This document shows, piece after piece, positions 1 to 64,000 of a DNA stretch of 64,000 bases. Position 1 is the first letter of the stretch, and each line of letters begins with the position of its first letter. The notes under the pieces are model-generated. The model was not told the origin of the DNA. It was given only the letters and a program-made list of their open reading frames with translations, and ran no database searches. The DNA is from a virus, in IMG/VR virus record IMGVR_UViG_3300010885_049871, positions 1-64,000 of that record; one strand, given 5' to 3'. Position numbers and translations under genes: made by a program.

Positions 1-254
1 ATAATGAGATTGTAGTTTCCTACGCGGAGGCGGTTGACCGGTACCCCCTACTCAAGCTTCACATATCAACGGAACCCTAGTAACCCGATCAAGATCCAAG
101 TCCTATAAGCAGGGGTTGTATCTGTTTCACAGAGCCCCGACCATTTGTTGCCTTAAGTTAGCAATTGCCTTTGACGTCCAAGTCCAGACCGGGTATCTCA
201 CCGTTCTTCAATGGAGCCGAATCAAACATTCGGCACAGTGTCGTTTGTGTTGCC
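1..254. other. Unassigned, probably structured non-coding segment
   Basis: No convincing gene lies here in either direction. Two hairpins are visible: one at 112-138 (outer GGGG/CCCC, inner TCTGT-TTC-ACAGA) and one at 216-234 (7-bp stem GCCGAAT/ATTCGGC, 5-nt loop). An 11-bp direct repeat TGTTGCCTTAA occurs at 146-156 and 248-258. The segment lies directly downstream of a minus-strand GIY-YIG endonuclease, a setting where group I intron RNA sometimes occurs, but I could not identify an intron core. On the minus strand the last ~45 bases before the window edge are open in one frame, which could be the start of another gene or an exon. No tRNA fold was found. Confidence 0.35.
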
Positions 255-683
255 TTAAATTTTGTTTATAATGTGTGAGCCGTGAACTCTAACTGAGATC
301 TGGCCATTGTAATAATCTGTGGATTCTAATACCTTGCGATTGAACTGTTCTCTAGCTTCAATGTAACTGCATTGTGCTTTTGATGTGCAATAGTAAAGTA
401 TCTCTCTGGTGAAGTTTTCGGTGCCTAAGGTGTTGACATCAACAGTTAGATTTTCGCTTGAACCGTAGTACTCGCGCCAATCACTGTCAATTTTGGTTCT
501 AATTTTCTTTTTTTTCTTGATGCCGTTTTTTTGCTTGACTGTTTTGTAAGTGGTTTTTGAAAATTTAGCTAGTTTTTTGCCTATGTACTTGCGACCAGAA
601 AGATTATTGGTGATCAGGTAAACAAATCCTATGCATTCTTCTGGCAGTGTCTCAACTGGAGTGTTTTGATAAAGCCATGTCAT
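255..683 (-). CDS. GIY-YIG family endonuclease
   Basis: 142-residue protein with an N-terminal GIY-YIG nuclease signature: VYLI at about residues 21-24 and KYIGKK at about 32-37, with the usual Asn and Gly between them. A Glu in the YIEAREQF segment near residue 110 is the candidate metal-binding residue, and a late Asn occurs in YYNG. A lysine-rich stretch sits at residues 56-60. Stand-alone proteins of this kind are common in T4-like phages; they act as homing or defence nucleases, or have unknown roles. It follows gp46 on the same strand after an 80-bp gap with no clear Shine-Dalgarno. Whether it is mobile cannot be told from one sequence. Confidence 0.75.
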   Translation of the reverse strand: MTWLYQNTPVETLPEECIGFVYLITNNLSGRKYIGKKLAKFSKTTYKTVKQKNGIKKKKKIRTKIDSDWREYYGSSENLTVDVNTLGTENFTREILYYCTSKAQCSYIEAREQFNRKVLESTDYYNGQISVRVHGSHIINKI

Positions 684-763
684 GCGGAATCTGTTGTATT
701 ACCTTTGCTGTATAGTTATGCCTTAAAGTGTTTTAGTGTATATTTTGATGACAATTGAAAATT

Positions 764-2527
764 TTATGCTAACTCAACATCTGTGTTATAGCTAGTAAAG
801 CCGTTTTCTTTTACCACTTTGAGAATATTCTCAACGCGGCCAGCCAGTTCGTCTCTATGACTCACTAGCCAAATACTCTTGTGACGTTCTCGACTCATGT
901 GTTTGAGCAAGGCCAAACTGTTTTCAACACCTTGTGTGTCCATTCCAGAATCAATCATCTCGTCAATGAACAACACATTAATTGGTTGATACAAACTTTC
1001 ATACACATCACGGAATGCCCAACTCATACTGAGTATGAGCCTGTTGCGTTCACCGCGGCTTAGATTATCAAAGTCCAGCTCACGCCCCAATTCTTCAATA
1101 CTCACGCTCAAGTCATTCTGGAACACCACTGTGTGCGGCAATCCAATACGATCAAGATAGTGCGTGAGTCGTGTATTCAAGTAGCTTAAATTTTGCTCAA
1201 TGATTTTTTTACGAATAAAACTGTCTTTGCTGGTCAACAGCTTTAACAAAAACTCTTGATGTTCTTGCAGTCGTGTAAATTCATTCACAGTGTCGTAACT
1301 GACTTCTTGCAGAGCTTGAGCTTGCATTTCTTCAATTTGTTCGTCATACGGATCAGCTTCGGCAGATCTTGTGGCCAGACTTTTTTGCAAACTGTCTACA
1401 GAATTTTTATGATTCAGTGCATCTTCCAGTGTGTCATAAAACACCGTGGGTGCCTTGCCCAACTCGCCAAGTTCTTTCAACGTGGTTTGATGCTCTGTAC
1501 GCTGATTGTCATTGGTCAACAGTTGCAGCGCCGCTTCCTGCAACGAATTTTGTTTGCCCGAGCGAATTTCATCTTGCTTGGTGTCGTGAATGTCGGAGCC
1601 GCAGGCATAGCACTTGTGATTGTCCAAGGATGCAATTTCTTCAGTCAACTTGGTTTTGGTCTTGATCAGTTTGACATCGTCCGCGTCAATACTGCGTAGC
1701 CATCTGGTGGCCTCATCAATTGCGGTCTTGCGCTGATGAAACACTGCCAGTTCTCGATGAGCACTGACTTCTAGATCAGTGTTGATGTGCTCGAGATCTG
1801 CAATGGCCTGTGTGTACTGTGCTACATCTTCTGCTCGTTTGGCATTCCACAGTCGTTGTCGTTTGCGCAGGCTTTCAATCTGTTCTTCAATTCGCTTGTT
1901 GGCCTCTTGCACAGCTCGTATACGGAATTCTTCTTGAGTTAGAGAATCTTTGGTTTCGCGATTGAGTTCTTTGATACGATCTGCTCGCTCACTCAGCATG
2001 GTAATACCCAGCAGTTGTTCAATAATTGTTCGTTGATCGTTGGCTTTCAAACTCAAAAACGGTTCGGTGTAGGTGTTCAACGCCAAAATATGTTTGAACA
2101 TGTCGTGACTAAGTCCAAGGGTGCTTTCAATGGCCTGTTGAGTTTCTCGACTGTCGCCTTGCGCATTGTCTGTGGATTCTTGTTCTTGATTGTTGATATA
2201 AAATCTCAGCACATTGGGTTTGCGCCCACGCTCAATTTTATATTCTTTGCCACCTACACCAAACTCCAGGCTAACCAACATGTTTTTAGCATTGGTTTTA
2301 TTGACCAGGTTGTCTTTGCGGATATTGCTGAGTGCTGTTCCATACAGGCTGTAGCTAAGAGCATTGATGATGGTGGTCTTGCCTGTGCCATTGCGACTGC
2401 CGTCACCACCTAGGTCCAAGTTCTCACCTAACACAAGTGTAAGATCTTTTCGATCAAAATCAATGGCCTGAGTGCTGTTGCCCACACTCATGAAGTTTTT
2501 CACGGTTAAATTTCGTATATGGATCAT
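764..2527 (-). CDS. 46: Recombination exonuclease subunit gp46 (Rad50/SbcC-like ATPase)
   Basis: 587 residues, close to the usual size for T4 gp46. The Walker A segment is GxxxxNGTGKTT at residues 41-52. A long coiled coil follows with a zinc-hook CYAC near the middle (about residue 305). The ABC signature LSRGERNRL begins at 489, Walker B LFIDE is at 519-523, and the H-loop VSHRD is at about 555. In T4, gp46 pairs with gp47 to resect DNA ends for recombination-dependent replication and host DNA degradation. Its ATG overlaps the gp47 stop (ATGA at 2524-2527), so the two subunits are translationally coupled. Identification is firm. Confidence 0.97.
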   Translation of the reverse strand: MIHIRNLTVKNFMSVGNSTQAIDFDRKDLTLVLGENLDLGGDGSRNGTGKTTIINALSYSLYGTALSNIRKDNLVNKTNAKNMLVSLEFGVGGKEYKIERGRKPNVLRFYINNQEQESTDNAQGDSRETQQAIESTLGLSHDMFKHILALNTYTEPFLSLKANDQRTIIEQLLGITMLSERADRIKELNRETKDSLTQEEFRIRAVQEANKRIEEQIESLRKRQRLWNAKRAEDVAQYTQAIADLEHINTDLEVSAHRELAVFHQRKTAIDEATRWLRSIDADDVKLIKTKTKLTEEIASLDNHKCYACGSDIHDTKQDEIRSGKQNSLQEAALQLLTNDNQRTEHQTTLKELGELGKAPTVFYDTLEDALNHKNSVDSLQKSLATRSAEADPYDEQIEEMQAQALQEVSYDTVNEFTRLQEHQEFLLKLLTSKDSFIRKKIIEQNLSYLNTRLTHYLDRIGLPHTVVFQNDLSVSIEELGRELDFDNLSRGERNRLILSMSWAFRDVYESLYQPINVLFIDEMIDSGMDTQGVENSLALLKHMSRERHKSIWLVSHRDELAGRVENILKVVKENGFTSYNTDVELA

Positions 2528-3537
2528 AAATTTTGATAAATCTTCAGCAACAATTTGTTGTCGTAAAATTCACTTTCGATGTTGGTCAGCTGGTCGGTTA
2601 CAATTTGATCCACACTTTCAAATTTTACTTCGCCTGGCGCCATATCAGCATCTACTGCACTGCTCTTTACATTGATCAGGGCCATTTCTCTTAGATTGTA
2701 ATCTCGAACAAATGTTTCTTTGATAAAGTTTGCTTCTTCGTAACTGATGTCAATGTCCAATTCCACACGCACATGCATGTTGGCGGCCAACAGTTTAGGT
2801 GCTTGATCAATCACATTGCTCAATTTCATCACACGGTACAAGGGCTGCCCGGGCCATGCATGATATTCTGGCTCTTGTCCCCAGTTCAACACCATCATAC
2901 CACGGGCACTGTCTCCGGCATCGGCAAAATTGTGCGGAAAGCAGTTGCCGATGTAGTTGATATTTTTTTTCTGTTGTCGTAAATGAAAGTGTCCCGAAAA
3001 CACACTATCAAATCCACCAAAGCTTTCTACTTTGACTTCGCCGTGATCCGGCATTTCGACCATGGCATTCATTTTAAAGTGTGGAAGTTCAAAGTGGCCG
3101 AACATGTACTTAGCCGTCATTTTTGGAATGCGTTTGTGATCATCGCCCACCAGCCACGGAGCAATGATCACATCACCTTGTTGGAACCAGTCGTTGCATA
3201 CCACAATGTTTGGCAAATGACGAGCCCATTCGACGCCGTGTATGTTGCGCCGGTCGCGATAGTACAGGTCGTGATTGCCGGGAATAAAATAAAACTGTTC
3301 AAATGCTGCGGACAGCTTTTCCAAACTGCGCAGACTGAAGTTCAGTGTTTGTAAATTGATACTGGCTCGGTGATGGTGCCAGTCGCCCAGAAACATTCCA
3401 GTTTCACAACCTTGCTCCTGTGCAGTTTCGATAAACCAATCGATAAACTGTTCACAGTCTTGATTGTGAACCAGGCTATTGGATTTGAGTCCAAAATGTA
3501 TGTCTGTGCAAACAGCAACTTTTTTAAATAGATTCAT
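2524..3537 (-). CDS. 47: Recombination nuclease subunit gp47 (Mre11/SbcD-like)
   Basis: Metallophosphoesterase with motifs in order: TDIHFG (residues 11-16), GDWHHHR, GNHD and the late GHFHLR. These are the metal-binding blocks of the Mre11 family. It partners gp46, encoded immediately downstream with a 4-nt overlap. I place the start at the ATG at 3537 (337 residues), because the protein then opens directly into the first metal-binding strand. A longer frame begins at 3582, but the added 15 residues are Cys-rich and overlie a perfect 8-bp hairpin (3552-3571). Confidence 0.95.
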   Translation of the reverse strand: MNLFKKVAVCTDIHFGLKSNSLVHNQDCEQFIDWFIETAQEQGCETGMFLGDWHHHRASINLQTLNFSLRSLEKLSAAFEQFYFIPGNHDLYYRDRRNIHGVEWARHLPNIVVCNDWFQQGDVIIAPWLVGDDHKRIPKMTAKYMFGHFELPHFKMNAMVEMPDHGEVKVESFGGFDSVFSGHFHLRQQKKNINYIGNCFPHNFADAGDSARGMMVLNWGQEPEYHAWPGQPLYRVMKLSNVIDQAPKLLAANMHVRVELDIDISYEEANFIKETFVRDYNLREMALINVKSSAVDADMAPGEVKFESVDQIVTDQLTNIESEFYDNKLLLKIYQNL

Positions 3538-3551
3538 ATCAGCTATTGTAA

Positions 3552-3571
3552 CACATGCCTGTAGGCATGTG
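3552..3571. other. 8-bp stem-loop between gp55 and gp47
   Basis: CACATGCC, loop TGTA, GGCATGTG forms a perfect inverted repeat. It lies between the gp55 stop (3597) and the preferred gp47 start (3537). There is no T-tract after it in the transcribed (minus) direction, so it is unlikely to be a full intrinsic terminator. It could tune expression between the late sigma and nuclease genes, be an RNA-processing site, or be a repressor site. Confidence 0.6.
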
Positions 3572-3596
3572 CAATCGGGCATTCAGCCAAACTAGA

Positions 3597-4586
3597 TTAT
3601 TCGACTGTGGTTGATTCAGCCGCGGGCTCCACAGCTGGTCGATCAACAATGTAAGTGGTGATGGTAACAGGACCACTCAGTTGCGCCATACTGGGCCGAC
3701 CAGCATTTTGTCTTGTCCACGACGGGCTTAGTCCATTGATTTCCAAAATGTCATCGCGAATGTTTTGACTCTTCTTTTCCAAATTCAAGATGCGAGTAAA
3801 GCTATTGGTAATGGCAGCAGTGTAGTAGGCAAATGGATTTTGACTTTTGCTTTCGTCAAACTGTAGTCCAATTTGACTCAGTTGCAACAGAGCCTGGCCG
3901 CGCATTTCTTCGTTGTAGGTGTAGCCGCGCCAGTTTGATCTGGTGGCATAGCGTTCACACAGCTTCATAAACATGTGTGCAAGTTTGCGTGTCATGTCGC
4001 CATGATCCTTGGAAAACTCTCCGGTTTCAAGATTGCCTTTCCAATGACTACGGCCCACAAGATATTTTTCTTTGGCATCATTTAGTCGCCAGTGTTCAAA
4101 TGGTGGAAAGTTCAGTCGCTGCCGAACCGGATTCAACAGCACATCATCCAACAACTCGTCCAAGGAATCATCAATGGGCTCGTCTTCAAATTGCAGTAGA
4201 TCTTCTAGTTTTTGTTTTTTCTTTTGTTCTGATTTTGGAATTTTTTTCTCTGCCATTGGAATATGATCCCAGCAGCTGATACGAAACACCAAATCAGTAT
4301 TGGGGATTTTCACAGGGTCGACTATAGTGCCGGTTCGTTTGAGACGGTCAGCACGATTTCTGCGAGCTTCGGCAATGGTACGCTGATTGATCTTGTCCAA
4401 GCTGGGCAGAATAATGTCGTATTGACTGTCTGCATCGGGATTGACATAGTAGCAGTAGGTGTTTTTGCTAGCGTGAATTTCTTTTAAAATGTCTCTGTTG
4501 TTGAGATAATTTACTTTTGGTGCTATCGGAGTCGATGATATTGATTTGGTAGAATCCAAGTTGGATATAGTGCGTTTTGTTGCCAC
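3597..4586 (-). CDS. 55: Late-promoter sigma factor gp55
   Basis: The conserved core matches T4 gp55. It has an N-terminal NYLNNRDILKEI segment (T4 has a similar NYVNNKELLQAI) and a region-2-like stretch YNEEMRGQALLQ...FDESKSQNPFAYYTAAITN near residues 215-255. gp55 replaces host sigma70 on RNA polymerase and recognises the TATAAATA late box. At 329 residues it is much longer than T4 gp55 (about 185). The extra length is mostly an acidic and basic linker (poly-K/Q, then poly-D/E/L) around residues 120-160, plus a C-terminal tail. The start is GTG at 4586, preceded by AGGAG at 4596-4600 with a 9-nt gap. It is first in the operon gp55-gp47-gp46. Confidence 0.9.
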   Translation of the reverse strand: MATKRTISNLDSTKSISSTPIAPKVNYLNNRDILKEIHASKNTYCYYVNPDADSQYDIILPSLDKINQRTIAEARRNRADRLKRTGTIVDPVKIPNTDLVFRISCWDHIPMAEKKIPKSEQKKKQKLEDLLQFEDEPIDDSLDELLDDVLLNPVRQRLNFPPFEHWRLNDAKEKYLVGRSHWKGNLETGEFSKDHGDMTRKLAHMFMKLCERYATRSNWRGYTYNEEMRGQALLQLSQIGLQFDESKSQNPFAYYTAAITNSFTRILNLEKKSQNIRDDILEINGLSPSWTRQNAGRPSMAQLSGPVTITTYIVDRPAVEPAAESTTVE

Positions 4587-4612
4587 AGGCAGTGTCTCCT
4601 CGTAATATATTT

Positions 4613-4640
4613 ATTATAACATGGTTTACCGTGTTGTCAA
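4613..4640 (-). promoter_or_regulatory. Consensus sigma70-type promoter for the gp55-gp47-gp46 operon
   Basis: On the minus strand TTGACA (4640 to 4635) is separated by 16 bp from TATAAT (4618 to 4613). Both hexamers match the consensus exactly. The gp55 Shine-Dalgarno and GTG start follow within 30 bp. This is what would be expected for early or middle expression by host holoenzyme. The -10 region also contains AATAAATA (minus strand), so late RNA polymerase might use it too. Confidence 0.85.
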
Positions 4641-4672
4641 CCTTTATCATTATGTGCCCAGTTTATTTTCAC

Positions 4673-4680
4673 AATAAATA
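4673..4680 (+). promoter_or_regulatory. Late-promoter-like box upstream of the structural operon
   Basis: AATAAATA matches 7 of 8 positions of the T4 late box TATAAATA. It lies 20 bp upstream of the first structural ORF, whose AGGA Shine-Dalgarno is at 4687-4690. It is back to back with the gp55 promoter, so the late sigma gene and its presumed first target share one control region. Confidence 0.6.
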
Positions 4681-4700
4681 AGGTACAGGAACCAATAATT

Positions 4701-6836
4701 ATGGCATACGATCCAGCAAAAGCAGCACTGTATAACAAACTTCGTCAACAAGGAATAAGCGAAAACGCCGCCGCCGATCAAGCAGGAATACCGGCAGACA
4801 GTGCAGATTATGTATTCACTGGCAAATACAATGCTGACGGAACATTGAATCCAAACCCCGGTACCTTGGGTGCTGACGTACAAGGATCCGCAAAAGTTGC
4901 CGGTGTTGATTATGATCGGCCAACCGCAGCCGAAGCTGCGGTAGATGCCAGGGCGGCCCGAGCCGAAGCTGCAGACAATGCCAGGTTTGACCAAGGACTG
5001 CAATCACCGTCAAACTTTGAACAAGTTGATTTTCAGGTAGCGGCCAAAAATCCGCCTAGCACAGTAACACCAATCAATTATACTACCACCAGTACAGAAA
5101 CTGTGAGTGGTGGCGGATCAACCACAGTCACTGCTGGCGCCAGAACTCCCAATGCAGCCAGTGCATCATTACAACCGGCAATTGATGCAAAACAAGCTGA
5201 ACAAACGCAATTTATTAAAGATAATCCCAGTGACTTTGCTAGAAAAAAACAAGGTCTTCCGCCTCTCAGTCCTGAAGAAAGTCAGGAGCGACGAGAAAAA
5301 CTGCTCCAACTGTCGGCTGAAAAAGAAGAACTTACACTAAAACAACAAAATGCTGAATCATCAACGCCGCCAACAGTAACCACGGTTCCTAATACCACAA
5401 CAACTACCGAAACAGTTACCTCAGGAACCACCAGTGTCAATTCTGCAGTTGACTTTAACAATGATCAACAATTGTCACAACAAACCGAAGGGCAGATAGA
5501 TGCTCAAGGCCGTGCGCCCAACGCATCCACGGCTCGATCAGCTACACCAGTTGCTGCTCAAACAACAGTGGACGAAAATGGCCAGATAGTGCCAGTTCCC
5601 ACTGCTGCTCCAGTGTCCACAGAAACCACAGTGAACGAGTTTGGCCAAGTGGTGCCGGCCCCTACACCAGTTGTTGCACCAACTGATCCAGCCATTGCAC
5701 AAACCACTGTAGACGAATTTGGCAATATAGTTCCAGTCCCCACACCTGCTCCAGTGTCCACACAGACCACTGTGGACGAATTTGGCAATATAGTTCCAGT
5801 TGCCACACCCTCGCCAGTGTCCACACAAACCACAGTGGACGAATTTGGCAATATAGTTCCTGTTGCTACGCCTGCTCCGGTGTCCACACAGACCACTGTG
5901 GACGAATTTGGCAATATAGTTCCTGTTGCTACTGCTGCTGCTGATACTGCACAAGAAGCTGCTGCTCGGCAAGCAGCCACACTGGATAAAGCACGAGCAC
6001 AAAATACCATTGCCAATCAACGCAGCAACAAAAACAATGCTGACTGGCGTGTCAAACTACGTCTGGCACCCTTGGCTGATTACCTGTACATGGCCAAACC
6101 ACCAGGAATTCTAGCGCCCTTGGCACCGGATGGTGTGATATTCCCCTACACACCTACAATACAGACCAGTTACAAGGCCACTTATGCCACCACGGACATC
6201 ACACATTCCAACTATAGAGGATATTTTTATCAAGGCAGTGCAGTTGAGCCATTCACCATAAGTTCTACATTCACAGCACAGAGCACAGCCGAAGCTGAAT
6301 ACCTGCTGGCTGTGATACACTTTTTTAAATCTGTTACCAAAATGTTCTACGGACAAGATCCGCAGCGCGGAACACCGCCACCCTTGGTGTATCTGACTGG
6401 CTTAGGTGAGTTTCAATTCAACGAACATCCCTGTGTGGTCAGTGGTTTCACATATGACCTGCCAGCCGATGTGGATTATATTCGTGCATACAGTCCCAAT
6501 GTAAATAACAGCAACATGCTACAACAACGCCAATCAAACAATTCAACTGGCCCTGGCACATCCTGGGGCAATGGCATACTGGGCGGTGTGTTGGGCGGTG
6601 CAGTGAATAGACTGGCATCGTCCAAACTGTTCAATGGTCAACCACTACCAAAAGGTGGCCAAAATATTCCGCCAGCACCGCAGACATTAGGATCAAACAC
6701 AATTCCCACATATGTGCCAACCAAGATGACCATAGCAGTTTCGTTGCTGCCAGTGGTCAGTCGTCAAGCACAGAGTCAACGCTTCAGTGTACGGCAGTAC
6801 GCCACCGGTGACCTGCAAAAAGGAGGAATGTGGTAA
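4701..6836 (+). CDS. Baseplate or tail-tube structural protein (gp48/gp54-like C-terminal half)
   Basis: 711 residues. The N-terminal ~430 residues are low complexity (Ala/Thr/Pro/Gln-rich) and include six tandem TTVDEFGNIVPV-type repeats (about residues 288-415). The folded C-terminal part (about 440-711) has segments such as FPYTPTIQTSYKATY, IHFFKSVTKMFYGQD and TGLGEFQFNEHPCVVSGF. They resemble the conserved domain of T4-like baseplate tube-cap or tube-initiator proteins from aquatic myoviruses. It heads the late module, followed by a gp53-like gene, which fits a baseplate role. Assignment to gp48 versus gp54 is uncertain. AGGA precedes the ATG by 10 nt. Confidence 0.6.
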   Translation: MAYDPAKAALYNKLRQQGISENAAADQAGIPADSADYVFTGKYNADGTLNPNPGTLGADVQGSAKVAGVDYDRPTAAEAAVDARAARAEAADNARFDQGLQSPSNFEQVDFQVAAKNPPSTVTPINYTTTSTETVSGGGSTTVTAGARTPNAASASLQPAIDAKQAEQTQFIKDNPSDFARKKQGLPPLSPEESQERREKLLQLSAEKEELTLKQQNAESSTPPTVTTVPNTTTTTETVTSGTTSVNSAVDFNNDQQLSQQTEGQIDAQGRAPNASTARSATPVAAQTTVDENGQIVPVPTAAPVSTETTVNEFGQVVPAPTPVVAPTDPAIAQTTVDEFGNIVPVPTPAPVSTQTTVDEFGNIVPVATPSPVSTQTTVDEFGNIVPVATPAPVSTQTTVDEFGNIVPVATAAADTAQEAAARQAATLDKARAQNTIANQRSNKNNADWRVKLRLAPLADYLYMAKPPGILAPLAPDGVIFPYTPTIQTSYKATYATTDITHSNYRGYFYQGSAVEPFTISSTFTAQSTAEAEYLLAVIHFFKSVTKMFYGQDPQRGTPPPLVYLTGLGEFQFNEHPCVVSGFTYDLPADVDYIRAYSPNVNNSNMLQQRQSNNSTGPGTSWGNGILGGVLGGAVNRLASSKLFNGQPLPKGGQNIPPAPQTLGSNTIPTYVPTKMTIAVSLLPVVSRQAQSQRFSVRQYATGDLQKGGMW
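5562..5943 (+). repeat. In-frame tandem repeat, six units of about 63 bp
   Basis: Six units begin with codons for TTVDEFGNIVPV or close variants. The usual period is 21 residues (63 bp); unit 2 is expanded to 26 residues. The last four units are nearly identical at DNA level, which points to recent duplication or slippage. The array lies in the low-complexity N-terminal region of the baseplate protein. Confidence 0.9.
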
Positions 6837-7135
6837 TGGCAACTTATAATTCAACCAGTCCATATGCAACCACTGGCTACAGTCAGTTCTTTTTAGACAC
6901 CATGGTCAATAGACCAATTCCCTCACAGTCCGACGATCTGGTGTTTACCATCAACCAAACTTATCAATACAGACCTGACCTCCTGGCATTTGACCTGTAC
7001 GACAATGGCGGCCTATGGTGGGTATTTTACCAACGCAACCCCAACACATTAACAAAACCACCATTGGATTTTGCAATGAATACCAATATCTATATTCCCA
7101 AACTAAGCACCTTAAGATCAGTGCTGGGATTTTAA
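6836..7135 (+). CDS. 53: Baseplate wedge protein, gp53-like (LysM-type fold)
   Basis: A 99-residue protein. The signature is a short region with YQYRPDLLAFDLYDNGGLWWVFYQRNPN followed by a hydrophobic landing segment ending IPKLSTLRSVLGF. This pattern (a short gene product forcing the nearest baseplate subunit to lie beside a Trp-Trp pair) is typical of the gp53 family in aquatic T4-like phages, which is much shorter than T4 gp53 (about 196 aa). I chose the ATG at 6836 over the in-frame GTG at 6830 because AGGAGG lies at 6821-6826, nine bases before it. The upstream stop overlaps the start (TAATG). Confidence 0.6.
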   Translation: MATYNSTSPYATTGYSQFFLDTMVNRPIPSQSDDLVFTINQTYQYRPDLLAFDLYDNGGLWWVFYQRNPNTLTKPPLDFAMNTNIYIPKLSTLRSVLGF

Positions 7136-7138
7136 TCA

Positions 7139-8599
7139 ATGGCAACAGCAGCAGAAATTGAACAACGACTGGCAGCAGCTCGCGCAGCCCTAGGTCCATT
7201 GGAAGCCAACCAAGGCGCTGTACTGCGTGAGATTGGCGTGCTGAGCGCCGAAAAGGCAGCTCTTAGAGCTGCCTCTCAGAAACTATATCAAGGTGGCGAT
7301 CAAGTTGGAGCAAAACTTCTACGCGAGCAAGAAGGCGCACTTGATAATAAGATTTACGAACTGTCACAAGGTCCGGCAACGCAGGCACTTGAGGCCGAAC
7401 AAGCAAGAATTCGAACTCTTGAAAATGATCTGTATGCGGCACAGCAAAAAGCAGAATTTGATGCAAAACAAACATCTGCCACTGCTACCGCCGAAGTAAA
7501 AGAATCCGCTGCCGGTGCCACACAAAATCCTGCACCACCTGCTGCCACTGTCAACCAAAGGCTGACAACAACTCAAGCTGCTGCCCTGACCGCCAACACA
7601 GACGCAGGAACCAACGCTCCTGTAAAGACTTTTGCGCAGACTCAGAGTGTACCGCCGCCTAACACCGGCAGCGCAGAAGGACGGCCTGGAGGTGCACCTG
7701 GTGCAGGCGCCGGCGAAGACAGCGGCCAGACAGCATCAAACACTCAACGAATTCTCAGCACATTCAACAAAACAAGATTTGTTCCCAAGAACAACATATT
7801 GGACCAGTATGCCAGTTACACATATAATATTGCTTGGTATTTGATGCCTCCAGAAGGATTAACTGCTTTGAAAGAAACTGGAAAACCCAATTATGCGTCT
7901 TACAGTTTGTTAATGCAAAGTGGCGGTGCTTCTACAACTCCTGTTGCAGGAATTGCCCGCAACAAATTTTTTGAATTGGATTATTACATTGACAATCTGG
8001 AAATTAAAAGTAAAATAACAGGAAAAGGCACCGCCAGCGCCAATAATGTATCAGACATATCATTCACTGTGACAGAAACAACAGGTATAACACTGATTGA
8101 TAATCTTTATAATGCAGTGAATAGTGTGTATAAAAGTTCCGGTCTTGCATATGTTTCTGCAATATATTTATTGGTCATACGATTTTACGGCTACGACGAA
8201 AATGGCAAGATAGTGCAGGCCAGCAATGGCGACAACAACAATGCACTGGTGGAAAAATTTATGCCATTCCAACTGGCTCAGTTAACTTTTTCTGTGGGAA
8301 ATAAACTGGTCGAATACTCAGTCAAGGCAAAACCATTGATATACAATGTGGGATTTGGATCTAATTTAGGAGTGGTGAAAAAACAAATTCAAATCACCGG
8401 CGCCACAGTAAAAGATTTATTGATGAATGGCATACCTGGTGCAGAAGTATCAGCTGATGACGGCAGAATTTCAGCTCCTCGGCCACCTGTCCCACCAGTG
8501 GCCACTGCTCCTGACGACACCGTTTTTACCAATGCTACCTATGACGCCCTGGGAAATTACACTGGCGACAGTGGCTCACCATTCCAAGGAGCAGCATAA
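7139..8599 (+). CDS. Baseplate hub-associated virion structural protein
   Basis: 486 residues. The N-terminal ~105 residues are predicted coiled coil (Ala/Glu/Leu heptads), followed by an Ala/Gly/Pro-rich linker to about 200. The folded part has motifs TYNIAWYLMPPEGL, FFELDYYIDNLEIKSKI and IYLLVIRFYGYDENGKI. Position between gp53 and a gp5-like gene is where aquatic T4-like phages carry a hub protein (gp27-like role). It and the next gene may be two parts of that function. No enzymatic motif is seen. Confidence 0.5.
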   Translation: MATAAEIEQRLAAARAALGPLEANQGAVLREIGVLSAEKAALRAASQKLYQGGDQVGAKLLREQEGALDNKIYELSQGPATQALEAEQARIRTLENDLYAAQQKAEFDAKQTSATATAEVKESAAGATQNPAPPAATVNQRLTTTQAAALTANTDAGTNAPVKTFAQTQSVPPPNTGSAEGRPGGAPGAGAGEDSGQTASNTQRILSTFNKTRFVPKNNILDQYASYTYNIAWYLMPPEGLTALKETGKPNYASYSLLMQSGGASTTPVAGIARNKFFELDYYIDNLEIKSKITGKGTASANNVSDISFTVTETTGITLIDNLYNAVNSVYKSSGLAYVSAIYLLVIRFYGYDENGKIVQASNGDNNNALVEKFMPFQLAQLTFSVGNKLVEYSVKAKPLIYNVGFGSNLGVVKKQIQITGATVKDLLMNGIPGAEVSADDGRISAPRPPVPPVATAPDDTVFTNATYDALGNYTGDSGSPFQGAA

Positions 8600-8601
8600 G
8601 C

Positions 8602-10572
8602 ATGGCCCGCGGATATCAACTTACCCCAGAAGAACAAAAAGCATATGATGAGGCCAAGGCCGAAGGTGCAGTCAGCGCACGAGACCAGGCTGCTATAGAA
8701 AGTGGCCGAGCTGCACAAACATACAATCAATCCATTGCCAACCAAGGAGTAAGAGCTGGCGCAACACAAGTACCAGCACCTGCTGTTGCAGCACCGGCAC
8801 CGCCCAAGGCCAATGCAGTGGCCATTAAAAAAAGCAACATATCAGCAGTTGGGTTAGTAGATGCATTGAATACAGCCGAACAACAATTGGTTGCTGATGG
8901 CGTGTGGCAAGTGGCCAATGTATACCAAATTGAATTTGCTCCAAGAGCACTGGGCGATTCAAAAGTTACCAAGAACGGCACAGCCAACAAGGCCAAAGTT
9001 CCCATGCAACTAAGTACCAACCCAGCTGCTGATCTTGATCCAGCCACCAATTCTGTGTCATACAATGTTAGAACTTTTACTTACGCTGCTGGAACTCCAA
9101 TTGTTCGGATACTTGACGAAATATTAAAAAACAGCAGTTACATCACAGATCAAGCAGCTTATATGATTGATGAAGTGACACAGATAACCAAACCACAAAA
9201 ACCATTGGGCGATCTTGGGTGGTATAAAATTTCAGTATCAACTACACCAATAAAATATGATGAAAAAAGAAGAGATTTTGCATATAATATAACATATATA
9301 ATCAACACATATGGCATAAACAGCATGCTGAGCGAATATTTTCCAGCTGGCACTTTGCGTGGCCTGCACAAAAGTTACAAGTATTGGTTTACTGGACAGA
9401 ATACACAGGTGATACGATACGAGCAACAATTCAACTCGGCATATAAATTGACCTTTAGCAATCCTAAACTTTTAACCGATACCAAAGCATTGACCAACCA
9501 GTTGGCCCGAGAAGCTCCAACAATTGAATACCAAGCAGCAGTTGGCAGCAGTAGTATTCAAGGGGCCGAAGGAATAACCAACAGCATTGGCGCAAGTGCA
9601 GCTGATTATTTGTACAGTCCAAGTGATATTGCCTCAGTAAATCTTACCATTGTTGGAGATCCAGCGTGGTTACAACAAGGCGAGGCTGCGGCCGGAGTCA
9701 ACTCATTTAATTTTAATTTTAATCCTTTTAACCCCGATGGTGGAATCAATTATGACGCTCAAGAAATTATTTTTGACCTACAATGGAACACTGTAGCAGA
9801 TTACGATGTCAACGGCACTGGGCTGGCAAATCCAAATAAAACTCCCAGCACAACACAGGCATCTCAGACCTACACCTACACAGCTACCGAATGTACTAGC
9901 AAATTTAGCAAAGGCAAATTTGAACAAGACCTCAAAGGCAAATTATTTCAAATTACTGATCCAAGAACCACTCCACCTAGTGGCACCGTGAGTGACGGCT
10001 CAAGTGATCGTGCAGAAACAGCCAGACTCAAGCGACAAGGCAATGCCGCAGATCAAACAGCCGCTACTCAAGCAAGGACCGGAGTTGATTTGACCAACGC
10101 ATCAGCCGGCGGTGGCCGCGGCAACGGACAAGCACAATTGGCAGCCGAGCAGGCCCGCCTAGAATTTACTTCAAATGAAGGCGGCGCCGCATTTGGCAAC
10201 CCAAACATCACAGCACAAGGACGACGGGCAGGAGCCACACAGGAGTCGGTGGGTACACCAACTGTATTGCCTAGCCCAACTGTTACACAATTACAATCAA
10301 GTCCAACATACATAGCTGCAACACAATTGGGGGTTACGCCCACCGCCGCGTTACAAGACGCCAGAACCAATTTTGCAGCAACAGCCGGCGGTAGCCCTGT
10401 GGTCAGCAATGGACAGGCAATTGCTACTGGTACAGGAACTAGCCCACCAACTCTTACCGCTGCACAACGAGCCGAAGTACGCAATCGAGCTATTGCGCAA
10501 ACCAATCGCGAGCTTGCTGAAGAGTACCAACCATTAGTATCTCGCAATCAAAAAATTGCCAAAGACTATTAA
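8602..10572 (+). CDS. Baseplate hub-associated structural protein, second component
   Basis: 656 residues. A charged helical N-terminus (to about 75) leads to a folded central domain (about 100-430) with segments such as VRILDEILKNSSYITDQAAY, GWYKISVSTTPIKYD and FPAGTLRGLHKSYKYWFTGQ. A low-complexity Ala/Thr/Gln tail (about 440-656) follows. The central domain reads like the tail-hub tube-forming domains that oligomerise under the spike. It starts two bases after the preceding stop and is followed by the spike gene, so co-assembly with 7139-8599 and the gp5-like protein is likely. The assignment rests on context and partial motif memory. Confidence 0.5.
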   Translation: MARGYQLTPEEQKAYDEAKAEGAVSARDQAAIESGRAAQTYNQSIANQGVRAGATQVPAPAVAAPAPPKANAVAIKKSNISAVGLVDALNTAEQQLVADGVWQVANVYQIEFAPRALGDSKVTKNGTANKAKVPMQLSTNPAADLDPATNSVSYNVRTFTYAAGTPIVRILDEILKNSSYITDQAAYMIDEVTQITKPQKPLGDLGWYKISVSTTPIKYDEKRRDFAYNITYIINTYGINSMLSEYFPAGTLRGLHKSYKYWFTGQNTQVIRYEQQFNSAYKLTFSNPKLLTDTKALTNQLAREAPTIEYQAAVGSSSIQGAEGITNSIGASAADYLYSPSDIASVNLTIVGDPAWLQQGEAAAGVNSFNFNFNPFNPDGGINYDAQEIIFDLQWNTVADYDVNGTGLANPNKTPSTTQASQTYTYTATECTSKFSKGKFEQDLKGKLFQITDPRTTPPSGTVSDGSSDRAETARLKRQGNAADQTAATQARTGVDLTNASAGGGRGNGQAQLAAEQARLEFTSNEGGAAFGNPNITAQGRRAGATQESVGTPTVLPSPTVTQLQSSPTYIAATQLGVTPTAALQDARTNFAATAGGSPVVSNGQAIATGTGTSPPTLTAAQRAEVRNRAIAQTNRELAEEYQPLVSRNQKIAKDY

Positions 10573-10581
10573 GGATTACAC

Positions 10582-12072
10582 ATGTCTGAAAATATACAAA
10601 GAAACAGTGGCGTAGCACCCAATTACAAATACGACCGCGGCGGAATGAAGGCGGACTTTGGTCCGTTTGTCGGAGTGGTAAAAAATAACATTGACCCAAC
10701 TAGACAAGGACGGTTAGAAGTTCTCATTGAGCAGTTTGATGGCATACGCACTGTGAGTTATGCATCTCCGTTCTACGGATCAACGCCACCGCAGCCCGGT
10801 AAAAAAGGTGATACCAGTGCGGTAGGAGGATACCTGGACGGGAATCCACAGAGCTATGGCATGTGGTTCACACCTCCAGATATTGGAGTAAGTGTGTTGT
10901 GTTTCTTTGCCGGCGGCGATCCAAACTTGGGTTACTACATGGGTTGTATTCCAGTACAAGGCATGACACACATGATCCCAGCCATTGGATCCAGCACAAA
11001 TTTTGATTTACAAAACAGCGATCAAAAAAGCTACTACCTGGGTGCAACTGTATTGCCGGTGACAGAAATTAATCCAAACAATGCAAAGATAGACAGCAAC
11101 CCACAATTCTTTAACCAACCAAAACCTGTACACAGCTTTATAGCAGCTGAAATGTTTCAGCAAGGCACACTGGCTGATCCAATGCGAGGTCCTATCAGTT
11201 CAACCAGTCAGCGAGAAAGTCCCAGTGCTGTGTTTGGTATCAGCACTCCAGGTCGTGCAGTGTACCAAGGTGGGTTTTCCGAAACTGATATACAACAACG
11301 CATTGCAGCCAGAACTATCAATGCCACAGATGTAAATGTGATTGGTCGTCGCGGTGGCCACAGCATTGTGATGGATGATGGCAATATCAACAACAAAGAC
11401 AATCTTGTGCGTGTTCGTACAGCTGGTGGCCACCAGATCACAATGAGTGACGACGGCAACTTTTTATACATCATTCATGCCAATGGACAAACTTGGTTAG
11501 AGATGGGGCAAGAAGGTACACTTGATGTGTATGCTACCAATTCAGTCAATGTTCGCACACAAGGAACAATTAATCTTCATGCAGACAAAGACATCAACAT
11601 GTTTGCTGGTGCTCGGATCAATATGAAAAGCATGGAAGGCACAACTGTGGAATCTGAAAAGAAATTGACATTTTACAGCACAGAAGAAACCGTTCTGTAC
11701 AGCAAAGCTCGTATTGCTGTCAAGGCCGATGGCAGTCTAGCACTGGCCAGCAACAACGGATCATGGAACGCTGGGGGTGCTATGGTATTGCAAGCCGGCG
11801 GCATTGATCTCAATGGCGGTTCTGCAGAAAATGTAGATGCACCCAAGAAGTTGGAAAAATATGTAATGCCCGAAACAGAATTTAACAACGCCACTGGTTG
11901 GCAAATTTCTTCTTCAGGATTAGAAAGCATTGTGACTCGAGCTCCTACACACGAACCATGGCCGTTTCACAATCAAGGTGTCAGTGTAGAAGTGCCAATG
12001 GAGCCGGGCCAACCGACCACTCCGCCAAATACTCCGTCACTGCCTGCAGGATTTACAGGAACAGTATCATAA
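10582..12072 (+). CDS. 5: Baseplate hub spike protein (gp5-like, no lysozyme domain)
   Basis: 496 residues. The N-terminal OB-fold has the usual wording of gp5/VgrG-type spikes: FVGVVKNNIDPTRQGRLEV near residues 32-50, then MWFTPPDIGVSVLCFFAGG and LGYYMGCIP. The C-terminal half (about 255-430) is a run of short beta repeats (GGHSIVMDDG, GGHQITMSDDGNF, TINLHADKDINMFAG, ARINMKSMEG) typical of a trimeric beta-helix needle. T4 gp5 has an inserted lysozyme domain; none is visible here. A Pro-rich tail may bind a tip protein. Confidence 0.85.
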   Translation: MSENIQRNSGVAPNYKYDRGGMKADFGPFVGVVKNNIDPTRQGRLEVLIEQFDGIRTVSYASPFYGSTPPQPGKKGDTSAVGGYLDGNPQSYGMWFTPPDIGVSVLCFFAGGDPNLGYYMGCIPVQGMTHMIPAIGSSTNFDLQNSDQKSYYLGATVLPVTEINPNNAKIDSNPQFFNQPKPVHSFIAAEMFQQGTLADPMRGPISSTSQRESPSAVFGISTPGRAVYQGGFSETDIQQRIAARTINATDVNVIGRRGGHSIVMDDGNINNKDNLVRVRTAGGHQITMSDDGNFLYIIHANGQTWLEMGQEGTLDVYATNSVNVRTQGTINLHADKDINMFAGARINMKSMEGTTVESEKKLTFYSTEETVLYSKARIAVKADGSLALASNNGSWNAGGAMVLQAGGIDLNGGSAENVDAPKKLEKYVMPETEFNNATGWQISSSGLESIVTRAPTHEPWPFHNQGVSVEVPMEPGQPTTPPNTPSLPAGFTGTVS

Positions 12073-12073
12073 C

Positions 12074-12601
12074 ATGGCTAAATTTACTTTTGATCTTCCC
12101 AATGGATTGTTGTTTACATTAGAAGCTCCTGCTGGAACCACTGCATTTGAAGCTGAACGAGTTTATCTTGAACAGTTAGCAGCTGGTGTATTTGTTGGTT
12201 TAAAATCTGGCGACACCTTGCAGACGCCGACCACAACCGGTGTTCAATTTTCGCTGTCACGTCTTGACAGAGAAACAGCCGGCGTTCCGGATGTTCCGTT
12301 GCTGGCCATTTACGGTGACGCAATAGTTTCATCGTTGCCTGCATTGAGAGATGTGCCAATCAACAATGGCATCACAGTGTCTGATTATGTGGATACAGCA
12401 GTGGTAACTGCGTCAATAGGCCCGTTGACTCCGACGAATGTACAAGCAATCATGGCAGCAGTTGCTGCAAGTGTATGCCAACCAGCCGATGTTATGACAA
12501 ATGAACTGGGCGTGGGCAAGTATGGGTTCAATGCAGAGCAGTTGGAAGCAGCCGGATATTTAAAACCCGGAACAGCCGCAAGATTTTTACAAGGACCATA
12601 A
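12074..12601 (+). CDS. Tail/baseplate-associated protein of unknown function
   Basis: 175 residues. The N-terminal ~60 residues begin KFTFDLPNGLLFTLEAP and look like a small beta domain. The C-terminal ~40 residues contain GVGKYGFNAEQLEAAGYLKPG, a segment I associate with larger tail proteins of other myoviruses, where it is followed by a part like the start of the next gene. The stop overlaps the next start (TAATG at 12599-12603), so the two are coupled. No catalytic motif is seen. Confidence 0.5.
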   Translation: MAKFTFDLPNGLLFTLEAPAGTTAFEAERVYLEQLAAGVFVGLKSGDTLQTPTTTGVQFSLSRLDRETAGVPDVPLLAIYGDAIVSSLPALRDVPINNGITVSDYVDTAVVTASIGPLTPTNVQAIMAAVAASVCQPADVMTNELGVGKYGFNAEQLEAAGYLKPGTAARFLQGP

Positions 12602-13944
12602 TGGCTACTTTACCAAATATTCCTGGGTTACCTAACTTACCAGCCTTTACGGGCATCCCTAATCCAAGCAACTTCACCAGTGTGTTGAGCAGTCCCAGTG
12701 TATGGACCGGCAAAGACGGTGTAGCCGGAGTAAATGCTTTGCTGTCAAATCCAGCACTGCAAGACAAAGTTCAATTTGGGCTTATGAAATCCAGTTTTGA
12801 TACACTGGTCGAAACTGGCCAGATCAAAACACCCGGTGCTAATCTAACTCCGCCAATTGGCCAACTGTATGATGCTGCTGCTAATTTTGGCAAAAATTTA
12901 ATATCAGCATCTGCTGGATTGGTACGGGCACCAGAAGCATTGAGCAAACTATCTACCGGTGGATTAGAAAGTTCATTATCCTCGCTGGAATCTAAATTGT
13001 CAGGTATTGCTGGCAGTGTAAAATCAGCAGTGAGTGGTGGTATTGACGGCATTGGCAGCATTGGTAGCAGCATTGGCAGTAGTTTAAAAGGTGGCGCCGC
13101 CGGCATCAGCGCAAGCATCACTTCAGCAGTCAATGCATTAAATGATCCCAATGCTCCACCCTACACCGGCAATGATCCAATTATAAGAGCACGACTGGGT
13201 CTGCCTGCAATAACTCAAGCAGGAGCTGATGTATTGGGTGGCACCAGCGCTGCTATTGCGGCCAACAAAGGAATAGCAGACCTTGGAGGGCTGTTGGCAA
13301 ATTCTAGCAAATTTGGAGTTGGTACTGCCACTGCCTGGGCCAAAGGAATTGAAAGTTCAGCTGGCGCAGCAGGGTTAGATGTAAGCAGTGCAGAAGGTGT
13401 TGCCAGCAGTCTCAAAGGCCTGGCAAGCGGATTTGAAAGTTCGGTCAGTGGTTTCTCAAAATCCAGCGGTATCACTGGCACCATTGGAAATCTAGGAAGT
13501 TTAAAAAGTGCCGCCACCGACTTTGCTGCAAAAGCAGAAGCATTAAAGCCACAGATGGATTCATTGGCCAAACAAGGACAATTTGCTGTTAATTTTAGTG
13601 ATTTCAAATTACCTGCTGCGGTAGCAGGTGTTATTCCAGCTGCTGGGTTCAAAGGCACAGTGGATAGAGCAACATTGAATTCAGCAGTTGGTAAGCTAGT
13701 TGGTAGTAGCAAAATACCTGCACAGCTTTTTAGTCCACAGGCAGTTGATATTGCCGCGTTAGAAGCCGCCGCCCTACAAGCAAAAGCAGCACTTAATGGA
13801 AGCATCCCCGGCGGCATCAGTGGCTTTGCAAGAAACTCTGATGCGTTTGTTAAATCATTAGGAGATCCCAATGCTCCGCCCTACACTGGAGATGATCCAA
13901 TTATTAGACAACGATTGGGATTACCTCCAATACAGACCGCTTAA
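12601..13944 (+). CDS. Tail structural protein with duplicated DPNAPPYTG motif
   Basis: 447 residues, rich in Ala, Gly and Ser and mostly amphipathic helix. The N-terminal SSPSVWTGKDGVAGVNALLSN segment (about 30-50) appears to continue the domain that ends the preceding gene. A 24-residue motif (DPNAPPYTGxDPIIRxRLGLP) occurs twice, near residues 181-205 and at the very C-terminus (421-447), and may be a docking or oligomerisation tag. It lies between hub and wedge genes, which suggests a virion role. No enzyme motif was recognised. Confidence 0.55.
   Translation: MATLPNIPGLPNLPAFTGIPNPSNFTSVLSSPSVWTGKDGVAGVNALLSNPALQDKVQFGLMKSSFDTLVETGQIKTPGANLTPPIGQLYDAAANFGKNLISASAGLVRAPEALSKLSTGGLESSLSSLESKLSGIAGSVKSAVSGGIDGIGSIGSSIGSSLKGGAAGISASITSAVNALNDPNAPPYTGNDPIIRARLGLPAITQAGADVLGGTSAAIAANKGIADLGGLLANSSKFGVGTATAWAKGIESSAGAAGLDVSSAEGVASSLKGLASGFESSVSGFSKSSGITGTIGNLGSLKSAATDFAAKAEALKPQMDSLAKQGQFAVNFSDFKLPAAVAGVIPAAGFKGTVDRATLNSAVGKLVGSSKIPAQLFSPQAVDIAALEAAALQAKAALNGSIPGGISGFARNSDAFVKSLGDPNAPPYTGDDPIIRQRLGLPPIQTA
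13141..13209 (+). repeat. Direct repeat copy 1 (DPNAPPYTG motif)
   Basis: A 69-bp segment coding for the DPNAPPYTGxDPIIRxRLGLP motif. The second copy is 720 bp downstream in the same gene and frame. Confidence 0.85.
13861..13929 (+). repeat. Direct repeat copy 2 (DPNAPPYTG motif)
   Basis: Second copy of the 69-bp segment, placed at the C-terminal end of the protein. It differs from copy 1 mainly at third codon positions. Confidence 0.85.
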
Positions 13945-13959
13945 CGGAGTAAATACAGC

Positions 13960-14334
13960 ATGACAACATTTGTAGGATTCAACACAATAGGACAAACAAA
14001 GAAATTTACATTGGTAGATTTTGAATTGGTCAAACGCGATCTGCTGAATGCTCTTAACATTCAACAAGGACAACTGCCAGGTCGCCCAGGATATGGCACC
14101 TTGATATACAGTTACATATTTGAAAATCAAACACAAGACACTGAACGAGCCATACTGGCAGAAATACAGCGTGTGGCCAGTTTAGATCCAAGAATTTTTA
14201 TTCAGTCAGCTGCTATGTTTCCACAAGAAAACGGCATACTGGTCGAGCTACAAGTGATGATGGTACCAGGACAAACAACTGAATTTTTAAGTGTGTATTT
14301 TGATCAACAAACCGCCAGTGCAAGTTACGCATAG
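13960..14334 (+). CDS. 25: Baseplate wedge protein gp25
   Basis: 124 residues, the normal gp25 length (T4: 132). The sequence carries the gp25/GpW-type wedge features: KRDLLNALNIQQGQLPGRPGYGTLI near residues 26-50, then a helix with DTERAILAEIQRVASLDPRI and a terminal beta strand. gp25 joins the wedge to the sheath and shares the lysozyme-like gp25 fold with type VI secretion TssE. Its neighbour is gp6, as in T4. The start ATG at 13960 follows CGGAG at 13946-13950, with a weak AGTAAATA late-like box between. Confidence 0.92.
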   Translation: MTTFVGFNTIGQTKKFTLVDFELVKRDLLNALNIQQGQLPGRPGYGTLIYSYIFENQTQDTERAILAEIQRVASLDPRIFIQSAAMFPQENGILVELQVMMVPGQTTEFLSVYFDQQTASASYA

Positions 14335-14367
14335 TACCCACACATAAACTGGGCGGTTTATTATCTC

Positions 14368-14375
14368 CATAAATA
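14368..14375 (+). promoter_or_regulatory. Late-promoter-like box upstream of gp6
   Basis: CATAAATA matches 7 of 8 positions of the T4 late consensus. It lies in the 60-bp gap between gp25 and gp6, twenty bases before the gp6 ATG, and would allow extra late transcription of gp6 and the giant tail gene. Confidence 0.55.
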
Positions 14376-14394
14376 ATCTACAAGATGGATTATT

Positions 14395-17300
14395 ATGGCA
14401 AAAACTACTAGACAAACCGCAGTATTTGGTGTTGAGGATTGGAAAAGAATCTACCAAACTTACCGCGAAGCCGACTTCCAAAGTTATGACTTTGAGACTC
14501 TGCGCAAGAGTTTTGTTGACTATGTACGATTGTACTACCCGGAAACATTCAATGACTACATTGAGTCATCAGAATTTATTGCCATACTGGATGTGATGGC
14601 TTTTATGGGCCAGTCATTGGCCTTCCGCACAGACTTAAACACCCGCGAAAACTATTTAGACACTGCTGAACGCCGTGACAGTGTGGTTCGTCTGGCCAAT
14701 TTGGTAAGTTACACCCCCAAACGCAACACCGAAGCAAACGGATATCTCAAGGTGTTTTCCATACAAACAACAGAAAATGTTGTGGACTACAACGGCATCA
14801 ATCTGGCCAACATCACTGTCAACTGGGCTGACCCTACAAATTTTGATTGGCAAGAACAGTTCAACGCCATTATTAATTCTTCATTGATAAACACTCAGCG
14901 AGTTGGTCGTCCCGGTAATAGAACCATAATTCAAGGCATTCGCACTGATGAATACACAGTTAATTTAGTTCCAGGTTTTCTGCCAGTGCTGCCTTACAGC
15001 GCAGTGGTAGACGGTGTCAACATGCCATTTGAAGCTGTCAGCGCCACTGCCACTGGACTGCCCACCGGTGTTGAATATGTTTACGAACCAAGTCCAGTTC
15101 CCAACGGACAATTTGGTATGTTGTTCCGCAACGACCAACTGGGTTTTGCATCAGCCAATACCGGATTCTTTTTCCTATTCAAACAAGGCGTGTTGCAAAA
15201 TCAAGATTTTAACCTGGCTGAGCGCATTGCAAACCGATCAGTCAATATCAATATTGAAGGTGTCAACAACACCGACCGTTGGTTATATCAATTGGACAAT
15301 GTGGGCAACATTGCTCGTGAATGGGCGTTTGTTGAAAGTGTATACACAGCAGCAGCTGAACAACAGAGCGGCCTACGACCATTGTATTCGGTCACCAGCA
15401 GAGCCAGCGATCAAATCACATTGAACTTTGGTGATGGCGTGTTCTCAGAAATTCCAGTGGGATTTTTCCGTGCATATGTTCGTGCATCAAATGGATTGCA
15501 ATACATCATCAATCCAGAAGAAATGCAAAGTGTAATACTGAGCATTGCTTACATCAGCCGTACTGGCCAGAATGAAACATTGACAATCACCTGTGGTATT
15601 ACAGAGCCAGTGAGTAATGCATTGGCCCGTGAAAGCATTGACGAAATTAAACAACGAGCTCCGGCCCGTTACTACACACAAAATCGCATGGTCAACGGCG
15701 AAGACTACAACAACTTTCCGTTCACTCAGTACAATTCAATTATTAAATCCAAAGCACTAAACCGTGCTTCAATCGGCACTAGCCGATATCTTGATTTGGT
15801 TGACAACACCGGCAAGTACAGCAGCACCAACACATTCGGCAGCGATGGTGCATTGTACAAATCAAATGATTTGCCAACATTTTTATTCAGTTGGTTAACA
15901 ACCAATGACATCAGTGATATATTGACCAATCGGGTTGAACCAATATTGTCAACAGAAGCCATAACACAATTTTACTATGCAAACTATCCAAGACCGTCAT
16001 TGACACCACTGGCAGTAAGTTGGAACCAAAGCACAACACTGGCAAATGAAACCACTGGGTATTTTAAAAATGCAGCCGGCAGTCCTGTTTCCGTAGGAAT
16101 CTATGCCAGTAACAACATGAAATATGTACAAGTTGGCAGCTTAATTAAATTTAGAGCGCCAACCGGCTATTATTTTGATGCCAACAACAGATTGGTATTA
16201 GGGATTCCTACCAGAGCCGACGAAAAATTAACTATATGGGCATCGGCCACAGCAGTATATATTGACGGAACAAACCAAGGTCTTGGCAATTTTACCAATG
16301 GGCTAGGCCCGGTGGTACTGAACAACTATGTGCCTACCAACTCTCAATGTGTTGAAGTAATTCCATTATTCATAACCGATCTAGGCACAACTGTTAGGCA
16401 AAATGCGCTGTCTCAAATTGAATTGTATCGCAATTTTGGTCTTGGCTACAATAACTTAACCAGCACATGGTATGTAATCACTGCCAGTAATCTTGCAGTT
16501 GATGCCGCCTGGAGCGAATCCTATGCTGGTGATACATCAGGTGCAAATCTAGATGCCAGCTGGGTTGTGCAATTTGTCACCAATGGAGAATCATACCAAG
16601 TGACTACTAGAGCATTGAATTACTATTTTGGCAGTGTGCTTGAAACAAGATTCTTTTTTTATGGCGACGAACAAATTTATGACAGCCGCACAGGAACTGT
16701 CATTCGCGACTTTGTAAGAGTATTAAAAACAAACAGTCGCCCTGACTCTAATTTGCCACTTGACAGTGACATCTCAATGCGCATCATTGGGCAGCCTGTG
16801 CAACCTGACGGTTATGTGGATGATTATCAAGTGTTGGTATCTTGGCAAGATAGAGATGCCGACGGCGTGCCAGACAATCCAGATTTCTTTGACGAAATTG
16901 TTGCACCAGCAGTGAACCCCGATACCAAATTGGTGTTCTTTCAACGCATTGTGGATTTTGATAATCTTGAACGCTATGTGCTGGTAGACGCTGGCATAGT
17001 AAACGATCAATACGCAACATTGGATGATATCACTTTAGTAAAATCACAATACATCATTGGCCAGGTATTTTATGCCTATACTGATGGAGTATTTTATAGT
17101 TTGACATTAAACACAACCGGAACAACTTCTTTGGTAGTGGTCAATGATTACCAAAGCCGTGTTGGCCGTCAAGATTTATATTATCAATATCGTCACAACA
17201 GTGCCTTGACCAATCGCATTGACCCGGGCTCAACAAACATTATTGATTTGTATGTGGCCACACAAGATTACTACACTGCTTATAGAAATTACATTGTGGA

Positions 17301-17808
17301 TTCTACCAACACAATACCAGCACCTGTACCGCCCACAATTGATGCACTAAGTACAGAGTATGCAGGATTACAAAATTATAAAATGATTTCTGACAATGTA
17401 ATTGTAAACCCAGTTCGGTTTAAACCATTGTTTGGCGCCAAAGCAGCAGAACAATTACGAGCAACCATCAAAGTTATTCGTGCCAGCAACTCAACTGCAT
17501 CGGTCAGTGAGATCAAAAGCAATGTGGTTGCCAACTTAGATGCATATTTTGCAATTGCAAATTGGGATTTTGGTGATACATTTTACTTTTCAGAACTGTC
17601 AGCCTACCTGCATCAACAGTTGGGTGATATAGTGAGTTCGGTGGTACTGGTTCCGGTCAGCCCACAAAAGAGTTTTGGCGATTTATACGAGATTAGATCT
17701 GCACCTAATGAAATTTTTGTCAATGCAGCCACTGTGGCCGACATTGTGGTGATTGAAGCACTGACCAGTACCAATCTTAGAACTGCCCCAGGCAGCGGAG
17801 TAATTTAA
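14395..17808 (+). CDS. 6: Baseplate wedge protein gp6
   Basis: 1,137 residues. The N-terminus has the gp6/gpJ-type wedge signature: DVMAFMGQSLAFRTDLNTRENYLDTAERRDSVVRLANLV-type text between about residues 65 and 105, then YTPKRNTEANGYLKV. Central segments EIPVGFFRAYVRASNGL and QRAPARYYTQNRMVNGEDYNNFPF are also typical. gp6 forms the inter-wedge ring of the baseplate. It is longer than T4 gp6 (660 aa), as is common in aquatic T4-like phages. The stop overlaps the ATG of the giant tail gene (TAATG). Confidence 0.9.
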   Translation: MAKTTRQTAVFGVEDWKRIYQTYREADFQSYDFETLRKSFVDYVRLYYPETFNDYIESSEFIAILDVMAFMGQSLAFRTDLNTRENYLDTAERRDSVVRLANLVSYTPKRNTEANGYLKVFSIQTTENVVDYNGINLANITVNWADPTNFDWQEQFNAIINSSLINTQRVGRPGNRTIIQGIRTDEYTVNLVPGFLPVLPYSAVVDGVNMPFEAVSATATGLPTGVEYVYEPSPVPNGQFGMLFRNDQLGFASANTGFFFLFKQGVLQNQDFNLAERIANRSVNINIEGVNNTDRWLYQLDNVGNIAREWAFVESVYTAAAEQQSGLRPLYSVTSRASDQITLNFGDGVFSEIPVGFFRAYVRASNGLQYIINPEEMQSVILSIAYISRTGQNETLTITCGITEPVSNALARESIDEIKQRAPARYYTQNRMVNGEDYNNFPFTQYNSIIKSKALNRASIGTSRYLDLVDNTGKYSSTNTFGSDGALYKSNDLPTFLFSWLTTNDISDILTNRVEPILSTEAITQFYYANYPRPSLTPLAVSWNQSTTLANETTGYFKNAAGSPVSVGIYASNNMKYVQVGSLIKFRAPTGYYFDANNRLVLGIPTRADEKLTIWASATAVYIDGTNQGLGNFTNGLGPVVLNNYVPTNSQCVEVIPLFITDLGTTVRQNALSQIELYRNFGLGYNNLTSTWYVITASNLAVDAAWSESYAGDTSGANLDASWVVQFVTNGESYQVTTRALNYYFGSVLETRFFFYGDEQIYDSRTGTVIRDFVRVLKTNSRPDSNLPLDSDISMRIIGQPVQPDGYVDDYQVLVSWQDRDADGVPDNPDFFDEIVAPAVNPDTKLVFFQRIVDFDNLERYVLVDAGIVNDQYATLDDITLVKSQYIIGQVFYAYTDGVFYSLTLNTTGTTSLVVVNDYQSRVGRQDLYYQYRHNSALTNRIDPGSTNIIDLYVATQDYYTAYRNYIVDSTNTIPAPVPPTIDALSTEYAGLQNYKMISDNVIVNPVRFKPLFGAKAAEQLRATIKVIRASNSTASVSEIKSNVVANLDAYFAIANWDFGDTFYFSELSAYLHQQLGDIVSSVVLVPVSPQKSFGDLYEIRSAPNEIFVNAATVADIVVIEALTSTNLRTAPGSGVI

Positions 17809-20800
17809 TGGCAAAAGTGAGAACAGTAGATTTCTTACCTGAAATATTTCAGACATCTACCAACAAGCAATTTTTAGCTGCTACTCTGGACCAATTGGTT
17901 CAAGAACCTCAGTTTAAAAAGACACAAGGTTTTGTTGGTCGTCGTGTTGGGCCCGGGGTCAATTCTGACAATCGTTATGTAGTAGAGCCCACAGCAGCTC
18001 GCACAAACTATCAGTTGGAGCCGGGTGTCATCATGTTGAAACCTGACAGTGACACAGTTGAAGACGCTATTACATATCCTGGCATCAGTGATGCATTAGC
18101 CACGCAAGGTTCGTTTATCAACAACAGCGATAGACTCTACACCAGCGAATACTATACTTGGAATCCTCAAATTGACTTTGATAAGTTTGTAAACTTTAGT
18201 CAATATTACTGGTTGCCCAGCGGCCCAGACAATGTGGATGTTGGTGCCACTGCCGTACCGTTAATGGCCGATTACACAGTTACCCGAGAAAATGGTGTAT
18301 ATACTTTTTCTAATTATTCCACAAATAATCCTGCAATCACCCTGGTGCGCGGCGGCAACTACACATTTAATGTAGCACAAAACCAAAAAGAATCAGTCAA
18401 CTTCCGTGTTACCAGCAGCGGCATATCGGCATATGTAATTGATTATGTTCCAAACCCTGCATTGACCCTGGTGCGCGGCAACACCTATGTGTTTAATTTA
18501 AATCTTGATACAGCATCGCCGTTCTGGATCAAGACTTCACCTACCCAAGGCACTGGCAATCAATACAACACAGGTGTGAGTCGTAACGGTTCACAAACTG
18601 GCAACATCACATTTACTGTGCCACAAGATGCGCCAGATAATTTATATTACGCCAGCGAAACGCAGTTTAACATGCAAGGAACATTTACTATTGTAGACGG
18701 AACTCCGGGCACTGGTCCTGGATTCTGGATTCAGATGACACCGGGTGTTTCGGGAACGCTGCCATGGGCACCAAACATCAGCAGTAGAGATGTGTTGGGA
18801 GTATTCAACAATGGCGAAGACTTGGGAACGGTACAATTCAATGTGCCACTGGCTACTGCACAGAGTTTTTATTACACATTGCCCAGTATTGGGTCAGTTG
18901 ATTTAATAACTACCTTGACGTTTGAACAAATTAACAATCAATTCTTAGTTGAGTTTTTTGCACAGAATCCCACTGGCATTGATGGTATTACCAACTTAAA
19001 TGGTCGCACTGTTGCATTCGTCAACAATGCCGATGCTGACCAAGGCGGCTGGGAAATCACTTCGCAATTTGATCCGTTGCCCAATGTGGGCAATGTTCAA
19101 TCTGGCGCCGGAAGTTTTGACAGCATTTTATTTGCACAAGCAACTCCGCTGACACAAGCACAACGCTACAGCATATGGCAAATTGAGTATATCACTACCA
19201 CAGGCGGCCAGCAGTACATGCAGTTGAACAGGATCTTGCCTGTTGAGAATTTAGAAAAATTCAATGTGTTGTTTGGAACACAATATTCCAGCACTGAATG
19301 GTATAAAAGTGCCGATGGAATATTTGAACAAATTCCGTTGCTGACAGCAATTAAAGATGTGTTGTATTACCAAGACGGAACAGATCCAGAAATATTTGGC
19401 CAAATTCGGTTGATCAATCAAGACCAAACCAGTACAATTTTCATTGAAGATATCATTGGTCAGCCGTCGTACACCAGTCCCAATGGTGTGATATTCACCA
19501 ATGGTCTTAAGGTTCAATTCCGCGGAACTACCTTCCCCGCTGGTTACGAAAATCAAGAATACTATGTTGAAGGAGTGGGTACAGCAATTAAATTGTTGCC
19601 TGTTGTTAATTTTGTAACTCCCGAGACATACACACAAAGTGCCAGCATTCCGTTTGACAGTGTTGGGTATGACATTGGCAACTATGATGCCACAGACAAC
19701 GCTCCGCTGATTCCAGATTATCTCACAATTAATCGTGCAAGCCCGGACATAAATGCGTGGTCGCGATCTAATCGTTGGTTTCATGTTGATGTTATCAACG
19801 CCAGTGCTGCATATAACAATACCACAGCAGTTTTAAACAACAACTTTAGAGCCAAGCGCCCGGTGATAGAGTTTATTGCTGGTACCAAGTTATTTGATTT
19901 TGGCACAGAAGGCAAGCAACCGGTTAATATTGTTGACTTTAATTCAACCGATGCGTTCAGCAACATCAATGGAACAATTGGCTACAGCACTGATGGATAC
20001 ACATTTATCAATGGCAGTCGTGTTATATTTGCAAACGATTCAAATTTACAAGTTCGAAATAAAATATACGAAGTAACATTCATTGCCCCAGACACAGTTA
20101 ATCCTTTGATTAACCAACCTATAATAAATTTAGTTCCTGCTGCTGATTCTGTTGTGCTGGTTAATCAGGCAGTGGTTGCCTTAAATGGATTGACACAGCA
20201 AGGTCTGAGTTACTACTTTGATGGAGTTGACTGGCTATTGGCACAAGAAAAAACTGCCACCAATCAAGCACCGCTGTTTGATGTGTTTGATTCAGCCGGC
20301 GTGAGCTTCAGCAATCAAACAACATATCCTAGTTCTACATTTGTTGGAAGTAAATTATTCAGCTATGCCGTCGGCGATGGTACAGTAGATCCAGTGTTGG
20401 AATTTCCTGTGCGTTACTTGAGTCTTGCCAATATTGGTGATATTGTGTTCGATAATAATTTATACACTGACACATTTAATTATGTGACTGGCACCACTGG
20501 CGTAGTAGGCGATGTCAGCGATGGGTTTGTGTATCAATACAGTGATCGTGTTTTATACGCTCGTAAAATTGGATGGGATGTTGCAGTAACCCCAAGCCAA
20601 ATTCGCCAACAATTCCAATTTACCTACAACGGAACACCTTTACAATTGGACATTGTTGTGCCTGTTAATACCACGGTGCCGGCCGTTATGTTGTATGTGG
20701 CCAATGAATTTGTGCTGCCTCAGGACTACACAGTTACAATAAATGCAAACACAACCATAATTACTCTTGATAAAATTTATGTACCGGGTTCAGTGATTGA

Positions 20801-23800
20801 AGTACAAGTGCTGAGCAATCAAATTAGTAACACTGGTTTTTACGAAGTTCCTATCAACCTGGAGAATAATCCTCTCAATGCCAACAGTGATGTGTTTACG
20901 TTGGGCACTGTGCGAACACATTACGAAAGCATTGCAGAAAATCTCATCAACTTTGTTGGCAAAATTAACGGATCTAACAACACTAGAGACCTAGGCAACA
21001 TTGGTCGATACGGCACAACTATACTGCAACAAAGTTCTCCAATGACCCTGGCTGGGTTTTTTATGAGAGAACCAGAATATAATATTTTTAAATCGCTGGA
21101 GTTCAACGACAGAGAGTATAACAAATTTAAGAATAGAATGTTGGCAGCATCTATTCAAAGCGAATGGGGCGCATTCACTACCAGTCAAATACTTGATTCA
21201 ATCATCACGGATCTGAGTTTAGGTAAAACCAATATAAACAGTTTTTTCTACAGTGACATGATACCACACGGTAGTGTATACGCAGAAGTTGTTCACACTG
21301 TGACGCCAATTACCACAGGTATATTTGACACAGTGCAGACATACACATTTACATCTGCTAACTTTTTAGGATTGTTGGTTTATCTAAATGGTAATTTGTT
21401 AACATTGAACTATGATTACACTGTGGCTACAGATGGACCACGAATTGATGTCAACGTGCCACTGGCGGTGGGCGATCAAGTTACTGTTCGAGAATACGCC
21501 ACAACCACTGGCAGTTTTGTTCCCAATACTCCTACCAAGCTGGGACTGTATGCAGCGTACAAACCACAAATGTATTTGGATACAAACTATGTCAACCCCA
21601 CAATGGTTATCCGTGGGCATGACGGCAGCGTCACTGTTGCATTTGGTGATCTGCGCGATGATATATTGCTAGAATTTGAGCGTAGAATTTTTAACAATTT
21701 AAAAACTCAAGACAATCCAGTGCCATTGGTAGCAGAAGATGTAATACCTGGATATTTCCGTACAACAGATTACACTGCTGCTGAAATTACAACCATACTT
21801 GGCGAAAGTTTCTTGACCTGGTGCGGCCAAAACAAAATTGATTACAAAACTCAACAGTACATCAACACCAATGAGTTCACATACAACTACAGTCAGGCCG
21901 GCGACAAACAATTCAACCAGCCATTGTTGGGTGCATGGCGCGGAATTTATAGAGATTTTTATGATACTCTAAGCCCATCTACTACTCCTTGGGAAATGCT
22001 GGGATTTAGTCAACAGCCTGTGTGGTGGACCAATCGTTATGGCCCCGTCCCTTACACTGGAGATAACTTGGTATTATGGGATGATATCCAAGCTGGTTAT
22101 GTGGCTGATCCTGTTGCGCCATATATTATTCCAAAATACAAACGACCAAACTTGTCAACTTTCTTTATTCCTACTGGATCTGAAGGAGCACTACTGTCTC
22201 CATTGAACAGTGTAGTTGGAGTGTACGATCCCAATTCTTTCCGTAAGAGCTGGGTTGTCGGCGACGGCGGTCCTGCTGAAGCTTCATGGTGGATGAGCAG
22301 CAGTTACCCGTTTGCTGTCATGCGTCTGTTGGCCTTAACACGCCCTGCTGAATTTTTTAGTCTATTTGCTGATCGAGACCTTTACAAATACGATGCTGAC
22401 CTAGAACAATATCTATACAACGGTCGCTACAGACTGGATGCCAATGGTGTTCAAGTGTACGGCGGCCATGTCAACACTGCCAATGGAACTGTTACTCCTG
22501 TCAGCAAAGCCAGCTATATCAACTGGATTGTGGATTACAATCAACAGCTGGGCATCAATTCAACAGATGCGTTAGAACATGCATTGGCCAGCCTTGACGT
22601 TCGTTTATGCTGGAGGACTGCTAGTTTTACAGACAAGCAATACCTCAAAGTGTATACTGAACGATCGAGCCCGGACAGTCAAAACTCCAGTCTGCTGTTG
22701 CCTGACGAAAGTTACAATTTGTTGTTGTACAAAAATGTGCCATTCAGCTCAATTGCATACAGTGCAGTTATTGTGCAGGCAGTTGCCACTGGGTATGCAG
22801 TGCTTGGATACAGCACAGTTGACCCGTACTTTAACATTCTAGCAAGTAGAGCCGCAGGCCAACTACAGACAGTCAGTGCCGGTGGCAGTACTGTGCGTGT
22901 ACCAAAACAATACAGTACAGATATTGTACAAGTGCCATATGGATTTGTGTTTACAAATCAAAGCTCATTGGTTGACTTCTTGTTGAGTTATGGAAAATAC
23001 CTAACTGGTCAAGGATTGATTTTTGGCGAAGACCGTGAAAATGGATATCCACTGGACTGGCAACAAATGGCCAGAGAGTTCTTGTATTGGGCAAATCAAG
23101 GCTGGGGAGTCAATAGTTTAATCAATCTGAATCCAGCTGCAATTCGGTTGGTCGCAGAACGGCCAGGAGCAGTTGTTGACAATGTGATGATGCAGAATAT
23201 AGAAAATATAATGCTGGATCAAAATCGTCAACCTTTTGATGCTAGAAATTTAATTATAGAACGATTAGAAAATAGATTCAGTGTGACCAGCGGTTCTACA
23301 GGTCAAGCAATTTCATATGCCAATTTACGATATACCAGTTATGAAAATCTTGTAATTTTAGACAATGTTAGTATTTTTGCTGATTTAATTTACAATCCGA
23401 CCACCGCTGCACGACAAAATCGTGTCAATGTGGTAGCAATAACTACCACTGAGTGGGATGGTACGTTGAATGCACAAGGGTTTGTGTTGAACCAAAACAA
23501 TGTGCAAGATTGGACTCCAAATCGCAGATATGCCAAGGGCGAAATTGTCAATTATAAAAATACCTATTGGTCTGCTCAAATAATTGTTCAACCCAAGCGA
23601 GAATTTGCTCATGCTGACTGGGTCAAGAGTGATTACACCAAAATACAAAAAGGCCTGTTGCCCAACCTTGCCAACAAAGCAGACCAGCTGGCCAACAGTT
23701 ACAACACACAAACAGCCAACTTAGAGCGTGACAACGATTTATTAAGTTATGGCCTGATTGGATTCCAACCGCGTGAATACATGGTTGCTTTGAATCTTGA

Positions 23801-26800
23801 CGATACCAGTCAAGTTAATTTGTACAAGCAGTTCATTGGTACCAAAGGCACTGTGTTGAGTGCTGAAATATTCACTGGTGCAAATCTTGGCAAAGAAGTT
23901 GCCGATTATCAAATCTATGAAAATTGGGCAGTGCTGCGCGGCACATACGGAGCCAATGCCAACCGCAGCTTCTTTGAATTGCAATTGAATGAAACATTGT
24001 TGCAAAGTGATCCTGCAACAGTACAAATAATTCAAGTGGGCGAGTCAAGCGTAGCAAATCAAACTGTGTTTTTAAGTGATGTATGGCGAGAAAGCTATAA
24101 GTTGCCGTCAACTGATATTCTTCCCACAACAACCACAACTGTTACAGACACAGCATTGCCGTCGGCAGGCTATGTCAACATCAACGACGTTGACATCACA
24201 GTGTTTTCTCTAGACGATCCAAGCGCAATTGCCGCGGATCTTGACAACATTGGTAATGGCACAAGAATCTGGGTAGCCAAAACAAACAGTTTTGATTGGA
24301 ATGTGTATCGCGCTACCCAAACTCCAGGAAGAATCACCCGAGTAAGTGATAATCTCAACGGAACAAGTTTAGTTACATTCACGGCAATACACAATTTAAA
24401 TCGCGGAGATATATTAATTGTTCGATTCTTTAATGAATCTTTCAATGGCGTTTATCGTGTGTTGACAGCACCAACACCGACCACATTGACAGTTGCCTAT
24501 GCATTCACAGGCAATCAAATTGTTGCCACTGGTAACGGGTTGGCATTTTATCTTGATACAATGCGTGTTGCACAAGCTAGTGATGTAGGATCATTGTCCT
24601 ACGCCAATGATCTAGTACCCGGGGCGCTGGCCTGGGTTGACGACAATGGCGCACAATTATGGGAAGTGCTAGAAAAACAAGATGTATTCATTGACAACTA
24701 TTCGTTAGTGCAGAATTTGCCAATAGAAAACACTGCGTATGGCACAAGTGTTGCACAAGCATATGATAATTTTGCCGCATTGGTAGGCGCTCCTAACTAC
24801 TACAATGACACAACTAACACTGTAACAGGTGTAATATATCCGTATGTGCGAGGAGCAGATGCCTTGTATGCTGACGATAATTTATTATACTTGACAGCGC
24901 CCGACACATTGGGCTTTGGCAATGATATTGCATTTGGCAATCAGACATGGGCAGTAGCAGGCGCTAGCCTCAGCGCCGGTGGTGTTGGATATGCTTCAAT
25001 TATTAATAGAAATCCGTCCGACAGTAGATTTACACAGCCGCAATTGTTGGTAGCGCCAGACTATATTACTAGTGCCGGAAGTTTTGGCACCAGTGTTGCC
25101 ATCAGCAACGACGAAAGACTTGTGTACATTGGAGCTCCAGCTGAAAATGCAGTGTACGCTTATGGTCAAGTTGATGTCACTGCCCAGTCAGTAACATACG
25201 TCGCAGACGGAATAAATCAACAATATCAATATTCCAGTGCTATCAAAATTGATTATACAAATCCCAATCAATTGGTGGTGGTTGTTAACAACACAGCACA
25301 ATCAGAAGGAGTAGACTATGTTTTAAGCAATACCGCTGTGCTGTTTGAGAATCCACCTGCTGCTGGGTTGTTGATTGTGATTGCACGCCGTCAATCTGTG
25401 CAACTTGACTATCAAGTGTACTATGGAGTAATGCAAGACTCTACATCAGGGCCCGGATCTGAAGCAGTATTTACTGTGGTTCGTGATCGCGGAGACTATA
25501 CTGTAACGTTGACTGCCCCGGGATTGAATTATATTGTTGGTAATACACTTACTATTGATGCTGCCTTCATTGGTGGCGGCAGTTCGCCTGCAAACGATTT
25601 GGTGATTACAATTGTAACAGTTGTGGCCGGCGGCATTCTTACATTTACAGCAGCAGGTTCTGGAATTGATAACACCGACTCGTTTGACTTGTCTGAATAT
25701 TTGTATACGGCCAATGACATTGATTCGTTCCTACTAGAAGTAAACGGATCTGCACAGCGCCCGTACATTGATTATACATTTGCTGGAACAACTGTTACAT
25801 TTACCCCTGCTGCCGTGCCGGGCCCTGATGCAGTTATTTTTGCGTCTGCCAGAACATATTTTAAGTATATTGACAAAATTGACGGACCAGCCGGTAGTGT
25901 AAATTTTGGTCATAGTGTAGCGTCGGCTACAGATGGCCGCCAGGTAGTGATAGGAGCACCAAACACAGTGGTTGCTTCACTAGAGTCTGGCAGTACATAT
26001 GTGTATGATCGCAGCGTATTACGATACCAAATTAGCCAAGGAGAAACCAGCACGACAACATTTGCACTGCCTACCGGCTGGCAAGCACCAGTCAGCGTGT
26101 TGATTAACAATGCATTCTTGACCAATGCAGAGTTTGTAGTTACCGGTGGGTTTAATGTGGTTGGCAATGATGTTGTGTTGACCAACTCAGTTACACTGGC
26201 AGTGGGCGACATAGTTGAAATTGAAAGCAACATATTCAACACAGTACAACAAATAGTAACCACATCTGATTGGGATTCTTTAAATCAAACAGCAGATAAT
26301 GTACCAATCTACGAAGCACAATTTGGATGGGATGTGGATCTGTGTCCAAACAACTGTAGCATCTACATAGGAGCGCCACAGAACACCAACAATGATTCTG
26401 GTTCTGTGCAGCGCAATGTAAATCAGGCCCGTGTGTACGGTATAATTTCTTCACCAATTTCAAATCCTGTGTTGACAGCAGGCGATACCATTCGTGTCAA
26501 CAACTACCAAATTGCTGTGCCTGCTGCTCCAAACAACACTGTGGCCGGTCTGGCTGCTGCCGTTAACAGCGCCAACAACGGCATTGGTATACCAAATGCC
26601 ACAGCCACAGTAAGTGATGATTTGTATTTTGTTGCAAATGGGATTATAAAAACATTTGATATTGGTGTAACATATTCTCAATATGACAGCTATACCACAG
26701 TAGTGTATCTAGACACAGCATTACAAACAGTAAATGTTGATTACACCTATAACAATACCAAAGGCATTGTTACTTTTATCAACGCACCAGCAGATAAAAC

Positions 26801-29800
26801 TGTAATTCGTGTAGTATCGGGTATACTGACTATTAGCGTCATAAACTCTGCTGCTGCAACATCGGGCGCAAAACTAAATGTGCTGCCGGGACTAACTGGC
26901 TCAGCGTTTGCAGATATTGGTTTTGTAAATTACCCTTACACACAAATAATTACAAGTCCAAATCCAAGTCAGTTTGCTCGATTTGGTTCTAGTCTGACCA
27001 TCGACTCGACTGCATCCACATTGGTGGTAGGTGCGCCAAACGGCAATATGTATAAGCCAGTGACGTTTGACAGCGACACAACTTATTTTGATGATCGTAG
27101 TACTATATTTTCAACTACAATTGTACAAAGTGGCGTAGCATATACTTTTGATTATTTGCCAAGTTCAACAGATTCAGTTAATAATCCTGGTAAGTTTGTG
27201 TTTGGTCAACAATTATACAATGATACAACCAAAGAACTTGACAGTTACGGAACTGGCCTCAGTTACATCTCAGGCAAACTATTAGTGGGCGCACCCGGCA
27301 ATGACTTAGAAGACAGCCAGTTTGCCAACTTTGGTCAAGTTGTTGTATTTGATAACCCCAACAGAACGCCGGCTTGGACAGTAAAACATCTGCAGACTCC
27401 GGTAGTTGATATTGCACTGTTAAATTCTGTCTACATGTATGACAAGTTGGAGTCTCAAGTGACCAGCTACTTGGATTTCTTTGATCCGCTACAAGGTAAG
27501 ATTTTAGGTGTTGCTCGAGAAAATATTGATTATATTGGAGCGGTAGATCCAGCAAACTACAACAATGGTCCAATTCGCAATATTGGTAATCCATGGGCCG
27601 CCGCAAGAGTTGGACAGATTTGGTGGGATACCAACTCGGTTCGTTTCATAGATCCCAACCAGGACGATATTGTTTATGCAAGCCGTCGTTGGGGGCAGAC
27701 ATTCCCAGGTAGCCGTATTGATATCTATCAGTGGGTTGAGAGTGAAGTGCAACCGGCTAATTATACAGGTCCCGGGACTCCACTGAGTTTCTTGAGCTAT
27801 ACTACTCGTGCCGAGTTAAATTCTGAAAATATTTTTGCTACTCGTTATTATTTCTGGGTGAGAAATATTTCTACAGTCAACACTGTGGCAGGAAAAAAAC
27901 TCAGTACAACTGCTCTTGCCAACTATATTCAGTTTCCCCGCGCCAGCGGCATTGCATATCTTGCTCCGTTGAATGCAAGCACCGTGGCAATTTACAACGT
28001 ACTTGATCTAATAAGTGCTCAAGATACAATCTTGCATGTTGAATATGATCGCTTGGTCAATGATGATAATGTTCATCAGGAATATGAATTAATTGCTGCG
28101 GATCGTGCTGACAGTTTCCTAAGTGGTAACTTGTATTTGAAATTGCAAGACAGTTTTTCTGGTATTAACATGATGGGCGCTAGTGTGCCAGATGCTGGAT
28201 TAAGTCCAGCCATGCGGTATGGAGTAGAATTCCGGCCGCGCCAGAGCATGTTTGCAGATCGGTTTGGAGCACTACAAAACTACTTGGGCCGCGCCAATGC
28301 AGTGTTGGCACAATATCCTGTTACTGAAACAAAAAGTTTTACATTGCTCAACAGCAGAGAGCCAGAACCAGCAGACAATTCTGGTGCATGGAACAAAAGA
28401 GTTGCGAACCTTTTAGAATTAAGTTATCAAAACTTAATTCTTGTACCCATTGGATATCGATATCTAGTGGCATCTGACACGGACAACAGTGGCTTTTGGA
28501 CCATATACGAAGTTGTGGCCGGTACCACCCCAGGCTCCAAACAGCTGACATTGATCCGTGTTCAAAACTATGATACTCGTAGATATTGGAATCGCATTGA
28601 TTGGTATCTACCTGGCTATAATAAAACAGTAAATCCAACAACTTCAGTACCAAACTATGCTGGATTGTCAGGAGTGACATTGGCCACTGCACCAGTTGGC
28701 GCCAGTGTTGAAGTGACCAATGCCGCTACCACTGGAAAATTTGAAATTTACCAACGCACTGATCTTGGCTGGGACCGCGTGGGATTGGAAGATGGCACAA
28801 TTGAATTTAGTCGATCATTGTGGGACTATGCCGCTGGCAATTTTGGATTTGATCTAGAAGTGTTTGACGCTCAGTACTTTGATCAAGAACCTGTTATTGA
28901 AACTCGCAAAATTATTCAAGCAATCAACGAACAGTTGTTTATTGACGAGCTGTTGATTGAACGGAACCGTGCATTGATATTGACATTTGAATATGTAATG
29001 AGTGAATTTGCTACGCCTGACTGGTTGATAAAAACCAGTCTGATTGATGTCAACCATAAGATCCGTAATTTATTACCGTACCAATTTTACAATCAAGATA
29101 ATCAAGACTTTGTATTAAATTATATACAAGAAGTTAAACCTTACCATACGCAAATTCGAGAGTTTAACCTGTCCTACAATGGTAACGATGCTTACCCTGG
29201 ACTGATGACTGACTTTGACTTGCCAGCATTCTGGGATTCCGCATTGACTGTGCCACAATTTATCAGTCCAGTGTTATTGCCGTATACTCAGTCAACCGCC
29301 AACAGCAACACCAACTTCAATGCGGATACAGCAGCTGATTCTACATTGTGGGCTAAAAACCCCTGGGATGAATGGTATACAAATTACACATTAAACATAC
29401 AGGCGGTGGTAATTACCAATGGCGGAGTTGGGTATACAACAGCACCATCGATCACAGTGACTGGCGATTGTGTTGAGCAAGCCGAAATGACTGCCATTAT
29501 TAATGGTGCAGGGCAAGTGTCTGGTGTCACAATTGACAACTATGGCAGCGGATACACAACCACTGCTATTATAACTTTTGTTGGTGGAAACGGAACTGGT
29601 GCAACAGCAGCAGTGACAATGGGCAATGATTTGATTCGTCAGATTACCACTAGAATCAAGTACGACAGATATGAATATTCATCTACCATTGTTGAATGGC
29701 AAGCTGGTGTAAACTACGATAATGGCACACAGGTTCGTTATTTAAACCGTGTATGGGAAGCGGCAGCCGACGACAGTACAGGCATTCAAAGCAATACGTT

Positions 29801-32243
29801 TGACCCAGACCAGTGGGTGATTGTCAATCCTGGACTGTTAAGTGGTGTCGACCGTACAATGGGTTTTTATACTCCCACAGCAAACGAGCCCGGGTTGAGT
29901 TTACCATTGTTGATTGACGGAGTTGAATATCCCGGTGTACAAATGTTTGGTGTAGGGTACGATCAATATCCTGGCTTTGATATCAACCCATTTGATACTA
30001 CCCCATTTGACAATTTAACATACGGTCCAGAAGGCAGGCCCACATACGATCAGACCATATTGGATGCCATCTATGCAAGCCCATATAACGATCCTTATTT
30101 GGGAACATTGGCCACCAGTATCAACGCTGATGGCGGCGCCTATATTGATACCTATTCAAGTTATGCTCCGGAAGAATTGGTTCCAGGTAGCGAGTTTGAC
30201 ACACTGGATCTTAGAGTGTATACAACGCCGGGCGCTGATTGGGCCCGCGACGGGCATGGGTTCCGTATTGAAGTTAAAAAATACAATGTTGCAGCAATGC
30301 CAGAGACATTTGCGTTTGCCGGAGTAGATCCAGTTCCTGCCACATTGCTTGTGGAGAATCAAACTACAGGATTGTTGCTACATCCTGTAACAGATTACAC
30401 AGTCAATTGGGCTGCTCAGACCGTTACTGTGATCAATAATGTTGTAGCCGGCGATGTTGTAGTAATTTCATTATTTGAAATAGGTGGCGGCAACCAGATA
30501 CTCAAGCGTCCCTACAACGGCGACGAAGTTGGAAATTCGTTGTTGGTTCCGGTTCAGTATTCATTAATCAACGAGTTTGTTATATTTGTCAACGGCAGTT
30601 TGATCAACAACTATACCTATGTACAAGAGGGAACAAATACTAGACTAGTGTTTGCCAACACTTATACATCCGCTGATTACTTGATGATTGCCGCCATTGG
30701 CCCAACTACAGTCAACGACACTGAAATAAATTACAGTTGGTCGGTTCCGGTTACTCAGTACACTGTAGGTGTAGCTGATCAATACCTGTATACACTGACC
30801 AACAGTATGGAATACACCAATCCAGACAATGTGTACGTCACCATTGATGGCCGACGAGTAAGAACATCTGCAGGCGCACAATACTATGCGGATGGCACTA
30901 GTGAATACCTGTTGCCTCAACGTCTGGGATTTGATCAAAGCATAATTGCTGACAACCAAGTTCGTGTTTATGTGGACAATATTCCTCAAATTCTCAACAT
31001 AGATTTTATTGTTGAACCATATGATCCTAATACTCCAAGAGCAGTGATATTTGATGTTACTCCAACCAATGGTGAGCAAATTTTAATCTGTGTAACCACT
31101 GACGCACAAGCTGTGGTCACTGGCAATCAAATACTGTTTAATCAATACGGAGGCTTTGTTCCTACAGATGGTCAAATTATTGCTGTAACAAGCTGGAATG
31201 ATACTCGTCAACAGGACATATTGACACAGGTATATGTTGGCCCTGGTCCAAGAGTTACCCCAGATGCAACTGAACCATTTGACAGTACAGACTTTGACGT
31301 TGGAACAGTAATCGGCGAACCAGGATCATTTGATTACGGGCCACCGCAGCAGGTGTCGTTGAATAATCTATTCTTGGAACATTTGAACGCAGACCCCGAT
31401 CGGTTATTTGTTACCTTAAATGGTACTTTACTATTCAACAATGTTGACTATACACTTGTGAATGATGAAATTGTGTTGCCCGGCGGGTATATTTTGTCTC
31501 CAACTGATGTAGTAATGATCACACAGTTTACTAGCAGCATTGCTCCACTAGCAATGGCATTCCGCATATTCCAAGACATGCGTGGCGTGCAAGCTACCTA
31601 CCGAATTACCGCAGCAACTACAACATATTTAACACAAGCATTGAGTGCTGTTGCTGATACAATTTATGTGTACAATGCAGCCGCGCTGGATGAACCAAAT
31701 CTAGCCAACAATATCTGGGGGCTGTTGACCATCAACGGCGAAAGAATTATGTACCGTAATCGTGATCTTACTACTAATACAATCAGTGGATTACGACGCG
31801 GCACAGCCGGAACTGGTGCAGCTGATCATGCTATCAACGCAGATGTTTACAACATTGGCCGTGGCAATTTATTACAACCAGAATATCAAAATTATATTGT
31901 TTCTAATATAACTTACCCATTGTTGTCGGGAGTAAACATTGGTGATGGAGTTACCACATCATTTGTTGCTGCACTGATAGATGTGTCAGGTGCTGACAGC
32001 ACTGTGGACAATGAAGCAGTTGAAGTTTATATAGGCGGAACATTGCAATCGGGCGGATACACAATTACCAATGAAAACCCTGTCACTGTGTTGTTTGATA
32101 CAGCACCAGCAGATGGATCAGAAGTTACAATATTAGTACGACGCGGAGTAACATGGTATGCGCCCGGTATTGATACCCCAAGCGATGGTGTGGCATTGCA
32201 AGATACCAACACTGTGGCCGCAAGGTTTTTACGGGGCGAATAA
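17808..32243 (+). CDS. Giant 4,811-residue tail/baseplate protein with FG-GAP propeller repeats
   Basis: A single uninterrupted frame of 14.4 kb. The N-terminus (VRTVDFLPEIFQTSTNKQFL) and C-terminus (TPSDGVALQDTNTVAARFLRGE) resemble the very large tail proteins placed after gp6 in aquatic T4-like phages (often called VrlC-like). Visible parts: two cupredoxin-like beta segments (about 175-300); a conserved middle with GGPAEASWWMSSSYPFAVMRL (near 1490); seven FG-GAP-type repeats (about 2310, 2368, 2425, 2699, 2838, 3059, 3146) each ending in GAP or GAS; and at least a dozen ~45-residue beta modules of the form VxVNG...DYT...P..GD.V.I (about 1000-1200, 2480-2970, 4150-4790). Such a protein likely forms a peripheral baseplate or fibre-attachment structure. 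Exact role is unknown. Confidence 0.85.
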   Translation: MAKVRTVDFLPEIFQTSTNKQFLAATLDQLVQEPQFKKTQGFVGRRVGPGVNSDNRYVVEPTAARTNYQLEPGVIMLKPDSDTVEDAITYPGISDALATQGSFINNSDRLYTSEYYTWNPQIDFDKFVNFSQYYWLPSGPDNVDVGATAVPLMADYTVTRENGVYTFSNYSTNNPAITLVRGGNYTFNVAQNQKESVNFRVTSSGISAYVIDYVPNPALTLVRGNTYVFNLNLDTASPFWIKTSPTQGTGNQYNTGVSRNGSQTGNITFTVPQDAPDNLYYASETQFNMQGTFTIVDGTPGTGPGFWIQMTPGVSGTLPWAPNISSRDVLGVFNNGEDLGTVQFNVPLATAQSFYYTLPSIGSVDLITTLTFEQINNQFLVEFFAQNPTGIDGITNLNGRTVAFVNNADADQGGWEITSQFDPLPNVGNVQSGAGSFDSILFAQATPLTQAQRYSIWQIEYITTTGGQQYMQLNRILPVENLEKFNVLFGTQYSSTEWYKSADGIFEQIPLLTAIKDVLYYQDGTDPEIFGQIRLINQDQTSTIFIEDIIGQPSYTSPNGVIFTNGLKVQFRGTTFPAGYENQEYYVEGVGTAIKLLPVVNFVTPETYTQSASIPFDSVGYDIGNYDATDNAPLIPDYLTINRASPDINAWSRSNRWFHVDVINASAAYNNTTAVLNNNFRAKRPVIEFIAGTKLFDFGTEGKQPVNIVDFNSTDAFSNINGTIGYSTDGYTFINGSRVIFANDSNLQVRNKIYEVTFIAPDTVNPLINQPIINLVPAADSVVLVNQAVVALNGLTQQGLSYYFDGVDWLLAQEKTATNQAPLFDVFDSAGVSFSNQTTYPSSTFVGSKLFSYAVGDGTVDPVLEFPVRYLSLANIGDIVFDNNLYTDTFNYVTGTTGVVGDVSDGFVYQYSDRVLYARKIGWDVAVTPSQIRQQFQFTYNGTPLQLDIVVPVNTTVPAVMLYVANEFVLPQDYTVTINANTTIITLDKIYVPGSVIEVQVLSNQISNTGFYEVPINLENNPLNANSDVFTLGTVRTHYESIAENLINFVGKINGSNNTRDLGNIGRYGTTILQQSSPMTLAGFFMREPEYNIFKSLEFNDREYNKFKNRMLAASIQSEWGAFTTSQILDSIITDLSLGKTNINSFFYSDMIPHGSVYAEVVHTVTPITTGIFDTVQTYTFTSANFLGLLVYLNGNLLTLNYDYTVATDGPRIDVNVPLAVGDQVTVREYATTTGSFVPNTPTKLGLYAAYKPQMYLDTNYVNPTMVIRGHDGSVTVAFGDLRDDILLEFERRIFNNLKTQDNPVPLVAEDVIPGYFRTTDYTAAEITTILGESFLTWCGQNKIDYKTQQYINTNEFTYNYSQAGDKQFNQPLLGAWRGIYRDFYDTLSPSTTPWEMLGFSQQPVWWTNRYGPVPYTGDNLVLWDDIQAGYVADPVAPYIIPKYKRPNLSTFFIPTGSEGALLSPLNSVVGVYDPNSFRKSWVVGDGGPAEASWWMSSSYPFAVMRLLALTRPAEFFSLFADRDLYKYDADLEQYLYNGRYRLDANGVQVYGGHVNTANGTVTPVSKASYINWIVDYNQQLGINSTDALEHALASLDVRLCWRTASFTDKQYLKVYTERSSPDSQNSSLLLPDESYNLLLYKNVPFSSIAYSAVIVQAVATGYAVLGYSTVDPYFNILASRAAGQLQTVSAGGSTVRVPKQYSTDIVQVPYGFVFTNQSSLVDFLLSYGKYLTGQGLIFGEDRENGYPLDWQQMAREFLYWANQGWGVNSLINLNPAAIRLVAERPGAVVDNVMMQNIENIMLDQNRQPFDARNLIIERLENRFSVTSGSTGQAISYANLRYTSYENLVILDNVSIFADLIYNPTTAARQNRVNVVAITTTEWDGTLNAQGFVLNQNNVQDWTPNRRYAKGEIVNYKNTYWSAQIIVQPKREFAHADWVKSDYTKIQKGLLPNLANKADQLANSYNTQTANLERDNDLLSYGLIGFQPREYMVALNLDDTSQVNLYKQFIGTKGTVLSAEIFTGANLGKEVADYQIYENWAVLRGTYGANANRSFFELQLNETLLQSDPATVQIIQVGESSVANQTVFLSDVWRESYKLPSTDILPTTTTTVTDTALPSAGYVNINDVDITVFSLDDPSAIAADLDNIGNGTRIWVAKTNSFDWNVYRATQTPGRITRVSDNLNGTSLVTFTAIHNLNRGDILIVRFFNESFNGVYRVLTAPTPTTLTVAYAFTGNQIVATGNGLAFYLDTMRVAQASDVGSLSYANDLVPGALAWVDDNGAQLWEVLEKQDVFIDNYSLVQNLPIENTAYGTSVAQAYDNFAALVGAPNYYNDTTNTVTGVIYPYVRGADALYADDNLLYLTAPDTLGFGNDIAFGNQTWAVAGASLSAGGVGYASIINRNPSDSRFTQPQLLVAPDYITSAGSFGTSVAISNDERLVYIGAPAENAVYAYGQVDVTAQSVTYVADGINQQYQYSSAIKIDYTNPNQLVVVVNNTAQSEGVDYVLSNTAVLFENPPAAGLLIVIARRQSVQLDYQVYYGVMQDSTSGPGSEAVFTVVRDRGDYTVTLTAPGLNYIVGNTLTIDAAFIGGGSSPANDLVITIVTVVAGGILTFTAAGSGIDNTDSFDLSEYLYTANDIDSFLLEVNGSAQRPYIDYTFAGTTVTFTPAAVPGPDAVIFASARTYFKYIDKIDGPAGSVNFGHSVASATDGRQVVIGAPNTVVASLESGSTYVYDRSVLRYQISQGETSTTTFALPTGWQAPVSVLINNAFLTNAEFVVTGGFNVVGNDVVLTNSVTLAVGDIVEIESNIFNTVQQIVTTSDWDSLNQTADNVPIYEAQFGWDVDLCPNNCSIYIGAPQNTNNDSGSVQRNVNQARVYGIISSPISNPVLTAGDTIRVNNYQIAVPAAPNNTVAGLAAAVNSANNGIGIPNATATVSDDLYFVANGIIKTFDIGVTYSQYDSYTTVVYLDTALQTVNVDYTYNNTKGIVTFINAPADKTVIRVVSGILTISVINSAAATSGAKLNVLPGLTGSAFADIGFVNYPYTQIITSPNPSQFARFGSSLTIDSTASTLVVGAPNGNMYKPVTFDSDTTYFDDRSTIFSTTIVQSGVAYTFDYLPSSTDSVNNPGKFVFGQQLYNDTTKELDSYGTGLSYISGKLLVGAPGNDLEDSQFANFGQVVVFDNPNRTPAWTVKHLQTPVVDIALLNSVYMYDKLESQVTSYLDFFDPLQGKILGVARENIDYIGAVDPANYNNGPIRNIGNPWAAARVGQIWWDTNSVRFIDPNQDDIVYASRRWGQTFPGSRIDIYQWVESEVQPANYTGPGTPLSFLSYTTRAELNSENIFATRYYFWVRNISTVNTVAGKKLSTTALANYIQFPRASGIAYLAPLNASTVAIYNVLDLISAQDTILHVEYDRLVNDDNVHQEYELIAADRADSFLSGNLYLKLQDSFSGINMMGASVPDAGLSPAMRYGVEFRPRQSMFADRFGALQNYLGRANAVLAQYPVTETKSFTLLNSREPEPADNSGAWNKRVANLLELSYQNLILVPIGYRYLVASDTDNSGFWTIYEVVAGTTPGSKQLTLIRVQNYDTRRYWNRIDWYLPGYNKTVNPTTSVPNYAGLSGVTLATAPVGASVEVTNAATTGKFEIYQRTDLGWDRVGLEDGTIEFSRSLWDYAAGNFGFDLEVFDAQYFDQEPVIETRKIIQAINEQLFIDELLIERNRALILTFEYVMSEFATPDWLIKTSLIDVNHKIRNLLPYQFYNQDNQDFVLNYIQEVKPYHTQIREFNLSYNGNDAYPGLMTDFDLPAFWDSALTVPQFISPVLLPYTQSTANSNTNFNADTAADSTLWAKNPWDEWYTNYTLNIQAVVITNGGVGYTTAPSITVTGDCVEQAEMTAIINGAGQVSGVTIDNYGSGYTTTAIITFVGGNGTGATAAVTMGNDLIRQITTRIKYDRYEYSSTIVEWQAGVNYDNGTQVRYLNRVWEAAADDSTGIQSNTFDPDQWVIVNPGLLSGVDRTMGFYTPTANEPGLSLPLLIDGVEYPGVQMFGVGYDQYPGFDINPFDTTPFDNLTYGPEGRPTYDQTILDAIYASPYNDPYLGTLATSINADGGAYIDTYSSYAPEELVPGSEFDTLDLRVYTTPGADWARDGHGFRIEVKKYNVAAMPETFAFAGVDPVPATLLVENQTTGLLLHPVTDYTVNWAAQTVTVINNVVAGDVVVISLFEIGGGNQILKRPYNGDEVGNSLLVPVQYSLINEFVIFVNGSLINNYTYVQEGTNTRLVFANTYTSADYLMIAAIGPTTVNDTEINYSWSVPVTQYTVGVADQYLYTLTNSMEYTNPDNVYVTIDGRRVRTSAGAQYYADGTSEYLLPQRLGFDQSIIADNQVRVYVDNIPQILNIDFIVEPYDPNTPRAVIFDVTPTNGEQILICVTTDAQAVVTGNQILFNQYGGFVPTDGQIIAVTSWNDTRQQDILTQVYVGPGPRVTPDATEPFDSTDFDVGTVIGEPGSFDYGPPQQVSLNNLFLEHLNADPDRLFVTLNGTLLFNNVDYTLVNDEIVLPGGYILSPTDVVMITQFTSSIAPLAMAFRIFQDMRGVQATYRITAATTTYLTQALSAVADTIYVYNAAALDEPNLANNIWGLLTINGERIMYRNRDLTTNTISGLRRGTAGTGAADHAINADVYNIGRGNLLQPEYQNYIVSNITYPLLSGVNIGDGVTTSFVAALIDVSGADSTVDNEAVEVYIGGTLQSGGYTITNENPVTVLFDTAPADGSEVTILVRRGVTWYAPGIDTPSDGVALQDTNTVAARFLRGE

Positions 32244-32259
32244 GCAAGGTAAATAAAGT

Positions 32260-32397
32260 ATGACTCAAAATGCAATACCTCAACAGCCCGCAGCACCGGC
32301 CAAGAAACCTCAAGAAACAGGGACTATTTCTGTTGAAGGTCATATTCGTATTTTTGATCCAAAAACTAAGGAAGTTATAGTGGAGAAGCGAGCATGA
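32260..32397 (+). CDS. 45-residue small protein, partial paralogue of the next gene's N-terminus
   Basis: The frame starts at ATG 32260 and stops at TGA 32395-32397, overlapping the next ATG (ATGA at 32394). The residues ISVEGHIRIFDPKTKEVIVEKR resemble the N-terminal IEGFIKIHDPATGEVLVDKK of the downstream structural protein. It looks like a truncated duplicate or a detached strand-donating segment. An AT-rich GGTAAATA box (32248-32255) is just upstream. The perfect coupling and the similarity argue that it is real despite its size. Confidence 0.65.
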   Translation: MTQNAIPQQPAAPAKKPQETGTISVEGHIRIFDPKTKEVIVEKRA

Positions 32398-33014
32398 TAA
32401 TTCAGCCAGGTTTAGCTAAAATTGAAGGATTTATTAAAATTCATGATCCTGCCACTGGCGAAGTATTGGTGGACAAAAAGAACGCAATTCATTATGAAAA
32501 TATATCCTATGCAATGGCTCAAACTCTAAGCAACAGAACATCTGCGCAGGGCGGAGGTTGGATATATTTAATGGCGTTTGGTAACGGCGGGTCCAGCGTG
32601 GATCCCACTGGTATTATTACCTATTTACCCCCAAACACAGTTGGTCAAAATGCCAATCTATATAACGAAACTTATGCCAAAGTAGTAGATGATAATTCTG
32701 CTGCCAATACAGACACTGCCAACAACAAAATGACAGTTTTGCATACATCTGGTAAAGTTTACACAGATATTTTAGTGACATGTTTGTTGGATTATGGCGA
32801 GCCTCCTGGTCAACAAGCATTTGACAACAGCACAAATTTCAATGGGGAATATGTGTTTGACGAACTAGGGCTTAAAACATGGAACGGCAGTGCTACAGAT
32901 CTGCGATTGATTACCCATGTGATATTTCACCCGGTACAAAAAAGTTTGAACAGACAGATACAGATTGATTATACAATTCGTATTCAGACGCTAACCAATC
33001 TTAGTGCAGCATAA
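32394..33014 (+). CDS. Conserved virion structural protein
   Basis: 206 residues. The text FGNGGSSVDPTGIITYLPPN, YAKVVDDNSAANTD, TCLLDYGEPPGQQAFD and HPVQKSLNRQIQIDYTIR belongs to a structural family I recognise from aquatic T4-like phages, placed beside the giant tail gene and fibre genes. It probably forms part of the baseplate periphery or fibre attachment. It is coupled to the 45-residue ORF by a 4-nt overlap, with which it shares its first beta hairpin. No enzymatic residues are seen. Confidence 0.7.
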   Translation: MIIQPGLAKIEGFIKIHDPATGEVLVDKKNAIHYENISYAMAQTLSNRTSAQGGGWIYLMAFGNGGSSVDPTGIITYLPPNTVGQNANLYNETYAKVVDDNSAANTDTANNKMTVLHTSGKVYTDILVTCLLDYGEPPGQQAFDNSTNFNGEYVFDELGLKTWNGSATDLRLITHVIFHPVQKSLNRQIQIDYTIRIQTLTNLSAA

Positions 33015-33017
33015 ATA
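33010..33017 (+). promoter_or_regulatory. Late-promoter-like box before the fibre gene
   Basis: CATAAATA, 7 of 8 with the late consensus, overlaps the stop of the preceding structural gene and lies 22 bp before the fibre ATG at 33040. GGAG at 33025-33028 is a plausible ribosome-binding site. Confidence 0.55.
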
Positions 33018-33039
33018 CATTTAACGGAGCAAGCTACAA

Positions 33040-34320
33040 ATGTCATATACAATTAACTTAACAAATGGTACAATATTTGCTACTATTGCAGATGGTACAA
33101 TCAACACAGCCAGTTCAATGGTTCTGGTTGGTAAAAATTACGCGGGTTACGGCGAATTTTTAGATGAAAACTTTATCCACTTGTTGGAAAATGGATCCAA
33201 TACCACTGCACCAGGCGCACCACTAACCGGACAGCTTTGGTGGGACAGTACCAACAGTTTGATGAAAGTCTATAACGGATCAACCTTTAAGACAATTTCT
33301 TCTGCCACAGCGCAATCCACTGCTCCAACCAACAATGTAACAGGCGATCTATGGTATGACACAGTCAACGCTCAGCTTAAAGTTTGGACAGGCGTTGCAT
33401 TTTTGTTGGTTGGCCCAGCGTTTACATCGGGACAAGGCACAACAGGCGCCATCGCCGACACCATCACAGACAATGTATCTGTAAGTCATGTTGTAATTAA
33501 ATTGTATGTTGAAGATGATGTGGTTGGCATTGTCAGCAAAGACGCTGCGTTTACTCCGCAAGCAGCCATCAGTGGATTCACCACAGTGCGTCCTGGCATT
33601 ACACTGAGCACATTGATAGGCACACAAGTTCCATTGTTCCAAGGAACTGCATCAGTTGCTCAAACACTTGAAGGATACGACCCAACTGATTTCTTACTGA
33701 AGAATGTGGCAGAAACCACAACCGGCACATTTGCTGTGTTGAACAATACTGGATTATCAGTTGGTGCCAATCAGGATTTCCGTGTTGGCGTGACCGGTAC
33801 AGCAGCAACAATTTACAATCAAACCAGCAATGGCAACATAACATTCAATGTGAACAAAGCAGGTGTACCAACCACAGTCATGACAATCAATGGCGCTACC
33901 GGCGGCATCAGTGGTACAAATATCAGTGCTCAGTATGCTGACGTTGCAGAGCGATTTGAAGCAGATGCTGTACTTGAAGCAGGTACTGTGGTTGAACTCG
34001 GCGGCACTAATGAAATTACCATAGTCACTGACGAACTAAGCGAAAATGTGTTTGGTGTCATAAGTACTCGAGCAGCTTATTTAATGAATAGTCTTGCTGG
34101 ATCTGACACAACTCACCCTGCTGTCGCAATGACAGGCCGTGTCCCAGTTAACACTGTTGGATTGGTACGCAAAGGCGACAGACTCGTATCAGCCGGCAAC
34201 GGCGTTGCAAGAGCAGCACAGGTAGGCGAAGCCACAGCATTTAATGTTATCGGGCGTTCGTTGAATGATAAATTAACAACAGAGCTCGGCACGGTCGAAG
34301 CAATTGTTAAAATTAATTAA
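33040..34320 (+). CDS. Tail fibre protein with C-terminal chaperone/G2-like domain
   Basis: 426 residues. The N-terminal half has two repeats common in phage fibres: GQLWWDSTNSLMKVYNG (near 62-78) and GDLWYDTVNAQLKVWTG (near 101-117). The C-terminal ~130 residues begin SAQYADVAERFEAD and continue with VFGVISTRAAYLMN and TGRVPVNTVGLVRKGDRLVS. This is the pattern of the peptidase-G2/intramolecular-chaperone type domain that ends many phage fibres and helps them trimerise. Whether it cleaves itself is not evident. It follows the structural genes and a late box. Confidence 0.7.
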   Translation: MSYTINLTNGTIFATIADGTINTASSMVLVGKNYAGYGEFLDENFIHLLENGSNTTAPGAPLTGQLWWDSTNSLMKVYNGSTFKTISSATAQSTAPTNNVTGDLWYDTVNAQLKVWTGVAFLLVGPAFTSGQGTTGAIADTITDNVSVSHVVIKLYVEDDVVGIVSKDAAFTPQAAISGFTTVRPGITLSTLIGTQVPLFQGTASVAQTLEGYDPTDFLLKNVAETTTGTFAVLNNTGLSVGANQDFRVGVTGTAATIYNQTSNGNITFNVNKAGVPTTVMTINGATGGISGTNISAQYADVAERFEADAVLEAGTVVELGGTNEITIVTDELSENVFGVISTRAAYLMNSLAGSDTTHPAVAMTGRVPVNTVGLVRKGDRLVSAGNGVARAAQVGEATAFNVIGRSLNDKLTTELGTVEAIVKIN

Positions 34321-34397
34321 TTAAATGAAACAGGTTAATATCACCCAGCAACCAAAAGTTGCGTTGAAATTGATCAACTAATACAAAGGGAAACACA

Positions 34398-35390
34398 ATG
34401 ACTTATTCAGTAGGAAATACCATAGTAGCAACAGACTACAATGGGTTTGTTAGTACTAACGCCGCAAATGTAAATGGAATCTGGTCAACCGGCGCCACAT
34501 CATTTGGCTACGGAGAAACAGCATTGACTACAGTGTCTGCTGCTGCAACCATCACAGCCACACAATGGAGTACGCTGAACAGTAAAATTAGTTCAATGGC
34601 CAGCCATCAAGGTACAACCATCACCAGCAGAGCCAATCCCACTGCTGGCACCACCATTGCAATTTTAGCAAATTTAGGCACAGACGTCACCAACCTTACC
34701 ACCAACCGTGGTAACGCAGTGGCCAGCGGTGCTCAAACTGTTGCATTTACTGGCACATCAAGCAAAACAACCAGCACTGGCAGCGGCGATGCTGCGTGGT
34801 CGATTACATTTACTCACACCATAACCTGGGCCAGTGCTGATGCTGCAAGATATTTTTTCAACGCTGGTGGCCGCATCAAATGGGAATGCAACAAATCCTC
34901 AACTGGACAAGACGGCGATGCAGAGTGGAACGATTTGGCCAGCACTTTGGTCGGCGACATTTACATCACTGGCGGAACGGACACACAAACTATTGCAGCC
35001 GTTCCATACACTGGTACAACCAAAGTGGGCGGAACTGGCACACCGGGCACATTGGCAACCACGGTGGGGTGGTATGATTTTACAACCAGCGATCAACTTA
35101 TCTATCGTCAATACGCTGATACTGTACCGTACACTGGTCAGAGCATTGCCATCAACGCCAAAACAGCAGGCAGCGGCACACAGTTGGTATTGACTACACT
35201 ATGGGATGATCCGGGCGGCGATGCAGCCCCGGGCGGTACTAACATTATCTCGGGTGGTACTGCTACCAGTTCACCATTCAGTTCATTTGGTACTGCACCT
35301 GCCACAATAGTTACACTATTTTTACCGAGTGCCACTTACCTGACCAGTGCAGCGTGGGGCACACCAAGTATTGCTGCTACAGTTGCTTAA
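34398..35390 (+). CDS. Putative tail fibre or adhesin protein
   Basis: 330 residues, low in Cys and rich in Thr, Ser, Gly and Ala, with alternating hydrophobic residues, as in beta-rich adhesins. It opens SVGNTIVATDYNGFVS and has a short helical part (about 40-115). After that a jelly-roll-like text (WSITFTHTITWASADAARYFFNAGGRI) runs to the end. Proteins with this layout occur beside fibres in aquatic myoviruses and may bind the host receptor. AAGGGA at 34386-34391 precedes the ATG by 6 nt. It is the last gene before the terminator. Confidence 0.55.
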   Translation: MTYSVGNTIVATDYNGFVSTNAANVNGIWSTGATSFGYGETALTTVSAAATITATQWSTLNSKISSMASHQGTTITSRANPTAGTTIAILANLGTDVTNLTTNRGNAVASGAQTVAFTGTSSKTTSTGSGDAAWSITFTHTITWASADAARYFFNAGGRIKWECNKSSTGQDGDAEWNDLASTLVGDIYITGGTDTQTIAAVPYTGTTKVGGTGTPGTLATTVGWYDFTTSDQLIYRQYADTVPYTGQSIAINAKTAGSGTQLVLTTLWDDPGGDAAPGGTNIISGGTATSSPFSSFGTAPATIVTLFLPSATYLTSAAWGTPSIAATVA

Positions 35391-35414
35391 TTGAACTGCA
35401 ACAGTTTTTTACCA

Positions 35415-35440
35415 AAAGGGCCTTCGGGCCCTTTACTTTT
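35415..35440 (+). terminator. Intrinsic terminator ending the structural operon
   Basis: AAAGGGCC, loop TTCG, GGCCCTTT (35415-35434) followed by ACTTTT. The 8-bp stem with a UUCG tetraloop is a strong terminator hairpin, placed 25 bases after the last structural stop. Symmetry at the stem ends (A-run before, T-run after) would allow some function in both directions. Confidence 0.9.
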
Positions 35441-35460
35441 GTCTGTGTATGCTGTATAAT
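35432..35460 (+). promoter_or_regulatory. Sigma70-type promoter of the accessory operon
   Basis: TTTACT (35432-35437, 4 of 6 to TTGACA), 17 bp, then TATAAT (35455-35460). The -35 overlaps the 3' arm of the terminator. The expected start of RNA, about 7 nt after the -10, coincides with the ATG at 35468, so the first message would be leaderless. Confidence 0.65.
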
Positions 35461-35467
35461 AATCTAC

Positions 35468-35776
35468 ATGAATACTGAACAATTAATTGAAACTGGCCGT
35501 GCTCGGTTTGAGCATACAGCAGCACGCCGTCTGCTCAAAGAAAAATATCAAGCCAAGATGTTGTTTGCCTACAATGGCGGCATGTGGTGTGCTGGCCCTG
35601 AACTGTTGACACTGTTGCAAGCAATCCCGGTAGAAGATGCAGTGATAATTTTGGACCTGTATGAAACACCAGTTCAGGTCAACCCAACAGAGCTACAGTA
35701 TCTAGCATTAGAACGCTGGCAAGAACAAATGACAGCATGGCTGGCGGAATACGAAGAAATTAGCAAAAAACGATGA
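35468..35776 (+). CDS. Conserved small phage protein of unknown function
   Basis: 102 residues from the ATG at 35468. An in-frame start further up (35354) would run through the terminator and promoter and is rejected. The sequence is charged and helical: RFEHTAARRLLKEKYQAKMLF, then FAYNGGMWCAGPELL, a strand VIILDLYETPVQV, and ELQYLALERWQEQMTAWLAEYEE. It resembles a conserved unknown protein of T4-like aquatic phages. No Shine-Dalgarno precedes the ATG, in keeping with a leaderless start. It is coupled to the next gene by ATGA. Confidence 0.65.
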   Translation: MNTEQLIETGRARFEHTAARRLLKEKYQAKMLFAYNGGMWCAGPELLTLLQAIPVEDAVIILDLYETPVQVNPTELQYLALERWQEQMTAWLAEYEEISKKR

Positions 35777-36573
35777 CCACTGGTGCATTGATATTTGCGT
35801 TCAATAACGAACATACAGACTATGTTGCCATGGCCAATTGGTCAGCCCGCAACATACATCGACATTTGAATATTCCCGTTTGTCTAGTCACTGATCAGGA
35901 GCCAGTTCAACCGCATTCATTTGATAAAGTAGTAATTGCCACCGCAGTCAACGCAGGAACAAGATATTTTTTAGATTACAATTCAACTGTGACTTGGCAC
36001 AACACCAATCGTATGGATGCCTACCGGCTGAGTCCGTGGGATCAAACATTGGTGTTGGATGCTGATTATGTTGTGGCCAGTGATCAACTCACCACAGTAT
36101 TACAAAGCCGTCAAGAATTTTTATGCTATAGATGGGCCTCTGATGCAACAGGTGTTAGAACATTTGATGATTTAAATTACTTTGGCAGTCATCGTATGCC
36201 CATGTGGTGGGCCACTGTTATGATGTTTACACGCAGTAGGTCGGTTGAATTGTTGTTTGATTCAATGCAGATGATTCGGGACAATTGGACACACTATAGA
36301 AACTTGTATAAAAATAACACAAGCACCTACAGAAACGACCACGCACTGAGCATTGCGTTAAATACTCTAAGCGGGCACACATTACAGGTCAACTCAATCC
36401 CAGGTTCACTGGTCAGCGTCATTCCAGAACACCAATTGACACAATTGTCACCAGACACATACAGAATAGATTTTACAACCGCTGACAAAAAAGCACGATG
36501 GGTTACTATTGGTCAAGATTTTCATGCCATGGGCAAACAACAACTAGGAGCAATAGTTGAAAATCCTTGCTGA
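35773..36573 (+). CDS. GT-A-like glycosyltransferase family protein
   Basis: 266 residues. The N-terminal strand GALIFAFNNEHTDYVAMA and VCLVTD start a nucleotide-sugar-binding fold, and LVLDADYVV places a DxD-type motif at D96-A-D98, the usual metal and UDP-sugar site. FGSHRMPMWWATVMMF follows. Such proteins use nucleotide sugars, so a surface or virion glycan is a likely product, but neither donor nor acceptor can be read. It overlaps both neighbours (ATGA upstream, 17 nt downstream). It is probably a distant paralogue of the next gene. Confidence 0.6.
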   Translation: MTTGALIFAFNNEHTDYVAMANWSARNIHRHLNIPVCLVTDQEPVQPHSFDKVVIATAVNAGTRYFLDYNSTVTWHNTNRMDAYRLSPWDQTLVLDADYVVASDQLTTVLQSRQEFLCYRWASDATGVRTFDDLNYFGSHRMPMWWATVMMFTRSRSVELLFDSMQMIRDNWTHYRNLYKNNTSTYRNDHALSIALNTLSGHTLQVNSIPGSLVSVIPEHQLTQLSPDTYRIDFTTADKKARWVTIGQDFHAMGKQQLGAIVENPC

Positions 36574-37330
36574 GCGTGGATACTTGATTCCGGCTGTTAA
36601 TACAGACACTGTCAGCTATACTGACTGTGCAGAACAGTTGTCTATGAGTATAAAAAGCTGGCACCCGGATGCTAGTGTCTCTATCATGACCAATGATCGT
36701 TGCGATTGGTCGGTGTTTGACCACGTGATTGAATTACCTTACGGCGACCAGGGCGGCTATGCCAACGACTGGCAAGTGTTTGCTGCAAGTCCGTACAGAC
36801 AGACAATCAAACTGGAAGCAGATATGATTACAGCCAGTCCGGTAGATCACCTGTGGAACATGTTTGAACATCGTGATGTTGTGGTCAGTCAAGGTTGTAG
36901 AGACTTTTATGATCAACCCAGCACATATCGATTCTATCGAAAATTGTTTGATGTGAATAATTTACCTGATGTTTATAATGCCATTACCTATTGGCGGGTG
37001 AGTAAAACAGCACAGGACTTTTTTCAATTGGTCAGGAGTATTTTTGAAAACTGGGAGAACTTTAAAACACTGTTGAAGTTTCCCGAAGAAGTTCCGTCAA
37101 CTGATGTTGTGTATGCAATGGCAGCAGAGATCATGGGTAGAGAACAAGTGACCCTGCCACTGGGTTATGGACCCACTATGGTTCATATGAAACCGGGTAT
37201 TGTTGCCACTCACACCCGAGACTGGACCAAAGAACTGGTTTGGGAAAATACCAATCCGGGTGTGCGTATAAACACCGTAGCACAGTGGGGATTTGTGCAT
37301 TATCATATAAAAGATTGGAGACTGACATGA
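36557..37330 (+). CDS. Glycosyltransferase-like protein, second copy
   Basis: 257 residues, starting at TTG 36557 with AGGAG six bases before it (36546-36550). The fold follows the preceding protein (SIKSWHPDASVSIMTND strand, then IKLEADMITASP with E87-A-D89 where the first copy has DAD). The change from Asp to Glu at the first metal ligand may alter or weaken catalysis. Further text is VDHLWNMFEHRDVVVSQG and LPLGYGPTMVHMKPG. Coupled to the next gene by ATGA at 37327. Confidence 0.55.
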   Translation: MKILAERGYLIPAVNTDTVSYTDCAEQLSMSIKSWHPDASVSIMTNDRCDWSVFDHVIELPYGDQGGYANDWQVFAASPYRQTIKLEADMITASPVDHLWNMFEHRDVVVSQGCRDFYDQPSTYRFYRKLFDVNNLPDVYNAITYWRVSKTAQDFFQLVRSIFENWENFKTLLKFPEEVPSTDVVYAMAAEIMGREQVTLPLGYGPTMVHMKPGIVATHTRDWTKELVWENTNPGVRINTVAQWGFVHYHIKDWRLT

Positions 37331-37608
37331 GTACCGAACAAGACAAAATCAAACACAGCAAACGCCTACTCAAAGATGAAAACGCTGTAAAAAAACAGAC
37401 CAAAATTGCAAAATCCAAAGGTTCTGACGTTAGCCAACCACACAAGTTTGCAAAACAGCATGCCATGGATTGCGGCAATCCCAAATGTATGTTATGCTCC
37501 TACGTCAAAGTACTTGGCATTGACCCTGTGCAAGTACAACGATTTGATCAGGATGTTGACACTGTTAACCATAAACACAGCAATGGATTGACGCCTGACC
37601 GTGAATGA
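37327..37608 (+). CDS. Small Cys-cluster protein, conserved unknown
   Basis: 93 residues. A lysine-rich helix fills the first half; then HAMDCGNPKCMLCSYVKVLG gives C-x4-C-x2-C, a possible zinc or Fe-S site. Small proteins with an almost identical DCGNPxCMxC core occur in T4-like aquatic phages. The ATG at 37327 overlaps the upstream stop by four bases; an upstream in-frame start (37240) would overlap the neighbour by 90 nt and is not preferred. Confidence 0.65.
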   Translation: MSTEQDKIKHSKRLLKDENAVKKQTKIAKSKGSDVSQPHKFAKQHAMDCGNPKCMLCSYVKVLGIDPVQVQRFDQDVDTVNHKHSNGLTPDRE

Positions 37609-37948
37609 AACTACTGAGAATTTCTGGAAAGCCTGGGCAGAACCTGTGTCAGAGCCTGCACCTGTGTTTTTCAGACTGTACTACGACGAGCATGGCCTAC
37701 CATTATCTTACAGCATGGAACACTTGCCAGGTAATTACATAGACATAGATGCTGAAACATACCAACTGAGTTCACATCGTGTACGGGTCATTGAAGGAAA
37801 ACTTGTACACATAGTGCCAAAGAAAACAGTTACCAAATTAATGCCTGGCCCAATGGGCACGCCTTGCTTGCCCGGCAACATCAGCATTGTTGTTGACCCG
37901 CAACAACCACATACAAAATGGAGTTTAAAATCACATGAATCGGATTGA
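37601..37948 (+). CDS. Conserved small phage protein, unknown function
   Basis: 115 residues, starting with GTG at 37601 and overlapping the previous gene by 8 nt. Typical text is FFRLYYDEHGLPLSYSMEHL, PGNYIDIDAETYQ and a short strand VRVIEGKLVHIV; the C-terminus is Pro/Gly-rich. The pattern resembles a small unknown protein seen beside structural or surface genes in T4-like aquatic phages. No catalytic residues were recognised. Confidence 0.6.
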   Translation: MNETTENFWKAWAEPVSEPAPVFFRLYYDEHGLPLSYSMEHLPGNYIDIDAETYQLSSHRVRVIEGKLVHIVPKKTVTKLMPGPMGTPCLPGNISIVVDPQQPHTKWSLKSHESD

Positions 37949-38861
37949 CGTTGCAGACCTTGACTGCATTTACCTAACTTATGACGAACCACAAAAAGAA
38001 GAATTCTGGGTAAAGATTCGCAACATGGTTCCCTGGGCCAAGCGAGTAGACGGAGTACGGGGATCGGATGCAGCACACAAAGCTGCTGCTGCGGCCAGTG
38101 ACACTGAACGCTTTGTGTTGATCGACGGTGACAACATGCCAGATCCCGAGTTCTTTAATTTAACACTGGAGTTGCCCGACACCCAATGGGAATCCGCAGT
38201 GTTTCGCTGGCGTGCTCGTAATCACGTAAACGGATTGATGTACGGTAATGGTGGGCTGAGTTCGTGGACTAGAAAGTTTGTCAATGACATGCGAACACAC
38301 GAAGCCACCGACGGTCGTGCAGCAACCGAAGTGGAGTTTTGCTTTGATCCCTTGTACTGGGCCATGCATGATTGCTATTCAACTACCTATCCCAATGGCA
38401 GTGCTTTTCACGCATGGCGAGCCGGTTTCCGCGAAGGTGTCAAGATGTGTTTGAACACAGGTAAGAAACCCACTGTGGCCGAGTTTCGGGATCGTGTGCA
38501 TCAACGCAATCTTGACAACTTGACTGTATGGCACAATGTAGGCCGTGATGCTGAACATGGCATTTGGAGTATGGCAGGATCACGCATGGGTTCTTACATG
38601 ACCATGCTGACCAACTGGGACTATCGCACAGTACAAGACTTTGCTGCATTAGAAGAATTATGGGCCACAGTTAAAGACACTGATCCAGAAACAGTGTTGA
38701 GCCGAGTGGCCGGCGAATTGACCACGCAGCTGGACTTGCCAATGGTCTGGATTGACGAGTCTGCTAGCAAGTTTTTTAAACATCACTATCGCAGCAACTG
38801 GCACAATCGAGGAGTTACTGTGAGAGAAATTGATGTAATCAGGAGTCAAGAAGGGTGGTAA
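37935..38861 (+). CDS. Glycosyltransferase-like protein with DGD motif
   Basis: 308 residues. YLTYDEP starts a GT-A type strand, VLIDGDNMPD gives D64-G-D66 (DxD-like metal site), and a later region has ARNHVNGLMYGNGGLSSWTR and HAWRAGFREGVKM. The last two segments recur in the large repeat protein at 58737-61160 (NPVNGLVYGH and VAWRTAFREALKL), so the two share a catalytic-type domain. Its position among other transferases suggests glycan work; donor and acceptor are unknown. TAATG overlap with the next gene. Confidence 0.55.
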   Translation: MNRIDVADLDCIYLTYDEPQKEEFWVKIRNMVPWAKRVDGVRGSDAAHKAAAAASDTERFVLIDGDNMPDPEFFNLTLELPDTQWESAVFRWRARNHVNGLMYGNGGLSSWTRKFVNDMRTHEATDGRAATEVEFCFDPLYWAMHDCYSTTYPNGSAFHAWRAGFREGVKMCLNTGKKPTVAEFRDRVHQRNLDNLTVWHNVGRDAEHGIWSMAGSRMGSYMTMLTNWDYRTVQDFAALEELWATVKDTDPETVLSRVAGELTTQLDLPMVWIDESASKFFKHHYRSNWHNRGVTVREIDVIRSQEGW

Positions 38862-39553
38862 TGAATGCCTTGATAGGGCACACTGGTTTGATTGGCTCTG
38901 TGCTGGCCGCAGGTGTTGATGTTGATCTTTGTTACAATTCCTCAAACATAGAGCAGATTGAGCATGGCAAGTTTGACACTGTGTACTGTGCGGCTCCGTC
39001 AGGCAATAGACGGTTGGCCGATCAAGATCCAACTTGGGATACTGAAAACATTCATCGTCTTGCTTGCAGTTTGCGCACAATCACTGCCAATAGATTTGTG
39101 CTGATCAGCAGTGTAGATGCTGTGTATGCTCCTGAGTCTGTGTATGGTAGCAACAGACTGGCTCTGGAACATTTTGCACAAACGCAATTTGAACTGTGTC
39201 ATGTAATTAGACTGTGTACCTTGATTCACACCCGAATCAGCAAGAATTTGCTGTTTGACATTAGGCATCAACAATATCTAGACCGTGTTAACAGCGCCAT
39301 GGTTAGACAGTACTACCCGCTGTCAAGACTGTGCAGAGATATTGACACAGTGATTCGGCATGACATCAAGGAAATCAACTTAGTAAGCGAGCCAGTAACC
39401 GACTCTGAGATAATGCAACAATTCTGCCCCGATACTGTGTTAACTACAACGCCAGTTCCACCTTATGACCTACGCAGCCAAGCACCCTTTGGGCAATATG
39501 TACTGTCAAAATCTGACGTATTTGAACATGTAACAGAGTACATAAATGATTAA
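38861..39553 (+). CDS. SDR-like NAD(P)-binding protein, degenerate active site
   Basis: 230 residues from the ATG at 38861. The N-terminal GHTGLIG (6-12) is a Rossmann GxxGxxG loop, VYCAAPSG follows, and the segment FVLISSVDAVYAP contains the Ser/Thr usually found before the catalytic Tyr. The expected YxxxK appears as Y95-G-S-N-R99: Lys is replaced by Arg. The family includes sugar-nucleotide epimerases and reductases. It is shorter than typical extended SDRs (about 300 aa). It may bind NAD(P) without normal catalysis. Confidence 0.65.
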   Translation: MNALIGHTGLIGSVLAAGVDVDLCYNSSNIEQIEHGKFDTVYCAAPSGNRRLADQDPTWDTENIHRLACSLRTITANRFVLISSVDAVYAPESVYGSNRLALEHFAQTQFELCHVIRLCTLIHTRISKNLLFDIRHQQYLDRVNSAMVRQYYPLSRLCRDIDTVIRHDIKEINLVSEPVTDSEIMQQFCPDTVLTTTPVPPYDLRSQAPFGQYVLSKSDVFEHVTEYIND

Positions 39554-40505
39554 GTTTGCCAATAGCGACAGCACAATTTGGAATCGCGATCAGCTGATCA
39601 TTGAGCTGGCACATGCCATGTCCGAGAATCAGCCACGTATTGATATTGGTACCCGGGGCGAGGGTCCTTGTGCTCGCAGTTTGGGCCTGTATGACTTGTT
39701 AGATAAGCTATGCAATCGTTTCAATTACAGTGCCAACTGTATCTATATCACAACCTGCAACTTGGTCGAAGCACATAACTGCTACAACATTGTAATAGAT
39801 CCACAAGTGTTGTACCTCAAGGCCGCACAGGGTTACACACCACCTGCCAGCATCAAGCAAATTAACAAACACTTTGGGCACTTTATTGGGCATGGTAATC
39901 AACCCCGATTGTATCTTGGCAGTTACTTGTACGCACATCACGGTGAACAAACTGTGCAGACTTATCATACTCAAGTTACTGAAGAATATCACAGACCCTT
40001 TATTGGCGTAGAAGACATGATGTTCAATGGCCACGCCTGGGCAGAAGTTCAAGACGCTGTTGAATTACTGCAACATGCACCATTAACAATTGACTCAATT
40101 GATCAATACCCCATTCTTAATCCTGCCACACTGAACATTACCAAAGTATATCCTAACTTCTTTGTGGAAATTGTAAATCTGACTTACTGGTCAGGAGATA
40201 CATTTTACATAGATGAAAAGATCTGGCGCCCCATTTTGATGCGTACACCATTTGTTGTGCATGGGCCACAGAACTTTTTACCCAGACTGCGTGCTCTGGG
40301 TTTCCGTACGTTTGATGCCTGGTGGGACGAAGGCTACAGTGAAGACCCACCAGATTATCAATTGAAAGAAATTGTAGATATCATAAAACAACTGGCCAAA
40401 AAAAGCATCAACGGACTCAACGCCATGTACGCAGACATGCAGCCAGTACTGGAACACAACTATCAGTTGTTGAAGCGTATTCAAAAACAAGATTTACATG
40501 TCTAA
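39546..40505 (+). CDS. Exostosin/GT47-like glycosyltransferase paralogue 1
   Basis: 319 residues. The C-terminal domain carries the motif shared by four proteins in this window: here DEKIWRPILMRTPFVVHGP, then ALGFRTFDAWWDEGY. This E-K plus PFV plus G-F-x-TFD layout resembles GT-B-type donor-binding halves of exostosin-like transferases. The N-terminal half (RGEGPCARSLGLYDLLDKL) is specific to this copy. It is followed by a radical SAM gene with a stop/start overlap. Confidence 0.5.
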   Translation: MIKFANSDSTIWNRDQLIIELAHAMSENQPRIDIGTRGEGPCARSLGLYDLLDKLCNRFNYSANCIYITTCNLVEAHNCYNIVIDPQVLYLKAAQGYTPPASIKQINKHFGHFIGHGNQPRLYLGSYLYAHHGEQTVQTYHTQVTEEYHRPFIGVEDMMFNGHAWAEVQDAVELLQHAPLTIDSIDQYPILNPATLNITKVYPNFFVEIVNLTYWSGDTFYIDEKIWRPILMRTPFVVHGPQNFLPRLRALGFRTFDAWWDEGYSEDPPDYQLKEIVDIIKQLAKKSINGLNAMYADMQPVLEHNYQLLKRIQKQDLHV

Positions 40506-41361
40506 GCTACACATACACTACGCTGAGTTTTATATTATTAATGTTTGCAATCTAGCATGCTCAGGTTGCAATCGTTTCAATAACTACAACTTTACAGGCT
40601 ATCAACGCTGGAGCGACTATGCCAATGTATATCAACACTGGGCCGAACAAATGGACATTGACAGTATTGGTATTCTAGGCGGTGAGCCCTTGCTTAATCC
40701 TACATTTTTAGAATGGGTACAGGGTATAAATCAGTTATGGCCCAACAAGAAACTAAGAATTATCAGCAATGGCTTTAGACTAGATCGACATGCTGACCTT
40801 TATCCTGTGCTAGAGCAACATCGCAATATTGAACTGTGGGTTGGCATACACAACAAACAGCACAAATCAGAAATCATACAAAAGGTCAAAGACTTTTCCC
40901 AGGCACCGCACACAGTGAGTTTCAACACAGACAATCCTTATCAACAGTACATGACCGTTACTGATGCTCGCGGTGTGTGCATCAAAATAGAATACAACTG
41001 GTGGTTTCATCAGGGTGCTATTGTCAAACAAGATAATACACTAACGCTACATCAAAGTGATGTTGTCAAGGCACATGACATTTGTCACATGAAAACCTGC
41101 CATCATTTCATACGCGGCGAACTGTACAAGTGTGGTGTTGCGGCTGTGTTGCCTGAATTTGATCAACAGCACCCACTTATACTCAGCACTGAAGACCGTG
41201 AACTCATGCTGAGCTATCGTCCCTTAAAGATCACTGACAGTGACACAGTCAAACAGCAGTTTGTGAACAGTCTAGACCAGCCCATTGATCAATGTCGTTT
41301 TTGCCCAGAAGTATATCATGGTAACCAAATATCAGCACAACTTAAAAAAGATTTAAAATGA
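40498..41361 (+). CDS. Radical SAM protein, short form with C-terminal Cys cluster
   Basis: 287 residues. CNLACSGC gives the CxxxCxxC [4Fe-4S] ligands C17, C21 and C24, very near the N-terminus. ILGGEPLLNP supplies the GGE motif, and LRIISNGF continues the barrel. The C-terminal part has clustered Cys (DICHMKTCHHF, ELYKCGVA, QCRFCPE), so a SPASM or twitch-like auxiliary cluster is likely. It differs from the larger N-twitch forms downstream in having no N-terminal Cys domain. The substrate is unknown; a peptide or a sugar is possible. Next gene overlaps by ATGA. Confidence 0.85.
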   Translation: MSKLHIHYAEFYIINVCNLACSGCNRFNNYNFTGYQRWSDYANVYQHWAEQMDIDSIGILGGEPLLNPTFLEWVQGINQLWPNKKLRIISNGFRLDRHADLYPVLEQHRNIELWVGIHNKQHKSEIIQKVKDFSQAPHTVSFNTDNPYQQYMTVTDARGVCIKIEYNWWFHQGAIVKQDNTLTLHQSDVVKAHDICHMKTCHHFIRGELYKCGVAAVLPEFDQQHPLILSTEDRELMLSYRPLKITDSDTVKQQFVNSLDQPIDQCRFCPEVYHGNQISAQLKKDLK

Positions 41362-42062
41362 CTTATGTGTTTGCCGGAGACAGTTGGGCTTTAAAAGGTT
41401 TTACCAATGACAATTATGATAAAGGTAATACCCACCCTGTAAGTGGAGATATAAGACTAGCGGACCACTGGCCTTGGAAGTACCAGCATTGCCTGACCCC
41501 GGGTCAGGGCAACTTAGCTTGTTTAGACAAGCTGGTAGCAATGAATATTCCTACCGACGTACCAATCATTTGGGTATACACAGAGCCTGGTCGTGATTAC
41601 GGTCGTATAAAGAATCAATCTCCACATGACTGGATTGAAAAAGAAGATATATTTGATATACGCACTGCATTGAATCATGTTATAATGCAAGAGATAAAAG
41701 ATTGCTTAGATAACCCCATTGCCTTCATCGGCGGGCTTAGTGATGTGGATCCGTTATTAGCACAGGCATTTGGATTTGATGTACTAAATCCAAGTTGGCA
41801 AAAGTGGATTGCAGAAAAATTAAACTCACGATGGTTCCAATTTGGCTGGGGTGCTAGTGATGTTGGATGGAGAATGCATAGTAATAAAGTAGTACCAAGT
41901 CGAGCTGCAACTTTTGCTTGGGGCGAGCAAATTAAAGAGTGGTGTTGGTGGGAGGAAAATGGATATTTTTGTCATGAACATCCAACGCCATTGGCCAACA
42001 AAGAATTTGCAGAATATCTACAACCAGTGGTAGAGGAATGGATCAATGAACAAAGGCGATGA
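41358..42062 (+). CDS. SGNH/GDSL-like hydrolase family protein
   Basis: 234 residues. Block I appears as FAGDSWA with Ser9 in G-D-S, and block V as HEHPTPLANKEFAEYL (H206 or H208), the Asp/His part of SGNH esterases. A central SDVDPLLA region could be block III. SGNH enzymes often remove or add acyl groups on glycans. Here the neighbours are glycosyltransferase-like and radical SAM genes. The base composition looks more AT-rich than the surrounding genes. A related protein is at 55695-56477. Confidence 0.55.
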   Translation: MTYVFAGDSWALKGFTNDNYDKGNTHPVSGDIRLADHWPWKYQHCLTPGQGNLACLDKLVAMNIPTDVPIIWVYTEPGRDYGRIKNQSPHDWIEKEDIFDIRTALNHVIMQEIKDCLDNPIAFIGGLSDVDPLLAQAFGFDVLNPSWQKWIAEKLNSRWFQFGWGASDVGWRMHSNKVVPSRAATFAWGEQIKEWCWWEENGYFCHEHPTPLANKEFAEYLQPVVEEWINEQRR

Positions 42063-43458
42063 AGTTGCAACAGACTTTAAATCAAAGTTTCTAGACAATG
42101 CAGAATTTATGAAGGAAAACTTGGGGTCAGCACTATGTTTGGCCAAGTGGAAACAGGTTAGCCTACACTTGACCACTGGCCTTAACAACAGTTGTTACCA
42201 CCCACCCTTGCATCGTATACCTATAGATGCAATAGGTCGTAATCCTAGTGCATTGCACAACACTGATTATAAAAAACAACAGCGTAAACAGATGCTCAAT
42301 GGTGAACGCCCTGCAGAATGCAGCTATTGCTGGACAATGGAAGACAATGGTAAACTGAGTGATCGCCATTATCGATCTGGCGAGTCCTGGGCTGCCAAAG
42401 ACTTTGGCACTATTGTCAATGCAGAATGGGACGCTGACATTACTCCTAGCTATGTAGAAGTAAATTTCAACAATGCTTGTAATCTTGCTTGTAGTTATTG
42501 TAGTCCACAGTTCAGCAGCACATGGCAACAAGAAACTGATCGCCATGGTGCTTACCCTACATCTACTCCACACAATGCACCGGAACATTTTGCCGGCGAT
42601 CGCAAACCTATTCCGGTCCGGGAACATAATCCCTATGTAGAAGCGTTTTGGCAGTGGTGGCCCACCCTGTATCCAGAGTTGGAGCACTTTAGAATGACCG
42701 GTGGCGAACCATTATTGGATAAGAATACCTATCGTGTGTTTGACTATGTGCTGGCCAATCCCAAACCCGACCTGCACCTGAATGTGACCAGCAACTTCAG
42801 TGTGGATGAAAAAAGCTGGCAACGGTATTTGGCGTACACCAAACAACTGTGTCAAGAAGGGGTAGTTGAACATTTTATGCAATACATCAGCCTAGATGGA
42901 TGGGGTCGTCAGGCAGAGTACATGCGACATGGCATGGACTTTGACTTGGTATGGAGCAGAGTAAATCAATTCTTAACCGAAGTTCCTTACCGAAACAGTG
43001 TAACTTTCATTGTCACAATGAACAATCTGTGTATGACCAGTTTACCCCAACTGTTAGATGGCATACTGGAACTTAGAAAAAAGTACAGCAACACATATCA
43101 GCGTGTGTGGTTTGATACCCCGGTGTTGCGACAACCTGCTTGGCAAAGTTTACAATTGTTGCCAAGCAGCTATGTAGCACAGTTGGAAAAACTAAAAACA
43201 TCAATGCAACACAATATTGAAACTGAAGCAACCAGATTTCACGGTTTTAAAGATTATGAAATAGCTCGCCTTGACCGTGACATAGCATGGATGCGTGACG
43301 GACAAAAATTAGACCCTGCGTACTTGCAACGGAACAAAGCTGACTTCTATCGGTTCTTTAGCGAAGCGGACCGAAGACATGGGACAGAATTTGCACAGGT
43401 GTTTCCAGAAATGAGTGCCTGGTGGAAGGAATGTGAGTATCATGCTAGGCAATCGTAA
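42046..43458 (+). CDS. N-twitch radical SAM enzyme A1
   Basis: 470 residues. An N-terminal Cys domain has C31, C50 in SCYHPP, and the CSYCW pair C92/C95 (candidate auxiliary Fe-S cluster). The radical SAM motif CNLACSYC gives C145, C149 and C152, followed by SPQFSSTW. RMTGGEPLLD supplies the GGE motif. Domain order (auxiliary cluster first) matches the family NCBI calls twitch domain-containing radical SAM proteins. The next rSAM copy (44541) shares SxCHHPP/CYHPP and the FSSTW text, making them a pair. Start ATG overlaps the previous gene by 17 nt. Confidence 0.9.
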   Translation: MNKGDEVATDFKSKFLDNAEFMKENLGSALCLAKWKQVSLHLTTGLNNSCYHPPLHRIPIDAIGRNPSALHNTDYKKQQRKQMLNGERPAECSYCWTMEDNGKLSDRHYRSGESWAAKDFGTIVNAEWDADITPSYVEVNFNNACNLACSYCSPQFSSTWQQETDRHGAYPTSTPHNAPEHFAGDRKPIPVREHNPYVEAFWQWWPTLYPELEHFRMTGGEPLLDKNTYRVFDYVLANPKPDLHLNVTSNFSVDEKSWQRYLAYTKQLCQEGVVEHFMQYISLDGWGRQAEYMRHGMDFDLVWSRVNQFLTEVPYRNSVTFIVTMNNLCMTSLPQLLDGILELRKKYSNTYQRVWFDTPVLRQPAWQSLQLLPSSYVAQLEKLKTSMQHNIETEATRFHGFKDYEIARLDRDIAWMRDGQKLDPAYLQRNKADFYRFFSEADRRHGTEFAQVFPEMSAWWKECEYHARQS

Positions 43459-44548
43459 ATTAGTAATAGACACAGGATGTGGAATACACGACGAACTCGC
43501 AGGGTATGTCGATGATACGTTTTCTAATTTTCAAGAGCACACGCTGATTCCCAATGCTATATATTTGATAAGTTACGCCGAGACTGAGAAAAATTTTAAA
43601 AAAATTGCAAAGTTGGCAACCTCTAACATTATAAAAGTTATTTTTGCTGAACCGTCTGAAGGGTCGAGTACTGCAATACATCGTTGTAATCGGCAAAGGT
43701 TTCGTACTAAAGCGCCCAATGGAAATGGCCACATTGAACTACTTGAGTTAATCAAACAAGGAAAAATATTATTATTAACCGGTGGCGATGTTTCGCCACA
43801 ATATCCGCATTTGGTGTATGAAAATTTTCTCCCAAAGATACTGGACTATGACGAAAATATTGACGCCATACAAATTTATAATAACACCTATTCAACCAAC
43901 CGACCATATAAATTTTTATTTTTAAACGGAAAAGGAAGACCTCATAGAAAATTTATGATCGAACAATTGGCCGACGTACTTGATACAGCACTGTGGAGTA
44001 ATTTAGATCCTACCAATGGCCCAGTGAAATTACTTGATCAGCAATACGAACTTGACCGTTTTAATGTAGACGTGTGTCGGACTGATACAAATGTAAAAGA
44101 ATACTTGTTTGGGTCCGGTATATGGGGAGAGGTGTATCTAGTCCCGTCGCAGTATAGCAATACCTATTTTAGCCTGATAACCGAAACTGTTCAGCAATAT
44201 AACTTCAGTTTCAGAACAGAAAAAACATGGAAACCTATTGCAATCGGGCATCCATGGATTGCAGTTGCCAATCAGGGATATTATAGAGATATCCGTAATT
44301 TGGGATTTCAAACATTTGGACATGTCATTGACGAAAGTTTTGATGAAATAGCAAACAATCAAGATAGGATGATGCAAGTAAGTCGTGTTGTTAAAGATTT
44401 ATGTCAACAAGACCTTGCAAGTTTTTTAAAAGAATGCTATAATGTATGTAAATACAATCAACAACATATTGCAGAGATGAGAACTCGAGTTCGATCCGAG
44501 TTTCCAGAACGCTTCCGACAGTTTATAAACAAACATATCAATGAATGA
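43442..44548 (+). CDS. Exostosin/GT47-like glycosyltransferase paralogue 2
   Basis: 368 residues from the ATG at 43442 (the in-frame GTG at 43415 would deepen the overlap to 44 nt and is less likely). The shared C-terminal motif reads TEKTWKPIAIGHPWIAV with NLGFQTFGHVIDESFD. The gene is AT-rich compared with the radical SAM genes on both sides. Its position between the two type-A N-twitch enzymes suggests one biochemical unit, for example a modified sugar being attached or altered. Donor and acceptor unknown. Confidence 0.55.
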   Translation: MLGNRKLVIDTGCGIHDELAGYVDDTFSNFQEHTLIPNAIYLISYAETEKNFKKIAKLATSNIIKVIFAEPSEGSSTAIHRCNRQRFRTKAPNGNGHIELLELIKQGKILLLTGGDVSPQYPHLVYENFLPKILDYDENIDAIQIYNNTYSTNRPYKFLFLNGKGRPHRKFMIEQLADVLDTALWSNLDPTNGPVKLLDQQYELDRFNVDVCRTDTNVKEYLFGSGIWGEVYLVPSQYSNTYFSLITETVQQYNFSFRTEKTWKPIAIGHPWIAVANQGYYRDIRNLGFQTFGHVIDESFDEIANNQDRMMQVSRVVKDLCQQDLASFLKECYNVCKYNQQHIAEMRTRVRSEFPERFRQFINKHINE

Positions 44549-45890
44549 TTTAGATTTCAAGCACCAGCTGCTGGATACCAAAAGTGCCAGCTTCTGTGCA
44601 GCCAAATGGTACAATGCCACCATATGGCTAGGTTCTGGACAAACAACCAGTTGTCATCATCCACCGGCACACGCCATTGATCTTGAAGAACTAAAAGTTA
44701 ATCCTTCTGCATTACATAACACAGCAAAAAAGAAAGATGATCGCAAGAAGATGTTGGCAGGTGATCGTCCTGCAGGTTGCGAATACTGTTGGAAGATCGA
44801 AGACATGGCCACTGATGCTGTCAGTGACCGTGTATATAAAAGTAAAATTTACCCTATAAAGGCACTCGATGAAGCTTACCAAACTCCTTACCATGAAGAC
44901 GTCAATCTTCGCACACTTGAAATTGCGTTCGACCGCACTTGCCAATTTGCTTGTAGCTATTGTAACCCTGCTTTCAGTAGTACATGGGTTAATGACATTA
45001 AAAAGCACGGAGGATATGCCAATCTGGTGTCTGATGGGCGCAATCACTTTACTCACACTCACGATAGTGCTCAACTATACCGCTTTGGTGAGACTAATCC
45101 GTATGTGGAAGCCTTTTTCAAGTGGTGGGAAACAGATCTTCACCGTACACTCCAAGAACTTAGAATAACCGGCGGCGAGCCGCTGATGAGTGGCGAAACC
45201 TGGAAACTGATTGATTGGTTCAAAACAAATCAAGGCCGTAGTCAGACTCGTCTGGCAATTAATTCAAACCTGGGCATGGACCGTGACAAGCTGCACGAAT
45301 TCGTTGAACGAGTTAGGGATATTCCGCATCTTGAAATTTATACCAGTTGTGAAGCAACAGGCTCTGCTGCTGAATACATAAGAGACGGCCTGGACTACGA
45401 CCTATGGATGCACAATGTTCAAGAGTTGTTGGAGCACGATCATATTCGTGCTGTACATGTGATGTGTACAATCAATGCATTGTGTTTAGAAACATTACCC
45501 GAGTTCCTGGCACAATTGGTAAAATTAAAAACCTTGTACGGAACACAACGAATTAATTTTACGCTAAATATATTACGCTTTCCAAGTTTTCAATCCCCGT
45601 TGGTATTATCTCCTGCATTGCTGTCCTCCGCTCGCACTCAGTTGATGATGTGGGAAGAGTCTGCCAGTAATAGATCAATATGTCAAGAGTTTGAACTGAA
45701 TCATGTTCGCAGACTGATTGATTATTTGAAAATTGTTAAAACTCCGCACAGTGACACATTTGACATGCCTAAGTTGCACAACGACTTTCGCCGGTTCTTT
45801 GATCAATATGATGTGCGCAGGAACAAAAACTTCAGCAACACATTTCCTAAATTAGAATCATGGTACAATGACTTACAAATACAACAGTAG
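44541..45890 (+). CDS. N-twitch radical SAM enzyme A2
   Basis: 449 residues. N-terminal auxiliary Cys are C19, C38 (SCHHPP) and C80/C83 (CEYCW). The radical SAM ligands are C134, C138 and C141 (CQFACSYC), followed by NPAFSSTW; ELRITGGEPL gives the GGE motif. It is the closest relative of enzyme A1 in this window (shared NPSALHNT segment after the first Cys block). The protein ends ...DVRRNKNFSNTFP, a late motif also visible in A1 as EFAQVFPEM. Overlaps the next gene by 23 nt. Confidence 0.9.
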   Translation: MNDLDFKHQLLDTKSASFCAAKWYNATIWLGSGQTTSCHHPPAHAIDLEELKVNPSALHNTAKKKDDRKKMLAGDRPAGCEYCWKIEDMATDAVSDRVYKSKIYPIKALDEAYQTPYHEDVNLRTLEIAFDRTCQFACSYCNPAFSSTWVNDIKKHGGYANLVSDGRNHFTHTHDSAQLYRFGETNPYVEAFFKWWETDLHRTLQELRITGGEPLMSGETWKLIDWFKTNQGRSQTRLAINSNLGMDRDKLHEFVERVRDIPHLEIYTSCEATGSAAEYIRDGLDYDLWMHNVQELLEHDHIRAVHVMCTINALCLETLPEFLAQLVKLKTLYGTQRINFTLNILRFPSFQSPLVLSPALLSSARTQLMMWEESASNRSICQEFELNHVRRLIDYLKIVKTPHSDTFDMPKLHNDFRRFFDQYDVRRNKNFSNTFPKLESWYNDLQIQQ

Positions 45891-47148
45891 TGATTTAGTA
45901 AAACCCATTGAGTTAACCAAACGAGAAGAATTCTTATTAAAAGATTCCAAGACGTTTTGTATATACCCATGGATACACATACACACATATCCAACCGGCG
46001 AAGCATATCCCTGTTGTCATGCTGAAATGAAGATTGGACAAATTGGTAATTGTAAAATCAATACACTGGCTGAGATATGGAACAGTCCCGAACAGATGAA
46101 ACTTCGCACAGATATGCTGACCGAAACAGCCAATCCTGCATGCGGCCGCTGCTACGAACAAGAACAGTCAGGATTCTTTAGTGGTCGTAAAAGTGCCAAC
46201 AAGCATCATGGCCATCATATTGACCGAGTCAATGCCACAGATCAAACAGGCCACACTGAACAGTTTGAAATGACCTATTGGGATCTACGCTTTAGCAATT
46301 TATGTAATCTAAGTTGCCGCAGTTGCGGACATATCTTCAGCAGTAGTTGGTACAAGGATCAAACTGTACTAGCAGGCCCGGCCTGGGCAAGTCAAAACAA
46401 ACCATTAAACTATGCAGGCCGTTTTGCCACTGACATGTGGGAACAGTTGATTGAACACATTGATCATGTAGAGCAAATTTACTTTGCCGGTGGTGAACCC
46501 CTGATGATGGAAGAACACTACTTGATTTTAGAAGAACTAGAACGACGCGGCCGGTTTGATGTTAGATTGATATACAACACCAACTTCACGCAAACACGCC
46601 TCAAAGACCGCACAGTGTTTGATTACTGGAGAAAATTTGATAGTGTTGCAGTTGGCGCAAGTTTAGATGCAGCAGGCCCACGCGGCGAGTATATTAGAAA
46701 AGGCACCGACTGGACGGTCGTAGAAGAAAATCGTCGGCAAATGATGAAAATATGTCCTGATGTGGACTTTTATATCAGTCCTACACTAAGCATTCTAAAC
46801 GCAATGCATCTGCCAGACTTCCATCGAGACTGGGTAGAAAAAGGTCTAATACGGCCGTCGGATTTAAATGTAAATATATTGCAAGACCCACCACACTATA
46901 GAATAGACATAGCGCCTGCTGAGTACAAAGGATTGTTGATGGCTAGGTATCGCGAACATATTGAATGGCTTCGCGGTCAAGATCCTTTGCAGCGAGCCAC
47001 AGTGGGTTTTGAAAGTGCCATCACTTTTATGACGGCCACAGATAACACACCGTTGATAGGTAACTTCTGGCGTAAAACACACGAGTTGGACGCTATTAGA
47101 AAAGAAAATATACTGGATATTATTCCTGAACTGAAAGCACTCCAATGA
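45868..47148 (+). CDS. N-twitch radical SAM enzyme B1
   Basis: 426 residues. The N-terminal domain differs from type A: C31 in FCIYPWIHIH, C49-C50 in YPCCHAEMK, and C92/C95 in CGRC. The radical SAM motif is CNLSCRSC (C146, C150, C153), then GHIFSSSW; YFAGGEPLMM gives the GGE motif. The SNLCNLSC context recurs in B3 and, less closely, B2. The PW and CC pattern resembles SPASM-type peptide-modifying enzymes, where such Cys bind auxiliary clusters. ATGA overlap with B2. Confidence 0.9.
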   Translation: MTYKYNSSDLVKPIELTKREEFLLKDSKTFCIYPWIHIHTYPTGEAYPCCHAEMKIGQIGNCKINTLAEIWNSPEQMKLRTDMLTETANPACGRCYEQEQSGFFSGRKSANKHHGHHIDRVNATDQTGHTEQFEMTYWDLRFSNLCNLSCRSCGHIFSSSWYKDQTVLAGPAWASQNKPLNYAGRFATDMWEQLIEHIDHVEQIYFAGGEPLMMEEHYLILEELERRGRFDVRLIYNTNFTQTRLKDRTVFDYWRKFDSVAVGASLDAAGPRGEYIRKGTDWTVVEENRRQMMKICPDVDFYISPTLSILNAMHLPDFHRDWVEKGLIRPSDLNVNILQDPPHYRIDIAPAEYKGLLMARYREHIEWLRGQDPLQRATVGFESAITFMTATDNTPLIGNFWRKTHELDAIRKENILDIIPELKALQ

Positions 47149-48359
47149 ACATACCACATGATACTTTTTGTGTACTACCTTGGATCAGCTTAGAAGCAAG
47201 TCCGGTAGGAACAGTCCGGCCTTGTTGTTTGGCAATGGACGAAATTGCAGACAACAACGGCAACAAATATAAGTTGTCCAACACCAGCCTGGTAGAAATA
47301 CAAAACAGTACAGCAATGAAAACGCTGCGTGAAGATTTCCTTGCTGGTAAAAAACCACAAAACTGCCGGCGTTGTTGGAACGAAGAACGTGCCGGACGTA
47401 CAAGTAAACGTATGCATACACTGGAAAGACTCAAGCACATGATTGACAGCAATGTATCTTGGACCACGGATGCAATGCCACTGATGTTTCTTGATCTAAA
47501 ATTAGGAAACATTTGCAATTTGAAATGTCGTATATGCGGATCTTGGAGTAGTAGTCAGTTTGCAGCAGAAGAAATCAAATTTAATCGTCATGAAGAAACC
47601 CGCAGCAGTTTCGCTTATCAGATGTTGAAAGACGGCGCATGGCCCAGGGAAAGTGCTGAATTTTGGGCAGACTTGGATCGACATCTGGACAACATTCGTT
47701 ACATTGAGTTCACTGGTGGTGAACCATTCATGATCAAAGAACATTTTCAACTGCTGCAAAAATTAGTAGATACAGGTCGCGCTGCACAAGTTGAAATACA
47801 CTACAACACCAATGGCACACAGTACCCCGAAGAAGGTGAAGCAATTTGGAAACATTTCAAACATGTGGAAATTGCACTGAGCATTGACGATGTTGAACAC
47901 CGATTTGAATATCAGCGCAGCAATGCAGTCTGGGCCGATGTGGTCGAAAATACAGAACGCTTTAGACAACTACGCAGTCGCAACAACAACATTACATTGC
48001 AGGCTTGTTGCACCATTAATGTGTTCAATGTGTATTATCTTGAAACAGTTGCCGACTGGCTAATACAACAAAAGTTTGATTTTATATATTGGAATATGAT
48101 GCATGATGCCTATTACTTCAGCATCAGTACACTGCCCGAAAGAGCCAAAACAGTAATTACAAAACAATTGACCTTGGCTGATGTTCCGGCCAAAATACTG
48201 TCAGAATTTGTCAGCGCCGCAGAATTTATGAATCGTGGCAACAGTTTAGATGGACAATTGTTACGAATGAACATACAGGACCTTGACCGTAAACGACAAC
48301 AAAATCTAGCAGATGTAGAACCCGAGTTTGCAGCATTAATTGATTATGTCAAAGCCTGA
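47145..48359 (+). CDS. N-twitch radical SAM enzyme B2
   Basis: 404 residues. N-terminal C9 (FCVLPW), C27-C28 (PCCLAMDE) and C74/C77 (CRRCW) are the candidate auxiliary ligands; CNLKCRIC (C124, C128, C131) is the radical SAM site, followed by GSWSSSQF. FTGGEPFMI gives the GGE motif, IHYNTNGTQY the following strand. Order and spacing mirror B1. Its C-terminal tail LADVEPEFAAL resembles those of the paralogues. Confidence 0.9.
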   Translation: MNIPHDTFCVLPWISLEASPVGTVRPCCLAMDEIADNNGNKYKLSNTSLVEIQNSTAMKTLREDFLAGKKPQNCRRCWNEERAGRTSKRMHTLERLKHMIDSNVSWTTDAMPLMFLDLKLGNICNLKCRICGSWSSSQFAAEEIKFNRHEETRSSFAYQMLKDGAWPRESAEFWADLDRHLDNIRYIEFTGGEPFMIKEHFQLLQKLVDTGRAAQVEIHYNTNGTQYPEEGEAIWKHFKHVEIALSIDDVEHRFEYQRSNAVWADVVENTERFRQLRSRNNNITLQACCTINVFNVYYLETVADWLIQQKFDFIYWNMMHDAYYFSISTLPERAKTVITKQLTLADVPAKILSEFVSAAEFMNRGNSLDGQLLRMNIQDLDRKRQQNLADVEPEFAALIDYVKA

Positions 48360-49638
48360 AACACTATGTATGGCGCCGTGGACTCACACTTATTTAAGTC
48401 CGCAAACTGAACGCAGAATGTGCTGTGCCAGCCGAGAGCCCGCACAAAGTTTTACACAGTACATTGATACCCAAGCTGGCACAGGCCGATACACTCCCAT
48501 TACACTGGATCAACACTGGAACAGTGAGCATATGAAGAGTGTGCGCCGTCGTATGATGGCCGGAGAAACACTGCCAGAATGTGATGTATGCAACAACAAA
48601 CTGCTGAATACCAATGTTTACCGTAGCTATTTCTGGAGTATGTTCAAACATAAGTACTCTAGCATTTGGGAAACTACCAATGACGACGGCAGCACCAGCA
48701 TGTTGCCAGTCAGTTGGGACTACAGATTCAGTAACTTATGCAATTTCAAATGCCGCATGTGCGGTGACATGTTGAGCAGTGCATGGGAAAGCGAACAGCG
48801 CCAGCACAACATGATTGATTGGTCCAACTCAAAGAACAATTGGATGCAAACTGAGGTCAGAAAGGATATCTCCCGGTTTCAAGATCAACAAATTGAAGCA
48901 GAATTTGCGCAGGCTGTTGAAGAACACCGCGTTGAAGAAGTGTATTGGGTTGGTGGCGAGCCTTTGATGTACGAACAACATTGGCGCTATATGAAACGCA
49001 TTGTTGAACTTGGAGATGGGCATAAAGTTTATGCGAGATATAATACTAACCTTTCGAGAATTAATTATCGTGGTGTCGATCTCTTTGATGGGATTCTACA
49101 TGGCCTTCGTGATTGGCAAATCTGTGCGAGCCTCGATGGCACACAACGCATTGGTGAATATATTAGAACAGGCCTTGACTATGCTGGCTGGCGCAAAAAT
49201 TACGATAGAGCAGTTGCAGCAAGAACTAACAGACGCCAGGTTAGAATCGACTTCACTCTTACCCTGCCGGGAATGTTTGAAATTGAAAACATTGTGCAAC
49301 TTGCACAACAAACAGACACCGACATCTTAGCAAAAGTGGTATTTGCGTTTTCTCCGGACATTGTAATGAGCCCGTTGGCCTTGCCGCGGCGCCTGCTTGA
49401 TCCGTGGCTGGATGAGTTAATAGACTCTTGCTCAGATGCAATGCAAGATATTCTGGTGCAATTAAAAACCCGGCCAACCTTTGAAGAACAATGGCCAGAC
49501 ACTTGGCAAGCAGGCCTTGTTCAAGGCAAGCAGCGTGTGTTAAAGCTAGAACAAATTCGCGAAGATAAATTTACAATGGCCGATATACTAGCAGGGCGTC
49601 CTGATGTATTAAAATGGTGGAATCAAATTGACTGTTAA
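48346..49638 (+). CDS. N-twitch radical SAM enzyme B3
   Basis: 430 residues from the ATG at 48346; a TTG at 48340 in frame is possible but lacks support. N-terminal C8 (LCMAPWTH), C26-C27 (MCCASRE) and C79/C82 (CDVC) are followed by the site CNFKCRMC (C132, C136, C139) and GDMLSSAW. VGGEPLMYE supplies the GGE motif. The part NTNLSRI and ASLDGTQRIGEYIRTGLDY continues the barrel and is echoed in B1 and in the partial gene at the right edge. Last of five N-twitch enzymes in the array. Confidence 0.9.
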   Translation: MSKPETLCMAPWTHTYLSPQTERRMCCASREPAQSFTQYIDTQAGTGRYTPITLDQHWNSEHMKSVRRRMMAGETLPECDVCNNKLLNTNVYRSYFWSMFKHKYSSIWETTNDDGSTSMLPVSWDYRFSNLCNFKCRMCGDMLSSAWESEQRQHNMIDWSNSKNNWMQTEVRKDISRFQDQQIEAEFAQAVEEHRVEEVYWVGGEPLMYEQHWRYMKRIVELGDGHKVYARYNTNLSRINYRGVDLFDGILHGLRDWQICASLDGTQRIGEYIRTGLDYAGWRKNYDRAVAARTNRRQVRIDFTLTLPGMFEIENIVQLAQQTDTDILAKVVFAFSPDIVMSPLALPRRLLDPWLDELIDSCSDAMQDILVQLKTRPTFEEQWPDTWQAGLVQGKQRVLKLEQIREDKFTMADILAGRPDVLKWWNQIDC

Positions 49639-50731
49639 AATTGTACTACGCAATCCGTTGAAACACAGTGATCAGGTCGACTATACCATACTACCTGCAG
49701 ACAATGCATTGGCACAAGATTGGATACCTGCTCTCAAAACACTGTTACAATCTGGCAACCTGCTGGAAAAAAACTTTTGTTTTATGGGATTTTCCAAAAC
49801 AGCTCGCACACTTGATTATCTGTGTGGCGAAGTTAACCAAGCTGCCAGTGTAATAAACAACTTCTTTGGTGACTACAAAATTGAAGAAACATACTTGCCT
49901 GCCAATGTCACGACAACCGGCCCATGGTCACAAAATCCTGATAAAATTGTACAACATGTCAATCATGACATGTTAAACAGGCTTCACAACCACTTTGAAG
50001 TGCTGCAAGGTACTGTAAACAATTTAAGCAACTACTACCAACGGGCCGACTACAACACCAAGTACGCTATAAGACAATTGAACAATGTCTGTCACGAAAT
50101 GGAGTCGTTGATACTCAGTCGGCGCAAAGCAGACACTACGCCGTATTGGGTGCGCCCCAGTCAAATTACTACATTCTTAGCAGCAGCTCGCTATGATCTA
50201 AAACCTGCACATAGATCGGGCTTTGTAACCAACGGATATGACCGAGTGTTAGGTGGTGTTTACATGCACTGGGCACAGATAGGCAAAACACTATTTGAAG
50301 TGTTTCGTGACGAACATGCGCCAGCACTCACTGCAACAGTATGCAAAGCTATTACAGAATTAAAATATTACAGCGGTGAGTTTGATATAGAATGGGGAAA
50401 CGATGTGGTTTACGACGGCGATCAACCTTGGCATAATGATCAACAAGACGAATTTAAAAAATGGTTAATTGCCAATGGTCGCGACCCGCAAGATTCAGCG
50501 TTGAGTTTAGGATACCTACCCGTTGGTCAAGTGCAGTTACAGCAAAGTTTTGGCACAACTGATTATCAAGCCATTTGGGATATACTGAGTTTACACTTGG
50601 ATATATACAAGATAGAAATAGACGGTGTCGCCAGCACATTTGATTACTGCTGGACTGACGTGGATTACAAGCAAAAACAAATTGATATGATGCGGCCTGG
50701 CTATGACTATTCATCAAGGAAAACAACATGA
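49628..50731 (+). CDS. Conserved protein of unknown function downstream of the radical SAM array
   Basis: 367 residues. I do not recognise the fold. Visible parts: an alpha-helical middle (HFEVLQGTVNNLSNYYQRAD, RQLNNVCHEMESL), a basic/aromatic part (THYWVRPSQITTF-like region near 175), and a well-formed motif DIEWGNDVVYDGDQPWHN plus LSLGYLPVGQVQLQQSFG near the end. The last part could bind a metal or nucleotide, but this is a guess. The start appears to be TTG at 49628, overlapping the previous gene by 11 nt. It could be the substrate-handling partner of the radical SAM enzymes or belong to an unrelated phage function. Confidence 0.6.
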   Translation: MTVKIVLRNPLKHSDQVDYTILPADNALAQDWIPALKTLLQSGNLLEKNFCFMGFSKTARTLDYLCGEVNQAASVINNFFGDYKIEETYLPANVTTTGPWSQNPDKIVQHVNHDMLNRLHNHFEVLQGTVNNLSNYYQRADYNTKYAIRQLNNVCHEMESLILSRRKADTTPYWVRPSQITTFLAAARYDLKPAHRSGFVTNGYDRVLGGVYMHWAQIGKTLFEVFRDEHAPALTATVCKAITELKYYSGEFDIEWGNDVVYDGDQPWHNDQQDEFKKWLIANGRDPQDSALSLGYLPVGQVQLQQSFGTTDYQAIWDILSLHLDIYKIEIDGVASTFDYCWTDVDYKQKQIDMMRPGYDYSSRKTT

Positions 50732-50829
50732 ACTGGATTAAAAATTTAATTGGCCGTATCCGCTTAGAAATACGCTATCGTAAAAAACTCAAAGAACTTC
50801 GCAAACGAGATCCGTTTATCTACAAATGA
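50728..50829 (+). CDS. 33-residue basic peptide, coupled on both sides
   Basis: ATG at 50728 overlaps the previous stop (ATGA) and its own TGA (50827-50829) overlaps the next ATG at 50826. The product is a strongly basic amphipathic helix containing IRYRKKLKELRKRDPFIYK. The precise fit between two genes, with a 4-nt overlap at each end, argues that it is translated. The ending KRDPFIY resembles small peptides I recall from T4-like aquatic phages. It has no Cys and no obvious leader/core layout for a modified peptide. Confidence 0.65.
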   Translation: MNWIKNLIGRIRLEIRYRKKLKELRKRDPFIYK

Positions 50830-52340
50830 AATTAAAAAAGTATTTGGGAATCAGCGCCGGCTATCACGATGCTGCTGTCAGCATGATCGACTCTTACGGA
50901 TCTGTTCTGTTTGCTGGTCATGCAGAACGCTATAGCAAGAGCAAGAATGACGCACACCTAAATGATGAATTAGTGGCAGCAGCACTGAGTCACGGCACAC
51001 CAGACCAAGTGGTCTACTACGAACGTCCATGGATCAAAAAACTACAACAACTTTACTCCGGGCAATATCATGAAGCGTTTGATCTTAATTCTTTTACTCT
51101 TGGTCAGTATCTCCGTAAACATCTATCTGCTGGTCCACATCTCAGCACTTTACTACATGCTGAACACTGTTACACAGGACACCATGCTGCCCACGCCGCC
51201 GCGGGATTTCAGACCAGCCCCTACAACAGAGCCACAGTGGTTGTGATAGATGCTGTAGGAGAACTAGACACCATAACCATTTGGGGCGCTGAATACAACT
51301 CCGCAGGCCGAGCAACTTATAAAAAACTTTGGTCCCGCGGATATCCGCACAGTATAGGATTGTTTTACAGTGCAGTCACTGCTCGAGTGGGTCTTAGGCC
51401 ATTAGACGAAGAATACATTCTAATGGGCATGGCTGCGTACGGACAAAACAATATCAGCAATCGACTACGCTACGATCTCGTCGACCATGAATATGAAATT
51501 CGGTTTAAAGAAAATTTACACGCAGGGCTCGAAGCCAAGTATCTAAGTGATTATTCGGACTTTGACATTGCAGCGGCAGCACAAAGCCTGGCTGAAGATC
51601 TTATTTTGAATGTAATGTTTCGTGCAAAAAAATTGGACTGGAGCAACAATCTAGTGTATATGGGTGGTGTTGCTCTTAACTGTAGTGCCAATCGACTTAT
51701 TGGAAATTATTTTGACAATATTTGGATCATGCCAAGCCCGGGCGATAGCGGCAGCAGTCTTGGTGCCGCAGCATTGGCCCACGGTGGCCGTATTAATTGG
51801 ACGGACGCTTTCTTGGGTGACAGCATTGGTGGTAAATATCCTGTTAATGCTATTCTGGACACACTGGTTACAGACCGCATTGTGGGCGTGGCCTCAGGCC
51901 GTGCAGAATTTGGGCCGCGAGCACTGGGCAATCGCAGTTTACTAGCAGATCCGCGTGGCCCAGATATAAAGGATCAAGTGAATGAGATCAAACGCAGACA
52001 ACAATTCAGACCATTTGCGCCAGTTATCCTTGAAGAATACGCTGATCAGTATTTTGATATGCCTAGGGGTTTCAGCAACAGTAGGTATATGCAGGCAGTC
52101 GCTGTCTGCCGCCATCCTGATCTTTTTCCTGCTATTGTGCATCATGATGGTACTAGTAGAGTGCAGACAGTTCCTGCGGATGGTTCAGGCATTAGAGAAC
52201 TACTGGAAAAGTGGTTTGTAATGACTGGTTGTCCCATGCTGCTGAACACCAGTCTTAACATACGCGGAGAGCCCGTGGTAAATGACAGATCCGACGCTGA
52301 TCGCTTTGAACAATTGTACGGAGTAAAGGTCCATTCATAA
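50826..52340 (+). CDS. Carbamoyltransferase (NodU/CmcH/TobZ family)
   Basis: 504 residues. It opens LGISAGYHDAAVSMID, the standard N-terminus of the family, and HHAAHAAAGF gives the His-x3-His-type metal motif of the Kae1-like domain. VVVIDAVGE continues the nucleotide site. The C-terminal YrdC-like domain starts ASGRAEFGPRALGNRSLLADPR and includes FRPFAPVILEE and LLNTSLNIRGEP. These enzymes transfer a carbamoyl group from carbamoyl phosphate to a hydroxyl, as in tobramycin, novobiocin or Nod factor tailoring. Presence here implies that the phage or its host makes a carbamoylated product. TAATG overlap with the next gene. Confidence 0.92.
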   Translation: MKLKKYLGISAGYHDAAVSMIDSYGSVLFAGHAERYSKSKNDAHLNDELVAAALSHGTPDQVVYYERPWIKKLQQLYSGQYHEAFDLNSFTLGQYLRKHLSAGPHLSTLLHAEHCYTGHHAAHAAAGFQTSPYNRATVVVIDAVGELDTITIWGAEYNSAGRATYKKLWSRGYPHSIGLFYSAVTARVGLRPLDEEYILMGMAAYGQNNISNRLRYDLVDHEYEIRFKENLHAGLEAKYLSDYSDFDIAAAAQSLAEDLILNVMFRAKKLDWSNNLVYMGGVALNCSANRLIGNYFDNIWIMPSPGDSGSSLGAAALAHGGRINWTDAFLGDSIGGKYPVNAILDTLVTDRIVGVASGRAEFGPRALGNRSLLADPRGPDIKDQVNEIKRRQQFRPFAPVILEEYADQYFDMPRGFSNSRYMQAVAVCRHPDLFPAIVHHDGTSRVQTVPADGSGIRELLEKWFVMTGCPMLLNTSLNIRGEPVVNDRSDADRFEQLYGVKVHS

Positions 52341-52888
52341 TGGCCAAATTTACACAAGTAGATGATCGTGGTAGACTCTGGCAAGTTGATGACTTGTTAC
52401 CCCGAGAACAAGCGGATGAAATAGTCAGCACGGACTGGTCCACCATGGCTACTAGTTTAAGCAGTGGGCAAGAATCTTGGCCCCGTCAACAAATCAATTG
52501 GGACGATGCCACTGCTCGGCGTTACAGCGGATACATCAATCATTGCTTGCCTGAAATTAATGCTGCACTGGGCACAGAGTTTAAATCAATGGGCGGCCAT
52601 TTCTGGATAGATGTTCCGGGGTTTGATGTTGCAATGCACACCGACGGACATGTACCTAACAGTATGCAGTTGTATTGGACAGTGCCCAGCGAAGCTTATG
52701 GCACTGGATTTTATCGTTATAAACACCCAGAGAGCCTGTTGTATCAATTTCTAAGCCGACCCAATTCAGGCTATATCATGCTTAACCATCTGGCCGAAGA
52801 CGGCAGTCAACCACTACTTTGGCACGCTATGCTTAATCCTGTGCCAGAAGGTACCATTAGAGTTTCTAGTTACTGGCGTTTTACTTAA
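52340..52888 (+). CDS. 2OG-Fe(II) oxygenase-like protein
   Basis: 182 residues. A double-stranded beta-helix is suggested by HFWIDVPGFDVAMHTDG with H100-x-D102, a distal H162 (LLWHAML) and R174 in GTIRVSSYWRF. That gives the 2-His-1-carboxylate iron triad and the Arg that holds 2-oxoglutarate. Possible action is hydroxylation of the carbamoylated or glycosylated product of the neighbours. The family spans many substrates, so the role is inferred from context only. Confidence 0.65.
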   Translation: MAKFTQVDDRGRLWQVDDLLPREQADEIVSTDWSTMATSLSSGQESWPRQQINWDDATARRYSGYINHCLPEINAALGTEFKSMGGHFWIDVPGFDVAMHTDGHVPNSMQLYWTVPSEAYGTGFYRYKHPESLLYQFLSRPNSGYIMLNHLAEDGSQPLLWHAMLNPVPEGTIRVSSYWRFT

Positions 52889-52896
52889 AATAAATT

Positions 52897-53673
52897 ATGA
52901 AACTACCGTTTATAACAGCAGTTGTACTTGTGGCTAGCAGCTGGGCAAATGCCGCAACCAGTGTTTGGGTCTACAATCAAACCCAGGATGCAATTGTGCT
53001 AAATCAACAAGCCAATACTGTTAGACCCATTGCATCTATTACCAAACTGATGACAGCAATGGTGGCTCTGGATCATGATCCGGTGTTGAGTCGCAGTGTA
53101 AAACTTAGTGATCGTGTGGGCAGCAAGTTGCCACCGGGTCAGTACACACGCCGACAGTTGTTTGATGCCATGCTGGTCAGCAGCAATAATGCAGCAGCAG
53201 AAACATTGGCACAAGACTATCCCGGTGGACGATCAGCGTTTGTTCAAGCAATGAATCGTCGTGCCAGTGGCCTGGGTATGACAAGCACTCGATTTCAAGA
53301 TCCGTCAGGACTGAGTCGAAACAATGTGGGCACTGCGGGGGACATGGGCACCTTGGTCACAACTGCCGGCAAGTATGCACTGATCCGAGAAATCAGTGTG
53401 CAACGACAGATTCAAATTGAATCACATTTTAAAAAACGCATTCGGGTAATTTCTTTGCCCAACACCAACCAGCCTCTGTTGTTTGATTTTGATAACATAC
53501 ATGTTAGTAAAACAGGATTTACTAATCCAGCCGGTTGGTGTGTGGCATTGTTGGTAGAAAAAAACAAACAGACGTTTGCTATAGTAGTGTTGGGTGCTGA
53601 AAACAAATCCAAGAGATTAGACACAATAAAAGATTTGATGTACAATCACATCAGTGACACAATAGAATTCTGA
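52897..53673 (+). CDS. Secreted D-alanyl-D-alanine carboxy/endopeptidase-like protein (S11, PBP-type)
   Basis: 258 residues. A signal peptide is likely (MKLPFITAVVLVASSWANAA, cleavage after residue 19 or 20). The three serine penicillin-recognising motifs are present: SITK (S47 to K50), SSN (S95 to N97) and KTG (about 206). DPSGLSRNN is also typical. The closest type is PbpG/DacA-like periplasmic enzymes that cut peptidoglycan peptides. A phage copy could remodel the wall during infection, or aid lysis. It is the last gene of the plus-strand accessory operon and overlaps the minus-strand radical SAM gene tail-to-tail by 28 nt. Confidence 0.9.
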   Translation: MKLPFITAVVLVASSWANAATSVWVYNQTQDAIVLNQQANTVRPIASITKLMTAMVALDHDPVLSRSVKLSDRVGSKLPPGQYTRRQLFDAMLVSSNNAAAETLAQDYPGGRSAFVQAMNRRASGLGMTSTRFQDPSGLSRNNVGTAGDMGTLVTTAGKYALIREISVQRQIQIESHFKKRIRVISLPNTNQPLLFDFDNIHVSKTGFTNPAGWCVALLVEKNKQTFAIVVLGAENKSKRLDTIKDLMYNHISDTIEF

Positions 53674-54665
53674 GAGTTTTTTTGTCCGCAAGTGTCATTG
53701 CAAATTTTTAAACGCCCGTCAGCAAATGTGGGCTTGCTCCAAGACTCTGACACATGGTTGAACCACTCAATGCATGTGGCCAAATCATGCTCATTGGCAT
53801 TGTTGTGTTCAATTAGGTCTTTGTATTGATAATTTTCAGGTTTGTTAAACTCTTTGGGGTTGTAGCCCATGTGGCAGCATGGATAAACTCCGCCAGTGCT
53901 GTCAACATACACTGAGCGCATGGCCTGAACTTCGCACACAATAGGATCATTGATTTTGCCTGTGAGCATAACAGGCATGGCAGGCCGCCGAGTCCGCCCG
54001 TCTAACAATTGAGTTAAATCAACCTTGCCAATTTTGCCCATGGTGTACACCAGTTTGCCGCGATTGTTGAACACCGGTGAATTGTTGCTGGATCGGCCTG
54101 GCTGTAGAAAAAACATTTCAAACCCCAATTGTTTACTTAATTCTTCGGCTTCTCCCAGTTGGTGTGCATTATGATCAAACTCTATCATTTTCCATACAGC
54201 TCTGCCACCGTTGTTGATTACAGTCTGTGCATTTTTAATCACAGTGGAGAACACAGTATTTTGTCTATAAATGCTGTGAGTGTCTTCAAGACCGTCGATG
54301 CAGAAAAAAATCTGTACTTGTAGTTCAGCCAGTCTGGTCCAGAACTGTTTGTCTCTTGCACCACCATTGGTGGATATATTGATACGGATATTGGGATTTT
54401 GTTCTAAGAAATATTCTATAATTGGCACAGTGTCCGGGTTCATTACAGCATCACCAAAATTAACATTGATAGACATGCCTGTTAACTGTTGTAAAAAATC
54501 TGGTTGAAATATTTGTTTGGCTTCAGCCAAGGTCATGTTGTGTTCAACATACCCTGCGTTGAATGGATATCCATGTAGATTCCGCGGACACAACGGACAA
54601 CTAGCATTGCAGTAACTAGAAATTTCCAAGTGTAGATGTCGTACATCCTCAATGCGGTAAATCAT
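53646..54665 (-). CDS. Radical SAM/SPASM protein
   Basis: 339 residues from the ATG at 54665, which overlaps the upstream stop (ATGA). A frame start at 54785 would lie deep inside the amidinotransferase gene and is rejected. The site is CNASCPLC (C19, C23, C26) near the N-terminus. The C-terminal SPASM part has VYPCCHMGYN, an intermediate Cys (LATCIEW) and LKICNDTC. This layout is the one found in enzymes acting on peptides or aminoglycosides (anSME, PqqE-type, BtrN-type). It is not N-twitch and so is a different lineage from the array on the plus strand. Confidence 0.9.
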   Translation of the reverse strand: MIYRIEDVRHLHLEISSYCNASCPLCPRNLHGYPFNAGYVEHNMTLAEAKQIFQPDFLQQLTGMSINVNFGDAVMNPDTVPIIEYFLEQNPNIRINISTNGGARDKQFWTRLAELQVQIFFCIDGLEDTHSIYRQNTVFSTVIKNAQTVINNGGRAVWKMIEFDHNAHQLGEAEELSKQLGFEMFFLQPGRSSNNSPVFNNRGKLVYTMGKIGKVDLTQLLDGRTRRPAMPVMLTGKINDPIVCEVQAMRSVYVDSTGGVYPCCHMGYNPKEFNKPENYQYKDLIEHNNANEHDLATCIEWFNHVSESWSKPTFADGRLKICNDTCGQKNSQNSIVSLM

Positions 54666-55681
54666 AGATAACTTTCTAATCCACCTTTTCTTGTTAGATC
54701 TTGTGTGCAACAGCTGATACCGCCGTCCCAGAAATAACTGTGCCTTAGTTCGCTGATGATGGGATTGATCTTGTGTTTTTTGCAAAAATCAAAAACATCT
54801 CTGTTGTATGCACTAAAAATAACATTTTGTTCGTCCAACACCAAACAGTTGACATCAAACACTGTTTCGGCAACAAAACCAGTCCATTTGTTCAAGTAAG
54901 TGTTTACAAAGTCTGTAAACTCTGCTGTGGGTGTCTGTCCTTGCACATACCATGCACCCGGGCTTTGTTCGTATTTGAATTTGCCTATTTCCATTGCAGC
55001 CCAGATGCTGCTATCCCAAATTTTTAGCACTTCCCACCCAGGAAAGTCTGTGGCAAGATGTAGCTGTGCATCATGCTTACTGGATAAGATCACACCAGGT
55101 TTGAGAATAGCAAACACTGCATCTCCGTGTCCGTCTGTGATGGCTTCATGTATGCGATACTCCGGGCCAAGACAATTGTCAACAATCCATCGTGTTTGTT
55201 CAGGTTTTAAGTAATCACTATTGTCAAAGAACACATCACGGCCCACACGCACAATACAACTAGCGCTTGCGCCGTTCAATATACAATCTGGATTCCAATC
55301 TTTTCCATGCGGGTTAACAACTTGATCAGCATACTCTGCACAAATGTCGTCTAGTTCTTGTATTGGTAAAACACGCAATAGCTTTTGACCAAGACTAATT
55401 TGCCAGTCTCTGGGTGTCAACGGCGGCAACGGTGCACCTTCGCCGTCGGACTGTTGTTGTTGGAATTCGTGTATATCTGGAAGATTTGGCCTTCTGACAC
55501 GAGCACCAAATGTTTCGATTGTCTTTTGTAGGTTGTTTAAATCTTCTTCGGTTTCACTTAGAATTTGTTGTAGTTGATTGCGCACCTGTGGATCTTCAAT
55601 GAAGTCAAAGTAGTCTGGGCTGTATGCACGACCTACAATAACTTCTTCTAAGGGCTGCCAACTGGTATAGGAATTAATCAT
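54662..55681 (-). CDS. Amidinotransferase (glycine/inosamine amidinotransferase family)
   Basis: 339 residues. The N-terminus TSWQPLEEVIVGRAYSPDYF is characteristic of the family that includes GATM and streptomycin StrB1, which move an amidino group from Arg to an amine. The His motif appears as TDGHGDAVFAILKPG, and the nucleophilic Cys in GGISCCTQDLTRKG. The Asp that normally precedes the IxRxGRD strand seems to be Cys in ASASCIVRVGRD, judged by aligning this strand with human GATM from memory. The enzyme may still be active or may act as a hydrolase. Coupled to the SPASM gene that follows. Confidence 0.8.
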   Translation of the reverse strand: MINSYTSWQPLEEVIVGRAYSPDYFDFIEDPQVRNQLQQILSETEEDLNNLQKTIETFGARVRRPNLPDIHEFQQQQSDGEGAPLPPLTPRDWQISLGQKLLRVLPIQELDDICAEYADQVVNPHGKDWNPDCILNGASASCIVRVGRDVFFDNSDYLKPEQTRWIVDNCLGPEYRIHEAITDGHGDAVFAILKPGVILSSKHDAQLHLATDFPGWEVLKIWDSSIWAAMEIGKFKYEQSPGAWYVQGQTPTAEFTDFVNTYLNKWTGFVAETVFDVNCLVLDEQNVIFSAYNRDVFDFCKKHKINPIISELRHSYFWDGGISCCTQDLTRKGGLESYL

Positions 55682-55694
55682 ATTTTATTTAATG

Positions 55695-56477
55695 TTAGTT
55701 AAGTACGACAAGATTATTTTTAGTCAAATAAGGTAAGAGCACATCACGTGTCCAGTTGAAATGAGCGTCAGGCGAAGGGTGATGATCGTGTGGTATACGC
55801 ATCTTATTTATAGAGGCATACTCTCCTAATGTTAATAGATTTGCCATTAATTGTTGATACCTTATACCCAACTTAGGATCAGTTAATATACGTTTATCTA
55901 CAGTAGAATCCCATTCTAAGAATACAAATTTAAAATTTAAATTAGCAAGATAGTTGGCCAGCGATATTATTTTTATAAAAGAATCAAATACTTGTGCGTT
56001 AGAATCAATTAACGTAAGATATTGTTGGCATAATAATGTTACATTTTTGTCAGGCTGCTGCCCACTCCAAGTCTTCAAATCAGATTTCATTGACCCAATT
56101 CGTAATGAAGATAATTGATTATTATATAGATGGGTCTCCATGTTACTCCATGATTTAACTACATCGACACTAGCTGTGATATCGACTCTTTCGAGCCCGG
56201 ACCACATAATAATCACAAGTGTGTTATCCGGGGATATAGTTGCATTAGTTTCTATTTCGTTGATGATACTATTAAATGTATGATTACATCCTGAACCTGG
56301 TTGACTACAGTCTAATACAGTATCAAACTGAGCAAGATCTCTAAGATAATAAGGCCAGGTGCATAAGTGTTCTTCTGAATTATTCCAAGTATAGCTACAT
56401 CCACTTACTAATAAATTTGTGTAAGGTGTTTGGTAAATTGGTGAAAACACGCGGGCAAGGTCTCGTTGTTTAGACAT
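55695..56477 (-). CDS. SGNH-like protein, second copy
   Basis: 260 residues. LLVSGCSYTWN (Ser28 as the likely nucleophile) and the C-terminal IPHDHHPSPDAHFNW block echo the SGNH-like protein at 41358-42062 (GDSW; HEHPTP). TLVIIMWSGLERVDI lies between. The fold is probably SGNH hydrolase/acyltransferase; activity is untested. AT-rich in comparison with its neighbours. Its start overlaps the previous gene by 8 nt. Confidence 0.5.
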   Translation of the reverse strand: MSKQRDLARVFSPIYQTPYTNLLVSGCSYTWNNSEEHLCTWPYYLRDLAQFDTVLDCSQPGSGCNHTFNSIINEIETNATISPDNTLVIIMWSGLERVDITASVDVVKSWSNMETHLYNNQLSSLRIGSMKSDLKTWSGQQPDKNVTLLCQQYLTLIDSNAQVFDSFIKIISLANYLANLNFKFVFLEWDSTVDKRILTDPKLGIRYQQLMANLLTLGEYASINKMRIPHDHHPSPDAHFNWTRDVLLPYLTKNNLVVLN

Positions 56478-57663
56478 TGTATATTCTTTCTAATAGAGTA
56501 TTTAATCTGCCAGATTTTGTACTGCAAAATAACTGTTGATTGTATTCAATGTCACTGCGGCAACTTTCAAACCATGTGTGCAAGTCTTGTGACTTTATGT
56601 GTGCAATTGCCGATCGAACAGCAATCCAGCGTTCAGTATTGTTTTGTATGCTATCGTAACTGTTGTCTATAGCATGATCAAATGTACGATAACCCATCTT
56701 TCTCAGTGCGGCCAATGAACCCGGGCAACCTATTATAACAAAAGGCTGTCCGTGTTTGATTGCCTTGAATGTTTTTTCAGTTAAGAATGCGCCACCAGAT
56801 CCGTCAGCATCAAAGTGAGTTTCTAGCACTATGTTACAGTAACTTTCTGCGTGGTGATCAATTTCAATTATATGATGATCGTTATGTTGTGATGCAGTTT
56901 TTGCATCACAAGTGTATGGACCATTGGATAAAAATTCTGTGATGTCTGAACGAATACCCAAGGTATCTACTTCAATGGGATTGTCTGTTTCGGATTCATC
57001 CAATGCTATGTCAGTTCCGTAACTCCAGTAGCTATTTTCTAATAGTCCTGCACGATGTAAGTCGGTCATCACAGTGGCTCGCCACCATTTGTGTGTTCTG
57101 CTGAGCACAGTAAAATTGTGTGTTCGACGTTTGGAATGTATAGGGGTTGGAGCAATTTGGCGATTGCGATGCCAGTACAGCAGTTCGTGATCAGAAAAGT
57201 ACACAAAATTTTTGATCTTGTCGGCTGCTGTGTTACCACTGATAAACCGGTAGCAGGTTGACGGCAATTGATGATGTTGACACAGGTCATCCAACCGCTG
57301 TTTGATATGATACGGATTGTCGCCTTCGTGATAGTAGAACAACACAGTCAGTTGTTCCTGCTGCAATTGCTGACGAGTTGTGGTCGACATCAATGCAAAG
57401 TAATCAACATCAAAATTAAAAAAACCTATGCCTACCGTGTAGTATGGAATGGTAGTATTGTCGACAGTGTTGAACTCGCACAAGTTATAGTCAATGCCAT
57501 GCGTATTAAAATGTTCGTACAGTTCAACCGGTACAGTGTTGGGCCACTGTTGAACAAATTGTCTCCAGGCAGCAGTATAAGGTTCAGCTGACCATTTTGC
57601 TAATTCTGGATATGCTTTGTGTTTGACAACACGGCTGGCTACAAAATTATTTGAGTAACCCAT
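56470..57663 (-). CDS. Exostosin/GT47-like glycosyltransferase paralogue 3
   Basis: 397 residues. The shared C-terminal motif reads TEKTFKAIKHGQPFVIIGC with KMGYRTFDHAIDNSYD. The N-terminal half is rich in His and Asp and is unlike the other copies (CNIVLETHFDADGSGG precedes the motif). It overlaps genes on both sides, so the minus-strand group 58738 to 53646 is one operon. Confidence 0.55.
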   Translation of the reverse strand: MGYSNNFVASRVVKHKAYPELAKWSAEPYTAAWRQFVQQWPNTVPVELYEHFNTHGIDYNLCEFNTVDNTTIPYYTVGIGFFNFDVDYFALMSTTTRQQLQQEQLTVLFYYHEGDNPYHIKQRLDDLCQHHQLPSTCYRFISGNTAADKIKNFVYFSDHELLYWHRNRQIAPTPIHSKRRTHNFTVLSRTHKWWRATVMTDLHRAGLLENSYWSYGTDIALDESETDNPIEVDTLGIRSDITEFLSNGPYTCDAKTASQHNDHHIIEIDHHAESYCNIVLETHFDADGSGGAFLTEKTFKAIKHGQPFVIIGCPGSLAALRKMGYRTFDHAIDNSYDSIQNNTERWIAVRSAIAHIKSQDLHTWFESCRSDIEYNQQLFCSTKSGRLNTLLERIYNV

Positions 57664-58738
57664 CCAGCATTCCAGTTAATTCTGCCCACAACACATGTGA
57701 CAACCCGCCACGATAAAAATGTTGAAAATTGTGTTCCACTATGGGTATGCATGCACGGTGTATTTGTTGCCGTTCTTGATGGCTAAGATTGTCTAAATCT
57801 TTTAATACCTGGGTAACTTTTTCCACTCGTAATATATCGTCAGTCTCAAGATCATAACTCTCATTAAAAATACCGTCAAATGTTTTAAATCCGTAACTGC
57901 GCATATACTCTAAACTGTGTGCTGGTGCAACCAACACAAACGGCATTTCTAAAGCAATGGCTTTGAATGTTTTTTCTGTTATGTGTGTCCTACGGCCAAA
58001 ATAAACTGTTTCAGTTGGTACATACACCAAACTATCTTGTGCTTCTGCATAGTTACCTAACCAGCAACTGGTCATTTGTTGTGATTCTTCGCCGGCAAAC
58101 AATCTTGGTAAAATTGCATCATCGAACACTTGCGAAATATCTGGATATGTGCTACAATATTTGTTAGCTACAACGCTTATGTCAACATTTTCGTATTGGC
58201 ATGTACGTGGCACACTAATATGATTATGTTCTAATCCTTGCTTGAATATGTTATACAAAAATAGTACACGATGATCACGCTTGCCGCCTACAATGCGATT
58301 GGGACTCATAAAAGTCTTTGTGGGCGCACGATCTCTTGCACGGGGAATTAAGAATGATTTATCGTAACCACGAAACCAGTCTTGGCAAGCCCAGCCATGA
58401 TAAAAGTAGTAGTGACTTTTCCACCCATATGTGGCACATAGACGTTCAACATATTCGCCATGCTCACTTACAACTACATGTCCGCGAGGCTTTGCATGGA
58501 TATCATTGTTGCGTCCAATGACATCGTCAAACAATGGCTTATATTCTTCTACCCAACAAGGTTCTTGATCGTGCATCCATACATAGTCGGTTTCTACAAT
58601 GTTCTCACTTCCCAAGTTAAATAAAGAGTCCGGGCTAGTTGAGCCAGGCGGATCACAAAAAAACAATCTCGCGCCAGGCTTATTTTTTTGCAGCCAAGGC
58701 CAAAAAGTATTATTATAAATCTCGTCTATTCTAATCAT
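57647..58738 (-). CDS. Exostosin/GT47-like glycosyltransferase paralogue 4
   Basis: 363 residues. The motif reads TEKTFKAIALEMPFVLVAP with SYGFKTFDGIFNESYD; FVYVPTETVYFGRRT-like text precedes it. VWMHDQEPCWVEEY and FYHGWACQDWFRG lie in the N-terminal half. It is first in the minus-strand operon. The ATG (58738-58736) overlaps the ATG of the divergent plus-strand gene (58737-58739), sharing the bases CATG. Confidence 0.6.
   Translation of the reverse strand: MIRIDEIYNNTFWPWLQKNKPGARLFFCDPPGSTSPDSLFNLGSENIVETDYVWMHDQEPCWVEEYKPLFDDVIGRNNDIHAKPRGHVVVSEHGEYVERLCATYGWKSHYYFYHGWACQDWFRGYDKSFLIPRARDRAPTKTFMSPNRIVGGKRDHRVLFLYNIFKQGLEHNHISVPRTCQYENVDISVVANKYCSTYPDISQVFDDAILPRLFAGEESQQMTSCWLGNYAEAQDSLVYVPTETVYFGRRTHITEKTFKAIALEMPFVLVAPAHSLEYMRSYGFKTFDGIFNESYDLETDDILRVEKVTQVLKDLDNLSHQERQQIHRACIPIVEHNFQHFYRGGLSHVLWAELTGMLDGLLK
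58714..58721 (+). promoter_or_regulatory. Possible late-type box for the repeat protein gene
   Basis: TATAAATC matches 7 of 8 late-consensus positions, 16 bp before the plus-strand ATG at 58737. It lies inside the divergent gene's first codons. Base composition here is AT-rich, so a chance match is possible. Confidence 0.35.
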
Positions 58739-61160
58739 GTTTGATGTATTTTATTCTGGAACCAAGCCCAATTTGTTTGCTCATGAACAAGCAGTAGATA
58801 CCATTGAACAGGCACAACAGCAGAGTCGTACTCGTTTCTTTTGGTTTGTAAATTACTTATCAGATTATACAGACTTTGATTTTCTTTGGGAACCTGTACC
58901 ATGGCAGAGCAAATACACGCACACATGGCCTAGCCAACATCATGCTTATTCGGGCACCTACCTTGTGCCCAAGTCAGGAGAGATCAACTACCACTTTCAT
59001 GATCAAGTTATTCCTAACCAACACATTCCTGCTAATGTTAGCACTCTGGTGGATAATGCAGAATTTGATTACTCATGGTCGCCACATCCGCATGACCCTC
59101 CTTATATCTATGTGTTTGGCAATCAATGGTGGCCTGCTGAAGTATTTCCCACTGTGCAATACACAGTGTCTGGTGCAACCGAAGTCAAGTACATGACATA
59201 TCCCACTGCAAAATTGCCCAGCAACATAATTCATTGGGTCACTACCACAGAGTTACCATTTACTTTTGATTATTCTTGGCAACCCGACCCCGGAGACGCT
59301 CCTTATATCTATGTGTTTGGCAATCAGCATTGGTCAGGAGAAATCATGCCCACAGTGGAATATCATTCGCCAGGCGCAACCGATCGCAAATATGTACATT
59401 GGCCCCGTGCTCAATTACTACCAACTTCGGCATGCTGGACTGTGCCCGAGGGACTGACCGAGGTAGACTTGACTTGGTGTCCCAACCCCGGTGACCCGCC
59501 AATGATTTATCAGTTTGGTACTCAGTGGCAACGCACCGGTGGTCCGGTCTATTCTGTAACAAGCGCAACAGAAACCAAGTATGAAATCAAGTATGTGAGT
59601 TATCCTAGAGCTACCAAAGTTGTTAGAGATCCGGACTGGACAGTGCCAGACGGTGTAGATACCAGTACATTTGATTGGACCTGGCATCCAGATGCAACTG
59701 AACCACCATATGTGTATCAATTTGGCACACAGCATCAACGCACCGGTGGCCCTTGCTACACTGTCCCGACAGCGACCGAAGTCAAGTATGTGGATCAGAT
59801 ACGCATCCAGGCAGATGCTACGACAGCAGTGATTTATGAAATTGATCACTTGGATGGTAATGCAGGACAAATACTCAACACTGTAAAACGTGTACGTTAT
59901 TTTGACAACTATCGAGATACCCTGATACGACTGGCCAAAAGCATTGGTCCAGAACATGAATGGGTGTGGGTATGCAGTAGCATTTGCGACTACGCAGGCT
60001 TTGACTTTAGCTGGCATCCAGAACAATGGCAAGCCACAATGCTGCATGTATTCAGTTCAGGCGAACAAAAATTTGGTGACACCTTCTTTATGCATGTGCC
60101 TACTTTTGCTGCCAGGGCCGAAAAGAAAGCATTACTGGAATGGTATGATGTAAATTTTGTAACCGCAGCAGTGCCACGCAGACCCATGCCTGTGATAGAA
60201 CACCACAACGATAGTCATGTTGATGCAGTTAAAAGCTCAAGCTGGTCTGGACCACTTGCAACATTTACCAACACCGACTATGTAACAGGCGATTTAGTCA
60301 CAGTACCACTATGGCGTGCAGAAACCAAAACAATTGTACCGCTGAGTCCGGGCGCTTCCAGTGTGATTGTACCCAGGACAGCAGTTGGGCACATTCAAAC
60401 ACAGTTGTATGACTATGCTTATATAGATCGAACACATCGCTTACTAAAAGACCGACCACTGGATATTGTTTTTATCAGCAACGGCGAGACAATAACCAAT
60501 GAAACATTTGCACATTTACAAAATGTCACTGGCAATTTGTTTAGAGAACAACGAATACATCATGTAAAAGGCGTCAACGGCCGTGTAGCAGCCTATCATG
60601 CTGCTGCTGAAGCCAGCAGTACTCCTTGGTTCTTTGCAGTGTTTGCCAAACTGTTTGTGGATGAAAAATTCAATTGGGACTGGCAACCCGATCGTATGCA
60701 ACAGCCCAAACATTATATTTTTCATGCATTGAATCCTGTCAATGGATTGGTATATGGTCACCAAGCAATGATTGCCTACAACCGGCAACTGGTGTTAAAC
60801 AATCCCGGGCACGGTCTAGACTTTACACTGGACGACGAACATGAAGTTGTGCCTATATTGTCTGGTACTGCTGTGTACAACATGTCACCGTGGGTGGCAT
60901 GGCGCACTGCATTCCGCGAAGCACTCAAACTAAAAATCAGTTTGCCAGATGTGGAAAATGAGTTTAGATTAACTCAGTGGTTAAGTACCAATCCCGGCAG
61001 TCAACACATTGCCAATGAAGAATGGAGTCGTTGGGGCGCAGAGGATGCGGTTGAATACTACAATGAAGTCGACGGGGATTTTGCAGCTCTTAAAAAGAGC
61101 TACGAGTGGGCGTGGCTAGCCAGTTATGCGTTTATCAAACGCAGTCTAGTACCTGATTAA
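58737..61160 (+). CDS. Repeat protein with W-x-P modules and glycosyltransferase-like C-terminus
   Basis: 807 residues. Five clear repeats of about 65 residues begin near W51, W114, W181, W247 and W316, each with W-x-P followed by an aromatic strand such as PPYIYVFGNQWW and then VxSATEVKY-like text. Two looser copies occur near 420 and 655. The C-terminal part (about 575-807) has LDIVFISNGE, NPVNGLVYGH and VAWRTAFREALKL, the last two shared with the DGD glycosyltransferase-like protein at 37935-38861. The repeats may bind carbohydrate. There is no Shine-Dalgarno before the ATG. Confidence 0.6.
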   Translation: MFDVFYSGTKPNLFAHEQAVDTIEQAQQQSRTRFFWFVNYLSDYTDFDFLWEPVPWQSKYTHTWPSQHHAYSGTYLVPKSGEINYHFHDQVIPNQHIPANVSTLVDNAEFDYSWSPHPHDPPYIYVFGNQWWPAEVFPTVQYTVSGATEVKYMTYPTAKLPSNIIHWVTTTELPFTFDYSWQPDPGDAPYIYVFGNQHWSGEIMPTVEYHSPGATDRKYVHWPRAQLLPTSACWTVPEGLTEVDLTWCPNPGDPPMIYQFGTQWQRTGGPVYSVTSATETKYEIKYVSYPRATKVVRDPDWTVPDGVDTSTFDWTWHPDATEPPYVYQFGTQHQRTGGPCYTVPTATEVKYVDQIRIQADATTAVIYEIDHLDGNAGQILNTVKRVRYFDNYRDTLIRLAKSIGPEHEWVWVCSSICDYAGFDFSWHPEQWQATMLHVFSSGEQKFGDTFFMHVPTFAARAEKKALLEWYDVNFVTAAVPRRPMPVIEHHNDSHVDAVKSSSWSGPLATFTNTDYVTGDLVTVPLWRAETKTIVPLSPGASSVIVPRTAVGHIQTQLYDYAYIDRTHRLLKDRPLDIVFISNGETITNETFAHLQNVTGNLFREQRIHHVKGVNGRVAAYHAAAEASSTPWFFAVFAKLFVDEKFNWDWQPDRMQQPKHYIFHALNPVNGLVYGHQAMIAYNRQLVLNNPGHGLDFTLDDEHEVVPILSGTAVYNMSPWVAWRTAFREALKLKISLPDVENEFRLTQWLSTNPGSQHIANEEWSRWGAEDAVEYYNEVDGDFAALKKSYEWAWLASYAFIKRSLVPD

Positions 61161-61169
61161 TGATATTAT

Positions 61170-61979
61170 CTATCTTAAAGAATTTACATGTTCTTTTATA
61201 ACATCATAGATAAGTGATGTATTAACAGGATAATCTATATTATCAAACGGTGGTCCTTGATAAAGTTTACACATCTTGGATAAATTAAAATTAATCCACC
61301 CTTGTTCAACAATTGTACAATTAATTTCTGTATCACTATTGGAAAATATATCATTGATTAAGTAATTACATTTTTTAAACGATTGCCATCCCTGATTATA
61401 TTGTATAAATGTTTTCCATAAATGATATAATGACTGATCGGGAAAAAATGCCTGACTTAAAAAGTTAGACAGATCAGTTAGTGCTATACAAAAATCGTTA
61501 AAAGAAAAAAATGCTTCAAACGGAAAGTCAAAGATCTGATTTGAAATTTTAGGAAAATCTTTATAATAAGGTACATACTCATCTTGATTATTAAACTTGC
61601 TATACCAACTATTTCGATACTCAACAGGGTTATTTCTAATAGGTTCTGAAACTGACAATAGTTGCTTTTCAAACCCAACATCGCCAGCTTTACATAGTAG
61701 ATTAGTCAACGCAATAAAAAACATATTATTGTTATTTTTTGGCATTATTATTCTAATAACAGTATCGGTGTTTTCTATTTGTTGTTGACTGGAAAAATGT
61801 CCACATTTAATTTGTCGATTATTTAAATAATTTTTGTCGGGTGCATGAGCCGAATAAGTTGGCGGTTTAAATATACTTAACTTGCTCGGAGGTGTTTGCA
61901 TAATATAAACATTACTAACATATTCTAGGAAATGCCCGTGTGTACTACCGTGGAAGTCTATTTTTATTATGTTAAGCAT
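61170..61979 (-). CDS. AT-rich gene of unknown function
   Basis: 269 residues, rich in Asn, Ile, Phe and Lys. The start FHGSTHGHFLEYVSNVYI is distinctive, with two His near Gly. KCGHFSS follows near residue 58. A sulfotransferase or other P-loop-type fold is conceivable but no Walker motif is present. Base composition is visibly lower in GC than the flanking genes, which suggests a separate origin. The start overlaps the aminotransferase stop by 13 nt, so it belongs to the same transcription unit. Confidence 0.55.
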   Translation of the reverse strand: MLNIIKIDFHGSTHGHFLEYVSNVYIMQTPPSKLSIFKPPTYSAHAPDKNYLNNRQIKCGHFSSQQQIENTDTVIRIIMPKNNNNMFFIALTNLLCKAGDVGFEKQLLSVSEPIRNNPVEYRNSWYSKFNNQDEYVPYYKDFPKISNQIFDFPFEAFFSFNDFCIALTDLSNFLSQAFFPDQSLYHLWKTFIQYNQGWQSFKKCNYLINDIFSNSDTEINCTIVEQGWINFNLSKMCKLYQGPPFDNIDYPVNTSLIYDVIKEHVNSLR

Positions 61980-63055
61980 GCTAATACCTGATCAATAACA
62001 TAGTCCACTTCACTATCCGTTAGTTCAGGATAGATTGGTAGACTCAATGCTCGTCTACTCAATGCACTTGCAGCACTGACAATACTGGGCCCAGCATACT
62101 GTTGATATGCATCTAGTTCGTGCAGCGGATGTTGATAATGCACTCGGGTTTCTATGCCCGCAGATCGTAGGGCAACTTGCAGTTGGTCTCGATTGCTGGT
62201 ATCAATAACAAACTTGTGAAAACAGTGAGCGGATACATTTGAGTCATCGATCAAACAACGAAACGGTGCATCTCGAAATGCCGCCATGTATTGACGTGCA
62301 ATGCTTTCTCTGCGAGCTTGCCATTGATCTAGATACGCAGTCTTCGCCATCATTTGCGCACAGTCTACTTCGCTCATTCTTGAGTTAGAGCCGGTTCGTG
62401 CATGGCCGGATCGTTTACCGTTGTCACACCAGTTACGAGCATAGTCACTTAGATTGCGATCATTGGTGACAACGGCACCGCCGTTGCCGTAGTTGTTTAG
62501 ATTTTTCATAGGGTCAAAACTGATAGCACTGGCTTCACCCAACCGATGACACTGGTCAGACAACCAGTGTTGTGCTGCATCTTCAATGAGCAAGGGTTTG
62601 ATCCGGCGTAGGTTGTCGTGCAATGCTGCCCCATACAATCCAATGCCAAGTATGGCATGGTAATTAAGATCCCGCGGTATATCGCCAAATTTTATGTTGC
62701 CGTATGCATCAGTATCAATCAAGTGTATGTTCCATCCTGCTCGTACAAACGCATTTGCACTGGCCGGAAACGTCATGGCAGGAATCAACACCGTGGGTGG
62801 GGTTGGCTGGACATACAGGCTATTCTCTGTACGGTAATAACCAGCCAGTATTTCCAAGGCCTGCGTACCCGAGTGACACAGCACTGCATAATTTGAATGA
62901 TTTTTTGCTGCCAACCATTCCTCAAACTGCTGAGTGAACGGGCCGTTCATGAGATTGCCAGATGCTAGTACCTGATCAGTAACATCTAGTATCTCTTTTC
63001 TTAGATTGGCGTACTGTCTTTGAAGACCAGTAAACGCTATTTGAAAACCGTTCAT
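61967..63055 (-). CDS. DegT/DnrJ/EryC1/StrS-type PLP aminotransferase
   Basis: 362 residues, typical for the family. GTQALEIL (about 63-70) is the cofactor phosphate loop, IEDAAQHWL contains the conserved Asp159, and SFDPMKNLNNYGNGGAV contains Lys184, the Schiff-base lysine. VHYQHPLHEL in the C-terminal half is also standard. These enzymes make amino sugars from keto-sugar nucleotides or amino-cyclitols (StsC-type). With the amidinotransferase and carbamoyltransferase nearby, an amino-sugar or aminocyclitol-like product is plausible. Start overlaps the previous stop by 4 nt. Confidence 0.92.
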   Translation of the reverse strand: MNGFQIAFTGLQRQYANLRKEILDVTDQVLASGNLMNGPFTQQFEEWLAAKNHSNYAVLCHSGTQALEILAGYYRTENSLYVQPTPPTVLIPAMTFPASANAFVRAGWNIHLIDTDAYGNIKFGDIPRDLNYHAILGIGLYGAALHDNLRRIKPLLIEDAAQHWLSDQCHRLGEASAISFDPMKNLNNYGNGGAVVTNDRNLSDYARNWCDNGKRSGHARTGSNSRMSEVDCAQMMAKTAYLDQWQARRESIARQYMAAFRDAPFRCLIDDSNVSAHCFHKFVIDTSNRDQLQVALRSAGIETRVHYQHPLHELDAYQQYAGPSIVSAASALSRRALSLPIYPELTDSEVDYVIDQVLACLT

Positions 63056-64000
63056 ACTGTTTTTTCTTTAAATTCTTTAAGAATCTTCTCAATTGTTTTC
63101 TTTGAAGGACTTACTTTTTTAAACAGTTGTCCAAAAATCATACGAAAAAATTTATGGCGTTTGCGTGGTGTATCTTGCCACCAACTGGGCTCTTGATAAA
63201 TTATAGTGTCAGCTTGATCGCACACTTTCTTTAAGTTGTCTGTGCCTCCCACATCTGCCAAGCTGGTGTAGTAGATGCCTGGTTGTAATTTATCGTGTAC
63301 ATTATCCGTGGTGATTTTTACAGCATTGCGATCACGATCTCGCGCACTAACTTCTAGGTACCATCCCAGTGGATGTACATGGTCACCAATGTACACAATT
63401 ATTTTACCAAAATCAATGCCGAGATCTGCGCCTGCATACCCGTATTGTTTAATTAATTTGGCAAATTCAGGAAACACATGATCGAAGTTTTCTTTTCTAA
63501 TCTCATCCAACGCCTGTGTTATCTGTAAAAATTGTTGCCAGTTCGCAGGCACCACTGGCTGATTTAACCAGTTTACAAATTCATCAAATGCGTTATCATC
63601 TTTTAGTACTTCAATCACTTGAGATTTTAATGCTTGGGGCATGTGTTTAATGTTGAGCCATTCAGGCTCAACCAACAAGTTCCAGAAAGGATCATTGCCC
63701 AACAGTTGTTTTACTTGTTGTTTTATCTGTGGCAAATAAAAGATGTTCAGTATGCTTACAGTAGTAATTGACGTAATTGTAACTGGAACTGCATGCTGTA
63801 AAAAATATGCTTGCCATTGTTTGATATTTGAAACTAATTTTTCATAGTCTAATCCGTGACGGGTATATTCAAAATGTGCGCCAATGCCATCAATGCTGAC
63901 ACCAATTTCAACACTGCGGAACCGATGTAACAATGGAATACGATTGACAATGTCCGAGCTGCCATTGGTGTTTATATACAAGTCTATGTGCGAACTATTT
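63052..64000 (-). CDS. Radical SAM enzyme, C-terminal part (5' end outside the window)
   Basis: The frame is open to the edge at 64000; the part visible encodes about 315 residues. HIDLYINTNGS, EIGVSIDGIGAHFEYTRHGLDY and IRKENFDHVFPEFAKLI match the barrel and end of the N-twitch enzymes in the array at 42046-49638. The CxxxCxxC site should lie just beyond the window. After the usual end there is an extra domain of about 120 residues (DFGKIIVYIGDHVHPLGWYL, then YYTSLADVGGTDNLKKV and a basic tail) absent from the other copies. Confidence 0.8.
   Translation of the reverse strand, partial: NSSHIDLYINTNGSSDIVNRIPLLHRFRSVEIGVSIDGIGAHFEYTRHGLDYEKLVSNIKQWQAYFLQHAVPVTITSITTVSILNIFYLPQIKQQVKQLLGNDPFWNLLVEPEWLNIKHMPQALKSQVIEVLKDDNAFDEFVNWLNQPVVPANWQQFLQITQALDEIRKENFDHVFPEFAKLIKQYGYAGADLGIDFGKIIVYIGDHVHPLGWYLEVSARDRDRNAVKITTDNVHDKLQPGIYYTSLADVGGTDNLKKVCDQADTIIYQEPSWWQDTPRKRHKFFRMIFGQLFKKVSPSKKTIEKILKEFKEKTV

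Follow-up and report, generated by a model that had tools for sequence, protein, structure and literature searches.

Can the tail of a phage carry a closed propeller of the type found in integrin alpha chains, and what would such a domain do there? This question is raised by the DNA analysed here, a stretch of 64,000 nucleotides (the window) that is part of an 89.5-kb virus record. Positions 17808-32243 of its plus strand form a single uninterrupted frame of 4,811 codons, and the encoded protein of 4,811 aa, P0001, matches phrog_10938, a family of virion structural proteins, with a profile E value of 7.9e-297. The original prediction had claimed seven FGxSV...GAP segments in this protein, long insertions between several of them and a heavily decorated, integrin-alpha-like propeller of seven blades.

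The giant gene and its neighbourhood

The gene adjoins genes of the baseplate, and its product consists of conserved and variable parts:

10582-12072, plus strand: baseplate hub / tail lysozyme-type protein (phrog_13211, E=1.3e-32; weak Phage_base_V)
13960-14334, plus strand: baseplate wedge subunit, gp25-like (phrog_43, E=2.6e-9)
14395-17808, plus strand: baseplate wedge protein, gp6-like, adjoining the P0001 gene upstream (phrog_10646, E=9.5e-278; phrog_219, E=4.6e-22)
17808-32243, plus strand: giant structural-protein gene, P0001
17808-24395, plus strand: N-terminal part of P0001, aa 1-2196, common to RaK2, PA5oct, Atu_ph07, Phosso, SCTP-2 and Vibrio 2.275.O at 20-38% identity, aa ~180-540 excepted
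27375-29237, plus strand: conserved C-flank, aa 3190-3810, homologous again in cultured jumbo phages
29238-32240, plus strand: more variable C-terminal part, aa 3811-4811, with extra beta modules and a CBM_5_12-like match below threshold

The homologues of PA5oct, Atu_ph07, Phosso, RaK2, SCTP-2 and Vibrio 2.275.O have 3,326-4,555 aa. Wedge genes come just before the giant gene in the cultured phages with annotated neighbours, and this gene order is common to the window, PA5oct, Atu_ph07 and Phosso. The PA5oct homologue, gp355, is encoded directly 3' of two baseplate wedge genes and its record holds an ESI-MS/MS note; gp355 is the one member for which virion membership of the giant family is indicated in this way. 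The phrog_10938 giant proteins of RaK2, 121Q-type phages, PA5oct and Atu_ph07 resemble P0001 in their homologous N- and C-terminal parts and in their position after the wedge genes, but those of cultured phages carry 217-1549 aa of other sequence, with no FG-GAP repeats, at the site of the predicted P0001 propeller. PDB sequence searches with the N-flank and C-flank profiles gave no matches, so no T4 baseplate homologue can be named by sequence.

A relative is encoded by 414 stretches in one IMG/VR scan, on contigs of up to 347 kb. Since near relatives sit on contigs of up to 340-347 kb, the source of the window is probably a jumbo phage of about this size. In five relatives with short ORFs (L028, L034, L070, L075 and L115), a split gene was considered and rejected: in most cases there is an in-frame stop and the match continues in the same frame, with a frame change as well in L115. 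These short ORFs are likely assembly or sequencing errors.

Elsewhere in the window, about seven proteins of the radical SAM / SPASM type, some of them with matches below the Pfam cut-off, are encoded in a run at 40498-54785:

40498-41361: radical SAM / SPASM-type ORF
42046-43458: radical SAM / SPASM-type ORF
44541-45890: radical SAM / SPASM-type ORF
45868-47148: radical SAM / SPASM-type ORF
47145-48359: radical SAM / SPASM-type ORF
48340-49638: radical SAM / SPASM-type ORF
53646-54785, minus strand: radical SAM / SPASM-type ORF

The run is accompanied by a carbamoyltransferase (50826-52340) and a PylC-like ORF, and it looks like a biosynthetic cluster, possibly for peptide or sugar modification. 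The window also encodes a D-alanyl-D-alanine carboxypeptidase at 52897-53673 (Peptidase_S11, E=1.1e-40). As a separate observation, the giant proteins of one set of relatives (L173, L174, L185, L201, L160 and L162) each contain the tetrapeptide DGS[ST] 10-17 times, where composition expects 0.3-0.5; the coding DNA of these giant ORFs is not one repeated word.

Seven FG-GAP motifs and the predicted fold

The pattern [FY]G.[SDAG][VILA]...[IVLA]GA[PS] matched P0001 exactly seven times, at aa 2311, 2370, 2426, 2700, 2839, 3059 and 3147, while 2,000 residue shuffles of the protein gave a mean of 0.009 matches and a maximum of 1. All of the predicted segments were recovered within 5 bases of where they had been placed, and there are only seven:

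24693-27407, plus strand: predicted seven-bladed FG-GAP / integrin-alpha-type propeller with decorations, aa 2296-3200 (motifs, alignment, AlphaFold2, fold search)
24738-24794, plus strand: blade 1 motif, YGTSVAQAYDNFAALVGAP (pattern match and alignment)
24915-24968, plus strand: blade 2 motif, FGNDIAFGNQTWAVAGAS (pattern match and alignment)
25083-25139, plus strand: blade 3 motif, FGTSVAISNDERLVYIGAP (pattern match and alignment)
25905-25961, plus strand: blade 4 motif, FGHSVASATDGRQVVIGAP (core of the Pfam FG-GAP_2 match)
26322-26378, plus strand: blade 5 motif, FGWDVDLCPNNCSIYIGAP (pattern match and alignment)
26982-27038, plus strand: blade 6 motif, FGSSLTIDSTASTLVVGAP (pattern match and alignment)
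27246-27296, plus strand: blade 7 motif, YGTGLSYISGKLLVGAP (pattern match and alignment)

The FG-GAP profile search proposed together with the prediction was positive. Pfam FG-GAP_2 (PF14312; gathering cut-off, 23 bits) scored 41.5 bits against the whole protein (E=1.5e-10) and 58.2 bits against the excised region, and was found at E<=0.01 in all 27 members of our first alignment. Each of the seven FG/GAP pairs is near-invariant, being present in nearly all of 64 aligned sequences; motifs 1 (YG..LVGAP), 2 (FG..VAGAS) and 7 (YG..LVGAP) are slightly off consensus. As claimed, long insertions separate several motifs: in the 64-sequence alignment the distances are long and variable, with 274 aa between motifs 3 and 4, 139 between 4 and 5 and 220 between 5 and 6. 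The Ca2+-binding loops expected in the blades did not appear, since a pattern search for DxDxDG loops (D.[DN].[DN]G) found none anywhere in the 4,811 aa of P0001.

Structure prediction of the region, also suggested beforehand, gave a confident model. AlphaFold2 prediction of aa 2270-3240 from the 64-sequence alignment reached a pLDDT of 86.7 and a pTM of 0.86, with 28 strands assignable as seven blades of four strands. In the predicted layout, the FG motif is followed by strand 1, strand 2 ending in GAP, strand 3 of the G-x-V-Y-V-Y type and strand 4. The Foldseek matches of this model in the PDB were mainly integrin alpha chains at E ~1e-8, with low TM-scores (0.1-0.35) because the decorations break the alignment. 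For this reason we also modelled L040, the relative with the shortest insertions (768 aa modelled; pLDDT 89.6, pTM 0.91). Nearly all of its best 50 PDB matches were integrin alpha headpieces, with alignments over the full length (~804 columns); the best of the propeller chains of 440-450 residues had TM-scores of 0.60-0.63 by target, values that come from this lean relative and not from the window's own model. A PDB sequence search with the propeller profile reached integrins only marginally (E=0.014), and therefore the fold claim rests on structure prediction; a Pfam search of P0001 gave no integrin domain.

On these models, aa 2296-3200 very probably form a closed seven-bladed beta-propeller of the FG-GAP/integrin-alpha type without calcium loops, ring closure being indicated by the fold matches and the strand counts. 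AlphaFold2 and Foldseek thus agree with the decorated propeller that had been proposed. The contrary outcome named at the same time, in which self-contained beta sandwiches with FG-GAP-like loops follow one another in a row and form no closed ring, is very improbable. The decorations and other parts of P0001 are indeed such beta modules, and the low integrin TM-scores of the window model would suit such a row. However, it is disfavoured by the seven repeats across the 64 relatives checked, by the pTM of both models and by the full-length integrin matches of L040. The window model also matched a seven-repeat protein of Atu_ph07, gp320 (A0A2L0UZX4), with a TM-score of 0.65 by target.

Integrin alpha propellers (PDB 4wk0, 9ind, 9dia and 3vi3) have seven FG-GAP repeats and the fold predicted for P0001, with 8-12% identity in the fold alignments. 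They differ in having DxDxDG loops in their later blades, whereas P0001 has none and carries large beta modules in blades 3-5. Thigh, calf and transmembrane parts follow the propeller in integrin alpha, but jumbo-phage structural sequence stands there in P0001.

A conserved hairpin precedes the propeller, and three blades carry large decorations:

24630-24680, plus strand: WVDDNG..LWEVLEK hairpin, aa 2275-2291, directly before the propeller; near-invariant in 64 relatives
25173-25856, plus strand: blade 3 decoration between strands 3 and 4, aa ~2456-2683; two 'VNGxxQxPxxDY' beta modules and one Gly-rich beta module
26031-26210, plus strand: blade 4 decoration between strands 3 and 4, aa ~2742-2801; one beta module
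26445-26936, plus strand: blade 5 decoration between strands 3 and 4, aa ~2880-3043; a module with a second module nested inside

Related W[VI]...W.[VI] motifs stand at the site of the hairpin in PA5oct and Phosso. The blade 3 decoration contains a phrog_10330 match (aa 2462-2549), and the 'VNGxxQxPxxDY...' type, to which the inserted modules belong, also matches P0001 around aa 1161, 4359, 4528 and 4734. The outer module of the blade 5 decoration is Flagellin_IN-like in two relatives. Its nested module (M4) is present in 45 of the 64 relatives and absent from the rest, which suggests that such modules are gained or lost as units. Blade 6 has a smaller extra module between strands 2 and 3 in the AlphaFold2 model. 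By integrin convention the 3-4 loops make up the lower face of the propeller; since the three large decorations all lie between strands 3 and 4, they would share one face.

Insertion site, history and precedents

The conserved flanks of P0001 stop at aa ~2053-2196 and restart at ~3190. The stretch between the conserved N- and C-terminal parts is of very different length among the homologues: ~1,140 aa in P0001, 217 in RaK2, 278 in Vibrio 2.275.O, 343 in PA5oct, 527 in SCTP-2, 1,536 in Phosso and 1,549 in Atu_ph07. In these six cultured homologues the sequence at the site is unrelated and, by the blade profile, has no FG-GAP blades. The idea that the ~1,500-aa inserts of Phosso and Atu_ph07 contain a divergent propeller was rejected, as the blade profile finds none there, although both genomes encode FG-GAP proteins elsewhere. 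What these two phages carry at the site (L004 aa 1693-3200 and L006 aa 1658-3186, respectively) is a repeated, Gly-rich beta sequence of another kind, ~1,500 aa long.

A wider scan added 80 more homologues of the giant protein, and the blade profile found blades at the propeller site only and nowhere else in these proteins. We built a tree from the conserved N-terminal part, leaving the propeller site out. All 51 propeller carriers fall into one clade of 56 environmental rows (SH-aLRT 100), which also holds two non-carriers and three weak calls. Outside it stand the six cultured phages, all without the propeller at this site, and other non-carriers. Parsimony requires three changes on this tree, which was rooted on RaK2, so that loss outside the clade is formally possible. 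The simplest account is a single gain of the propeller by the ancestor of an uncultured jumbo myophage clade, with few later losses or cases in which it escaped detection.

Four different propeller segments, searched with tblastn in 50,697 phage records, gave no propeller match, and hence cultured phages with a propeller at this site are not known; a query including the N-flank matched mainly through that flank. The propeller segment found no relative in 84,980 bacterial and archaeal genomes, which therefore give no hint of a host or prophage. No other 900-aa stretch of P0001 is as divergent as the propeller, which has 35-56% identity per 100 aa compared with mostly 60-70% in the flanks.

The original prediction knew of no phage tail protein described as having a complete FG-GAP propeller, but precedents exist as separate proteins. 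The 394-aa gp320 of Atu_ph07, in which seven FG-GAP-like repeats can be read, is encoded beside the tail-sheath genes, and gp213 of Sinorhizobium phage AP-J-162 (375 aa) was reported to be similar to human integrin 3VI3 (PMC11242549). Phosso encodes free-standing FG-GAP-type 'hemagglutinin' propellers in separate small genes (CDS 129/130), and has in all two giant FG-GAP proteins of ~3,160 and ~3,690 aa and two of ~395 aa. These 'hemagglutinin' proteins of rhizobial jumbo phages of the RaK2-like group (gp320, gp213 and CDS 129/130) share FG-GAP-type repeats with P0001, but they are undecorated and encoded by separate genes, whereas the P0001 propeller is decorated and lies inside a giant baseplate protein. 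The two giant proteins of Phosso, a cultured Sinorhizobium phage, are adjacent hypothetical proteins (PV764938.1, 48338-68978; L131, 3339-23979) with dozens of FG-GAP_2 matches, far beyond one propeller. In UniProt there are entries under the name 'FG-GAP repeat [uncultured Caudovirales phage]', and the matches in viral structure predictions included FG-GAP proteins from giant viruses and from uncultured phages.

The receptor-binding or tail propellers of other phages, those of phi11 Gp45 and of the T7 nozzle, belong to different families, not FG-GAP, and these proteins are unrelated to P0001. The reports on them (PMC4901313 and PMC6702177) establish beta-propellers in phage tail tips. Among open-licence papers, we found none on an FG-GAP propeller within a giant baseplate protein and nothing relevant on FG-GAP together with a phage virion or baseplate. 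A phage propeller of this type is itself already known; what is new here is its insertion into a giant baseplate protein, its decorations and its clade-wide distribution.

Possible role of the propeller

We propose a single insertion of the propeller at a length-variable site of the giant protein, which adjoins the baseplate wedge genes in RaK2/PA5oct-type phages. Because its ends lie close together, it could sit as a knob and leave the conserved halves undisturbed. The modules on blades 3, 4 and 5 would extend from one shared face, and before tail contraction the propeller with these swappable modules may touch or hold on to a ligand on the host surface, or a partner fibre. The propeller is most likely, with somewhat better than even probability, a platform for attachment, exposed on the rim of the baseplate, and we consider the explanation as a whole, from insertion to attachment, moderately probable. 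We infer its place in the virion, its exposure and its ligand binding, the receptor-binding role being read from three things, namely the fold, the place of the gene and the divergence. The integrin-type fold is known as a ligand- and partner-binding platform, which we count in favour of attachment. Faster divergence is as expected for an exposed part, but a relaxed spacer would show it as well. It also counts against attachment that a search for ligand-binding motifs of known kinds found none and that calcium loops are absent.

The main alternative, which we consider rather unlikely, is that the propeller is purely architectural and joins adjacent wedges or tail fibres together with no host contact, much as integrin propellers dock a beta subunit. 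The place of the giant gene among baseplate wedge genes and the strict conservation of all seven motifs are consistent with it, and the many phages of the family without a propeller at this site indicate that other local architectures exist. However, the propeller is the least conserved long stretch of P0001, and its decorations differ among close relatives, as with the module found in 45 of 64, which is less expected of a buried contact. Many enzymes have propeller folds and depolymerases are frequent on phage baseplates, but a catalytic propeller, such as a glycan-cleaving depolymerase, is hardly credible here because Pfam and NCBIfam give only the FG-GAP repeat and no enzyme family, and nearly all top fold matches of the lean L040 model are integrins.

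If the propeller is an attachment platform, one may go further and suggest, quite tentatively, that this clade built an integrin-like, calcium-independent adhesion head into a baseplate protein and changed its specificity through small beta modules gained or lost on one face. An adhesion fold best known from animals would then be a building block of the host-contact machinery in widespread uncultured jumbo phages. The propeller (aa 2296-3200, or the shorter L040 version) is a concrete domain for expression and testing, and it provides a sequence marker for the carrier clade. Its site, which holds different inserts according to phage lineage, is a candidate for studying the exchange of baseplate attachment modules.
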